Below, one piece after another: positions 1-64,000 of a stretch of 64,000 nucleotides of DNA. Under the pieces are notes generated by a model. That model had not been told where the DNA came from. It was given only the letters and a program-made list of their open reading frames with translations, and ran no database searches. How positions within the stretch are numbered: position 1 is the stretch's first letter; each line of letters opens with the position of its first letter. The stretch is from Branchiostoma floridae. Taxonomy: Eukaryota; Chordata; Leptocardii; Amphioxiformes; Branchiostomatidae. A program made the translations under genes and the position numbers. The DNA is taken from NCBI RefSeq assembly GCF_000003815.2, contig NC_049981.1:31420248-31484247 (forward strand), written 5' to 3'.

Positions 1-680
1 TGCCTAGCGAGATCCTGTCTGCCTGTGACTGTGCCTAATGCTTGTCTTTTGTGTCTAGCATACATGTGACTGCTGTCTCATTTGCATACTTGTGACTGGC
101 TACATGCGGCCGTTACCGCTGAGTAACAGATCCTCACAGATCCTCAAACCCTGAAATGTTTTCATGTTTTGACACCAGAACTTGCGTTCTCACGAAAAGC
201 TTTAGTCCACAAGTGATCTCCAAGAGGTTTTCAATCTTGTGTGGAAGAAGAGTTTAAATCCAGATACTCCTCAAGAGATCCTCACGAGGTTTTCAAACAC
301 GGTTACGTCTTACTATATAAGATGGCTGATCGTGAGGGTCGCTCCCAGGTGCAAAATCTCTTTTGTTTATCGACGCCATCTTTAATCGCAAAGGACTGTG
401 GGACGCCATTGTAAAGGTCAAAGGGTCACCCTGTATCGCCACCAAATTTTCTTCCCAAACTTTTTTTAGTGACAAAAAATCAAGGTTTCCCGTAATGTCA
501 TCGTATATAGTGTCGGGGAATGGAAAAAATACTGCATTTTGTATAAGATACTATAATTTTGGTGAGGACAGGTCAACAAAGCGCCTAGCAACGGCCCTAG
601 CAACCGCGGCGTCGTGACCCCAAACACCTGTGGCACAGGTGAATGAATCAAAGTCGCCCGTGCCGTGACGAAAACTCAAG
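1..680. other. Upstream flank of the first gene
   Basis: No coding exon is convincing here. The last 100 bases are GC-rich and contain two TAGCAAC motifs, described separately. An in-frame TGA lies 13 bases before the ATG at 681, so the first gene does not extend its reading frame upstream within this exon. Confidence 0.5.
586..604 (+). promoter_or_regulatory. Two tandem RFX X-box-like half sites
   Basis: TAGCAAC occurs at 586-592 and again at 598-604, about 80 bp before the first ATG. RGYAAC is the conserved right half of the X-box bound by RFX factors, which drive ciliary genes. Seen directly: the two half sites. Inference: RFX control. No clean left half site is visible, so this is tentative. 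Confidence 0.3.
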
Positions 681-3600
681 ATGTCGGTGATCAGTGAAGA
701 GTCCCGTCCCCCCACGGCCCTGTCCCGGGCCAGCATCTCGACATGGGAGATCCCCACCCCGCACTTTCCGCACGAGAGGGTGGGCAGGGGTAGGGTGCTG
801 TTCACAGGTGAGAATATTCCCCCAGGGTTTTTCTGTCGCTTAAATCTAAATCTTTCTAACACACGCGTCTGGGGACTTGTTTGTTGTGGGGGAAACTGAG
901 ACGTATATCACCGTCTACTCTTGCTTTTATAATGGTAAAGTTTTAAGTTTTATTGATAAAGGCGTATAAACTTGGAAAAAAGTTCTTGGTAATGCAGTAT
1001 AGAATCGTCGTCAAATAGCAATTTTATCGTCATTAAGGTACTCTATACTATACTCTGGCTGTAGTGTTTGTTACATGAAGCTTTCACGCGACCAGGACCA
1101 CGTATTTGTTGTGAAGAAAACTATGGATAGCGAGTTTGCCCTAAGCAGAAGTTTTAAGGGGTTTCAACTTGAGGTCCTTCTAGATTTAAGGGTAATGTAA
1201 AATAAAATCGTCGTCAAATAGAGATTTTATCGTCATTGGGGTCTTCAGGGGGTGACTGTAGTGTTTGTTATGTAAACACATAAAGCAATTGTGTCTACCG
1301 TGTACAGCACTGGAAATCAACCAGTTGAGAATACCAGACAATTTCGAAAATATGCACCGGGAAAACACGGCATAATGCCTTTCCAACTGCATCACTTCGA
1401 CACTTGAATTTAAACAAATATAAGGCCAAAAATCGTAATCTTTCCGGAATTCCATTGAGCTTGCATCTCTTATTTTGTAAACATGATCAGTTGCTGGACT
1501 AATGTTTTAAGGCGTGTAGTGTCTCCAGTCTGCCAAAGAAACTGACTTGTTACTTTAAGAGCTTAGGAAAGCGCTTCATGTTGTTCAAAATCGGACAGCG
1601 AAAACGTTTAAGAACACTAATTGGTATCGAAGCAAAGGCTGAGGGTTGTGCAGAACCGAACAAAAGCCTGCAGAACAAGTGGAACAGGTGCGCGGCAGGT
1701 GGTCGCCTCTGTTGTAGCAGGTTTTATTCTAAGGTTTTACAGTTACTTAACTCTTAAGGGTGTCTCAAGTACAGGTTTTGTAAATGATGTGAAGTAAATA
1801 GCGCTTGATTTGTACACCTACTGTCACCTTTGTATGGCTTGTAAATGCAACATCCCTACACTACACTCGTCTTTTGTATTGAGAATTACAACGTGACCCA
1901 TTTCTCTTTCATATTTGCCGATATCAACTTTAGTATCCCCAAACCAAGCTCTTTCGGCCGTTGAAGTTTTGCAGGCCTGAAATTCTACCCGAACTGGATA
2001 TTTTGGCCACAGATTTCTTCTGTTACTGTCTGTGGTATAACTCGGTCGAAGTGAGGCACACAATACGCTGAAATGATTAGAAGGCTGTGTAACAATGAGT
2101 TAACTATGAACGCGTCACTATGACCACCTCCCCAACTCAAACAACTCCAGCCGACCTTATCGCCCGCTGTGGACCTTAATTGTCCAGACCGACGCTCTGA
2201 TTGTCGCCTTTTTCATCATGCACGCATATCATTATTGTGACCGGTGGTGTCAACACGACGTATAACGTTACAGAGTGACCTCAATAAATCTAGACATTTG
2301 AACGGGCGTTGCAGACATTTCCGTCTTCACAACACCGATCTCAATTAAAGCTTCGCCATTAGCAGAATATACAAAGAAAAGCCCTCCTAACGCGATTGTA
2401 ATCCATCACCATTAGGTTAAGCACACAGAGGCGAAGGCAACACAAAACTTTTGATACTGCTGTAAGAACAACATTGTAAGACTTGCTGAAGCCTTGGACA
2501 ACCATGAATCACTGAAAGAGACTACAGCTACATTCTGTTGATTCAACACTAACACAACGAGGAACAGGCTTTTGGAGAATAAAAAAAAAATGATACACTG
2601 CTATAGGCTAAGCGGTAGCCGGAAAAAATGAGTGCTGAAACGAGGGGGGGGGGGACTCCAAGTTGCGTCTTATTTTCACTGACTATTTCGTACGGTCCAA
2701 ACAAATTCCGAACCGGAACCTTATACTTATGTTTTGTACATGTTTATACAATAATCTCCAGGAGTGGACTGCACTGAAAACACTACAGTAACTCTAGAGC
2801 CATCAATGTTATATCCAAGTCTGGATTTTGATGATTTTGACTTGGTACCACTTTTTCTATAGCGCATGGGTGCGATAATCTGAGCATGTACTTTTTGCTC
2901 GTTTCTTTGCACTGTGTATTTGTTGAACGTGAGTTATCGTAAACTTTCTGTGCTTACTTCAGAAACGTAGCGACAACGCATTACATTAAATCGGCAGACT
3001 GGCGTAGCTTCCGCTAAATTCAGGCGCCAATTACGTATACGCTTTACGTATACAATGGACCGATTACGAATTGTTTTTCAGCTGTTCGGCTACGAATTAC
3101 TATACGTGGATTTAGTATAGAAACTAATAGAAGGATATGCATGAGGATATTCGATACTTGCTTGACTGACATTTTTTTGTCAACCCCAGGCGTGGACGGC
3201 ATGTCCGACTACCGCGTGAACGTGCCCGACGAGGTGCGGCACACCGGCATCGGCACCATGTCCCCCGAGGGCACCAGCGAGGTGCTGTACCTGTGGCGCG
3301 CCGCCAGGGGGACCCCCTTCCCCCTGGGGAAGCACCAGAGGGTGGGGGAGATCGGCTGGGCCATCCCCGAGCTGGGCGACAGGCGGGCGCTGACGACTAA
3401 CGCACATTTCAAGGTACTAGTATATGGGAAACTCATTGTTTTATCATACACTGGGCCTCTACCAGTGCTGTAAGTTAACTACGCGAAGAAAAGAATGACT
3501 GGAAGATTTATTGACACAACAAAAGTAAGGAGACTTACAATGGCCTTCCGACTTTCCACGGGTACATATTGATAACAATATGAAAAAAAGACTTGTCAGG

Positions 3601-5107
3601 AAAACTGCTTGTTGGTGGATTACACACAATTTTCATTCTCTACTACGCTTCGCAAAGTTCACTTTAAATGTGGAAAACGATATAACAATCCATAGTGACT
3701 CATGGACGTAATATAATTTCAGAACTATTATATTAATCAGATTTGATATCCTTTGTCTGTTTGTCTGTAATCAAGTGGTATTCTATAACTGCTACCTTTG
3801 TTTCCCCAGCTGGGAGAGTTCCGGGAGGCCTGTGAGAACAGCTACACACATCGGTACCAGAACCCGTGGTAAGCTGCAGCTGGATGATGATATCGATGTT
3901 TTTAAGAAATTCGCACCTCTTGAACCACCCACAAAAAGTGTCATACATGTTATGTTATAGATGAAAGAGATCCCTATTAGCATAAATTACTTCGCCATCC
4001 TTGCCAAATAGAAATGTGAATAAAGCAGATAAAGAAAATCCGGTGAAAAGTGTTTTGATAGGATAAAAATCAAGCTGCGTCGAAGAATGCCTATCAATCT
4101 TTCTTGCCTCAACAAATGTAGTGTGACTTTCTCAAGTTCTACATCATCTCGCGAGAGATTCTGTAAAATATATTAGAATTTTTGTTATGAGGCAAAAGAT
4201 ACCACACACGTAAGTTGTGACTTATACAACTGTTGCGTTTGTTTTATGGCCTATCTCTGCATCTACTTCCAGGGCGAAGGGAGACGACATGAAGGCTTCG
4301 GAGCGGGGAAAGACGGCGGATGGACCCCGTGCGGCCTCCAGGGGAAGTGCACGTCCCCCGACCCGCCCTGTGTCAACCATTGGAGACCTACCTTCCAGGT
4401 GAGCTGTCCCTTGTCGAGCTTGGGATTCGTGACAGTTCAACTTTATCCGCGGGTTAACCAATATCCGTCGTTTACAAAAAAAAGTATGGTTTCCTGAAGA
4501 CAACACAAGACAGCCTGCCTATAACACAAGGTCACCTTTATCCCCGGGGTAGCCAATATCCGTTGTTTTCAAAACATGGTATTTAGAGATATCAAGTCGA
4601 CGGGCGTTGGTTTCAAATTGAAATATTCCCGAGATATTGCAATTTGATGTCCCTAAATGCCCTGTTTTTAAATGGAACGGATATTAGCTAACCCGCATAT
4701 TAAGGGGAACTAACCTTATAGGTGGTGTTGTGTTGTGTGGGAACCACGCGTTTTGTAGGCTACAATCTGAACTAAACGTAAGCTAGCTGTCCAAACGGGG
4801 TAAGAGACGTTCAAGGAAAGACTATCACTCTACATTTGTAAAGACAATAAATTGTTAGAACCTCATGTCCGTATGGTTGTAAAACCAATGATAGAAATAT
4901 ATACAGTACTATTATATAACGTGAAGCATGTTATTCTGCACCACGAGTACTACAACATCCGTGTGCACGTTGGAATGTTAAGTTTGAATTGACAATGCTG
5001 ACACATGTACAACTGCGTGTATCCACAGATATTACCGGCCCAGAATCACCGGGGAGAGACGATCTTCCATCGGCAGCGCCTCTATACACAGCTCGTCGTC
5101 TAGGTAA
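681..5107 (+). CDS. Unrecognised five-exon protein, about 204 aa
   Basis: Coding exons are 681-807, 3190-3413, 3810-3868, 4273-4398 and 5029-5107. Every junction has AG acceptors and GT donors (GTGAGA, GTACTA, GTAAGC, GTGAGC), and the phases (1, 0, 2, 2) fit one continuous frame. The start is supported by an in-frame TGA 13 bases upstream. Exon 2 is strongly coding-like (GC-rich third positions) and includes VDGMSDYRVNVPDEVR and GEIGWAIPELGDRR. Exon 3 encodes LGEFREACENSYTHRYQNP. No signal peptide or membrane segment is seen; the protein is rich in Pro, Arg, Trp and Tyr, as are many small axonemal microtubule proteins, but I recognise no family. Oddity: exons 4 and 5 are also fully open in a second frame (GEGRRHEGFGAGKDGGW...), which looks at least as protein-like, so an unseen micro-exon or a base error between exons 3 and 4 may change the C-terminus. 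Exons 1-3 are the secure part. Confidence 0.7.
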
Positions 5108-5654
5108 CGGCCTTCTCCTGGGTCTCCAACTCTCCATGCTGCCACCCCCTTCCCCTCCCCAACCCTCACTTCTAATCTCTGCTTTATCTTCTATTCCATG
5201 TATCAATGGAGCTCCTGAAGACCTGTCAGCGTTTCCAAACTGACAAAATCTTTGTCTGCAGATTATGATGTCAACTCTTGTCAACCCTGTGCGCTTTTCC
5301 TCTTCCGCTTCTTCAGTAGACTTGTCCAGGTTCGAAATGCGACTCGCTATCCTCATGTTACCCCCTTGTTAACTCATGTCTTTGCTTCAATCTGCTAAAA
5401 GTTACTTACATTTCAGACATTTCAGCCTTTGCATAGTGATTGAATATTTAATTCTATACTAAATGATTATTTTCTTACAGAATGCTTTCAGCTATTGGCG
5501 TGGGTCTGTCCTCATCTTCAAACAGACTTTGCCTGGGTCAAACCCACTATCTATCCTACATCTACATCAAACCACACACGCCAAACCCACTATCCAACTC
5601 TCATTGCAAACTTAGTGTCTCCTGATCTCTACGTCGATACACTAAAGGCCCCCT

Positions 5655-5878
5655 CTCACTTGACGTGCGGCACGCTTGCGGCATTGCTGCGTTCGTTCAC
5701 TGCGGTACTGTTTTGTTATTTTCTCCGATTTGTTATTGTTCAGATATTGCGCAATACGTAATAGTGTGACATAGAAGACCACATTATACACAACAAGTAA
5801 GAAAATTCGTTCTTTATCTCTGACGATCGTTGAGCATCATATCAAAGCCGCAATGCCGCAAGCGTGCCGCACGTCCAG
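5655..5878. mobile_element. MITE-like foldback, cut by the gap
   Basis: The arm GACGTGCGGCACGCTTGCGG near 5662 recurs in reverse complement near 5851-5876. Internal bases such as TTCGTTCTTTATCTCTGA and the AT-rich spacer match a second element at about 61913-62145, so they are one family. The right boundary is lost in the run of N. Confidence 0.6.
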
Positions 5879-6351
5879 NNNNNNNNNNNNNNNNNNNNNN
5901 NNNNNNNNNNNNNNNNNNNNNNNNNNNNNNNNNNNNNNNNNNNNNNNNNNNNNNNNNNNNNNNNNNNNNNNNNNNNNNNNNNNNNNNNNNNNNNNNNNNN
6001 NNNNNNNNNNNNNNNNNNNNNNNNNNNNNNNNNNNNNNNNNNNNNNNNNNNNNNNNNNNNNNNNNNNNNNNNNNNNNNNNNNNNNNNNNNNNNNNNNNNN
6101 NNNNNNNNNNNNNNNNNNNNNNNNNNNNNNNNNNNNNNNNNNNNNNNNNNNNNNNNNNNNNNNNNNNNNNNNNNNNNNNNNNNNNNNNNNNNNNNNNNNN
6201 NNNNNNNNNNNNNNNNNNNNNNNNNNNNNNNNNNNNNNNNNNNNNNNNNNNNNNNNNNNNNNNNNNNNNNNNNNNNNNNNNNNNNNNNNNNNNNNNNNNN
6301 NNNNNNNNNNNNNNNNNNNNNNNNNNNNNNNNNNNNNNNNNNNNNNNNNNN
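5879..6351. other. Assembly gap, 473 N
   Basis: Run of undetermined bases; open frames spanning it are artefacts. The gap starts inside an inverted-repeat element, a common cause of assembly breaks. Confidence 0.99.
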
Positions 6352-7429
6352 TGATATGAGCTTGGCAATTTACGGGAGAGTGAGTTTGATCAGTGTTACT
6401 CTGTGGGTTGAGCTTCACCACGAAATATGTTATGTAAATGTCGCCATATTTGGTGAATGTGGTAATCAATGACGCTATTGAAGGAGAATCCAGCATCAGA
6501 TCAGAACAATGATAAAAATTCGAGAAGTGAATCGCTGTAAATTGAAATTTTGCCCTGAGCGCACCTGTTTGTTGTTTTGCTACCTACCGCGTCACTCCTA
6601 TTGATGTGGTGGTAAAGATTTTGCTGATCACTGCAAATTGATGTTTGCACTCTCTTGTGTGTCATGATTAAAGCCATCACAGACGCACCGATATGTGTAT
6701 GTGGCAGTTTCTTTAAATGCTATGAAGCATTGCGCTAACCCATACTCTTAACACATATGTAAGTACAGTATTATATATTTTAAGTACCCCGGGGCAACAA
6801 CTAAAAAAGAGGTTACAACCGAATCTGTTGGAAATGTTTTATTGAGAGAGAGTAATCATTGTTATGCAAAAAGTGCTCAAGATATTAAGTTTATCCTATG
6901 GTAATCCAACATACTATCAATATACAGCGACGTCCCTACAATTTCTTAATAAGCCCAACCAAAACACTTTTCAAATCTTTTAAAACTTACCATCGAGAAT
7001 TATTGCTACCTATATTTGATCTATCCGATTATCTTAGACGTCCTCTCAGAACGATATTTGTGTTTGTGATGAGTCAGCTAAGTAAAGAAAAAACTGGACG
7101 AGACAGAACAGTAATATATAATGATATGATCGCATCTGGTTCAATAGTATATCTTAGTACAGTGAGTCAGTGCATGGTTCGACACGCCAAGCCTACCCTT
7201 TGACTTCGAAAATACATTTTGTATTTCTTTGCTGTCGATTACATGGAAAATAGCCTATCCATACTTCACAAACGAGCATTTCGGGCTGTACATATAAACA
7301 CCTTGAATAGGTTTAGGTAAGTACTGTCCAAAAAGACCATCCAAAACATAATTCGTAATGTTTGTGTCAATGGGAAATTATCTAAAGAGGTCGGGTACAG
7401 GGGTTCACTTGAACAGGTTTGACTGCATA

Positions 7430-7744
7430 AAGCTAAGGGCACAACCCGCCGAACGTGCAAATACGTGCCAAAACGTTGGCAATCTTTTGGGATCCGTAAG
7501 TGGTAAGTACCGCCTCCGTACGAACTCGTAGGGAATCCGACACGCCGACACGCCGTAGAAACCGTTGCAGGCAAAACCTTGTGTGCTATAGGGCTGCGGA
7601 TTCGCCCCCCGTACGTGCCAGTACGCGCGACGCGCCTGCCCTGTACAGGCTGAACATTTTCAGAAATACATGTACTGGCGGACGTGGCCACCAAAAACAA
7701 AACGGCGGACAAATTGCACGTACGGCGGGTCGTGCCCTTAGCTT
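7430..7744. mobile_element. MITE with about 32-bp terminal inverted repeats
   Basis: AAGCTAAGGGCACAACCCGC at the left end is mirrored by the reverse complement of GCGGGTCGTGCCCTTAGCTT at the right. The arms differ at a few positions. Length 315 bp with no transposase. A 148-codon minus-strand frame overlapping it is a chance product of its GC-rich interior. Confidence 0.75.
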
Positions 7745-7833
7745 AACAAATGTACATGCATATTGCACAATCTATATGCTAGGATTTGAGGCGAAATAAG
7801 TATCTCCATAAGGAAAGTCCGGCGTACATGATG

Positions 7834-7941
7834 TCAGAAAAAGACTGTCTCTAAGAAGACGTAGAACAGCAAACACAAGATGCCGATAATCAGGAAGTTG
7901 ATGACCAACAGCTGGACAGTCTGGATAGTTGACGTGTCCAT
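7834..7941 (-). CDS. Phospholamban/sarcolipin-like micropeptide, copy 1
   Basis: A 35-codon frame begins at the ATG at 7941 and ends TGA. It has a polar N-terminus (MDTSTIQTVQ), a hydrophobic helix of about 20 residues beginning LLVINFLIIGILCLLFYVF, and the tail ETVFF. The motif Q-x-L-x-I-N-F aligns without gaps to the transmembrane start of phospholamban. The frame continues open upstream, but a good acceptor (ACCAATTTCAG) lies 18 bases before the ATG, so a non-coding 5' exon is likely. This is the most downstream member of the array and the only one with Val in ETVFF. Inference: a single-pass membrane regulator of a SERCA-type calcium pump. Another class of small membrane protein is possible. 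Confidence 0.75.
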   Translation of the reverse strand: MDTSTIQTVQLLVINFLIIGILCLLFYVFLETVFF

Positions 7942-8610
7942 TCTCCCTTCTTCTTCCTGAAATTGGTAACAAGAACTTGGAGACAGAAGAAAACTGTCCA
8001 TGACTATGCATGATGTACCAAATGACCAATAAACTGGTTGACGTACCAACTGTCAAGTATCTAATATCAGCTAAGACAAGAACAAGAGATAACCATGCCT
8101 TCAAGTAACCAAAGCTTTCAACCAAGGATTGATGTGCTGAAACTTTTCAAGAACTATTATAGAGTGTAGCCATCAAGTAATGTACTAGCATCCCCACTAG
8201 ATAGCTAAAACAACAATTCAGTCAGATGTGCGAAAGTTATGTGTGAAGGGCCATTCAGTGTAACATAACCAGCTGCTGCCGCGCCGCGTGCCTGTGAAGC
8301 TGGCGTGTTACGACGGGCGGTCATGCCGGCTATATACTATTAGATACAGATCAAAAGCTGGTGTGTTACGCCGAAGAACAGCTATATACAGAAGAAACAT
8401 AATCTTGAAGAAAATTGTTTACACTTTGATTCTTTCATGTGGAAAGAGCCATATAATACAGGAGTCCTTTAGAACTTCAAGTTTGACAAGTAAGAACATA
8501 CCCGAATCCGGTCCTTGCTCGTGTTCCTCTACCGGCAGTTCCCTGTGGAGAGATATGCACGAGAGATGAGAGTCAGTCATGGAAGGATTACAACTTCTGT
8601 AGGACTAATA

Positions 8611-8854
8611 CTGTAGAAGCCAGTTTATTGCACAACGGATTAACGCACACTTCTGTTAACTGCGCGAAATCCCAAAATTCCAAACCGGTGCGGTCTAGCC
8701 CGATTAAATCTCGCTCATTACAGCCCTGGACAGCAGAGTTTGTGTTACACAGACTAGGTGCGGTCCACCTGGATAACATCGCATTATTGCACCAGCCGGA
8801 TAATTGTACGAAATGCGCTGGCAAATAGGCTGTGCAATTAAACGGCTTCTACTG
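8611..8854. mobile_element. Tc1/mariner (pogo)-like MITE with TA duplication
   Basis: The termini are CTGTAGAAGCC and GGCTTCTACTG, flanked on both sides by TA. The arms extend into TTTATTGCACAAC and its near complement. A second copy lies at 42427-42586. No coding capacity. The TA target and CWGTAGAAGCC ends suggest a pogo-type parent. Confidence 0.8.
8695..8756. mobile_element. 62-bp insertion with 8-bp target duplication, nested in the MITE
   Basis: The insert starts CTAGCCCGATTAAATCTCGC and ends TTTGTGTTACACAGACTA. It is bounded by exact 8-bp repeats GGTGCGGT (8687-8694 and 8757-8764). The related MITE at 42427 lacks it, and a 108-bp relative sits in a LINE at 56150. It is one of the smallest mobile units in the window. 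Confidence 0.75.
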
Positions 8855-9251
8855 TAGTACAAAGTCATCAGAAAATCTATCAACCCTGTATAGCATTGAC
8901 GTGTTTTTTTCCAATCACTCTATCGGCCTTTCTCTGTCGGTTTCTGATTCGTGTGTCATCTTTACAAAGGTGTTCCTGGTTCTGTGCTAGAAAGATGGTA
9001 ATCAAACAACCATGATAACTAAAGACATTGATACGATAGTATTATGTAATGATCTATTTAAAAGATTTTAACTATACATAGCTGAAAGAAAAAAAGCAGC
9101 GATTGCTGTGAAGAAAGCAACAGGGCATGTAAAACTGCGGACCGAACAGAAAAGGGATAAAGCCTTATGCACTTTCTAAGACTAGAGAACGATTAACGCA
9201 AAGTTGCTTTTTGTGGCGGAGTGATGCGGTATCACTTTATCGTTACACTTA

Positions 9252-9464
9252 GGGCGCGGTCACATAGGTTGTGCGATCGTCGCACGATTTTAAGGACTTA
9301 GGATTTTCAAGCAGGCCGTGACAGAACCAACCACAGACATGGATCCAAAACAGCATTTTGTGTACCAAGACAGTTGAACTTTGCATGAGACGTACATTTT
9401 TGTCCTTCAAAATGCCCGAAGTTACTGATCGTACGACGATCGTACGACCTATGTGACCGCGCCC
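9252..9464. mobile_element. MITE, 213 bp, GGGCGCGGTCACATAGG termini
   Basis: GGGCGCGGTCACATAGGT at the left is exactly mirrored by ACCTATGTGACCGCGCCC at the right. The inner arms carry a second inverted block around CGTACGATCG. No coding capacity. It lies between micropeptide copies 1 and 2. Confidence 0.85.
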
Positions 9465-10144
9465 ATAAATGACAAATTTGGTACGCATACAGCACGAGGG
9501 GATATCGTGCCCTTATATCTACATTATAAGTTTGCAGAAGAAGCAGAGCCGCGTTGATAGACCGCTACAAGCAGCAGAAGACTGGAGATACGACAGAAAA
9601 GACTGGCGGGCAGCAGCTGCATATATGTAGTACCTGGTGGAGGGTAAGGCGTTTCTTCAACCATCTCACCCTTCCAGCAACAACACTTCGTGGGATACAT
9701 CCAACCATGGACCAGTTTTCGACCAGCTGTCACGTGGTCCAACAGCGTGTTCTGATTGGCCAATGACGATGTATGACTCTAACTAGCTCCTCAAATTTTC
9801 ATAATCAGATACATGTAATTTGATGTACATATACGAGCGGTAAACCAAATAAATATGACTTAGCACAAACTACAACATTGAAAAGATTATCAATTCGTAT
9901 GCAACAGTCATGAAATAGTAGGACCTGAAATGTGGCTACTCTATTTGTACATTGTAAATGTATTCAATTTCGATCACCATTCTCTGAAAACAAGATGTAT
10001 AAATATGCTATTGACACATTTAGAAGATTAGTGCTAGTTCTTGCATTTGGGCGGGTACCTAACCCGTTTTTCTTCTTGCTTTCTAACCTCTCATCCTACC
10101 GATAAATCATTGGCTAAGTAGTAACAATCTTCAGCGTCTATTTT
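9465..10144. other. Spacer between micropeptide copies 1 and 2
   Basis: AT-rich with no supported gene. The last part is presumably the 3' untranslated region of copy 2, but no convincing poly(A) signal was pinned. Confidence 0.4.
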
Positions 10145-10252
10145 CTAGAAGAAAAAGGTCTCGAGGAACACGTAGAAGATGACACACAGGCACGCGATCA
10201 CCAAAAAGTTGATGACCAGACTCTGAGCGTTTCTGATCGTGTCGGCGTCCAT
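10145..10252 (-). CDS. Phospholamban/sarcolipin-like micropeptide, copy 2
   Basis: A 35-codon frame, ATG at 10252, stop TAG. Sequence parts: MDADTIRNAQ, then SLVINFLVIACLCVIFYVF, then LETFFF. It is the most divergent N-terminal half of the array (Ser replaces Leu after the conserved Gln; Val in NFLVI; two Cys in the helix), yet INFL, FYVFLET and FFF are unchanged. Nucleotides differ from the other copies mainly at third codon positions, which indicates selection on the peptide. A polypyrimidine tract ending TTTTCTAG lies about 50 bases upstream of the ATG, so the start codon is probably in a second exon. Function as for copy 1, by inference. Confidence 0.75.
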   Translation of the reverse strand: MDADTIRNAQSLVINFLVIACLCVIFYVFLETFFF

Positions 10253-11012
10253 CTTGCAGATCGTCCAGGCAGATTCCACTTTGATACACGACAGTTGATT
10301 GTTCTAGAAAACAAAACGGTACCAGTACGTATGCACCGTCCGGGAATTCTAAAGTTTCTGGCGAAGCAGACGTTTTAAAACGTAACACCATGTTGTCGAG
10401 TCGTAGTGTGTAAAATTACAGGAGTAGAAAAAGCACCAAGGAACTAGACAGACCTACGGTTAAAAAGAATCATTACAATATATTTACCCACACTCTTCGG
10501 GACGAAGACAGCACAAGACTTATACTTCTATTTTAATCGGTTAAGTACAGTGGAAAAACTGAACATAGAAGGTACAACGAGAACATAAGACATGTGTCAA
10601 ACATAGGGAAACTTGTACATATGAAATTATTTAGTATGGATCCTCATATGTGTTGGTACAATCCAAAATTTGAGGTGATCAATTTTGCGTTGTTCTGAAC
10701 GAAAGTATCAAAACTTCATCATGAAATTATATGAATATGTGATTTTTCTCATTTCGTTAACATGCGTACATACCAAGATATACCTACATATTCATAGTGC
10801 TTACATATGGCTATTGCAGCATATGGCTATTACAGCATATGGCTACTATAGCACATGGCTATTACAGCACTTGGCTATTACAGTATCTTCCATAGAGAAC
10901 TCCCATAGAGACCACCAGCTATGTAAGATGACATGACATGGCAAGACAACATATATGCGTACACATGCGTTAAAATAATCATCTTCCAAGCAGAAAGAGA
11001 AGTTTAGGAGAT
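10253..11012. other. Spacer between copies 2 and 3
   Basis: No gene seen. It contains a short minisatellite (10807-10886). A plus-strand 83-codon frame across that minisatellite is a repeat artefact. Confidence 0.4.
10807..10886. repeat. Minisatellite, five 16-bp units
   Basis: Five consecutive units of about ATGGCTATTACAGCAT with one to three changes each. Confidence 0.85.
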
Positions 11013-11126
11013 CTAGAAGAAAAAGGTTTCCAGAAAAATATAGAAGACAATACCCAAGATTCCGATGATCAAAAAGTTGATCACAAGAAGCTGGACCTGC
11101 TGGAGTGTGCCTTTATCAACCTCCAT
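11013..11126 (-). CDS. Phospholamban/sarcolipin-like micropeptide, copy 3
   Basis: A 37-codon frame, ATG at 11126, stop TAG. Parts: MEVDKGTLQQ, VQLLVINFLIIGILGIVFYI, FLETFFF. Its N-terminus is the longer MExDKxT form shared with copies 5-7. Gly replaces the mid-helix Cys, as in copies 5 and 6, defining a Gly subgroup. The core Q-L-L-V-I-N-F is intact. The bases before the ATG (GTAGAGAAAA) contain no acceptor, so the 5' structure is unclear. Predicted single helix with the short acidic N-terminus cytosolic by analogy to phospholamban. Confidence 0.75.
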   Translation of the reverse strand: MEVDKGTLQQVQLLVINFLIIGILGIVFYIFLETFFF

Positions 11127-11512
11127 TTTTCTCTACCCCGGCGGCTCTCCGATTTTACTGTCAGTGTTTTGTTTTTCGCGAAGATACTTAAAAAGACTGT
11201 TTGTGATGATCTTGCAAAGTGTCAGGATGTTCTTCTGATCAGCGACGAGCACACACCTGACGGCAACCAACGCCTTCGTCACACAAACACAGAAACATGG
11301 GGACGACACAAACAGGCAGTCGTCAGTACTTTAAGTCACCACTGCTCTGAGTCAAACCTATATTAGTGACCACGTCTGCATATGGGACGACGTGGTCATT
11401 GTTAATCATTTTTAGTGGTCCCTTGAATTATTTTTCTAAATTACTCAAGTGTTAAGAATCCTGCCTATAGTATCCACCTGTCTGCTGTGACAGTTTTCTT
11501 CAGGTGCGTTGC

Positions 11513-11599
11513 GAGTGGTCACTATAGACAGGTTTGACTGTGAGTGGTCACTATAGACAGGTTTGACCGTGAGTGGTCACTGTAGACAGGTTTGACTGT
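11513..11599. repeat. Three 29-bp direct repeats
   Basis: GAGTGGTCACTATAGACAGG followed by TTTGACTGT occurs three times head to tail with two substitutions. Confidence 0.85.
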
Positions 11600-12724
11600 A
11601 ACGCAGGAATGTGTCGGAAGTCAGATCTGTTTATGCCAACTTGCGTGAAAGAAAGCGTCAACGCTTAATTAAGGCAATGAACGTCACAGCACAGAAATGT
11701 ACAGCAACTGAAGGACGCGTATTGAAGGCAAAGACAGGCGACTGGCCGCTGTGTGTATAAAAAACAAAATGAAGCTGGCATGGCAAAGTGGTAGCTAGGA
11801 TTGCACGTCTGCACTCAACAGCGGATCCAATGGCACAAGTGATTACCCACAAGCTGTAGGGATGCAGAACCCTTGTTTTAACATGATTTGTACGCCGTCA
11901 GTCAACAAATGGCAGGAAAGAAAAAGAAACTATGACAAAGCAGTTATATAATTGGCTGCACTTGTCCAGTCATGGCATGTAACGTTATGTCAAGATTAAC
12001 GTGCGACTGTAAGGTAATGATGTTTTAGGTCAACATGTAATGAACACATCACAGTTAGATGTGAAAAACACGTTATTCACGTGCCTTGATAATGGAGAAC
12101 TTATAACAGCAACAACAAAAAACAAACACATGGTTCGATACAAACAAGAGAGACCAAGGACTGTTCAGAAATATAGAGGCATTAACGCTATCAATAGTAA
12201 TGTGTTACAAACATGTATGTACCCGTCACACATAACGTTGCACAGACACGTACTTATCATATGTGTAAAAACGTGAGATTTGTCATGGACGTACCTGAAA
12301 GCGTTCTGATGTTTTCCGTTGGTCAATTCCTTGACAGACCTGGCTCAAGTCTGCAAGGAAGAGTAGGACGTGTTCGCAATGAAAACTTGCTAGTCTTCAA
12401 CTTCAGACCACAATGCAACGTTTTAAACTCATATGTGGTATTCTGAATTGTATAAATGCTTCGATACATTTGTGTATTGTAACACAGTCACCATGTCCTC
12501 GCTGAATAGGCAGACAATACTACACACTTACATGTAAGAAATCTATTTACCAAATTGCTTTTAACGGTTATGCGTGTATCGCCTTGAGCTGACTCAGTGT
12601 ATCCATGTTTTCTGCATAATGCTGGGGAAAAGAACACTATTTTGCAGCGAAGTATTAAGACAGTAATTTTCTTAGACTTCAGACATTACGATCACAACAT
12701 ACCAGCCAGACCGACAATATGCAA

Positions 12725-12730
<6 letters not shown>

Positions 12731-12778
<48 letters not shown>
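12731..12778. repeat. (TA)n microsatellite
   Basis: About 24 uninterrupted TA units. Confidence 0.95.
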
Positions 12779-12780
<2 letters not shown>

Positions 12781-12972
12781 CGTTCCGTACTTTGTTGTTT
12801 AGCTCATGTAACTGTCCACTTTGTGAGAATCTAATTAAACCATTACTGCTAAAACAAATCATAAAACGATAACATTATGTAGAATTAGGATAACAATAAG
12901 ACGTTTTTTTCACAGGCACATAACGAATCAAACAAGTAAAAAACAGACGGACACGGCGACCGACAAACAACC

Positions 12973-12978
12973 TTTAAT
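12973..12978 (-). terminator. Poly(A) signal ATTAAA, copy 4
   Basis: ATTAAA on the minus strand, 550 bases after the copy 4 stop codon, at the conserved 3' edge of the tandem unit. Confidence 0.55.
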
Positions 12979-13524
12979 CACAGCTTTGATGACACTCTAC
13001 GCAACACATAAAACATTTTTATTTTGTTGTTTATAACACCACTCTGTCACCATTGTATTGTTGGTGATTCAGATAAAGCCAATGTCTTTATACAGCAAGC
13101 AATGTTCCTGTCACTCAGTACCTTTATCTCAACGTTGTTGCATGCTCTACGAAAGCACGAGCATTAGAAATACCTTGAAAACAAGGCTATGCCCAGATCA
13201 AGTACAGACTCACTTTATCCATGATCGAGCTGTCATACTTGAAAAATATCTTACCATACTAAATCCCAAGCTTATATGACAGTCTTAGGAAATCCTAGGC
13301 TTATATGACAGTCTTATGAAATCCTTTGCTCATATGTCTTAAATCATATACTGATGTGGCAGTATTATGAAATCGTTGGCATACATGATCGTCTCAGATC
13401 ATAGACTACTACTACTAATCTTTGGCTTATGTGACAGCATACTGTTTGAATAAGCAGTCTCCTATCTACCGAAATACACGTGTTTAACGCCTAAGGCATG
13501 GTGCTTCGACAACTTTTACAGATA

Positions 13525-13632
13525 CTAAAAGAAGAACGTTTCCAAGAAAACGTAGAACACAAAACACAAGATGGCGATGATCAGGAAGTTGATCACCAGT
13601 AGTTGGACTTGTTTGATCGTCTCCTGGTCCAT
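13525..13632 (-). CDS. Phospholamban/sarcolipin-like micropeptide, copy 4
   Basis: A 35-codon frame, ATG at 13632, stop TAG. Parts: MDQETIKQVQ, LLVINFLIIAILCFVFYVFL, ETFFF. It has the short N-terminus of copies 1 and 2 but the helix of copy 7 without change, so it mixes features of two subgroups. It is the first member of the 1.5-kb tandem triplet, with its own TATA promoter at 13838 and ATTAAA at 12973. That gives a predicted transcript of roughly 0.85 kb with a long 3' untranslated region. Predicted role: membrane inhibitor or modulator of SERCA (inference). Confidence 0.8.
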   Translation of the reverse strand: MDQETIKQVQLLVINFLIIAILCFVFYVFLETFFF

Positions 13633-13837
13633 GGTGAGTTTGGTGAGTTTGAGTGACTCTTTAAGTCTCAGTTCACTTTCTTAACTTGATGCCTTCGGCT
13701 CAGTAAGTTTACCACTGGTCCAGGGAAGACTGTCTCTCACCAAAGTTCTTGAAGCCTACTTTTATGCCATCACACACACAGAGCATAACATGTTCACAAC
13801 AGTTCACGAACGACATTCTTGGCTTGAATTGGGATGC

Positions 13838-13871
13838 ATATATACTCCATCGGTTCCACATGGAAAAATAG
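13838..13871 (-). promoter_or_regulatory. TATA promoter with E-box and AT-rich element, copy 4
   Basis: Reading the minus strand: CTATTTTTCC (8 of 10 MEF2 consensus positions; its complement holds the NFAT core GGAAAA), then the E-box CATGTG, then TATATAT, about 210 bp before the ATG. The block is almost identical upstream of copy 5. Confidence 0.5.
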
Positions 13872-14498
13872 ACTTTTAAGTTCATGTTTACTCTTTTTTT
13901 TTTGGTCTCAATTCAAGCCACCAAACAGACGAGAAACGCATACAAAATATGAGCAGGTCTGTCGGAGCTTCAGTCGAGCCGTTGTAGCGGTGCCGGTGCA
14001 GTGGCAGAGCGAGCGATGTCATGGCCGTTGGCAAGCCCTGGAAATGTTATCTACAATCAGGCGCATGGTTTGCATAAGCACGAAAACTTTGAAGCTGGGG
14101 GCAAATATGATATATGCCAAGAAGAATGGAAACGACAACGCCATTATGGTTTGTGAATTTGAAGACTTAAGTGGTAGGACTGCTAGAGAAGCCAGTACTG
14201 TTTGCAGTCTCGAGGAATACGGAAGCAATGGTCTGAGTATCTACAAGTTTCTATATATGAACTTTCGTTATCAAACTTTGTGTTGGTACTAAATGAAATA
14301 ATGACGAATCAGTTAATCTAGTATCGACTGAGTCTGCATATCGGTGAGTAGTGTTTTTTTTTTGCAAGTATGATGTTACCAGTAACATGTTGAATCACAA
14401 ATTGAAATTATCGGGTCTTTCAATGTCATTAGAACGCTAGTCCAGAAAGAGTAAATGTCTACGAAAAAAAACAGACGGACACAGACCGACAAATAAGG

Positions 14499-14504
14499 TT
14501 TAAT
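14499..14504 (-). terminator. Poly(A) signal ATTAAA, copy 5
   Basis: ATTAAA at the same place in the second tandem unit as in the first. Confidence 0.55.
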
Positions 14505-15047
14505 CACAGCTGTGACGACGCACTATGCAACACATAGAAAATCTTTATTTTGTTGTTTCAACATTATAATACCCTCTACAACCATTGTATTGTCGGTAGT
14601 TCAGATAAAGCCCACGTTTTTATACAGCATGCGATGTTTGTATCACTTAGTACCTTTATATTGTTATACAACATTGTTGCATGTACATGCTCTACGAAGC
14701 CACCAGCATTGGACGCGCCTTGAAAATAAGGCTATGTTTAGATCAAGTACAAACTCAGTTTATCCATGGGCTGTCATGCTTGAAGAAACATCTTAGCATA
14801 CTGAATTCATAGACCTGTATGACAATCTTATGAAATTTAGGCTTATACTTTTTCTTTAATCATATGCTAATAATAATATGGCAATTCTGAAATCGTGGGC
14901 TTATATGACAGTCTTAGATCATAGACTACTACTACTTATCATAGGCTTATGTGACAGCATACTGTTTGAATGAGCAGTTTCCTATGTACCGAACTTACAT
15001 ATGTGTGTCACGCCTAAGGCATGGTACTTCGACAACTTTTACAGGTA

Positions 15048-15161
15048 TTAGAAGAAGAACGTTTCCAAGAAAATGTAGAACACGAAACCCAAGATGGCGA
15101 TGATCAGGAAGTTGATCGTCAGTAGCTGGACCTGTTGGATGGTCTGCTTGTCTAATTCCAT
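15048..15161 (-). CDS. Phospholamban/sarcolipin-like micropeptide, copy 5
   Basis: A 37-codon frame, ATG at 15161, stop TAA (the only TAA in the array). Parts: MELDKQTIQQ, VQLLTINFLIIAILGFVFYI, FLETFFF. It differs from copy 6 by a single residue (Ile for Val in FYIF). Thr replaces Val before I-N-F and Gly replaces Cys in mid-helix; only copies 5 and 6 share both. It sits in the second tandem unit with its own TATA promoter and poly(A) signal. Inferred function as for the family. Confidence 0.8.
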   Translation of the reverse strand: MELDKQTIQQVQLLTINFLIIAILGFVFYIFLETFFF

Positions 15162-15378
15162 GGTGTGTCTTCTTGGGTGAGTTTTTGGTATTCTTTAAGT
15201 CTCAGTTCACTTTTCTTAACTTGATGTCTTCGGCTCAGTAAGTTTACCACTGGTCCAAGGAAGACTGTCTCTCACCAAAGTTCTTGAAGCCTACTTTTAT
15301 GCCATCACACACAAAGAGCATAACATGTTCACAACAGTTCACGAAAACGAACGACATTCTTGGCTTGAATTGGGATGC

Positions 15379-15412
15379 ATATATACTCCATCGGTTCCAC
15401 ATGGAAAAATAG
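15379..15412 (-). promoter_or_regulatory. TATA promoter with E-box and AT-rich element, copy 5
   Basis: Same arrangement as copy 4: CTATTTTTCC, CATGTG, TATATAT on the minus strand, about 220 bp from the ATG. Confidence 0.5.
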
Positions 15413-16073
15413 ACTTTTAAGTACATGCGTACTCCTTGTTGTCTCAATTCAAGCCACCAAACAAACGAAAAACACATACAAAAAATGAGCAGTTCTGTAG
15501 GAGCTTCAGTCAAGTCGTTGTAGCGGCGCCGGTACAGCGGTGAACGAAGTGGCAGATCGAGCGAGGCCATGGCTGTCGGCAAGCCTTGAAAATGTTATCT
15601 ACATACAAACGTTTCATTTGCAAAAGCACGAAAACTTAAAGCTGCGGGCGAATATGATATATGACATGGAAAAATATATAAATAGAAACGACTGGGCCAT
15701 TATGATTTGTGGCAGCATGGAGACTTGAGTGGAGGGACTGCAAGAGAAGCAAGTACAGTTTGCTGTGATGCAAGGGGATCCCGGCCACAAGGAATACATA
15801 AAGAAGTAATGGTCTGAGTATCTACAAGTTTCTTTATGAGAACTTTCTTTATCAGACTCTGTGTTAGTACTAAATGAAATGTTGACGAATCATCTCATCT
15901 AGTATCAGGAGAGTCTGGGTATCGTTAAGTAGTTTTTTGGCAAGTTTGATGTTACCAATAACATATTGAATTACAAATTGAAAATTTCAGGCCTTTCAAT
16001 GACATTAGAACGCTAGTCAAGAAAGAGTGACTGTCTACGAAAAAACCAGACGGACACAGACCGACAAACAAGC

Positions 16074-16079
16074 TTTAAT
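16074..16079 (-). terminator. Poly(A) signal ATTAAA, copy 6
   Basis: ATTAAA at the conserved 3' edge of the third tandem unit. Confidence 0.55.
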
Positions 16080-16620
16080 CACAGCTTTGACGATGCACTA
16101 TGCAACACATAGAACATCTTTATGTTGTTGTCTCGACATTATGATACCCTTTACCACCATTGTATTGTCGGTAGTTCAGATAAAGTCCACATCTTTATAC
16201 AGTAACCAATGTTCGTATCACTCCGTACCTTTATCTCAACGTTGTTGCATGTACATGCTCTACGAAGGCACCAGCATTGGACGTGCCTTGAAAATAAGGC
16301 TATGCTCAGATTAAGTACAACCTTAATTTATCCATGGACTATCATGCTTGAAGAAACATCTTAGTTAGCATACTGAATCCATAGACTTATATGACAGTCT
16401 TATGAAATTCTAGGCTTATATGTCTTAAATCATATGCTAATAAGAATATGGCAGTATTCTGAAATCGTGGGCACAGATCATAGACAATTACTACTAATCA
16501 TTATGTGATTACTTCTAATCATTATGTGACAGCATACTGTTTGAATGACCAGTCTCCTATTTTACCGAAATACATGTGTGTAACGCCTAAGGCATGGTGC
16601 TTCGACAACTTTCACAGATA

Positions 16621-16734
16621 CTAAAAGAAGAACGTTTCCAAGAAAACGTAGAAAACAAAACCCAAGATGGCGATGATCAGGAAGTTGATCGTCAGTAGCT
16701 GGACCTGTTGGATGGTCTGCTTGTCTAATTCCAT
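16621..16734 (-). CDS. Phospholamban/sarcolipin-like micropeptide, copy 6
   Basis: A 37-codon frame, ATG at 16734, stop TAG. Parts: MELDKQTIQQ, VQLLTINFLIIAILGFVFYV, FLETFFF. It is nearly identical to copy 5 in protein and DNA. Unlike copies 4 and 5, its upstream block has lost 9 bp, reducing the TATA box to CTATAC, and a 247-bp MITE sits further upstream. The reading frame is intact, so it may be expressed at a changed level rather than dead. Confidence 0.8.
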   Translation of the reverse strand: MELDKQTIQQVQLLTINFLIIAILGFVFYVFLETFFF

Positions 16735-16926
16735 GGTGTTTTCTTTTGGGTGGGTTTTGGTATTCTCAGTCCACTTCTCTTAACTTGATGCCTTCGGGTC
16801 AGTGAGTTAACCACTGCTCCAAGGAAGACTTCTCGTAGCCTACTTTTATGTCATCACACACAAAGAGCATAACATGTTCACAACAGTTCACGAAAACTAA
16901 CAAATTCTTGGCTTGAATTGGGATGC

Positions 16927-16952
16927 GTATAGGTTCCACATTGGAAAAATAG
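16927..16952 (-). promoter_or_regulatory. Shortened promoter block, copy 6
   Basis: CTATTTTTCC is kept, but the 9 bases corresponding to TACTCCATC in copies 4 and 5 are deleted. This leaves only CTATACGC where the others have TATATATGC. One added base also breaks the E-box. Confidence 0.5.
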
Positions 16953-17144
16953 ACTTTTAAGTACTTGTTTGCTTTTGTTGTCTCAATTCAAGCCACCAAA
17001 CATACGAGAAACACATACAAAATATGAAAAGGTCTGTCGGAGCTTCAGTCGAGTCGTTGAAGCGGTGCTGTCGATACAGCGGTGAATGAAGTGGCAGATC
17101 GAGCGAGGCCGCGGCCGTCGGCAAGCCGTGAAAATGTTATCTAC

Positions 17145-17391
17145 CAGGGTTGGACAGGTTTTCTAAAATTCACTTGTCCTATCAGACAAGCACACAAAAA
17201 ATTTTACTTGCCCGAACTAATTTTTGACTTGCCCAAAATTGAAATGTCAACGTTATATACATTTTCACCTCCAGCAATGGAATTCTTATTATTGCCTCTG
17301 TTTCTCTATGTTGGCCATTGCTTGATATCATGACTGCAAAAAGTATATAAAATCGCACTGGACATAGAGCTAGTGGACTTGTCCAACCTTG
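17145..17391. mobile_element. 247-bp MITE with 5-bp target duplication
   Basis: It starts CAGGGTTGGACAGGT and ends ACTTGTCCAACCTTG (imperfect 15-bp inverted termini). TCTAC flanks both sides (17140-17144 and 17392-17396). The equivalent place in tandem unit 2 (near 15601) and unit 1 (near 14050) reads straight through TTATCTACA, giving two empty sites. The CAGGG ends resemble hAT elements, but the 5-bp duplication is shorter than the usual 8. Confidence 0.85.
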
Positions 17392-17396
17392 TCTAC

Positions 17397-19204
17397 ATAA
17401 AAACGTATGATTTGCAAAAGCACGAAAACCTTGATGCTGCGGGCGAATCTGATACATGGCATGGAAAAATAGAAACGACAGCGATATCATTATGCTGTGA
17501 CACTCGAGTATGGACACTCGAGTGGAAGGACTGCAAGAGAAGCCAGTACAGTTTACTGTGATGCAAGGGGATCCCAACCACAAGGAACACATAAAGAAGC
17601 AATGGTCTGCGTCAAGCTCCGTTTGGAATTGTATCTACAGGTTTCTTCGTGAAAACTTTCGGTATCATACTCTGTTAACGTTGGTACTACATGAAGTGTT
17701 GGCATATCAGTTCATTTAGAATCAGCAGAGTCTGGATATCTTTAAGTAGTCTTTCGGCAATCATGATGTTACCAATCACATGCTGAAATTTAAATTGCAA
17801 TTATTAGACCTTTTTTATATTGAAATGCTGGGCCAAAATAAGTGTCTATCTAATATGTAGATGTACTCTTTTTTTTTATTCAGTCAAATTATTCAGAAAA
17901 CCGTACAGTATTTCTATAACAGTTCTGAAAATGCGAGTTTAATAGTTTTTTCAACATACTGATTTGTTAGTATTTCCTGATTCTAACATATAACATGCGT
18001 TCATAAATTCTGAAGAGGGTTTGCCTGATCGTATCCTTTGACTTGACGTGGTTTTTAGCTCTGTAGGTATGTAGGTATGTGTAAATAGTAAAGTTACGTA
18101 GATTTAACCGACATCAAGTCGTACAACATTAACCTGGAATCCAGGCTGTTCCCAGGGCCCACAAAGGCTAGCCTCCACCAGACTTTTCTCCGGGGGTACG
18201 GGGATGATAGAATTAGGCAAAAAATCCCGAAATTGGCCAGGGTAGTCAGTTCACGCTAAGGTACTAGTAAATCTTTACTGGTCCCTGCAGCAGGCCAAAT
18301 CGTCTGGTGGCAAAACTCCCATGGCAAATTATTATCTGTGTAATAACCAGCATAGTCAGTCTGGTAAAGACAACTTAAAGGTCAGCTCTTCTGCACGGCC
18401 ATCTGGTCTAGCATAATCCCAAGGAAATGTTACTTCAACTTTCATTGAACCGGGTTATTGACTAAATTATCGTAACGAGCGTAGTTGGTCAGACGTGTAT
18501 AGAATTTTACAGTGCCAACTAATCTCAGCCTACAGCCCTGGGAGAGACTTGGACTCGTTTTTTTTTCATACATGCAACAACAAGGAAGAGACGGAAACCA
18601 ACGAACAAACAAGCTTTAATCACAACTCTGATGGAAATGTGTAAAAGAATGCATGACTAGTTTGTATTGCGTGAATTTCAGATATGTAGATAATCTGTGT
18701 TTTGCTGTCTGGTCATGTAAGGGCAATAACAATGTAGCAGTCTCAGGACATCCGGGTATCCTGATATGGATGCTGAATACTAGCTGGAGGTCATGCTTTT
18801 GTGGTGAACAGTATTTCTTCGATCTTTCTTCTGACTACAGCATGCTTTTGACTACAGGCCGTAGCATTCGTTTGTGTGCAGCGTTCTATACGAAAATTAC
18901 TTTTATAGGCACATCCACGGGAGTGCCTCGTTCATAAGGCCACCTCTTGAATTATGCGCAATCTCTTTTCGACCAGCAGTAGGTTGCTATTGGCAACAGG
19001 TGCTCATAGATATGTTCTTTTTTCTATAATTACATGCTTGTACTACATTGTATTAGTCTAAACTACTAGGGGCTGCAAGAGGTTTCCATGTATCACATCT
19101 TTCCAGTTACATATGTACATGTATCACACTGGACAAGTAAGCAGTTTCTTACAATCACAAGGTGTATGCTACTAAGACATCTTGCTTCAGTAAGACAACG
19201 GACA
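17397..19204. other. Spacer between copies 6 and 7
   Basis: No gene seen. It contains the degraded end of tandem unit 3 and the 3' region of copy 7 (ATTAAA at 18615). A 94-codon plus-strand frame at 18653-18937 lies within that 3' region and has no family resemblance. Confidence 0.4.
18615..18620 (-). terminator. Poly(A) signal ATTAAA, copy 7
   Basis: AAGCTTTAATCACA matches the 3' block of copies 5 and 6; about 585 bases after the stop codon of copy 7. Confidence 0.5.
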
Positions 19205-19318
19205 CTAAAAGAAGAACGTCTCCAAGAAAACGTAGAACACAAAGCACAAGATGGCGATGATGAGGAAGTTGATCACCAGTAGTTGGACCTGTTGAAGGGT
19301 TTCTTTATCCAGCTCCAT
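19205..19318 (-). CDS. Phospholamban/sarcolipin-like micropeptide, copy 7
   Basis: A 37-codon frame, ATG at 19318, stop TAG. Parts: MELDKETLQQ, VQLLVINFLIIAILCFVFYV, FLETFFF. I use it as the array reference. Aligned without gaps to phospholamban (offset 17), Q12, L14, I16, N17, F18, I21 and I23 match Q29, L31, I33, N34, F35, I38 and I40, which include known SERCA-contact positions. The phosphorylated cytosolic segment of phospholamban (Ser16/Thr17) has no counterpart, so in length the peptide is closer to sarcolipin. The 5' region keeps the ATCACACACAAAG block of copies 4-6 but not their TATA block. Confidence 0.8.
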   Translation of the reverse strand: MELDKETLQQVQLLVINFLIIAILCFVFYVFLETFFF

Positions 19319-19953
19319 GGTTTAGACGTTACTTAATGTTCTTATTCGCGATTCTTGCTGCCTTCGGGTAAGAAGGTCTTGTCTGGGGTCTTGCCCGCTT
19401 GCAACCAGCGTGCTTGATATTATCACACACAAAGATCATAACATAACATTGGCGAAATATGTAGACAACATAAGTCGTAGAAGTGGGAAGTAAAGAGTGA
19501 CTTTTCAATTTCAAAAATTGATACTTTCTTCTCGACAAAAAATGGCAGATACGCTCTTGGATGTCCCACCTCAAGCCACAGTATAGAAGATACGTCACGA
19601 GACAGACTATCGGGTCTGACGTCTGCACGTTGCTGTGAAGTCAGCAATGATGGTGTGTTCTTGCCGTTACGTCAGCAATGATGTCATGGTTCTTGAGCGT
19701 GAAAATTTCTCGGGTATGGAGTCGGTGCGCGTAGCTAAGGTCATGGCAGGCTAAATGCCTAAGTTATTGTTAATTGAAAATCTTTGCTGTTTACATGTTG
19801 TTGATGGTATTTGTTTAAAGCTTCTGGGTAAAGAGTATTGAAAGCCGCAGATTGGCGATATGCTGCATTCCAGGTGAAAGAAATAAACTGAAACTAAAGC
19901 TTTGGAATCTCCAATTCTCTGAAAAAAGGAGTCGTTCATAGCGCGAAAATGTT

Positions 19954-20112
19954 CATCTCCAAGCAGATCCTACGGTGCCCTAAGATAGTATCAAAGCTTG
20001 CCAAGGAGTATAGACGGCCAAAGGGAGTCAGACGGGCACTGAAGGTGCACACTCCTAGGCCGGCTTCACTACTCTGCCAGCTTTTGCTACGATAGGATCT
20101 GCTTGGAGATTA
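19954..20112. mobile_element. Palindromic MITE, CATCTCCAAGCAGATCCTAC termini
   Basis: The left arm ATCTCCAAGCAGATCCTACG is mirrored by TAGGATCTGCTTGGAGAT. Related elements or halves occur at 24296-24497, 55628-55708, 59889-59925 and 61507-61556. Confidence 0.75.
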
Positions 20113-20330
20113 GAAAACTTTAGCTGCGTGTGCATGTGGATGAAGCTTGAGACAACACCTGACAGTGTGTAAAAGCTCCTGGAAGCTTAAAGTGAGAGCT
20201 TCATTTGTAAAAGCGCGAAAATGTCGAGGCAGATGACGTGAAAACGACCCCTAGCGACTACAGAGCGTCATGAGGCTGTGCATATGTGTCGCGATGCACG
20301 TAGCATGACCAGGGCCGAAAGTATTAAAAA

Positions 20331-20555
20331 AGATCAACTGCAAATATGGAAATATTATGATATTATGAAATGATGATTAGATATCAACTGAAAAAGATGT
20401 GATTATGATATTATAATTAGATAACGTCATAATCAGCTATGAACAGATATTACGTGAATATCACGATATCGTAATCGAAGATCAACTGAAAATATGTGAC
20501 TACATTGATATTAATAACTAGTTTAGTGAATATCAACTGAAAATTAGTGAATTTA
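20331..20555. repeat. Degenerate tandem repeat, about 50-bp units
   Basis: ATCAACTGAAAA recurs at roughly 50-100-bp spacing, followed each time by AT-rich blocks with GATATTA. Confidence 0.5.
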
Positions 20556-21781
20556 TGTGAATTTTTCCGCAAAAAGCTAAGAAGTGATATTATGTAAAAA
20601 GAATCCCGGGGGTCGACGACTTAACAATGGATTAATGCAACATCAAATTTCCATATATTTAAACAGATTTCACATTCATGCGACTGTTAATTATCTAATC
20701 TAGTAAGGTTTAGTTAGAATCAAACTCGTGGAAGTTTCACAGGTGCAAACTAGTTACCACATTGATAATAGTAACGAAAAATAAAAAGTTAAGAAAAACA
20801 TCTATCATTTGGGACGTCTTGCCTTGCATACGATTTTACCTATGAAGAGATCATTGTAAATTTCATACTGTAACTGTAGTTATTGAGACTTATGGCTAAT
20901 GCGGCTATGCTACACTAGAATAGGTCGAAAAACTGTCTGCTTATCATTCAGTACAAATGTAGGTGGTTCTATATTTTAAAGCCTTGAGTAACCCCTCTTT
21001 TCAACGGATATATAAATCATAAGATCACTAAAGCCTGGTTAAGTACTCCAGAAATGCTCTCAGCTACACCGGGTAATGAAATAAAGTAGCAAAATTCCGC
21101 TGGGAATTGCATGAGGCAAAGCCCAATGCTGTTATGTCATACAGCTGTGAACAGCACGTGGACAGCACGTGATTGAAGCCGTCAAGCTGGAGGTATTGTT
21201 GTACAGTAAAACATAAAACGTCACATATAACATGGCGTCAGGACGAAATCAACAGGAATGCAGCCTAACAACCTATGTTGCATATTTTTTCTACGCATAG
21301 ATATTGCAGAACATATATACGGTAAAATTGACGGGACTGGAACTATATAGAAATTAATATTTGGATGCAATCTTTGACTATCAAGAAGAATACCCAGCTT
21401 CACCAAAGTAGCCCAGGTCGTCACCTACCTTAAATCAAGGGCAATGCCTCTCTGTGTCGTCACTTCCGGTTGTCAGTGGCCACAGCCCCTGTGAGGGACA
21501 AGCATGGGCGGATGGAACATTCCTGTGCCATATTTGGAATCTACATATTTTGTTGATTTGGATTGATACTTGTTATCGAGGAAACTGTTTGACAATGTTT
21601 TGCCCTTCAGTAAGCTACATGAGATATCAAGAGATATTCCATTTCTGTAGGGGCAATCAATGAATGTATGCCAAAAAGTAGTTACTCAAGCAACTGGATA
21701 TGATTTTGAAAACGCTCAGACGTTTCAAATAGTATCCACTATCCATTTGTGAAGATTAGACATCCAGGTATCGTTAACATT

Positions 21782-21884
21782 GAAGAAGAATCAATCTTTA
21801 CTTCTGGATACTTTATTTTTTTTTTTTTAAATAATAAATAAAATAAATAATAAAGTATCCAGAAGTAAAGATTGATTCTTCTTC
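21782..21884. repeat. Perfect 36-bp inverted repeat with AT-rich loop
   Basis: GAAGAAGAATCAATCTTTAC and the next 16 bases (21782-21817) are exactly reverse-complemented at 21849-21884, with a 31-bp A/T loop. Confidence 0.95.
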
Positions 21885-22985
21885 AAAGTATCCACTATCT
21901 TTCGTCAGTGACACTGAAGTAATTTGGAAGGAACTGGTCTTTTACACCCTAACTATGAATGAAGATAATTTTAGATGTCCAATAGGAGATATTGTAAGAC
22001 AATGGCCATCAATCAACGAATGAAGTAAATAAATGAAATGAATCGCATGATTGTTCATCAGGATCATCAGACCATCAAAGCTACCACTTTAAAACGTTGA
22101 TTTCCTTGTAAACCATTGTGTATGTTTGCGCTAAAGAATCATCCACGTTTGCACCGTGTGCTGAGTCTACACTGGATACCACATGCACCAAAGCTATTCT
22201 AAGCTACCATGAACATCTGATATGACAGCTCTGCCTATGTCGGTCCCCCATGTGTCCATGTGTACTGTGTAAATGTACATGTATGTACTTTAGTTTACAC
22301 ACATCCGGCTGTAGTGTAGATATGGACTAGGAATTAACCATTGTCTGTACGGACGGATGCCAAGGAGGTTTGCTCAGTAAACAGAGAGACAAGAAGGAGG
22401 CATGATATTAATAATTCTTGTAATTTTCATATTCATTTTATTCTCCTTTACAGTCTGTGCTCAGGAAATTTATGCAATCAATTCAAAAAGACATGAACAG
22501 CCCCAACATCATATGTACCAATCTCAATGAAGCACAATAATTGTAAAGCCCATCTATAGCAAAATCATTTGATAAATTCGTGGCCTCTTCACTCAGTGCG
22601 AACTACTATACGATCTATTTGAAGAAACACTTTCAAATCCACGCAGGTCTAGCCTGGATGCCAGACTGTTTTCAGGGCCTAATGAGTTACACAGGTTGTA
22701 CTTATAAACAAATTACGCTGCTATTTTCGACAAAAATAACTCAATACACCCTTGAGCCATATCTACTCCGTGATTCTACTCTGTGATAGCCTGTTGGTCA
22801 GCTGTGGTGCGTTGTAGCTGGCCACCTGTGGTATGAATGGTCATCAATCATAGGTTCTCTTTCTACAGCTCGAGATCCTTTCTACAGCCATCTGGCCAGA
22901 CCCCTACACGGTGGATGCCATTGAGATCGTGCTGGGGGGGGGGGGTCTAGAATCCAGGCTAACACAGGTGGGTATGACTGTTCTA

Positions 22986-23205
22986 AGGCTTAGGTCCCAT
23001 CGATCCTAGGTCCTACCCGGGCCCGGCTTGGATGTTTAGGGAAACGAAAAATGAAACTGTGGAAACGAAAAATGAAAAGGGATATACATAAATTATACTC
23101 ATGACTAATTTAAAAAAAAGTTCTGCGTGTTTTGTTGCCTTTCTTATTTTTCGTTTCCGAAAGCTACCCGGACGGGTCCCGGGTTGGGAATCGGGACCTA
23201 AGCCT
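22986..23205. mobile_element. MITE, AGGCTTAGGTCCC termini
   Basis: AGGCTTAGGTCCC at the left and GGGACCTAAGCCT at the right are exact complements. The inner arms share CCCGGG-rich and GGAAACGAAAAATG blocks. Confidence 0.75.
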
Positions 23206-23261
23206 AATATAGGCAACTGCTTATTCATCACAACCGTGCATGGCATGTCATACTTTGTGCT

Positions 23262-23375
23262 CTAGAAGAAAAACGTCTCGAAGAAAACAATGCAGACGAT
23301 ACACAAGACTGCGATGATGAGGAAGTTGATGACCAGAAGCTGGACCTGTCGGATGGTCTCTGGCTCTATCTCCAT
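23262..23375 (-). CDS. Phospholamban/sarcolipin-like micropeptide, copy 8
   Basis: A 37-codon frame, ATG at 23375, stop TAG. Parts: MEIEPETIRQ, VQLLVINFLIIAVLCIVCIV, FFETFFF. It has unique changes (Pro at position 5, Cys-Ile for Phe-Tyr, Phe for Leu before E-T) but keeps Q-L-L-V-I-N-F-L-I-I and the E-T-F-F-F end. It is the most upstream member, separated by 4 kb from copy 7. A MITE ends 56 bp beyond its stop codon. Divergence from copy 7 is mostly synonymous or conservative, so it is probably functional. Confidence 0.75.
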   Translation of the reverse strand: MEIEPETIRQVQLLVINFLIIAVLCIVCIVFFETFFF

Positions 23376-26300
23376 CGTTGCTTAGCAACTTCTTGGCCTT
23401 GCGTCTGTCTTAAGGAGTATCAACGTCTTACACTATCCTGCTGTATGGTCGTTTCCTTCTTGGACGTTCTTGTGATGCAGTCTTGGTCCAAGAGCGCCTC
23501 TTGCCCGACTCTACGACACCGGGTTTTAGAGCCTAGGCTCCAACTGCACCGATGACAATGCGCTTCTTTTGAAATGTCGAGGGAAGAAACAAGCATCATT
23601 GCATCCATTAAAGCAAATAAGTGATTTCAAATCACAAAGAAGAATTTTCTTCAATTTCCGCTGTTAAAATTCGCAATGGTAGCTGAAAAACATGATTCAG
23701 CATTGCCCAATCAAGAAATAAGATTATTTTTGTCAAAACGTTGGAAAGCTTTCCAATTTCCAGTTCTACGTCGCAAGGAAACGGTGAAAAACACATTCAC
23801 AGGGACACTTCTGGATGAGTTCACGTGCTGTGCTTTTTGCTATACGTTTGCTGTGATTTTTCCATAGAAACATGGTTAAACGGCTGTAATATACGCACAC
23901 ATTCAGTCGGTGAAAACTGTGCAACACTCCCCTCTGCTCAACACGGCAATGGTTACTACCGCAGTGGCGACTGAAGCTTGCTGACTTAGAGTGGCAGAAC
24001 TTGGTAAGTGCAGATCACCATAAGCCAGGAGAAAGTGTGACAGGTGCAGATAGATAGAGGCCTTGGGCAAATGGTGGATGACGTCAGCATTGTCGTCGGC
24101 AAAGTCTTATCCAACGTCATCAGGTCAGGGGTAATCGTGTGGGTCGGCTCCCCTGATGATTGGTCGGTGTTGCTTTCGTCATGTGACCGATTCGTTCACG
24201 TCAGCAGTCATAGCCGTGATCAGATGAGACGCGTAGGATAAATCGTGGCAGGACGAAAAGTGACTAGTCCATACACGGCGAGCGCTGTCTATGTGTAATC
24301 TCCAAGAAGATCCTACAGTAGCATAAGGTAGTATCAAAAGAGGAGTGAAGCAGGCTCAGGAGTGTCTATGGCTAGCGGCTAGCGGAGGCACACTCTCTTA
24401 GGACGTTTTCACTCCTCCAGCTTTTGATACTGTCTTATGCTACCGTTAGCCTGGAGGGTACCCAGGCTATGCTACCGTAGGATCTGCTTGGAGATTAGTC
24501 TATCTGTGCTATTATGAACGCTGTTCAAGCGGTACTCATGATCATAAGGTGCGTGCATGTGGTGGTGGTTAAAGCTATACAACCCAGGAAGGTTACAGTG
24601 CTGTTTTATTGGATGGTGGTGCTCTACATGTGATGTCTGTAACGTCAACTCTCATCAATTACGCCTTGTACCCTCTTACCACCTACTAAACGCGTCAATT
24701 TAAAGCAATCTACTAAATGTAGCTTCAGTAAACGTATGCATGCTTCAGATATCCAGGTGTTCAAGCCAAGAGGTTTTTTTTTAATGTGTAAGTCATCCTC
24801 CTACGCAGGAACATCCAAAGCGAAACCGCCTGTCTGGATGTTCCCTGCTTTCTCAACCGTCACCCTTAGTTCCTGACCGGCCTGCTTATAAATCAAGCAA
24901 GTTTGATGGTACAAAGCGGAATTATGAGAGCTGATGCTACTAGTATAATTCAGTGCTGTGCTATAGTTAAGGGCATCCGGGGCATTAAAATAGCAACGAA
25001 TCAAAAAAGAGTAAAAAGAATAACAAGAATTTGAAGTTTTGTTGGGGGCAAAATTAATTCCTGAGATAAGGAGTTCCCGTACCTCTGAAGTCCTTGAGAC
25101 GTTGATGTGAGATCCTTAGTCAGACCACTGTGGGAAAATAAAATGTGGAAACAACATGTGAAAATGTTACACACAAGGGATATTCACAGTAGTAATATAT
25201 ACTTTTTTAAATTTATTTATTCAACAACAAATCTCAAAACAGGACAGAGAGGTGATGCACTCTAGCTACTATGCTAATCTTAAAGATATAGTTGATGATA
25301 CAACATACCAGGTGGAAAAGGGTGAAAGAACTGATGCACAGGAAAACATACCTGCAGTCCTGGATACACACAGTTCCCAATCCAGGATGCCTCTCCGTAG
25401 CACAAGTTTACCTGAAAAGGTAATAAAATGGTATGTCTTTGTCATTCAACGGCTCTGTTAATTGTATTTTCCATGCCCATTCGCGTCGTCGATTTTATTA
25501 CCCATTGCGAACCAGTACCATTGAGGCAATGTTTTCAACTGAATATGTCGTTGTTCAAAGAAACGTTGAACCGGTGGTATTGCCGGTAAAATATAACGTC
25601 GTCGAACGAAAAATCGACTCCATGTCAGATATTCTCTTATTATTACGTTTGACTTCCTACGCGTACAGCATTGGACGTCAAGCAAAATCCCGAAGAGGGA
25701 AGTCGACAGAACACTCTGGAAGGTCATTAACCTCTAAGCTTCAGATTCTTCCTACATATATAGAGCCCGCTGGGTCGGGCGGCGTGTCCGGTGTCTCCAC
25801 ATCAGCAAACTGTGCCAAACAAACATGACCTTGGCATACTGGCACAGTTCTAGGTCAGGGGGACAAGGCTTTAAGCGGTGTAGGGGCTGTTTGTTGTAAA
25901 TGACGGAGAGATTAGAAGAGAGGGTAAAATAATGCTCTCCATGTGTCATTGCCACCTTGATGTTAAACTAATTTTGATGAAAATAGGATACTTACTGTTT
26001 GCATAAGAAGCCCCCCTCCCCCAATGAAAGGGGCAGATATTACATATGAAAGACCAGTGTCTGTGTAGTTTGGATGATTGATTACCAGTAATATCGAGGT
26101 ATTCTCGTCAGTCAGCTTCAGACTGGTCTTTTAACCATTCTCCTCAGGACAGAGCTTGTAGTGCCACATCCAAATGGTCGTGTTGACCATGTAAGGGCGA
26201 TGTGCCGTCTGCTGGATCATTCCAGCCTTCTGGTGATAGCTGGAGCCAGTTATGGTGCCAAATATGACAGGAGGCGGATAAAGTTATATCTGCTCCTGTG

Positions 26301-28471
26301 TCAGATGTGAACTACAGTGATCCCGTTTCCTTGTAATTAAATGTGAGACTGTTTCAAGAGCCTACACAGGTCATATCTTTGGCTCCAATGTCAATATGCC
26401 CCAGTGACATTTTGCCACCCCAGGGACATGCATAGTCTATGATGCAGTCTATAGTCAGCTGTTCGGATATTTTCGTTGCTACGTTGCCACACAGAGAAGC
26501 CGCACAGTTTCGGGTGGGGCAAGAACCAGTGACGCCCTCTCGGTCCCTCCCAGGACGTCTGCACGTAACCTCTAGACTGTCGTAAGACCCAGACTGTCGT
26601 AAACTCCAACATAGATCATCCAATGGTCCAGAAAGGGGACAAAAACTCTTTCGTCAACATTTGTTTCTTCATACGGGTGGTATGAGATAAGTCATGTGTG
26701 TTGGGTGGTTCCGGTGTGGGGGTTAAACACAATGCTCATCGCGAATTGTCAGTTGATCTGCTGGTAACATTAAAGCAAAAAGATTGTGTACCGCCTTGAA
26801 CAACAGTGACATGTAACCATAGTCTTGTGAATCTAACTTGTGCACGATTATTGTTGCAGAAAAACACTGCACATATAGGAAGCTGTGTCCTTGCACGGAA
26901 CACACGTAGCGCAAAAAGATTCCATTAATGTCTCGGCTGCAAATAAAAAGGCACTACACTCAGGCAACCAGTTTAGTTAGCCTCCGTTGCAGTATTCGAA
27001 TGTGGCTTAGTTTATACGGGTGATACTTCCTTCCACGGCAAACTACCTTCCATGGTAAACTCCCTCCCTCGGTAAACTACCTTTCCCGGCATAAGAGAAC
27101 CTAGCCAACGATGAAAATCGCAACCAGCGTCCCCCTTTCCCCCCAAAATAAAAACCGGCCCCGTTCAAAGACTGCAACGGAGGCTACAGTTGAGTGCCCT
27201 ATACGTGGTTTGACCTCTAGGAAATGTCCCGTCCTCCAACAAAGCACAACAAAACATGTCATCAACAGACAGATTTACGCAGAGGCAGTTACCTTAATTC
27301 CCCCACTCTTCTCTCGTTAACTCGCACTCATCGCGTGTTGTTTCCCGACCGGCCCACTGATTACATCTATTTTTCATTACCCACAGCAGCACGATGTGTA
27401 CAGCAGCACGATGTGTACATGCCATATCTTTTACAGGGACGCTCCGGTTTAGGGGCGATGGACGCATACCGGCATCGCTTTGTTGGCTCTACAGCTTCAA
27501 GCAATACATGATTATACGAAAATATCGATATTTGCCATTTTGTACACCAGCTGATTGCGTTATGTTAAGAAGCACGCTAAAGAAAATAATAATGTGTTTT
27601 TTGAAGTTATGATTAGTATATCATTATAAGTCGTGTAATATGAGCAGTGCAAGCTTGGATGCAAATGATCAGGCTCCTATAAATGAATTTGCAGTAAGAA
27701 GAGATTAAATCTATTCTAGTCTAATGGACATTTAATAAAACATCGAACAATATGGGTGGCGTGGATAATCCCCAAGCAAAATTTGGAAGAGAAGACTGTT
27801 ACTTTTCCTGGCTGCACACAAATCTTCTGATCATGACAGGGCTGCAATTTAGACAGACTTTTAGCAGATTCTTTATAATCGATGACTTCAACCTCAGGCA
27901 ATTCGCAAACTGTTAAGTCCTCCATTCGTTAAAACTGCCAGATCCCAGATATTTGATCCGAGGAAAAAGTTTTGGTAACCCAACATAGAAAACTGGGTCA
28001 AGTTCAGACGTAGTAACATGACACTGCGCAGTTCTACATCAAACACATGCCAGCTGACATACGCAATATTTGGGTTATCAATACATGTAATCATATGAGT
28101 TTCAACGGGACTTACCCAGAATGCCGAGTGTAAGTCACCTATCTTTGTCACTCGGAATATTTTGGACAAACACCAATGCTGCAAGTAAAAATTTATGTAA
28201 GTCCAATTTTTGTGTTGGAAACTACAGAGAGAACTCTTTTAACTTTTTTAAATTCGTCGAGTAATTTTGTGCAATGAGATACCACCGTATATAAACCACG
28301 GTAACCCCCCCCCCCCATTAGTCAACTGATGCCTTTGCCTCTTCCCAAGGACATGGCACATCAGCCCGGTAATGGAGAGAGTGTGTGTTTGTGTTCAGCG
28401 AAATGGCCTGTACTCAGGTCTGATCATGCCCCTTTTCATAAGGCACAGGCAAGCTATTCTAATTTTACGTT
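23376..28471. other. No confident gene; scattered open stretches
   Basis: AT-rich with one MITE (24296-24497). Open stretches at 24801-25004, 26131-26285 and 26354-26623 (minus) look mildly protein-like; the last has several Cys. None has paired splice sites that join it to a neighbour, and 26131-26285 is equally open on the plus strand. They may be remnants of an older gene or element. Confidence 0.35.
24296..24497. mobile_element. Palindromic MITE, same family as 19954
   Basis: TAATCTCCAAGAAGATCCTAC at the left and GTAGGATCTGCTTGGAGATTA at the right are complements with one change. Inside the right arm, about 30 extra bases (GTTAGCCTGGAGGGTACCC) interrupt the match to the left arm. Confidence 0.8.
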
Positions 28472-28848
28472 ACCCATCTTGATTTGATTATATGGATGAC
28501 ATCCTCTGGGAACCAAAACACTGAAGCGAGCGTACGAATAAAAAAAGAAGATTTACAAAAAAAGGTTGCATTTATCATGAAATCTAAGTGGTCATAAATG
28601 ACTTAACACACAAAATACGATCTACCAAAAAAAAAAGATTCTTCATTTTTTGTTCTTTCACATCTTCTTTAACCTTGGAATATTTCATGTCATTAGTATA
28701 CATTTTACGATATTTGCTTTTGCAATATACAGCATATGTTTGCTTATCTTGCAGCTGCTTTGTACGATTCACAGTATGGTTGAAGTTTTTTCCATGCCGA
28801 AAATTGATGAACGCGCGGATGTCATCCATATAATCAAATCGACATGGC
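28472..28848. mobile_element. MITE, TGATTTGATTATATGG termini
   Basis: CATCTTGATTTGATTATATGG followed by ATGACATCC at the left is mirrored by GGATGTCATCCATATAATCA at the right. A shorter relative is at 40749-40911. The 81-codon frames inside it on both strands are artefacts. Confidence 0.8.
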
Positions 28849-30551
28849 CCAAATAGGTATAAAAAACGTCGCTATGTTTACGTAAGGCTAGATAAAGTAA
28901 GTTTGCGTCAGTTTCTACCTTGAATTTAGCACAATACGTACAGGACCCGTATTTCGCTCCCCATACAGACCCTCGTTCATGGACAGGATCCGTTTCCAAG
29001 CAGATGTAAGGAGGCCCCGACTTGCTTTGTACGTCCCTTTCTGACGTTTTGCGTATGTGTCGTAAGTTCTATTGGTGCGTCTTTCTTCTCTTTAGCCTCG
29101 TACAAACACATGACGAAGACGTGAGTAACGTCACGTTAAGTCTATGGAGTGCAAAGACTACTCAAGAAGGCTTAATCTTGTTGTTCTACTTGACTTTATT
29201 CTACTTGCAGTACACATTAACCATGAGATATGTAATGTATGTATGTGTTGGCACCCAATATCAACTAAGCTGCCTAGATTTGCTATGCATTGCATGCGCA
29301 TTGTCTGCAATTTCATTAAATCTGCCCCCCCCCCCCCACACACACAAAAACTTGAAAACGAAAGCTGACACAGTATCCTGACCCAGAGTTGAGGACTTAT
29401 GGCTATATAAACCCAGGATGATCTTGACCCGATATGTAGTTCTGCGCTGACGTGGAAGACGTTAGTTGGGTCGGCAGTGGCACGCACTTCGGATGCCTGA
29501 ACACTTACCCTTCCCTTATATATATACAAGTACATGAGCGTGTAAGACAAATGGCACATGGTAGACTTATCATGGAATCTCATCTGTGTTGGTACTGTAC
29601 TATCAATCATAGTATAAAGCTAAACTTTCTTCCAACACAAAAGTATACATGGATCAAATTTTCAACGACCACTAGTACTGTCGCCAATATTGATCCCGAA
29701 GAAGGCGAGACTGGGCGTTGAAAATTTGATCCGTGTATAGTTTTGTGTTAAAAGAAAGTTAAGCATTGTACTGTAAATGGTAGACTTGTTTCCGAGCTAT
29801 CATCTTTTATGCAAAAACTTTCTGATTCTGTTTGGTAATATGTAGTAATAACTGACCTATATTGCATGATTTTGTCGAGTTGTTGCACTTGTTCGGAATT
29901 TAAACGTAAACACTCGGGTCAGACGTGAATGATATACGATCCCAGCATGTTTGTTACATGCCTTTTACGGTGCTTTTCTTGGGGGAAATTTATAGCAGAC
30001 ACGGGCAGAAGTTAGGTGCGTGATAGTATGTCTCATTTGTGGGACAGGACACTAAACAGACCACAAGCACAATGCTGACTGCCACACCCAGTAGTAAGTT
30101 ATACAGACGTTACGCTCCAATGGATGGAAAAAAAGGTTTTAAGACAGCTTCGGGCATAAACGTGCATATCTATATAGTCATACAACCATTGCACCTTACA
30201 ACAGCGTTCCTAGTGTCCTTTTGCAATGAGGATATGTCGTCCCGTCATCAACAGTCAGAACTCTACTGATCGAGCACAGTTTCTGATAATATTAGTTCTT
30301 AAGCCACACTGGTGTATTAGTAGTACCCAGGTATCGTTCGGGGCAACGCAAGAGATCGCTATATGCAGCTTCTCACCTGTATTTTTGCCCAGAAAACTGG
30401 AGTCTTTCCTGTCTCAGCGCCCAGCCGACTTGCTGCAGACCCAACCCAGCTCGCGACGGCAATGTTGTTCGTGTGAGAATGTGTGTTATGCATAGACTAT
30501 TTTATGAGCAGCCACCCTGCGTTTTGCCCTTACGGAGCAGCCCATGTGATC
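28849..30551. other. Intergenic, no gene seen
   Basis: Contains one foldback element and low-complexity C/A tracts; open frames lack family resemblance. Confidence 0.4.
29622..29761. mobile_element. Foldback element, TTTCTTCCAACACAAAAGTATAC arms
   Basis: The left arm AACTTTCTTCCAACACAAAA is mirrored at the right end, with a central block matching TCTTCGGGATCAATA seen in sister copies at 55285, 60882 and 62257. Confidence 0.8.
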
Positions 30552-30651
30552 NNNNNNNNNNNNNNNNNNNNNNNNNNNNNNNNNNNNNNNNNNNNNNNNN
30601 NNNNNNNNNNNNNNNNNNNNNNNNNNNNNNNNNNNNNNNNNNNNNNNNNNN
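30552..30651. other. Assembly gap, 100 N
   Basis: Exactly 100 N, the conventional size for a gap of unknown length. Confidence 0.99.
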
Positions 30652-30793
30652 TATGATATTTATACTCTAAACCTTGTGAAAACATTGTTACCACACATTA
30701 AGACAGAGCATCTAGGTTATAAACAATTCCATAGAGAAGAGTCAGAAGACTGTTCCACGTACAGCATCCCGAGACAGGTGTCTCACCCCAGAG

Positions 30794-30889
30794 TTTTCGC
30801 GGGAATTTCAAGATGGCGGACATGACAACGGCGCATGCGCAGTTACTATAACACTGATATGATAACACTAGCGGTGGAACAGGGTGAGT
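30794..30889 (+). promoter_or_regulatory. Orphan E2F/YY1/NRF1 promoter with first-exon 5' splice site
   Basis: In order: TTTTCGCGGGAA (E2F-type), CAAGATGGCGG (YY1-type, often at the start site), GCGCATGCGC (perfect NRF1 palindrome), then CAGG|GTGAGT, a strong 5' splice site at 30884. The ATG inside the YY1 motif opens only 12 codons, so the exon would be mostly non-coding. No matching downstream plus-strand exon was found before the GST genes, which lie on the other strand. Confidence 0.5.
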
Positions 30890-31554
30890 AATCTGCGTTT
30901 TCTTCGCATTTGGCAGTAACTACAGCAGCTGCTGTGTATGAGGGCCTGGAGATGGTCGTTAATTGGAGTGTAGGGGCGGAATGGGGCAATGGGATATGTC
31001 AACGCTAGAATTGGATAATGTACAGTTACATTGCATGTACGTTTGGGATACTGCTACAACGTCATGGAAAGGTGTTTCGAGAATGAGACTGTTCTGTTCT
31101 GTATCTGTTTTGTTTTGAATTGAATTGACCAAATTAACTTCTTTAGACATTCAATCTAACACTAAATTATGTGATTCCATATAGCTAAAGGGGTAGTTCG
31201 TTCAAACGGCAAGGGGCTATTATATTTACCAAGTCGTTGTGTGGCTTTACAAGAGCGGAAGGTAAACTGGTTGCTGTAAAGGCAGAATAATCAGTAGATT
31301 ATCCACGTAAATGTTTATGAGCGAATGGCCGGAGTTACCCGCAACAACAAAGGTGTTCAGCGAACAAGTGGCGAGAAAGCGAGTATTTGTTTTTATTTAT
31401 TTATTCATCAAGATTCTCCAAATACAGTTGAAGGTTTGGTGGAACAGGTGTTTCTTGTTAGAAGACACCGTTTCACGGCCGCCATACCGAAACCTCCTGT
31501 GTAAGCCTTGTGACAGGGAAGAGGACTACAAGGCGTGTCATTGCTCAACGGCCA

Positions 31555-34500
31555 CTATATGTCCGATTCCGGACGCTCGGCGATGTAAGCAGCGACTCCC
31601 TTGTTCTCCCTGACGCGCTCCACCACCTTGGCCAGCTTGGGGTACTTCTCCAGTGCGTCTGCGCGGTGTTTCAGTACGTCATGCATTCCCACGAAGAAGG
31701 CCAGGTCAGCGTAGGTCAGCTGTAGACAAGAAAAAGAAGCTTTCAGTTGAGACAGTACAGATGTGATACAAGTACTGGTCATTAAAAGCTATAGGCACGG
31801 CAAAAGCAGACTTTATAATTACGATAGCCTCTGCCGTACATTCATCCCTATCGGAATAAATAAGTGCATCCAAACAGGTACAAAAGTCGTAATAAGGTAC
31901 ATGGTGACATGTATTTAAAATACTAATTTAAAACAGTTTTGAAACTACTCTAATACATAGGCTCCGTTGCCGCTCTTCTCCGTTATGTTGGAAATATAGC
32001 TCGAGATGCGTTCGCATTATTATAAGAAGTCAACCCATTTAGAAATAGTCAGCATTAGGATTCGAGTAGTCTCTTTTTGCAATCATGAATGTTTATCACT
32101 GTTCATTATCCTATGTTTGTTTCTACCATGTACTTGCAATTATCCTCCGGGCATGAACTTGCAAATAAACTTACATTTGTTTATGATAGTAAAGCAACTA
32201 CTCACACTGGCACCAACAAGATGGCCGTCGGGACCGCTCAGTTTCTCGTAGTTGCCGAGGAACTTGGAGACGTAAGGACCGAGAGCCTTCGTCCTCTCCT
32301 CCTGGGGAACGTAAGAAAATTTAAGACGTTTGTAAGCAAAATGAGTTTCTCATAAACAGAACCATGCTTAAAAAATTAGTAGTTCTGTGGTCATCAGATA
32401 TACAAATATTTTGTTTGTTTTATTTATTGAAAGTCGATGTTGATTTGGTGTAAAGACATGTGACGAGGAAATGTCTAATCATGAATTATAACAATGATTG
32501 ATAATCAATAATATATAGTTACAAATACTCTACACGCACAGCAAGGACCTAATTTCATAGTGTAAGCAACTAACACTTATTGATATACTTTAAAATATCA
32601 ATCACATTCGCGAAAGTTTCTTTCACATCGATAAACGTTTAACTTAATCGTCTAAAAACACTCTCTCTATATATATAATTCTTGTCTTGGTAGTTTTTAC
32701 TGTCTTTTATCGAAAATAATTCTTGCCATGCATTCAATTGCTACTGTAGTCATACAATAGTAGTTATCTTTAACAGATGGCCTTCGTGTGCCATCAGCGC
32801 AGTCGTTTCCAAGACAAATTGCTGATCGGAAGTTTCTTTTTCGCGTTTGGTCCTTTTCGTGTTAGTGTCGGGTTTTCTGGCTGCATCTGTAACGAAGTTT
32901 TGAATGTTAATGATAAAAAGTGCCCGAGGGCTAATTTCAAAATACACGTAACATTAGAATAAGAAAGCTAGATACAATGGGATGCTAAGTCCCGATTTAT
33001 ACTACATACTAAAATACTAAAATATGGATTAAACTATCCATCCGTTTGTCCAACTATATAAAGGCCGAAAGTGTATCGAGTCCATAATGGACGAGTCTGC
33101 CGGCAATCCTCGACCTCAACAGCCAAATTGAGATTTGTTACATGTAATTTATTTATTAGTTTGGCTGTTCGGCACGCACAGCTAGGGCTGCTAAACTAAC
33201 CTGTGGCTATTACAAAGGGTTAGCCTTGCAGACGGAGACAGGGAAAATACAAATATAATTTCACATTGTCAGAATAACAGCCAATAACGATATTCTAGGT
33301 GCATCATATCAAGACTATTACATAGATGTTGTCTCTAATGGTATCTACAGTGTCTATGATATAGTACAGTGGTCAGTGTATGCTATATGAGGGTGGTCTA
33401 GACAGTCCAAGAGGCAGAGTTTGCTTTTTATAAAAAGATTCACAAAAGGCAAATCTTTTTATCTGTACCTTCGTGGCCTGGTCCGGTGCGAAGAAGGCGT
33501 CGCAGAACACGGTGATGAGGTCGTCCACCCCGCACACGAACATGTCCACTTGTGCCTCCTCCCAGCTGGACTTCCCTCCAAGACCTGTGTGGGTACGGTG
33601 CAAACAGAGCTGCAGTTCGGTAGGAAATCGCTGACTATCCTAGCGCTGCAAAGCAGTGAGAAAAAAGGGGGGGGAGGCAAACAGAGCTGCAGTTCGGTAG
33701 GAAATCGCTGACTAACTCAAAGTGTCATGGCGTTAATTTGATGTTGATTTTAACTGAGAGTTCAAAAAGTCCATGTACATCATCATGTACATCATGTAAA
33801 TCACTTAAGATGTCAGAACTCCCACAAATCAAAAATAGGCAAATATATAAAGCACTCCTTTATTATTAGAAAGAATACCGAAACTAATTATTAGCCTACT
33901 CCGTTGTGACACTATATTAAAGAACTATGTATTTTGTTCTTTGTGTATAGTTGTTGTCATACATTGCTGATGATGATGATGACATTGCACCTTGTACAAC
34001 TGTCGTACAATAAAGCTCTTTTGTAAAAAAAAAAAAGGGGGGGCCCAGCCTTGCCCAAAAATAGTCCGGTAACCACATGGTGTTCCACCGGGACACTTAG
34101 GGGTCACGCCCGAAACAGTCCGTAAACTACTCGGAGGGGCCCCTTTTTCCAGATGAAAAAAAAAACACGTGAACGTCTGCCGATATAATCTGTTCATCTT
34201 CGAATCGGTCCAACATTAGGTCCACTGTTTTTGTCAGGTCCGGTTTTTCTGGACCAATCGAACGTTCAACAAGAAAAAAAAACGGTGTACCGGTACCTAC
34301 CCCTAGACCGTACTATTACCTGTTTCCCTGGCAATGTAGCGCGCTATCGCCCCGCTCTGACACATCACCTTCCCGTCAACCTCTAGGAGCGGCATCTGGC
34401 CCATCGGGGTTTCTGGTGAAAGAGAGCATAGATAGATGTTGACTAAAGTAAATACATTATGGGAGATATTAATGTTGGCTAGGTGTCCTTGAGGTTAGAA

Positions 34501-37031
34501 TTGTCATCTCCATGAAAATATGAGATTATATAATTGTTGTGTGCGTGTGTGTATCTGTGTGTTTGTGGATTGTAGTCAGCATAATTCAAGAAGCTATCGA
34601 TGTATTCCGGTGATATTTGGTATGTAGGTAGGTTGGTCATACAATTTGTTATTGTGAATGAAGGCAAATCATCTGCAAAACACCTGCCTCCGTTGATATG
34701 TGTGCACGTAAACACCCGTATGGTCCACCGTACCATTGAACTTTAAACTCTTTGGTTAGTGTCGACGCCGCCGCTTTAGCTGAGGGGGAGGATTGTTTGT
34801 ACAGCCTGTTTGCCTAGTACGTTCACGGTGACAGCAATTTAAGGCAACTATTCTTGGTAACAATCATGGTATTCTAGAATATATAAAGAAAGCTCCAACA
34901 GTGGTCTTTGTCTTGTCTTTTGCAAGTGACAGCTGTAACACAATGATGTCTCTATTATAAATCCCTCCCTAACCCTACCCCCAACTCTGATATAGGGACG
35001 TCGGGAACGATGGGGCATTGGAACATAAGGCTATTCCTCGAGTATATTTAAAAAAAACAACTGAACTTTCATGTCCTTGTTGGGAGGGTTGCTGTCTCAG
35101 AACCTGGAGGTACTGAGTTCGAATCATAGACAGGTAACGATGCTGTGCTCACGAGGAAAGGCACTTTACATCAGTTTACTCACTCGTGTCAGGTTTACAT
35201 GAGTTGCTAGCTTCACCTAGGGACGTCCCACGGATAGAACGTTAGATTGAGGTCCTCTGTTTTAAGTACAGCGACAGCTACGAGCACGTTGAAGAATGCT
35301 CTTATTGGAAAGCTGGGGTCCATCCCGGTGTGATTGGATCTAACAATCTGTTCGGATATATAGCTTGTACTTCTCTCTCTAAAGGTCGGCCCAGGCCACT
35401 TCGGGCTGTTGATCCTGTCGTCCTCGTATAGAATAATCATTGTGGTACATCTAACATTGAACTTCAGACTGTTGTGTGGGTTTACAACATATCGACAATG
35501 ATTATTTGGGGGTGGGGGGCTAATTGAGATCTTTATTTTGCATGTTGTTGCCCACATGGGCTAAATGCAGTGATTTGATAGTAATTACATGAAGTACTAA
35601 AGAGGGTCTGCATGCCTTTTTCCGTTAAGCGTTACGAGCCATTTTAATTCACCGTTAATCGTTACCGACCCGCTCTAATTCAACGTTAATCGTTATCGGT
35701 ATATTCTTCGTGAAGCGTTATTGGTCGTTTTAATTCAACGTTAATCGTTATCTGTTACCCCGAATTCACCGTTAAGCGTTACCAAGAAATTCTTCGTAAT
35801 CCGTTAGACTATACACACGAAGTATAATGCCAGGTAGAACCCCTGAAAATGCAGGAAAGGGCGTTTCAAAGGGTCCAGATTTCAAAATTTCTCCTGGCCT
35901 TCGGCTCTGAACATGGTAAAATATGCTGCGGAAGCGTCGCCCTCAAAACTTTATCACGCATACAGATTTCAGTGTCAAACATAGCTTAGTTTCGGGCAAA
36001 AAGTTCTCCTAGAATGCGGAAAATGAGGTTTCTCCGGACCTCCATTGCGACGGCTTGCGCCTTTGGCGCTCACGACGACATGGCGAAAATATGTTAGGGG
36101 CGTGGGTTTGCGCCCCCCCCCCCCCCCCAAAAAAAATTTTCTCTCTAATAAAATGTCATTTAATTTAATTTAGCTTCGTCTTACGGCAAAATTTGTCCTT
36201 CAAAATGCAGTAAATGGCGTTTCAGACGGTCCAGATTTTAACATTTTCCCGGACTTTCCCGGACTTATATTGCAACGTCTCGTGCCTTCCGAGCTCGACA
36301 TGGTCAAAATATGTCGGGGGCTCTGGGGGTGGAGGCCAAAGCTACGAGTATAATCATGTGTAATTTAAAGAAAAGGTCAAAATCAACTTAGCTTAGTCGG
36401 TCGGCAAAATTTGCCGAAAATGTAGGAAATAGCATTTAAGAGGGTCTTGATTTTAAAATTTTGCTGCCGCCGTCTCTGTGGCGGCCCGGGAACTCTGCCT
36501 CCGTCAATTTACAGATGTCATGGACATTGTCCCTGTCATTCCTCGGGTTCTTGGCACCTTTTGCTTTTCACAATGTATTTTCACCCATTTATATAACTAC
36601 TCTAGCGTTGTATGAATAGGAATGCACGCCAAAGTTACTGTTAAGTTTTGCAACTCATTCTAAATTTACCGTTAAGCGTTACCGGGCCTCCTGAATTTAC
36701 CGTTAAACGTTACCGGGCTTCTTGAATTCACCGTTAAGCGTTACCAAGACCCCCCCATGCAGACCCTCACTAAAGACTGTAAGGCCTCTCACATGTGATG
36801 CAATTTTGTATGATATTATAAGCATGTTCCGTATGTGTTGACGCAGTTGAGGATCTTGTACTTGCATGTTGACACAATAAATGCCGCAAACTTACTTTCC
36901 TTCAGCTTAGCCCAGGAGGGGCGGTCGATCCTGTAGTCCTCATACTGCACACCGGCGGCGGCGAAGATCAGCCTGGTCAGCTCTCCGCGCGCGCGCAGGT
37001 CGAAATATGTCAGCTTGTACTTGGGAGCCAT
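31555..37031 (-). CDS. GST-1: sigma-class glutathione transferase / HPGDS-like
   Basis: Five coding exons (minus): 36896-37031, 34320-34412, 33469-33584, 32206-32301, 31555-31719; phases 1,1,0,0; 201 aa, the usual length for this class. The N-terminal thioredoxin-like domain starts [17 protein letters not shown] with catalytic Tyr9 (Tyr8 in haematopoietic prostaglandin D synthase) and Arg15. Trp40, the cis-Pro segment [10 protein letters not shown] and the glutathione-binding CQSGAIARY follow. The helical domain contains [34 protein letters not shown] and the helix-6 start LTYADLAFF. Cys replaces the Asp93 equivalent, while the Asp96/97 pair is kept. The enzyme would act as a cytosolic dimer, conjugating glutathione or isomerising PGH2; substrate cannot be told. 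All junctions are canonical. An AATAAA lies about 155 bases past the stop. Closest to GST-2. Confidence 0.95.
33155..33235. mobile_element. SINE-like repeat in GST-1 intron 2
   Basis: TTTGGCTGTTCGGCACGCAC through CTATTACAAAGGGTTAGCC matches, in reverse, a copy near 48146-48230; both are next to (TTTA)n or (AATA)n tails. Confidence 0.6.
33599..33714. repeat. 38-bp direct duplication in GST-1 intron 2
   Basis: GCAAACAGAGCTGCAGTTCG plus 18 bases occurs at about 33599 and again at about 33677, separated by a short segment with a G run. GST-2 has a single copy at the same place (from about 40280), so the duplication followed the GST-1/GST-2 split. Confidence 0.8.
35602..36768. mobile_element. 1.17-kb non-autonomous DNA transposon in GST-1 intron 1
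   Basis: Termini GAGGGTCTGCATG / CATGCAGACCCTC are flanked by ACTAAA on both sides (35596-35601 and 36769-36774). Both ends carry several subterminal copies of CACCGTTAAGCGTTACC, in direct series. No transposase frame is seen. Confidence 0.75.
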
Positions 37032-38120
37032 GATGGTGCAGTCGTCACAGAACAGGAACCAGCGCGGAACAATCGTCTTTCGTTGTGTCTTGTGACAAGA
37101 GGAGTGTTTTTGTCCAGTGCAGACAAGCTGACACAACAACTTATGGATTATTACATTGAGTTCTGAGGGGGCGCCTTTAATAAGATATCAGCCAATCTAG
37201 CAGTAGTCTGTGCAATGATAGATGTACATCGAACCATGGTATGTTTCCTTGTACAAAATTGTAGTTCAGACAAGCTTACATAAGTTTTTCTGCGCTCTCT
37301 GTGCCATTTAAAACTTCACCGTTATCAGAATGTTACCATTCTACCCCTTGTTCTTGAGACTCCATCTAATGGTCCGTGCGAAACCATTTATAAGTCATCC
37401 ATCTATAAACCAGACGAATAACAACCTGTTAATGTTTGAAAAGGCTATGCTATTTCTGTAATTAAGGAAAAGGTCGAAGACCAAAGTCAACTACTACACG
37501 CGCCCACACAGCCACGAGCTCAACCCGTACGCAGTCTGGACTGTTTATTGTTCGGGGCAGGGCTGATGGATTGACCCCCTAACCCCGAGATCGTGGATTC
37601 ATGAGTTTCACGGCCGTGGAATTCCTCACCTTTGGTGATGGTGGAACTTATACTAGTCTAAAGCTATGGAAATCATCAACTAAGTGACGAAATTCAACGT
37701 TAGGGTTAGGTTAGCGTCTTGGACCGTTAACCCAAACCCCTTAGTTAGGTCCCTAACCCTAACCCCATTGCCGCCAATGCAAGAGATGAGTGCATGCATG
37801 TCCTTCCATAGCCTCGAAACTCAGCAATCATCAGACTTCGGTAAATAAGTCTAATTACGATTTAATGGAAAACTCTGTAACTTCGTCTACACATGTTTTA
37901 AGAACAGAGAAGAAGCATGTAAATTATAGTATATCTATAGCTTTTCGTTTACTCCCTTTCTACCAAACTGACTTCCAATGGGCATGGATATGCAATAAAC
38001 TTCATTGTCATTGTCATTGTCATTGATAATAGCTCGATTGCCTGTGACAACAGCAACCAGGGGGTAAGAAATCAAGTATCCATTTGCATTAGATTTGCAA
38101 CAGAATAAAGGACTACAAAA
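37032..38120. other. GST-1 upstream region
   Basis: No gene. The GGGGGCGCCTTT block near 37168 resembles AAGGGGCGTCTTT near 41635 upstream of GST-2. No antioxidant response element match was found within about 250 bp of the GST-1 ATG. Confidence 0.5.
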
Positions 38121-39107
38121 CAGGGTTCTCTTAAAAGGCTGGGCTGTCTACCAGGCCAGGCTACCTGGCCTGTCTACCTGGCCTGGCTATCAGGTCAGGC
38201 TACTCAGATCCCCCCATTCATAACCCCATCATATGGCATTCAGCCCAAATAGCTGATTGACAGGCATAGTAATTGCTAATCTTTAACCCTGCAAGTGACC
38301 TGAGGTTGGCCTGTCCACCACTGGCTGGGCCCTTCGGGAATGTGTCTGGTAGGCCTTCCTTGCAGCATGTCAGGAACACATTCAAGTACTGTGTTGACTC
38401 GAGTAAATGCTTTAGGGTTTAGACCTAGAAAACAGAGGTCCTGGGTTCAAATCCTTTGACATGTCACAAAATCTGTGCTGTTAACAGTACTTTCCCCACT
38501 CCAAATTGTACATGGGGGTTGGAAAGATTATTGGTAGTGGAATGAGAGGATTGGGTTCTGTCCTGGACACAAAAATTGTACATTGGATAACAATCCACAG
38601 CCTCAAAAAGGCTATGTGACTACCGAGATTGTGTATGTCAACTAGCATAGAGAACAAGGAGGTACATGTAATTATACCCCCCTTGGTCAGTACAAGTTTA
38701 GCTTTACAGTGATTTATGCTCTTCCTTCTTGAAGATATTCAATAAAGAAACAAATGTCTGTTGCTGGCAAGCCCATTCTTACACACACACACACACATAC
38801 ATACATGTACACACCCACATTCACACACCCACAAACATACACCCACACAGTACTGGTACTTGTGTTCCTGACGCTGCAAGGAAGGCCTCCCAGACACATT
38901 CCCGAAGGGCCCAGCCAGTGGTGGACAGCCAACCTCAGGTCACTTGCAGTGTCGGGAGATTAGCAATTACTATGCCTGTCAATCAGCTGAATGCCATATG
39001 ATGGGGCTATGAATGGGGGGATCTGAGTAGCCTGACGTGATAGCCAGGCCAGGTAGACAGGCCAGGTAGCCTGGCCTGGTAGACAGCCCAGCCTTTTAAG
39101 CGAACCC
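38121..39107. mobile_element. hAT-like transposon with about 240-bp inverted arms
   Basis: Arms 38121-38377 and 38861-39107 are near-perfect reverse complements (for example CTTAAAAGGCTGGGCTGTC), and CTACAAAA flanks both ends (38113-38120, 39108-39115). The left end is CAGGGTTC. The 8-bp duplication and CAGGG end fit hAT. The middle 480 bp holds a tRNA-like SINE segment (B-box GGTTCAAATCC near 38445) and an AC-rich tract (38780-38850), and no transposase. Confidence 0.85.
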
Positions 39108-39131
39108 CTACAAAACATGCCATATTCAAAA

Positions 39132-41483
39132 CTATATATTTGTTTCCGGGCGCTCTGCGATGTAAGCAGCGACTCCCTTGTTCTCCCTGACACTCTCCAC
39201 CACCTTGGCCAGCTTGGGGAACTTCTCCAGTGCGTCTGCGCGTTCCTTCAGGATGTCGTGCATTCCCACGAAGAAGGCCAGGTCAGCGTAGGTCAGCTGT
39301 GAGGAAATGAATGAGCAGCAAATTGAAAGTTTCCACTCAGGAATTGCTCTCCTCTACTGGTTGTCTCCCCCGCAACCTTGACTCAAAACGAATTAACTTG
39401 TATGTCTTAGTAGATGAAATGGTTACTTACTAACCATTACTTATGAAAGTAATGCAAATGATACTACAGGTAGCAATGGCCTGTTATATATGTAGTGCAG
39501 GGTACGAAACAATATTATATGAGCTAACTCAGGCGGCTCTATTCTACCAACTTAACATTTCCTTTCGATGAACAAAATACGGGTTTACTTTTGCGAAAAG
39601 CAATTTTACAATCATGTGCATCCCAAAGGCTCAGTAGAGTGTTATATAACAGTAATTACTCACACTGGTACCAACAAGATGGCCGTCAGGACCGCCCAGT
39701 TTCTCGTAGTTGTCGAGGAACTTGGTGACGTAAGGACCAAGAGCTTTCGTCCTCTCCTCCTGAGGAACGTAAGAAGATTTATGAGGGCCAGGCAAGTAGG
39801 TTAATGTTATTAGATGCAATGAAAATGTGTGACGTTGGATCATTTCAAATTGCACCCAATTTTTGGTAATACTTGTATTTCGTACCTAGTGACAGTATAG
39901 GGCAGCAGGTGTCCTTACGTTTTTGGCGGTACCCAGGTAGGGTTTGCTCACCTTTCGCTCAACGATGGAGGGGCGAATGTGTGTTCCTAGTAAATCCAGA
40001 ACGGAAATGTCTGCCCGAAAGAGCCTATTCCAGATGCGGTCACCATGTTTAATGTATTCACGCGAGAACACATTTATCACGTGAACGCGCGTGAACTTGC
40101 ACCAAGGAGCACCAAAACGACCACAAAATACATCTTAAGCTGTAAAGTTACCTTGATGGCCTCGTCTGAAGCGAAGTGAGCATCGCAGAGCTTGTCGATG
40201 AGATCGCCCACACCGCACACGAACATGTCCACTTGTGCCTCTTCCCAGCTGGACTTCCCTCCCAAACCTGAGTGGGTACAGTGCAAACAGAGCTGCAGTT
40301 CGTTAAGAAATCGCTGACTATCCTGGCGCTGCAAAGCGGTGAGAATAATGTTTACAGTGTCACTGACAAAAGAGTGTGGATGCTGTCTAAAACGTCCGAC
40401 CGTTTCCAAAATCATATCCAGTTGCGCGAGTAACTGATTTTTGGTGTATGCAGGGTTGTAGCCAGCCAGAAATCATTTTCCATCCCCTCGATTTTGAATG
40501 GCTTTGGCGCAGCGTTCCTAGGGGGGTCCGGGGGCATGCTCCCAAGGAAAATTTTGAAATCTAGACCCTCCGAAATGCTATTTCCTGCATTTTGAGGGTA
40601 CAATTCTGCTCACAGAGGACGGAATGGGCAAAACAATTGCCCGTCCCCAGCTGCAAAGTATCTTTGTGTGTACATCTTACCTTGATTCTTCATCGATTGT
40701 TCAAATAACACTGCCGTGCATCGGCCAAAGAAACCATTGCCAGATTTACCATTACATATCATTAAGCCATGTTGATTTTATTATATGGAGGACATCCACC
40801 CGCGCTTTCATTTTCGGCAACTTTTTTGGGGGCTCCTACGCTCGCACCAGTATTTTGGGTTCCCAGCTGCAGAGGATGTCAACCATATAATCAAATCAAT
40901 ATGGCCTTATCGTTAAATATTGTGCAGTGATTACCTGTTTCTCTGGCCAGGTAGCGCGCTATCGCCCCGCTCTGACACACCACCTTCCCGTCAGCCTCCA
41001 GGAGCGGCATCTGGCCCATCGGGGTTTCTGGAGAGAAGAGAAATGTCCATGGCCTTGTAGCTAGTCGGACAAGTGCATGTCCAAAACCCTGATAATATAT
41101 TACCTGCACTTGAAGTATCGAAGGGGGCCGGGGCAGTTTCACCCACTCTCACCTGTGATGCCACTTTGTACAGCCCGTTTGAATATTTTTAACTCTATTG
41201 AAATACCTATAGACGTTCTCCATATATATATTTCTCCTCAAGTCCTGCTGTCTTGCACCTTTAAACTTACATTGCATAGACCTTATGTGCCACTAAAGGG
41301 CAAAAAACAGTTTAAAAGACGCAATCGACGCCATAAACTAGGCTTACTTTCCTTAAAGGCCGGCCACTGGGGGAAGTCGATCCTGTAGTCCTCATACTGC
41401 ACCCCGGCGGCGGCGAAGATCAGCCTGGAAAGCTCTCCGCGCGCGCGCAGGTTGAAGTACGTGAACTTGTACTTGGGCGCCAT
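39132..41483 (-). CDS. GST-2: sigma-class glutathione transferase / HPGDS-like
   Basis: Exons 41348-41483, 40935-41027, 40152-40267, 39664-39759, 39132-39296; phases 1,1,0,0; 201 aa. It begins MAPKYKFTYFNLRARGE with catalytic Tyr9, then [59 protein letters not shown] and [19 protein letters not shown]. It is close to GST-1 in protein and in intron flanks, so it is a recent duplicate. At the Asp93/96/97 metal-site equivalents it has Cys, Gly and Asp, so the site is further reduced. The promoter has a TATA box and an antioxidant response element 95-120 bp before the ATG. A hAT-like element lies 24 bp past the stop codon. Confidence 0.95.
40749..40911. mobile_element. Foldback MITE in GST-2 intron 2
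   Basis: TTGATTTTATTATATGGAGG at the left and CATATAATCAAATCAATATG at the right are imperfect complements; same family as 28472-28848. Confidence 0.65.
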
Positions 41484-41576
41484 GATGGTGAGGTCGTCTC
41501 AGAACACCGCGGAACTAACAAGACGTCTATCGTTGTGTCGCGTGTCAAACTTGGGTTAGATTTGGTCCCCTCCAAG

Positions 41577-41606
41577 TCTTATAGAGTTGAGAAAGAATGA
41601 CGCAGC
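41577..41606 (-). promoter_or_regulatory. TATA box and antioxidant response element, GST-2
   Basis: CTATAAGA on the minus strand (41577-41584) is 95 bp from the ATG. ATGACGCAGCA (core 41598-41606) is a full match to RTGACnnnGCR, the site of CNC-bZIP/small Maf (Nrf2-type) factors, 14 bp upstream of the TATA box. Confidence 0.6.
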
Positions 41607-41894
41607 AATAAAGAGACCGTTCCACTTGATTTCAAGGGGCGTCTTTGATGACATAGACACGTACCCCTCTAGCAGCCGTACGTGCGATGAAATAAATAAA
41701 CAGTACTATATGGGTATTTTTGTGCATAGAGGCAAACGTAAGACAAGTTTACCACTGTTTTCGTACATTTCCTGAGCTTTTTGAAATCTCACCGTCCTTA
41801 CCTTCCTACCCCTACCTTATCCAAGAGTCCGCGCGCACGCCTTAATAAGTCATCCATCTTTAAACCAGAAGAATATCAACTTGCTGCCCCAAAC

Positions 41895-42250
41895 TCCAAA
41901 CCCCAGCGAGAAACCTTCAGATGAGCCATTGCCTACCGTGGACCCAACATCTGGAAACGTCTACTACCTGACATACGTTCAGCCACAACTCTGACTTCCT
42001 TCAAGAGACTATTAGAGCCAGAGTAACGGGAACAACCGAAATGAGCGGACTGAATCATAGTAGCAGCTCTCACTATTATGTATGTTGTACTATGTATGTA
42101 AAATGTGTGCATAAACTTATAAGACTCATTAGGACTTTAATGATGTAAAGTATATATACTTTGACTCTTGCCTCTTCCCCCATGACCTCAATGAAAAGCG
42201 GCCTGTGGACCGATTAGAGATTTCATGAATAAACGAAGGTTCAAACAAAC
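41895..42250 (+). mobile_element. 5'-truncated LINE 3' end
   Basis: The frame encodes a sequence like YRGPNIWKRLLPDIRSATTL then TSFKRLLE, the usual C-terminus of a non-LTR reverse transcriptase polyprotein. A 3' untranslated region follows and ends in CAAACAAACAAA. The 3' end matches the LINE at 55960-56393. Confidence 0.75.
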
Positions 42251-42426
42251 AAATAGTAACCAGGATTTTCTACTAGGAGTATTTATCCAGGAGCTGTTCA
42301 TGTTTGGAAACGCTGTGGTAGCTGATCTGTAATGAAGTAAAAGGTCGCAGACCAAAGTCCACTGGAACACGCCACCCGCTCAGAGAGACACTTGTCCGGT
42401 CAGTGGACTGATCGTTTATTGTTGTA

Positions 42427-42586
42427 GAGTAGAAACCAGTTAATTGCACAACGGATTACCGCACACTTCTGTTGATTGCATGGAATCCCAAACTCTCAAT
42501 AACTTCGCATTGTTGTCCTACCCGGATAATTGTACGAAATACCCTGACAAATAGTGGGGTGAATATTTATCAAATGGCTTCTACTC
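42427..42586. mobile_element. pogo-like MITE, second copy
   Basis: GAGTAGAAACC and GGCTTCTACTC termini with TA on both sides; it aligns to 8611-8854 but lacks the 62-bp nested insertion. Confidence 0.75.
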
Positions 42587-43114
42587 TAATTGGTGTTCCA
42601 TGGTAGTGTTCACCTGAAAATAGACACTAAGTTTGTTCTATTTTAGAGCTCCACATCACTTCAACTACTTATAGCGATCACTCAGGAAGATTAAATATCA
42701 GATTATCTGTATAGACATGTCCATCACAACTAGCAGCTCAGTCAATGATAGCATGGCAGTTTGCGGTTCGACCAATGATAGACTAGCAGCATTTCTGCCA
42801 AATATTTGCAATCTCATGTTATATAACCAACAGCCTCAACCTTCTTTACCATCACCCTCAAAAGTCCCGTGGCGGTGGTACTCTGAATGATGTTGTATTA
42901 TTTATTTTATTTGATCAAAATGCAACAGTACATTACACAGACCTATAGGCAGCACAAGCTATGTTATATTTTACTACGTTGTGATGGAGGTGGGCGGGAC
43001 TGTTTGAGCAGCTATACAAGTTTTTAGAGATGATCAAGAACAGGTTTCATTTATCCATGTTCTCGTTTGTTAAACAAAACAATCAGCACCATAGGAACCT
43101 AAGAGTTTCTTGCT

Positions 43115-44669
43115 CTATGACGGAGTGTCAGGACGCTTGGCGAGCCAGGTAGCCACTCCCCTGTCCGCCGTGACGTGCTCCACAACCTTGGCCAGTTTGG
43201 GATACTTGTCCAGACTGGTCACTTTCAGGATGTCGTGCATGACATTGAAGAAGGCCAGGTCAGCGTAGGTCAGCTGTGGGACAGCGGCAACAATGAAATC
43301 TTGAAAGTCAATACAAGCCACAGTTTTCAACCTCTTTGTTTAAAAAAAAAGGTCCACAAGAACTGATGTTATACTTCAAATAAGGTTAGATAGTGTAAAT
43401 GACGAGTCACATTTTATTTCAAACTGCCCCTTCTACGATCAAGATAGAAAAGAGGTCTTTAAAGAGGCTGCCCAATTCCATACTAATCTCTCCACTTTCA
43501 CAAATAGCAAAGTACTTTCCTTTATACCATGAAACCCACACATAACAAAAAGTGAGATCCTTCGTCTTCCACTATCTCAAAAAAAGGAGTCAATCCCATT
43601 AAGATACAATTTAGGGTAGTTAGCTTACTATACTGTTTACCATTGTTTGTCTGTTATTTGTGTCGTTTTTTAATCCAGTTGTAGAGATTGTATTGTATTT
43701 GAAAACTGTGTACATCATTTGGACAAAGAAGTATTATGGTACTCACACTCGTTCCGACAAGGTATCCCTCAGTTCCACAGAGCTTCTCGTAGTTAGCGAG
43801 GAAGTTGGGGACATAATTCGCCAGATCCCTCTTCCCTTCTTCCTGTAAGAGTCGTTCATCAATCAAATTAAAGTCTATAGAAGGAGAACAAATGGCGTTC
43901 AGTATGTCTGAAAGCGTCATTGCGACCTGCACATTTATGTGATCATACAGAAGCTTCCTATGTATCCAAATTAGGAATTGTATTATACGTCCTGTTTTAA
44001 TGTCTTGAAGCCCAGGAAGATTAGCTACTTATAAACTAATGTACAAGCTAATGGACTAAATAAAGTATCCAAGCATCCATGCAACTTTGAGCTCAGTGCA
44101 TCAGACACATTGTAGCTTCAAATCTGTTTGATAGCAACCGACAAAAGGAAAAGGAAGCCAAGGGAGACCATAGACCAACTTCATTCATGAATTCATAATC
44201 TAAGAACTGACTCCAGCATAACTAAGGTCCTGGACGACCTGGCTGGCCTTCCATAGCCAAAGGCTGGGGGCAAATCACTAGCTTGTCACCATCAGTGTTT
44301 ATCATTAACCTCCACTATGATTAGTTGACAAGCACCGGTACCTTCTTTGCCTCGTCCTTTTCGAAACGAACAGTTATGAGGTTGGTGAGGAGATCGTCCG
44401 CCCCGCACACGAACATGTCGGCTTGTGCCTCCTCCCAGCTGGTTGTCCCGCATAGACCTGCGTGGACACGTTAGAAACGTTGAAGATAAATAATAAACCT
44501 TTTGAAGAGAATGTCATGATATCATCATTGTCGATGAGAACACTTGCATCAAATATGCGTTTAATGGTTGACTAGATGAAACTGGTTTGAAGCATTCCTT
44601 TTCATATCTTGTGCCAACAAAGAAATAACCAGCATCAACCCCCCCCCCCCCCTCTCTCTCTCTCTCTCT

Positions 44670-44700
<31 letters not shown>

Positions 44701-44718
44701 ACTATATATATATATATA

Positions 44719-44774
<56 letters not shown>

Positions 44775-45915
44775 CTATACAAATGGAATTTGATATGGAC
44801 AGGATAACTATCAATAACTATGTTTTAAGCACATTTACATATACAAGGGTGACACGAAACAATATTAATGAGACTAAGATTTCCGAAGTGACTGAGATGA
44901 AGATAACGTTACCTGTTTCCCTGGCGACGTATCGAGCTATGGCCAGACTCTGGCACATCATGCGGCCATCCACCTCCAGGACCGGGATCTGACCCATCGG
45001 CGTGGCTGGGAAACGGACATACGAAGAATTTTATACAAACTACATGTCTTGGAAGGCGTTCTGACAGATACAGAAACGCGTGGATGTCTTTTGACGTCGC
45101 TACAACTGGGGACAAGATGTTGAAATAGTGTCCCCAGTTGAAGACTTGCAAACCTAATACAACACAAAACTGTTAGCTCGGTCCGACCTGCTGGGACAGT
45201 GACCTAAGAGAGGCAGCCTGCTGCTGGATAACGAGATGGAGCAACAAGATATGATGATGAAGACGTCGCTACAAACGGACAAACGATTATTATCTAAACT
45301 GTATATCTTGGGAATTGTTCTGCCAAATACAGAAATGAATAGGTGGTGGCTCGTGTTTAAAGGTAAAGAAAAAGCTGCCAAATTCTTCTAAATCGAGGCA
45401 TGGAACAGTTTCTATGGTTAACACTGCAATGTGGCTCGCCACTGCCAAGGCGTGCCTTTTCAAGTTTAACACGTTCAAAGGTCGTTCTTGAACAAGTGGA
45501 ACTGTATAATATCCAACACAAAAATCGGACTCACCCAAATTTTCGACTGAACAGCTCCAGTGATGTCACGGCAGCAGTGGATTGTTCATTCCTTGACAAA
45601 GACTGGTGCTGTTCAGTCGAAAATGTGGGTGAGTCCAACTTTTGTGTTAGATATTACAGTTCAACTAGTTCAAGAATAACTTCTACCAACTCAGATGAAC
45701 TTTCAAGTTAACTGCAAAGGTAGCACTGCTTTCCCAGTAGCCAATGTACACTCTCAACACTCAGGAAACGTACTTCCTTTTGCCTTGAAGGCGAGCCATT
45801 GTTCCCAGTCGAACCTGACATCCTCGTACTCCACTCCTGCCGCGGCAAAAATCAGTCTGACCAACTCGCCGCGTCCTCTCGCGTTGAAGTACGTGAACTT
45901 GTACTTAGGCGCCAT
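43115..45915 (-). CDS. GST-3: sigma-class glutathione transferase / HPGDS-like
   Basis: Exons 45774-45915, 44913-45005, 44342-44457, 43747-43842, 43115-43273; phases 1,1,0,0; 201 aa. Exon 1 is two codons longer and exon 5 two codons shorter than in GST-1. Key parts: [17 protein letters not shown] (Tyr9), GQIPVLEVDG, CQSLAIARYVARETG (closest of the cluster to the vertebrate HPGDS form QSLAIARY), [50 protein letters not shown]. Cys replaces the Asp93 equivalent; the Asp96/97 pair is kept. Intron 1 contains a large palindrome and intron 2 long CT and TA tracts. A Maf/AP-1 site is just upstream of the ATG. Substrate unknown. Confidence 0.95.
44641..44770. repeat. C run, (CT)n and (TA)n microsatellite in GST-3 intron 2
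   Basis: About 13 C, then CT repeats, then TA repeats interrupted by ACTATA. Confidence 0.95.
45484..45680. mobile_element. Palindromic element in GST-3 intron 1
   Basis: Arms running from GTTCTTGAACAAGTGGAACTG through CGGACTCACCC are mirrored through GGGTGAGTCC to GTTCAAGAATAAC. Inner arms include TTTTCGACTGAACAGC and its complement. Confidence 0.8.
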
Positions 45916-45925
45916 GGCGTGCGGG

Positions 45926-45938
45926 TGCTGACTCAGAG
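45926..45938 (-). promoter_or_regulatory. Maf/AP-1-type site upstream of GST-3
   Basis: TGCTGACTCAGAG on the plus strand matches 11 of 13 positions of the T-MARE TGCTGACTCAGCA and contains the AP-1 core TGACTCA. It lies 11 bp before the ATG, probably inside the 5' untranslated region. No TATA box is obvious. Confidence 0.4.
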
Positions 45939-47868
45939 ATAAAACGCCGTACGTAAAATGACACGTGTTCCTTAGGGGACGTCTTTGTCTTTCTCATAGA
46001 AGGACAAGATGAACACAGAACGGACCCACACACCTTTTCAGGCGATCGGATGCTACCACTCAAATTTCAGGGGACGACTTAAATGGGCAGGATACAACAG
46101 TTAAAGACGCGCACAGCCACATGCAAGCTAAGCTAAACATGTAACAGCATCCAGTTTCTCTATCGTACCGCGAGCATTTTTGTTACAAAGATGTTAGTCT
46201 ATAATATCATTTCTTTCCCGTCGCCCCCGTCTTGCTTGTGGTCGCGTCTCCCGGTTGGTGGGCACCTGTTGATCATTGATTCATTAGTAAACTAACGTGG
46301 TAGACTCACGTAGCAACCGAAGATTTTTCCTACCTGACCTGGAGCTGTTAATGTTTGAGAAGCTGTGTGTCTCCGTCAAACATGATCACGCCGCAGGTCA
46401 CGCTTTCGTTCAGACAATCAGGTCCTTGTAGGTTTTCTGTAGCTGGGTATATTTATACAGGGAGGGCTCGCTAGCCCTTTGCCCCTCAATATAATGCGAA
46501 TGTGAATGAAGACCTTTATTGCACATACATACCCACTGGGTTTAGAACAGGTCGCAACAAGATATACATGAAATATGTACAATGGATCTACTATACTAAA
46601 GAATCGTATTCTACTACGTGAATTCGACTTCTTCTCGTTTCTTTGTGATAGTGAAAATATAGAAACAGATATGCTTTATAAGTAAAGGTTAGCACTTAAC
46701 TGGGCTTTCCTCTTTCCACCCAGGTGTAAACATAAGTACCAGGTAAAAGACAGTGGGATGAGATGTTTTGGCTCCGCCTACCAATATCGTGCCCTAGACA
46801 CGTGTACATGGATAACGACCCACTTCCCTTATTAAAGGCCTTAAAAGTACTACAGGAGTACCTTTACCTACGGATGTAATCGATTGAGATTGTTTTGTAT
46901 ATCCATCTATCTATCATGTTTTGACTGTTTGTGCATTGTGTATATATTGATGGCATCATCATTATCATCGTTCGGCATGAGTGTTTTTAACTGATGTTTG
47001 TACATATTGACAATTGTATGTACGTTATTGTCTGTATGAAGTAGAGGAAGATTAGTGGCGTGCCCTAGGGCACTTCACTAATGGATTTCCTAATAAAGTC
47101 TCAAGTCTTTGGTATACAATTAAGTACGGAAGAAGTAATATTGAAATGTTAATTTGTCATGAAATATGTCTTGCCTTTATTAACCGCCGTGAAAATTGAG
47201 GGTCGAGGTATTACTATTGGTCTGTATGCTTGTTTATGTCGGTGTGCCTGGAAACTTATAGATGGAGACGTTTTAGGACGGGACGGACGGAAAGGAAGTG
47301 ATTGGCTTCTTTGGCGTGACGTGGGGAACCTGGAGATATAGCATGTGCGCAACAGTGGAGCATGTTCTGTATGAGATGGCATGGTTGTATTTAGAGTATA
47401 TACCGGTACAGAAATTTCAGGCCCGGTCCAGGTCCAGAGGATCAGGTCCCGGTCCAGACCTGAACCTTGACCTAGTTGTGAAAAGTTGTAAATTGGCGAT
47501 ACTCGATTCTGTTTTGGTGGATGCCCACTCGAATTTTTCAATCTTCACGGTAAACAAAGCTAAGTTTGACTGTAGAAACTTGGTAGACATAACAGTCAGG
47601 AAGTCAGGTCAAAGGTCCCAGAAAGCTCCCAGAAAAGGTAATGAAAGGTTATCTAATTTCCCGTCTTCAATTTCTTACCATATGCATCTCTGCTGCCCGA
47701 TAAGAGTCAGTAAAGAAAACGCTTAGAGAGAACCAGTTAGAATTCACAACAGTGAATAAAACAAGAAATTCACAATGACGCTGAATATTCACAGAGGTAT
47801 GTATGGCATGAAATGTGTATTTGATGGCTGCGTTCCTCGAAACATGCGATGAAACGGACACTAATTCA
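45939..47868. other. GST-3/GST-4 intergenic region
   Basis: No gene seen. It includes a SINE-like segment near 46690-46860 related to 56730-56930. The 142-codon frame at 47298-47726 has no resemblance to known proteins and no splice context. Confidence 0.4.
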
Positions 47869-51880
<4,012 letters not shown>

Positions 51881-52849
51881 TTAGAACACGCGGTTGTGGT
51901 GACAAAACGCAGAGAAAAAACGGAGATAGAGACGCCTTCTGCGGATTCACTCCCACTGACCAGGTGACCGCTGCTGTCCTCCTTAAGTACATGCAAGACG
52001 CAAACATGATGTTTGCCGATCGAGGATGATACGGCCTTTATCGTGGATTAAGATTGTACCATTCAATATAAAAGGTCGCGTTTAGACTAATCCATAATTA
52101 TCCGTCCAATCATTCATATAGAAATACAACCTACTTGACGACAAATTGTTAACGTCGCCAATAGCAATTAGACGTGCACACATATATCCTTTTATGGTTT
52201 GTAAAGGTTTGTAGTGTTTAGTTTACGTTTGTATGCATCGTTTTAGCATTTAAATAACTTTTAATTGTGTGTCATGCTGCATTAGCCAGATGCTACAATA
52301 TGCTATATGTGGCATGGACGTAATGAACTATTCAATCATGTGAAAAATGACCACTTATTCTAAACAATGCCACAGTGGTATCAACATGTATTAACCATTT
52401 ACAGAGTGAAGTAAACATCCCTCTTTCATGTTAAACATGCTCTCAGGACCCTGCTTGTCTTGATCGCGTGCTCCCTGTTGGATGAGTTAGTAAGTCATGT
52501 GGATTCGCCTTTATCGTACTATACTAGACAAAGGTTAATGGGACAAGCAAACGCTACTATCTACAGTTAGTTTGCACTGCAGGCCTCTCCATGTAACTCT
52601 GTGACTTAGTGCTCATACAGGCTTTGAAAACTTAGACTTCGGTCCCAATTGTAAAAAGGGGCCCTGTGGGGCAGTTCACGGGCTGTTTTTGGTACTTTGG
52701 TGCGTGGCCCCGTGGGACTCCCGTACTATTTTTGGGGCACGGCCGGGCACCGGGTTGATTTTAAGGGACCCGGTAACAAATAGATGCTGTGACCTACTCA
52801 TGGGAGAACACCAGCAGTCCAACTGGACAGATTTTATAATAAGATTGGT

Positions 52850-53620
52850 TTATTAGTTCAGTCAGTGAACAATAAAATACATCGCAGCTACTTCTACACA
52901 GTAGAAGAGGCTGAATTGCGCATTTTAGACATTGTACTTCATACATGTGTAAAATCTATGAAAATATACAATTACAAGAAGTCGTATTATAGGAATAAAA
53001 CAAAGGGAAACAAAACAAATTGTTATACAAAGTATAAATGAAGACTGTGGCGGTGGATTGAGAGACATGGGAGATCTTTTCAGGTACATGTATTTAAAAG
53101 GTGGGTGAAGTATGGGATGGGGCTGTTTTTGTAACGATTTGTTTTGGTCGATGGAATGCAAAGTTTGTTCGCACTTTTTAGGTCTCTACCATGAACTTCC
53201 GAACGTGTTGGGGGGGATTTTGGGCTTCGGAGCCCAGTCGGGCCGGGGCTACATCCCTCATGGGCACTGGTGACACTGGGACCTTAGACCTAAACATGTA
53301 CCCTGTTGTATGGATACTTCGTCTTCGTCTTTGTTACCCCTTAAAAACCCCACTGGGGTATCGCTGGGGGGGGGGGGGGGGTGCAGATTAAGGCAGGCAA
53401 GCCAAACCGGCCTTAAAGGCCTCGACTGACGGGGCCTGGGCAGTGTGCCCCGGCAGCCTGTTCCACTCAACAACCGTGCGAGGGAAAAAAGAAATTTTGA
53501 AACAGTCTCTTTTCGCTGTGATTAACTGATATTTAAACATGTGACTTCCTCTGGTTCTGCTTTGGGCTGGTTTAAGGTACTGGGTTGAAGGTATGTCAAT
53601 GATACCATTCACAATTTTGT
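52850..53620 (-). mobile_element. LINE 3' end, degraded
   Basis: A 74-codon frame (53388-53612) includes KRDCFKISFFPRTVVEWNRLPG and APSVEAFKAGLA, the typical end of CR1/Jockey-type reverse transcriptase polyproteins. A long 3' untranslated region follows on the minus strand. The 5' part is missing. Confidence 0.7.
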
Positions 53621-53847
53621 AAAAGGTGATTAGACCTACGTGGATACGTGGGGGATGAGAACATGTTTAGGTAAAGCAAAAAAAAAAGTAAGACCCATCA
53701 AACCACTTAGACGGTCGATTTTTCACATGTGTGCACTGAATGGTTTATTAGTCAAATCACTTATCACAATTCCGTTATCTTAACCACAACTTTTGGTGAG
53801 CAAACTACATATCAATGTATTACATACGATATGGAGAGAAACAGCTA

Positions 53848-54254
53848 GGTCACACTGACACAATATTATGGATGACATCTGTGATTTTCGTTTGATCTTT
53901 TTAACTGTGGCCACATGTCTCCCAATAGCATCCCTGGTCAATCAGAATCTTATGCTTGCCAGTGGATCTGCTTGCCTGGGCAACTGGGCACATGGTTAGG
54001 GGATGGGGCAATAGCGCCCTTGTTCCCCTATTTAAGTAATGGTGAAAAAACAGTATTGAATAGTTTCTTGCAGTGGTGATTATTTCTTACAGACTTACTA
54101 GAGGTGAACGTAACACAAACCAAGCCTGGAAAAGAATGGACTGGATGTTCAGTCCACGGGTTTAGCAACATTCTTTGGCTGATTTTTTCCGCCCTCGCGC
54201 ATTAGTTCTGTGGTCTCCAGAGGCTGTCATCCATACAATTAACTCAGTGTTGCC
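53848..54254. mobile_element. MITE near the 3' end of GST-5
   Basis: The left arm with CACTGACACAATATTATGGATG is imperfectly mirrored by CATCCATACAATTAACTCAGTG. A fragment of the right end recurs at about 59930-59975 next to GST-6, so the insertion predates the GST-5/6 duplication. Confidence 0.6.
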
Positions 54255-54353
54255 TTACATTACTTTATCATGGTACCAAGGAGGTTACATGCCTTGATGG
54301 TACAGATTACACTGCTGCCATCAAACCATGCCGTAACCAAACAGTTCTGTGAA

Positions 54354-57300
54354 CTAGAACGTGGTGTCCGGACGCTTGGCGATCCACGCAGCGATTTTGG
54401 GGTTGGCGACGACGCTTGCCATGACCTTGCTGAGTTTGGGGTAACTCTTCATAGTTCCGGGCTTGTAGTTCTCGATGTTGTCGCCGACGGTGTGCAGAAC
54501 AAGGTCGCACCATAGAAGCTGGGGGGAGGGGGAGAGAGGGGAGTATTTATCTATTTATTGAGATTCTCCATATACATATACATATACAATGGAGATATAA
54601 AACTAGTTCACCTTTATACGTGGGCTAACCTATATCCGTTGTTTTTAAAATCGGAGGTATTTAGGGATATACAAACGGCGGGCGGTGGTTTCATATTGCG
54701 ATATTTTCAAAATATTGCAGTTTGAAATCATCCTTCGACTTGATATCGCTAATTGTTACTAGATATACTGTAGAAAAAAAATTTAACAAACGGATATAGG
54801 TTACTCCTCGGATAAAGGTGAAGTAGCGTTAATTCCATAGACTGATTTATTGAGATCAAATTAGAATATGTTTGTTTTCATCTAATTAAAAAAGATTAAT
54901 TCTTAATAACTACAGATCGTTAGTAGATATCAGTTTGCGCAACACTACGTTTGTAGCTATCATCATTATGCAACGAAAAACCAAGTTTCATTACAGTGGT
55001 ATGTACCAAAGTGCTGTATTTTGTCATAGAAAAAAATAATATCAGAGGTAATAAAAATGATGACGTCATCAATTTGGCCCCAAAAAAATCAGATTTAGAA
55101 TTCTTTAATGCCCATCTATCAACATTCGTTACGGCTCCATTCTTTCTTAATTCATTAATAAGAAAACAGTGGAAGGTCAAAATGCCAATTTAGCCAACCG
55201 AGATACCTTAAGATTTCCTCTATACAAACATAGGTAGCGTCCACTACCTATCTTTCGTGACACTGAGTAGAGCTTAGTACATTGCTAAACTTTCTTCCAA
55301 CACAAAGGTGTACACGGATCGAATTTTCAACGACCACTGTCGCCTTCTTCAGGATCAATACTAATATCAGTATCCTACTAATATCAGTATCCTGAAGAAG
55401 GATACGCAATGGAGGTGAGACAAATTTTAGATAGTCCAATAACAGAAATGATCCTTACGCTGTTCCCGACCAGAAAGCCGTTGGAGCCGCTGAGCTTCTC
55501 GCACCTCTCCAGCCTGCGGGCCATGTCCTTGTCGAATTCTGCCGCTTGCTCCGCCTGTAATTCACGCAAGGTGGCGTAGTCAAAGTGAAGGTGGCTTAGT
55601 CGTAGTTATAGTATAGAAAATATGCCAGAGGAGTGAAGCAGGCCGGCTTCACTCCTCTGGCAGCTTTTCTTACTACCTTATGCTACCGTAGAATCTGCTT
55701 GGAGATTAGTCATCCATAAAATCCTCCTACACTTTTAGGTGGAACTACTGTGCCAGAACAGCAATGAACCTACATTTTGTAAATGAAGCAAAGAATGCCA
55801 ATAGAACTTTAATACGCTGTAGTAGTAATATATATATATATATATATATAACTATAGAATATGGATAAAGCCCTGAATATGCAGAATTAGCCCAAGGAAA
55901 GAAGATTTCAAAGACAAAAATTGCAATTCTTGGAACATTTAGAATTCAGATAACGAACCGTACACACCTACGGCTCCAAATCTGACCTCCTTTACGAGAC
56001 TCTTGAAGAACCGACCAAAACGAAGGACCCGGACTATGAACCCTGAGCTTTCGCTCTACTATATGTTTTGTACCATGTATATGTAATGATATATGCTGAT
56101 AAATTTATCAGGACTCCAGTTGATAAACTTATCAGTACTCGATGTAATCTTAGCCTGATTAAATCTCGCTTATAGCAGCCCGCCAAACATCCGCCAGCCC
56201 CTGGCGAGGAGGGGCCAGTTACAGCCCTGGACAGCGGGGTTTGTGTTACACAGACTAATGTAATCTGCATCACTGATGTATCTTATCTCTTGAACTTTAC
56301 TTCTCTTATGAACTCAATGAAAAGCGGTCTGCAGGCGGATTTGAGCTTCTCGTGAATAAACAAAGGTTCAAACAAACAAACAAACAAACAAACCCTTTTA
56401 GCCTCATCAGTAGGGAAGTCGATCGCCACGTCGTACAGTGTGGGCAGGAGAGGGACGATCTCGTCCACGAAGGCGTCCGCCTGAGCCTGCTCGATGTTAG
56501 TCTTACCCGCCATGCCTGCAGAAGGGGTGGAAGTGTTGGGATGTGCCTTACTTACAGACTATACATGCTATCAGGAGAGCTAGCCTGCTCCAGGTTCGTC
56601 TTACCCGCCATGCCTGCAGAAGGTGTGGAAGTGTTAGGATACGCCAAATTTACTAGTATACTTACAGACTATCTGATGGGGCCGTCTTACACCGTGGCCA
56701 TGGCATGCAGTTCTTGTCCCTGTGGGACTTAGTGTGACGTTTTTCACTCCACCCATGGTCAGTTGTACATGTAAAACGGGTACCCTGACTTCGGTTGGGG
56801 AGGTAAAAGGCGGTGGGAGGAGAGGGTTTGGCTCCACCTCTCAATACTGTGCATTAGACACAGTGGATAACAACCCACTGCCCATACGCTTCAAAACGGC
56901 TATGGGACTACCCTTCATCGTTATGTGTTTGTGCTCTTGTAACTCAGGAACGTATAGGTGGATTGTTAGGTTATTTCGTATGCAGTTTGGTGTTGACAAA
57001 CCAAGCACAAGTTTGATAAGTGGCCCCAACGACTTTTTGCTGTACTGCAGCGGGACGTTTGGTCTTGGTATCTCATGATCAGATTCTAGACATGCTTTGG
57101 TCACGGTGTTGGAATGGCATGTTGTTTTCATCATTGTGAGTATTAAGTATGTGGAACACTTTGTGTTGCATTATGGATACAGACTTTGTCATCGTACACA
57201 TTGTAAAGAAAAATTAACAAATGCACCTGTGTCGGAGGCACGTGGCGACGCCTGGCTGAGCTTATATAACAGTTACGTATACACTGAACGATCTGTCACA

Positions 57301-58388
57301 CTCAACCTTTGCACCTCTAACTCCAGACGTTGTTTAAAGTGGGTTCACCTCCCCCTAACCAACATTAGATGAACCAGTACTAGTGTGTTTACCTATCTCC
57401 TTGGCCACGAAGCGAGCTATCGGCATGCTCTGGCACAACTTGAAGCCGTCAACCTCCAGTACGGGCAGCTGGCCCATGGGAGTCGCTGAAACGGGAAGTT
57501 TACATCAGACTTATTACGTCTAACTGTCTTCTGAAGTTACGAATATTTTTTGCTGTCATCACATTTTCCGTGGGATAGGAAAGTAGCCATTTGAGCTATT
57601 AACCAAGTTAGAAGTGAAATAGAAAAGCATTTTTACATGCTTTTCTTCTTCAACTTCACAGAGAAAAAGCACGTTGTGTACAGCATTTACATGTTCATTT
57701 TAGGGGGAAATTCCCACAGCTCTTTTTGACAAGCACAATGAGCAGTGGACCAGGGCTTAACGTCCCGTCCTAAGGACTGTAACCCTGTCCAGTAGTTTGC
57801 GTGTCGGGTGAGCGACACAGCCGGGATTGGAAATCATGACCTCCTGTTCAGATGTGGAACATACAGTGGAAAGCTCAAACAATTACGTGCTACGGGATAG
57901 CAGCTGTTGATTTAATTATAAATTCAGGGACAGAGTAAACAGTGGAGAAACTTTCACTGCCCCGACGTTTGCTGTCAGACGGCTACCTGATTAATCACGA
58001 GCACATGTATACGAGACATTGACAACCAGTCTTACCTGCTTGATCGCGTCTGTTTCGTGTGACATTCTAACACGAACCCTACACAGAATTTACCGATAAA
58101 CACCAGTGGATCAGTGCTCACTCCCTTATATGCTATATGTTGTACTTGAGATATCAGCAGCCAGTCTTAGCTGCTTGATCGTGTCTGTTTCGTGTGGCAT
58201 TCTAACAAGAACATTATACAGCTTTTACCGATCTAAACACATCAATGCTCACTTGGTTTAACTGCCGGCCACCCGTCGAAGGAGACCCTGTCGTCCTCGA
58301 AGTCTATCCCGGCAGCAGCGAACATCATCCTGGTCGGCTCGGCGCGAGCTCTCATGTCGAAGTACGTCAGCTTGTACTTGGGAGCCAT
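54354..58388 (-). CDS. GST-5: divergent sigma-class glutathione transferase
   Basis: Exons 58253-58388, 57393-57485, 56394-56515, 55459-55554, 54354-54518; phases 1,1,0,0; 203 aa. Parts: [20 protein letters not shown] (Tyr9), GQLPVLEVDG, CQSMPIARFVAKEIG (Pro in the usual AIARY motif), IEQAQADAFVDEIVPLLP, RCEKLSGSNGFLVGNS, LLWCDLVLHTVGDNIENYK. Unlike GST-1 to -4 it keeps the Asp93 equivalent but has Val-Pro at 96/97, and Leu replaces the helix-6 N-cap Thr. Exon 3 is two codons longer than elsewhere. Its 5' splice site, AGG|GTTTGTTTG, is formed by the tail of an inserted LINE. The promoter has a TATA box and an antioxidant response element. Function: glutathione transferase, substrate unknown. 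Confidence 0.93.
55285..55405. mobile_element. Foldback element remnant in GST-5 intron 4
   Basis: The left arm TAAACTTTCTTCCAACACAAAGG is kept; the right arm is lost and replaced by a short duplication of CTAATATCAGTATCCT. It lies at the same position as the intact copy in GST-6. Confidence 0.7.
55960..56393 (+). mobile_element. LINE fragment abutting GST-5 exon 3
   Basis: A 5'-truncated LINE begins within its final coding part (TAPNLTSFTRLLKNRP) and ends in (CAAA)n directly against the exon. The left flank AATTCAGATAACGAACC matches GST-6 (AATTCGGCTAACGAACC at 61728-61744), where the exon follows at once with no LINE. Confidence 0.85.
56150..56257. mobile_element. 108-bp insertion nested in the LINE, 8-bp duplication
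   Basis: ATGTAATC flanks both ends (56142-56149, 56258-56265). The ends TTAGCCTGATTAAATCTCGC and TTTGTGTTACACAGACTA match the 62-bp unit at 8695-8756. Confidence 0.8.
56583..56613 (-). pseudogene. Truncated duplicate of GST exon 3
   Basis: CTGCAG|GCATGGCGGGTAAGAC followed by GAACCTGGAGCAGGC repeats the 3' splice site and first 31 bases of exon 3, 98 bp upstream of the real exon in transcript order. Its sequence (AACCTGGAGCAGG) matches GST-6 rather than the GST-5 exon (AACATCGAGCAGG). It reaches a stop shortly and would not be productive if spliced in. Confidence 0.85.
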
Positions 58389-60068
58389 GATGCTGTGTGT
58401 AGCGTGGGGTTTGTAGTGTGGACCAGACGAGACAAATGTGTTACACGTCAAGTGTTACCTGGTTAAGGTGCAGGTGTGCTTATATAGGTCACAAAAGGAG
58501 TGACACAGCAGTTCTCTGTGATGTGGGAACTTGACACTTGTTTCGAGGGGTGATACCATCAAAGAATGATATATTTAACGTTTGTATTTGAAATGCTATG
58601 TGCATGTGAATGTTTTAGAGCATCACAACCAGAGTTTCACAATCAGCAGCTCTGTGTGTTAAGGGAACAAATATGAACTCTTTAATTTGGCCCTCTTTTT
58701 TTCATACATGTTGTTTGCGTTTGAAATGGACTGCTCCGTCTGACCTTGATTCCATTCATATCAAACGTGGCTTGATCTTTCATGTCTATGAACCCGTTTA
58801 CAAGGTGCCCGTAGTCATACTGGTGCCACACAGAGCTCCGGACCTCCAGAGCACTGGGCTTTTAGACAAAGGAATAAGTAGTAGAATAACATGCATGTTA
58901 TCCCTTCAAGTTTACACGGAACTGTCAACACAACAGGTGTAGTGGGCGTGTCGCAAGGTCCCGCCACGTAGGCGGTACCCTTTGACCTCCATAAGTAGGA
59001 TGTATAGAGAAATGCCAACTGACACGTGCACGTGCTTTTGGGAAAGAACCATGACCATTATATAGTCGTTTGTGAGCTTTCGTGGGACACTCGTGGACTT
59101 GATGAGTTGGGGAATTCAGTTGTCTTGATCTGATTTTATTGTATACAGCCAGACCTCCCCACTAGATTATTATATAGGGCTAGCCCTGGGAACTCATTCT
59201 CCTACGCAAAGGCGAAACAGAGTCGTCAGAGGGACTCCATCTGTTTTCACCTCTGCTTGCCTGAGGTTAATATATGGGTATCATTGGCGTCGCCACAAAC
59301 CAGCTGCCAGCCAACCAGAGAACAGGCGATGAGAGAGCTTTGAACGAGCTAAAGCTGTCCCGCAATGGCCGCTGGGAAGCTATCAGCCAATCATGTTACG
59401 TATTACCATGGCTTTGTTTGCTCACCATGCCGACGCCCGATCCTCAACGGCTGACTGCCCATATAAGGGTAAGCTCATTAATATTCATAAGCAAGGCACC
59501 CCTAATAACCGAATACCGTGGCTGATTTGTCAGGGTTGATATCACAGGCTTTGCCGTGATTGTCAACCCTGAGTGTGAGGATGTGGGAACTGCACAATAT
59601 ACAATCAACAATAAAAATGGTTACAATGCGTTTTACAGATACATGTAGTTTTTACATTCTAGTAGGTTATACAAATAATGCAAAGACTTGATCCTCTCAC
59701 CTTCCGCACGACAAGGAATCGTACAATAAAGACTCGTATGACGAATGCCTTTTGTGTGAACTAAATTCTTTAATATAACAGCTATATAACATAACACATA
59801 ATTCTATTCTATTATTGCTGAAGTGAATAATAGAATAGAATATTACAGCTGCTCCGAAAAATTAGACCCCATGCTGGCCAAACTATACGCTAATCTCCAA
59901 GCAGATCCTACACTACCATAAGATTAAGTATTCGTTGTCTCCAGAGGATGGAATCTATAGAATAAGTCAGTGTGGACTTACTAAGCTTTACGGTACAAAT
60001 CACACAGCTACCATTAAACCGTGTCGTAACAATACAGTTCTATGAACTAGAAAATGGTGTCCGGACAA
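58389..60068. other. GST-5/GST-6 intergenic region
   Basis: Contains the GST-5 promoter, then no recognised gene. A variant poly(A) signal for GST-6 (ATTAAA on the minus strand near 59771) and a MITE fragment (59889-59925) are present. Confidence 0.5.
58479..58509 (-). promoter_or_regulatory. TATA box and antioxidant response element, GST-5
   Basis: TATATAAG on the minus strand (58479-58486), about 91 bp from the ATG. GTGACACAGCA (core 58501-58509), 14 bp further upstream, matches RTGACnnnGCR fully. Same order and spacing as at GST-2. Confidence 0.65.
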
Positions 60069-63000
60069 CTAGAACTTGGTGTCCGGGCGCTTGGCGATCC
60101 ACGCAGCGATTTTGGGGTTGGCGGTGACGCTGGCCATGACCTTGCTGAGTTTGGGGTAGCTCTTCAGGGTTCCGGGCTTGTAGTTCTCGATGTTGTAGCC
60201 GACGGTGTGCAGAACTAGGTCGCACCAGAGAAGCTGGGGAGGGGAGGGGGGGTAGATATGTTATTGTAAATGTTTTATTGGAAATCCATGCCCATGGGGC
60301 TACATGTAGATAATGTAAGTTCTAACATACAAATATTAAGTGAATGAATGTAAGGTACTCAATCTACGTAACTATTGCTGTGTTTGACTTCTTCTTTGAA
60401 CACAGTTGGAAATTAAACGCCCCATGTATTCTATCATAGACTGATTCGATGATCTTAGTAGGAAGAGAATCTTTTGTGGCGTTTACTAGTACACGTACAT
60501 TCAATAGACTGAGTTATTGATTTCAAACTATTGACATCCAGGTAGGCTGCCAATGCCATGGCGTCGTGTGCGGCATAACTTGAAGAGCGTTCGGCTCGGA
60601 ATCTAGAGAATCTAGAGAATCCCGAGTTCGATACCCGCCGTGCTCCGACGCTGTGCCCTTGGGAAAGGGACTTAACACGACCTTCCTTACTTCACCCAGG
60701 TGTAAAAATGGGTACCTGACTTCGGTCGGGGAGGTAAAAGAAAATACTACCTTTACCCTCTGTCTGTATGTGGCACTGTTGATATAAGTTACTAACTTGA
60801 GTGCAGTGCCACATTGTCCTCGTCTGTCCATATGCAAACATAGGTAGCGTCCGTGACACTGAGCAGAGCTTAGTACAATTCTAAACTTTCTTCCAACACA
60901 AAAGTATACACGTATCAATTTTCCACGACCACTGTCGCCCTCTTCGGGATCAATAACTGGAGAAGGCGACAGAGGTCGTTGAAAATTCGATCCGTGTATA
61001 CTTTTGTGTTGGAAGAAAGTTCATGATTATTAGTGTTGGATTAATTTCAGATAGTCCAATAACAGAAATGATCCTTACGCTGTTCCCGACCAGAAAGCCG
61101 TTGGAGCCGCAGAGCTTCTCGCACCTCTCAAGCATGCCGACCATGTTCTTGTCGAATTCTGCCGCTAGCTCCGCCTGTAAATCACGCAAGGTGGCGTAGT
61201 CAAACTAGTCACTACGGACAGTACGGGCGATCGCGATGTCACAGTGACGCAGTGGTAGGCAAAAAGCAGGTGTTTTGTACAATATACTACATATTTACAC
61301 ATTAATCAGTAATTTGATCTGCTAATTTGAATATTAATTTTTAATCTACTGACGTTCTAGCAAACACCAGCCGTCGAATACCCCGGACATAAACAACAAC
61401 AACAGCGATCGCCCGTATGCGTATACCAGACTAATTACGTTGGTTATAGGTTTATTTGCTAGCAGAGTTTGTTCACCCGGTAGCCAAACATACTTCTGGG
61501 ACGGCCTCACTCCTCTGGCAGGTTTAATACTATCGTGGGATCTGCTTGGAGATTAGTCATCCAGAAAGTTTACTTGCTGTAGCTTAAAGAACTTAATACG
61601 CTGTGGTAGTGATATAGATATACATGTATTACTATAAAATAGCGATGAAGCCCCCGAATATGAAGAATTAACCCGAGAAAAGAAGATTTCAAAGGCAAAA
61701 ATAAATAGCAATTCTTGGAAAATCTAGAATTCGGCTAACGAACCTTTTTCGCGGCATCTGTAGCGAACGTCACGCCGTACAGTTTGGGCAGGATGGGGAT
61801 GATCTCATCCACGAAGGCGTCGGCCTGGGCCTGCTCCAGGTTCGTCTTACCCGCCATGCCTGCAGAAGGGGTGTGGAAGTATAAGGATGTGCCATACGTA
61901 AGGTGCACTCTCACTGTACTTGTGTCAAGCCTGCGTCACTGCGGGGTTCGTCCACTACGTCACTGTTTTTTTTTCATTTTCTCTGATTTTTCATAATTTA
62001 GATATTGTGACATAAAACTATGACTTAGAAGACGACAAAATACACAAAAGGTAAAAGAATTCGTTCTTTATCTCTGAAATTCGTGGAGTATCTTTCAAAC
62101 CCCGCAGTGACGCAAGCTTGACGCAAGTGCAGTGAGAGTGAACATTTACTTACAGAGTATGCATGCTATCAGGCGACCTGGATCAAGTTGCCATCAAGGT
62201 TACACATTTTATCACGAAACATCATCTCTGTTGGTAGTAATCATAGTACAATGCTAAAACTTCTTCCAACACAAAGGTATACACGGATCAAATTTTCAAC
62301 GACCTCTGTTGCCTTATTCAGGATCAATACTGATGACCGAACACTTCAGAACGTAAACTCGCGAGAGTTACAGACACGTGATCTCATCAACACGTGATCT
62401 TGTGGATACATGACGTCAGTAAGTGGGCTCTGCCTCCCAATACTGTGTCCCATATAGACACAGTATGTAATAGCCCACTGGCCCCACGACATCAAAAAGG
62501 CTATATGGGACTTCTATTCTGGATTTTGTATTCCTATTTGTATTCTTGAAACACAAGAAGTTATTGTTACGATATTTCGTATGTGGTTTGGTGTCGACAA
62601 GTCAATCATCATCATCATCATCATCGGTCGGTTGCAACAAGTTCTGTAATCCCCCAACGACTTTTTATGGTACTGCAGCGGGGCGTTTGGTCTTGGTATC
62701 TAAGCTGCAGGTTCTGGACATGCTATATATGGTTGCGGTCTTGGAATGACACGTAGCATTCACCATTGTGTATGTGGGATACTTTGTTTCATTATGGATA
62801 AACACTTTGTCATCGCGTATAGAAAGATGAACAATTGCCATAAAGAAGAAACAACTGTCTGCTATTCATGAGATGCACAACCATTCACATATGGACCTGC
62901 TTTTGTTTAGGTTCATGCTTGTTCAAATAAAGAAAAAAAATGACTCGACAACTTTTCATTCATGAGAATGAAGCCCTTTTCATTGATGGCTACAACCGTA

Positions 63001-64000
63001 GAAAGTAGGCCAACACTTGATAATTGTTTCCCATACAAAGAGATACAATGGTGGATGGGTTATGCTGAGTCACAGAGACTACATGTGTTCTATGTGCAGT
63101 TAGCATGTCATTGTATATAGATATTGTGTCCAGTTGTCATAACTACCCTTCTAAATAACACGCCAGCTTCTGTATCTGAATAGCCGGTACAACAGCCTTT
63201 CAGCGTAATACACCAGCTTCTGTATCTGTATACTTTCAGTCTAACCGCCTATACTACGCCTATAGCGTACCAAACCAGCCTCTTTATCTGTATTCATAAC
63301 TTTATAGCCGGTATAACCGTCCTTGGGCTTAAGACACAAGCTTCGACAAGACTTGTGCCGTGTGGCGTTACGCGCCAGCTTCGGAGGCACGTGGCGACAC
63401 CAGCGTGACATTACAGTTACGTACACTGAACGATCTGTGACACTTAACCTTTGCACCTCTAACTCCAGACGTTGTTTAAACCCCTCCAACCACCGAACAT
63501 TAAATGTAACAGTGTGTTACCATAGCGTACCTGTCTCCTTGGCCACGAAGCGAGCGATCGGCATGCTCTGGCACAACTTGACTCCGTCAACATCCAGTAC
63601 GGGCAGCTGGCCCATGGGAGTCGCTGAAACGGAAAGATTACGTTAGACTCTTCTGGCGAGACGTCTTACGTCACCTGAATTGGCTGAATCTAAGAAAATT
63701 TCTCTGCTGTTATCACATTTACAGTGGAATAGGAATTTAAAGTAATCGTTTGAGCTATTGACCAAGGTATCTGTATCTATATAGCTGGTATAACCGCCCT
63801 TCGGCGTAACACACCAGCTTCTGTATCTGTATCTATATAGCCGGTATAACCGTCCTTCGGCGTAACACATCACCTTAGAACTGTATCTGTATTTACATAG
63901 CCGGTATAACCACCCTTGTGAGCGAGTGAGTGGGGTTAGCTCCTGCTAATTCAATTACTTATTCATCATCAGAAACAGAACAAACATTGGAGAAACTTTC
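60069..64000 (-). CDS. GST-6: divergent sigma-class glutathione transferase, 5' end outside window
   Basis: Visible exons: 63531-63623 (exon 2), 61744-61859, 61079-61174, 60069-60233; exon 1 must lie beyond 64000 (intron 1 of GST-5 is about 770 bp, and only 377 bases remain here). Parts: GQLPVLDVDG, CQSMPIARFVAKETG, LEQAQADAFVDEIIPILP, RCEKLCGSNGFLVGNS, LLWCDLVLHTVGYNIENYK, ending AKRPDTKF. It shares with GST-5 the Pro-containing MPIARF motif, the kept Asp93 equivalent and the LLWCD helix start. Exon 3 has the normal length and its donor GTTCGT has no LINE, so it shows the ancestral state. Catalytic Tyr cannot be checked because exon 1 is missing. The bases around the stop codon are partly duplicated (AGAAMNTGGTGTCCGG twice, 60050-60080). 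Confidence 0.9.
60560..60790. mobile_element. tRNA-derived SINE in GST-6 intron 4
   Basis: The Pol III B-box-like GAGTTCGATACCC lies near 60625, followed by a SINE body (CTTGGGAAAGGGACTTAACACG, GGTGTAAAAATGGGTACC) whose second half resembles 56730-56800. GST-5 lacks it at this place. Confidence 0.6.
60882..61021. mobile_element. Foldback element in GST-6 intron 4
   Basis: TAAACTTTCTTCCAACACAA at the left and TTGTGTTGGAAGAAAGTT at the right; centre TCTTCGGGATCAATA. Same family and place as the remnant in GST-5. Confidence 0.85.
61913..62145. mobile_element. MITE in GST-6 intron 2
   Basis: CACTCTCACTGTACTTGTGTC and TGCGTCACTGCGGGGTT at the left are mirrored by AACCCCGCAGTGACGCA and CAAGTGCAGTGAGAGTG at the right. 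Same family as 5655-5878. Confidence 0.8.
63150..63912. repeat. Two clusters of a 57-bp repeat flanking GST-6 exon 2
   Basis: Units of about TAGCCGGTATAACCGTCCTTCGGCGTAACACACCAGCTTCTG with TATCTGTATCTATA occur about four times at 63150-63330 (diverged) and about three times at 63770-63912 (close). Related fragments occur at 8300-8400. Confidence 0.75.

Follow-up and report, generated by a model that had tools for sequence, protein, structure and literature searches.

The window, a stretch of 64,000 nucleotides from the Branchiostoma floridae contig NC_049981.1, contains an array of eight intact frames of 35–37 codons on the minus strand, between positions 7834 and 23375. All eight have an ATG and a stop codon and are uninterrupted, as the preliminary description had stated; three of them have 35 codons and five have 37. 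Each frame encodes a micropeptide, and genes this short are easily overlooked by annotation. The 35-codon frames, to which the stop codon is added in the coordinates, are c1 (7834–7941, MDTSTIQTVQLLVINFLIIGILCLLFYVFLETVFF), c2 (10145–10252, MDADTIRNAQSLVINFLVIACLCVIFYVFLETFFF) and c4 (13525–13632, MDQETIKQVQLLVINFLIIAILCFVFYVFLETFFF). Those with 37 codons plus stop are c3 (11013–11126, MEVDKGTLQQVQLLVINFLIIGILGIVFYIFLETFFF), c5 (15048–15161, MELDKQTIQQVQLLTINFLIIAILGFVFYIFLETFFF), c6 (16621–16734, MELDKQTIQQVQLLTINFLIIAILGFVFYVFLETFFF), c7 (19205–19318, MELDKETLQQVQLLVINFLIIAILCFVFYVFLETFFF) and c8 (23262–23375, MEIEPETIRQVQLLVINFLIIAVLCIVCIVFFETFFF). All eight peptides have both the motif Q-[LS]-L-[VT]-I-N-F-L-[IV]-I and the terminal E-T-[FV]-F-F that had been claimed for the whole family.

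The frames c4, c5 and c6, together with their flanks, each belong to a recently duplicated tandem unit of about 1.5 kb; the region of these three units is 12958–17813 (minus strand). This region contains the direct-repeat families D2–D18, with a spacing of mostly about 1.5 kb, and the flanks of the three copies have a mutual identity of 81–90%. The family had been called near-identical; this holds for c4–c6 only (13.5–16.7 kb), and the other copies are diverged. Looking at the peptides, identity to c1 is 60–77% across the seven other copies. When the c4 protein was searched against the 513-Mb genome at E≤10, these eight places were matched and no others, so the array is not a dispersed repeat.

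Concerning the coding status, the preliminary description claimed selection on the peptide, and a test of the dN/dS type bears this out: pooled pN/pS across the eight frames is 0.263 and 24 of the 28 pairs fall below the neutral simulation at P<0.05 (synonymous sites are saturated in five pairs). Variable columns number 19, 11 and 28 of 34 at codon positions 1, 2 and 3, respectively. In the six diverged copies the frames are 71% identical, whereas the flanks average 59%, against 57% for random pieces. Also, A at −3 together with G at +4 is found at all eight starts, compared with 65 of the 1211 ATGs on the same strand of the window. The conclusion that the eight frames are coding and under purifying selection on the peptide is thus supported. 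That they are remnants of repeat elements, or chance frames without a product, is highly improbable: eight copies clustered within 15.5 kb, of which c4–c6 lie in recent repeats, would fit such an origin, but the sequence was not found elsewhere in the genome, all eight frames are intact, pN/pS is low, conservation among the diverged copies is concentrated in the frames, and the start context is strong throughout. Viral relatives were also sought, and none was confirmed among 176 pattern matches in viral contigs. There is equally little chance that we see the final exons of longer proteins with N-terminal parts spliced on. This reading draws on c1, where the frame stays open upstream for 37 codons, with several YAG triplets and one in-frame ATG that would give a longer frame. 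It is opposed by the in-frame stop 2–18 codons upstream of the other seven with no in-frame ATG between, by the lack of YAG between stop and ATG in c4–c8 (c2 and c3 have no YAG but the stop codon), and by the same start context.

The peptides, of 35–37 residues, have a best 20-residue hydropathy of 2.6–3.3, and the predicted structure is a single helix over residues 3–34 (mean pLDDT 95). They share with SERCA-regulatory micropeptides the trait of being short and single-span. L12, N15 and F16 are invariant in all eight; in the MAFFT register these include the positions of phospholamban (PLN) Asn34 and Phe35, so that the array has a polar residue at the Asn34 position together with the equivalents of Leu31 and Phe35. 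The N-terminus contains no positive charge that would fix the topology. No significant clustering of the invariant residues was seen, either on one face of the helix (P 0.82) or at PLN contact sites (5/8 vs 5/15, P 0.18), the set of contact residues being the one that we take to come from alanine scanning.

Based on the Pfam Phospholamban model (PF04272), seven of the eight members match at E≤0.1 with 13.0–18.8 bits, as against 1 of 96 class-preserving shuffles; none reaches the curated cut-off of 25 bits. The highest score is that of c2 (18.8 bits, E 0.0011), followed by c5 (14.9 bits), c6 (14.4), c1 (14.3, E 0.028), c8 (14.1), c3 (14.0) and c7 (13.0), while c4 has no Phospholamban row. Human sarcolipin (SLN) scores 16.2 bits with the same model, within the range of the array, and none of SclA, SclB, MLN, ELN, ALN and DWORF (0/6) matches it. 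In profile comparison, hhalign gives 91.7% for array and PLN (80.1% with query and template swapped) over array columns 1–23, and 79.9% for c4 alone; none of 400 shuffled profiles reached the score of the array profile, the highest shuffle being 89.8%. Ungapped BLOSUM62 scores compared with shuffles are significant at P<0.05 in one of the four members tested out of eight (c2 P=0.16, c4 0.14, c5 0.005, c8 0.41). The array scores 36–44 against PLN on this measure, and its median is reached by 2 of 151 decoys; these include five hard decoys picked by the Phospholamban search, one of which is the best decoy (45). The preliminary description counted seven identical residues of the twelve between PLN Q29 and I40, which is correct for c4. 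Its wider claim of phospholamban likeness stands in so far as the resemblance exceeds composition in the Pfam and hhalign comparisons, and is to be qualified in so far as it lies below every curated cut-off and reaches significance by BLOSUM62 in one of four members.

A six-frame genome search with the Phospholamban model listed 13 matches, of which one is in the array: c5, in second place (18.2 bits, E 1.03), under a frame judged to be chance. Five of the 12 matches outside the array were inspected by eye (L013–L017) and judged unrelated, one of them having a stop inside the match. In the PDB, a search with SLN as the sole query picks up PLN at E 0.63, searches with c4 alone and c5 alone return no match up to E 10, and the array profile ranks photosystem II T above PLN.

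The PLN likeness consists of Q-x-L-x-I-N-F with the equivalents of Asn34 and Phe35, following a polar segment. The cytosolic domain of PLN carries the phosphosite R-R-A-S-T; the first 17 residues of PLN, including this site, are missing from the array (absent in 8/8). The C-terminal half also differs (F-Y-V-F-L-E-T-F-F-F in the array, I-I-V-M-L-L in PLN), and PLN is one gene, whereas the array has eight tandem copies. According to PMC8396278, Asn34 of PLN is essential and touches SERCA Thr805.

The preliminary description named phospholamban only, and Drosophila sarcolamban B (SclB), which matches over its whole length, was absent from it. The two fly sarcolambans are peptides from one locus and, like those of the array, they are short and single-helix. 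SclB aligns without gaps over all its 29 residues, with 11 identical in c2, c4 and c5 and nine in c8. By ungapped BLOSUM62 the array scores 42–56 against SclB and the 151 decoys at most 37, and the score exceeds shuffles significantly in all four members tested. With the two sarcolambans hhalign gives 87.4% (89.6% with query and template swapped), a score reached by 1 of 400 shuffled profiles (highest shuffle 87.7%); the match is carried by SclB, since SclA alone gives 15.8%. None of 477 hydrophobic decoys reached at least 50%. Compared directly with each other, PLN and sarcolamban give 1–17%, so the two families barely detect one another. In the MAFFT alignment L12 and F16 are invariant over seven array rows, PLN, SLN, SclA and SclB, and array N15 aligns to PLN N34, SLN N11 and T10 of both SclA and SclB. 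Sarcolamban thus has Thr where the array has its invariant Asn, and its N-terminus is five or seven residues shorter. The C-terminal ends are alike (YVFLETFF in the array, and YAFYEAAF in sarcolamban, given as its luminal end in PMC9338278). Although hhalign gives 87–90%, no array member matches the Sarcolamban family (PF21898). Genome searches with the Sarcolamban model and with the SclB sequence likewise gave no match in the array; for SclB such an empty result carries no weight in the absence of a positive control.

Concerning sarcolipin, the resemblance is in size (31 residues vs 35–37) and in L-F-L-N-F, whose Asn11 lies in register with N15. However, the array lacks RSYQY, the luminal tail that SLN inhibition depends on according to PMC8396278. 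hhalign gives 10.6–13.1% for this pair, a score reached by 17 of 400 shuffled profiles, and no array match was obtained with the Sarcolipin family (PF05366), either directly or in the genome search with its model. Myoregulin, endoregulin, another-regulin and DWORF are also single-span SERCA micropeptides (35–66 residues), and give 0.5–1.3% with the array. By ungapped BLOSUM62, DWORF against c2 has P 0.017, among 32 comparisons. Elsewhere in the genome, ALN had no match above cut-off. Synteny gave no support for orthology with vertebrate PLN or SLN: SLC35F1/2 and ASF1A are presumably two neighbours of the human genes, and in the lancelet SLC35F is on C9, ASF1 on C15 and the array on C3.

The alternative that deserves most weight is that of a selected, cephalochordate-specific single-span family whose partner is not SERCA but a different P-type ATPase, a channel or a respiratory complex, the likeness to PLN and sarcolamban being convergence of short hydrophobic helices. 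Such peptides score by composition, and column-shuffled profiles reached at least 50% in 12 of 400 cases for PLN and 9 of 400 for sarcolamban; SclA and SLN match poorly. There are also competing weak Pfam matches. DUF4519 (PF15012) matches five of the eight members with 13.5–15.8 bits against a cut-off of 27 (shuffles 2/96) and is the first-ranked family for c4 (E 0.029) and c7 (15.8 bits, ahead of Phospholamban, both below cut-off), and CoxIIa matches two of the eight, including c4 (E 0.082), for which these two families are the only ones. DUF4519 was rejected as the identity of the array: the matches are below cut-off and the genome has its own above-cut-off DUF4519 gene on C12, therefore the array is not that gene. 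The match of two regulator families in one register, at scores that shuffles reach in 0/400 (PLN) and 1/400 (sarcolamban), shows a similarity to known SERCA regulators beyond composition, and it makes a different partner rather unlikely.

The best explanation of the array is probably a set of tandem genes for peptides of the ER/SR membrane that inhibit the calcium pump; because they resemble both vertebrate PLN and insect sarcolamban, they probably tune this pump in muscle. The SERCA-regulator reading is supported by the sequence comparisons, and the form that fits most likely is that of tail-anchored ER/SR regulators of sarcolipin size. Each gene would make a peptide of 35–37 residues, tail-anchored with its N-terminus in the cytosol, in which a short acidic N-terminal segment is followed by one membrane helix and a short E-T-F-F-F end. 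The helix would occupy the M2/M6/M9 groove of SERCA, with Asn15 (PLN Asn34, SLN Asn11) at Thr805 and Phe16 (PLN Phe35) adjacent, and the peptide would inhibit the pump in the manner of phospholamban, sarcolipin and sarcolamban. Lancelet SERCA keeps the residues that we take to be Thr805 in M6 and Phe88, Phe92 and Gln108 in M2. The several diverged, selected copies suggest that more peptide, or tissue-specific peptide, would act on apparently one SERCA gene; a partitioning of pump control by dosage or tissue is what we infer from this.

The array possibly bridges the arthropod and the vertebrate SERCA regulators. We propose, tentatively, that it may be a living intermediate of one SERCA-inhibitor family, phospholamban-like in its N-terminal half and sarcolamban B-like in its C-terminal half, expanded to eight genes. 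If so, the last common ancestor of arthropods and chordates already had an inhibitor of the PLN/sarcolamban type, and eight co-resident lancelet genes would set the dose or the tissue choice of inhibition of a single SERCA gene. The common origin of insect sarcolambans and vertebrate PLN and SLN is a question based on very short sequences of weak similarity. It becomes testable with a cephalochordate family that matches PLN and sarcolamban alike in one register. In an animal that has no chambered heart, eight selected regulators in tandem and apparently one pump gene would also offer a natural system for studying how the dose and variety of regulators affect the relaxation of muscle. What is new here is most likely the tandem set of eight, single-helix SERCA regulators themselves being already known; searches of open-licence papers that combined lancelets with PLN or SLN brought up none on peptides of this kind in lancelets.

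Looking at the sequence around the frames, the upstream alignment of the eight copies contains no block common to all. AATAAA or ATTAAA is found within 800 bases downstream in five of the eight copies, a count given without comparison to chance level. Upstream of c4–c6 there is common sequence which includes the candidate boxes CTATTTTTCC and CATAAAAG.

The preliminary description placed eight minus-strand micropeptide frames (c1–c8, in order) at 7834–23375, and all eight are present where it put them, unbroken and 35 or 37 codons long. Their alignment contains 14 invariant columns, which include Q10, L12, I14, N15, F16, L17, I19, L22, F29, E31, T32, F34 and F35 (c1/c4 numbering). A search of the whole 513-Mb assembly (431 contigs; window on contig C3, 31420248–31484247) with the c4 protein returned eight places, all of them c1–c8. 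The duplicates c4–c6 testify to recent growth of the array. Two N runs (5879–6351 and 30552–30651) are found in the window, both outside the array.

Selection on the peptide, which had been proposed from the pattern of changes among copies, is borne out by Nei–Gojobori counts on the 34 gap-free codons common to c1–c8: pooled pS is 0.584 and pN 0.154 (ratio 0.263). Finite pairwise pN/pS ratios vary from 0.04 to 0.41, and synonymous sites are saturated in 5 of the 28 pairs. Against a neutral simulation with an equal number of base changes, 24 of the 28 pairs, which are not independent of each other, have fewer amino-acid changes than expected (P<0.05); the remaining ones are the three within c4–c6 and c5–c8. 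Among the six diverged copies (c1, c2, c3, c5, c7 and c8) conservation is concentrated within the frame: the frames average 71% identity and the 105 bases on either side 59%, with 57% (sd 3) for random window pieces as baseline. Some likeness (66–67%) links the sequence downstream of c7 to the downstream flanks of c4–c6. Each of the eight start codons combines an A at −3 with a G at +4, versus 65 of the 1211 ATGs on the minus strand of the window; these matches represent fewer than eight independent events, because c4–c6 are recent duplicates and Asp/Glu as second residue forces G at +4. An in-frame stop lies 2–18 codons upstream of the ATG in seven frames, and c1 is open for 37 codons.

Concerning Pfam, no array member reaches a curated cut-off. 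The Phospholamban model matches seven of the eight (13.0–18.8 bits, best E 0.0011, all below the 25-bit cut-off); human sarcolipin (SLN), as a yardstick, scores 16.2 bits, and none of SclA, SclB (Drosophila sarcolambans), MLN, ELN, ALN and DWORF matches this model. Below cut-off, DUF4519 outscores Phospholamban in c7, and the matches of c4 are confined to DUF4519 and CoxIIa. With 96 shuffles keeping polar and hydrophobic positions, Phospholamban was matched by one and DUF4519 by two at E<=0.1. In a six-frame genome search with the Phospholamban model the sole array match listed was c5, second of 13 at E 1.03; this resemblance alone would therefore not stand out genome-wide. A DUF4519 small membrane protein gene, in two pieces, scores above cut-off at C12:20067642-20068663.

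In hhalign, the array profile matches phospholamban (PLN) at 91.7% (80.1% exchanged; columns 1–23 to PLN 18–40) and the sarcolamban pair at 87.4% (89.6% exchanged; columns 10–36 to Scl 3–29), the latter owing to SclB (87.4% alone; SclA alone 15.8%). The accepted relatives PLN and SLN reach 61–80%, and in the comparisons made sarcolamban gives 1–17% with PLN and 11–24% with SLN. Single members range over 53–87% to PLN and 22–89% to sarcolamban, where c8 and c3 are low. The main rival explanation is that convergence of short hydrophobic helices accounts for this likeness. The 477 hydrophobic decoys drawn from the window plus 200 kb of flank (264 kb in total) all stayed below 50% (top 20.2%). Under a stricter control, 400 column shuffles of the array profile keeping class and composition, 50% or more was reached by 12 for PLN, 9 for sarcolamban and 1 for SLN (top 89.8%, 87.7% and 74.8%), and the observed score was attained by 0, 1 and 17, respectively; the printed P of ~1e-6 therefore exaggerates the significance, fair values being ~0.0025 (PLN) and ~0.005 (sarcolamban). 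Ungapped BLOSUM62 comparison of c2, c4, c5 and c8 gave, in that order, P = 0.0007, 0.0007, 0.0013 and 0.010 against SclB (9–11 of 29 identities), 0.16, 0.14, 0.005 and 0.41 against PLN, and 0.017, 0.13, 0.15 and 0.43 against SLN. The luminal end of SclB, given as YAFYEAAF in a section of PMC9338278, aligns over YVFLETFF of the array. In PDB searches SLN alone found PLN at E 0.63, and c4 and c5, each alone, found nothing up to E 10.

We consider it probable that c1–c8 encode ER/SR tail-anchored SERCA regulators like PLN, SLN and sarcolamban. That the array is a living intermediate of one inhibitor family, linking PLN and sarcolamban B, is a tentative reading, a little short of an even chance. 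The poor match of SclA alone counts slightly against both.

MAFFT places array N15 over PLN Asn34, SLN Asn11 and Thr10 of SclA and SclB; L12 and F16 are invariant in all eleven rows (PLN, SLN, SclA, SclB and seven array rows; c5, one residue different from c6, omitted). PLN Asn34 is described in part of PMC8396278 as essential for inhibition and contacting SERCA Thr805, with SLN Asn11 its equivalent. Two alternative regulin alignments appear in a portion of PMC8087094, so the register of such short helices is open to some doubt. Structure prediction gives a single helix (residues 3–34, mean pLDDT 95). Invariant sites do not cluster on the face of the helix presumed to make contact (P 0.82), and their excess at PLN contact sites is not significant (5/8 vs 5/15, Fisher P 0.18). 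Among the best candidates scored, the genome has at least one SERCA locus (C11, 17.56–17.61 Mb), which in the M2 and M6 stretches read keeps Phe88, Phe92 and Gln108 (M2) and Thr805 (M6), in rabbit SERCA1 numbering; as these stretches are widely conserved, this shows no more than the presence of the target.

In size and short N-terminus the array peptides are sarcolipin- and sarcolamban-like, and they lack the PLN phosphosite. As SERCA regulators, they would be tail-anchored in the ER/SR within the M2/M6/M9 groove and would lower the apparent calcium affinity of the pump; the F-rich end beyond E31 may serve as a luminal contact, like the SLN tail. The topology is not fixed, because the N-terminal charge is not positive. 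Eight copies could supply either more peptide or peptide in different tissues, and separate regulation is possible because the flanks have diverged.

The open-licence literature yielded nothing joining phospholamban with amphioxus, or SERCA and phospholamban with cephalochordates; the Branchiostoma–phospholamban and amphioxus–sarcolipin matches concern other subjects, judged by their listings, and broader searches gave no paper on lancelet peptides of this kind among the matches listed. In PMC4807881 sarcolamban and sarcolipin form a single conserved family spanning invertebrates to humans, and a term search of the main text of PMC3527596, on SERCA evolution, found no lancelets. The array genes may already be annotated somewhere.

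Two vertebrate PLN/SLN neighbours, SLC35F and ASF1, lie elsewhere in the genome (C9 and C15) and not beside the array. To its left is a DUF4562 domain frame (3018–3470, plus strand, E 3.5e-18). The upstream regions of c4–c6 (13633–17134) share the boxes CTATTTTTCC and CATAAAAG, which could be MEF2/SRF-like and TATA-like elements. Adjoining the array, a minus-strand exon series at 33376–62000 resembles sigma-class glutathione S-transferase by eye, with the motifs MGQxPxLE, EEAQ and QAQAD recurring at several places; the only frame confirmed by Pfam (GST_N) is at 40894–41148 (minus strand), and those at 33376–33639 and 56286–56558 have no Pfam match at E<=0.1. At 50238–51063 lies a tandem repeat whose unit is 71 bases long and which also shows periodicities of 212 and 410 bases.
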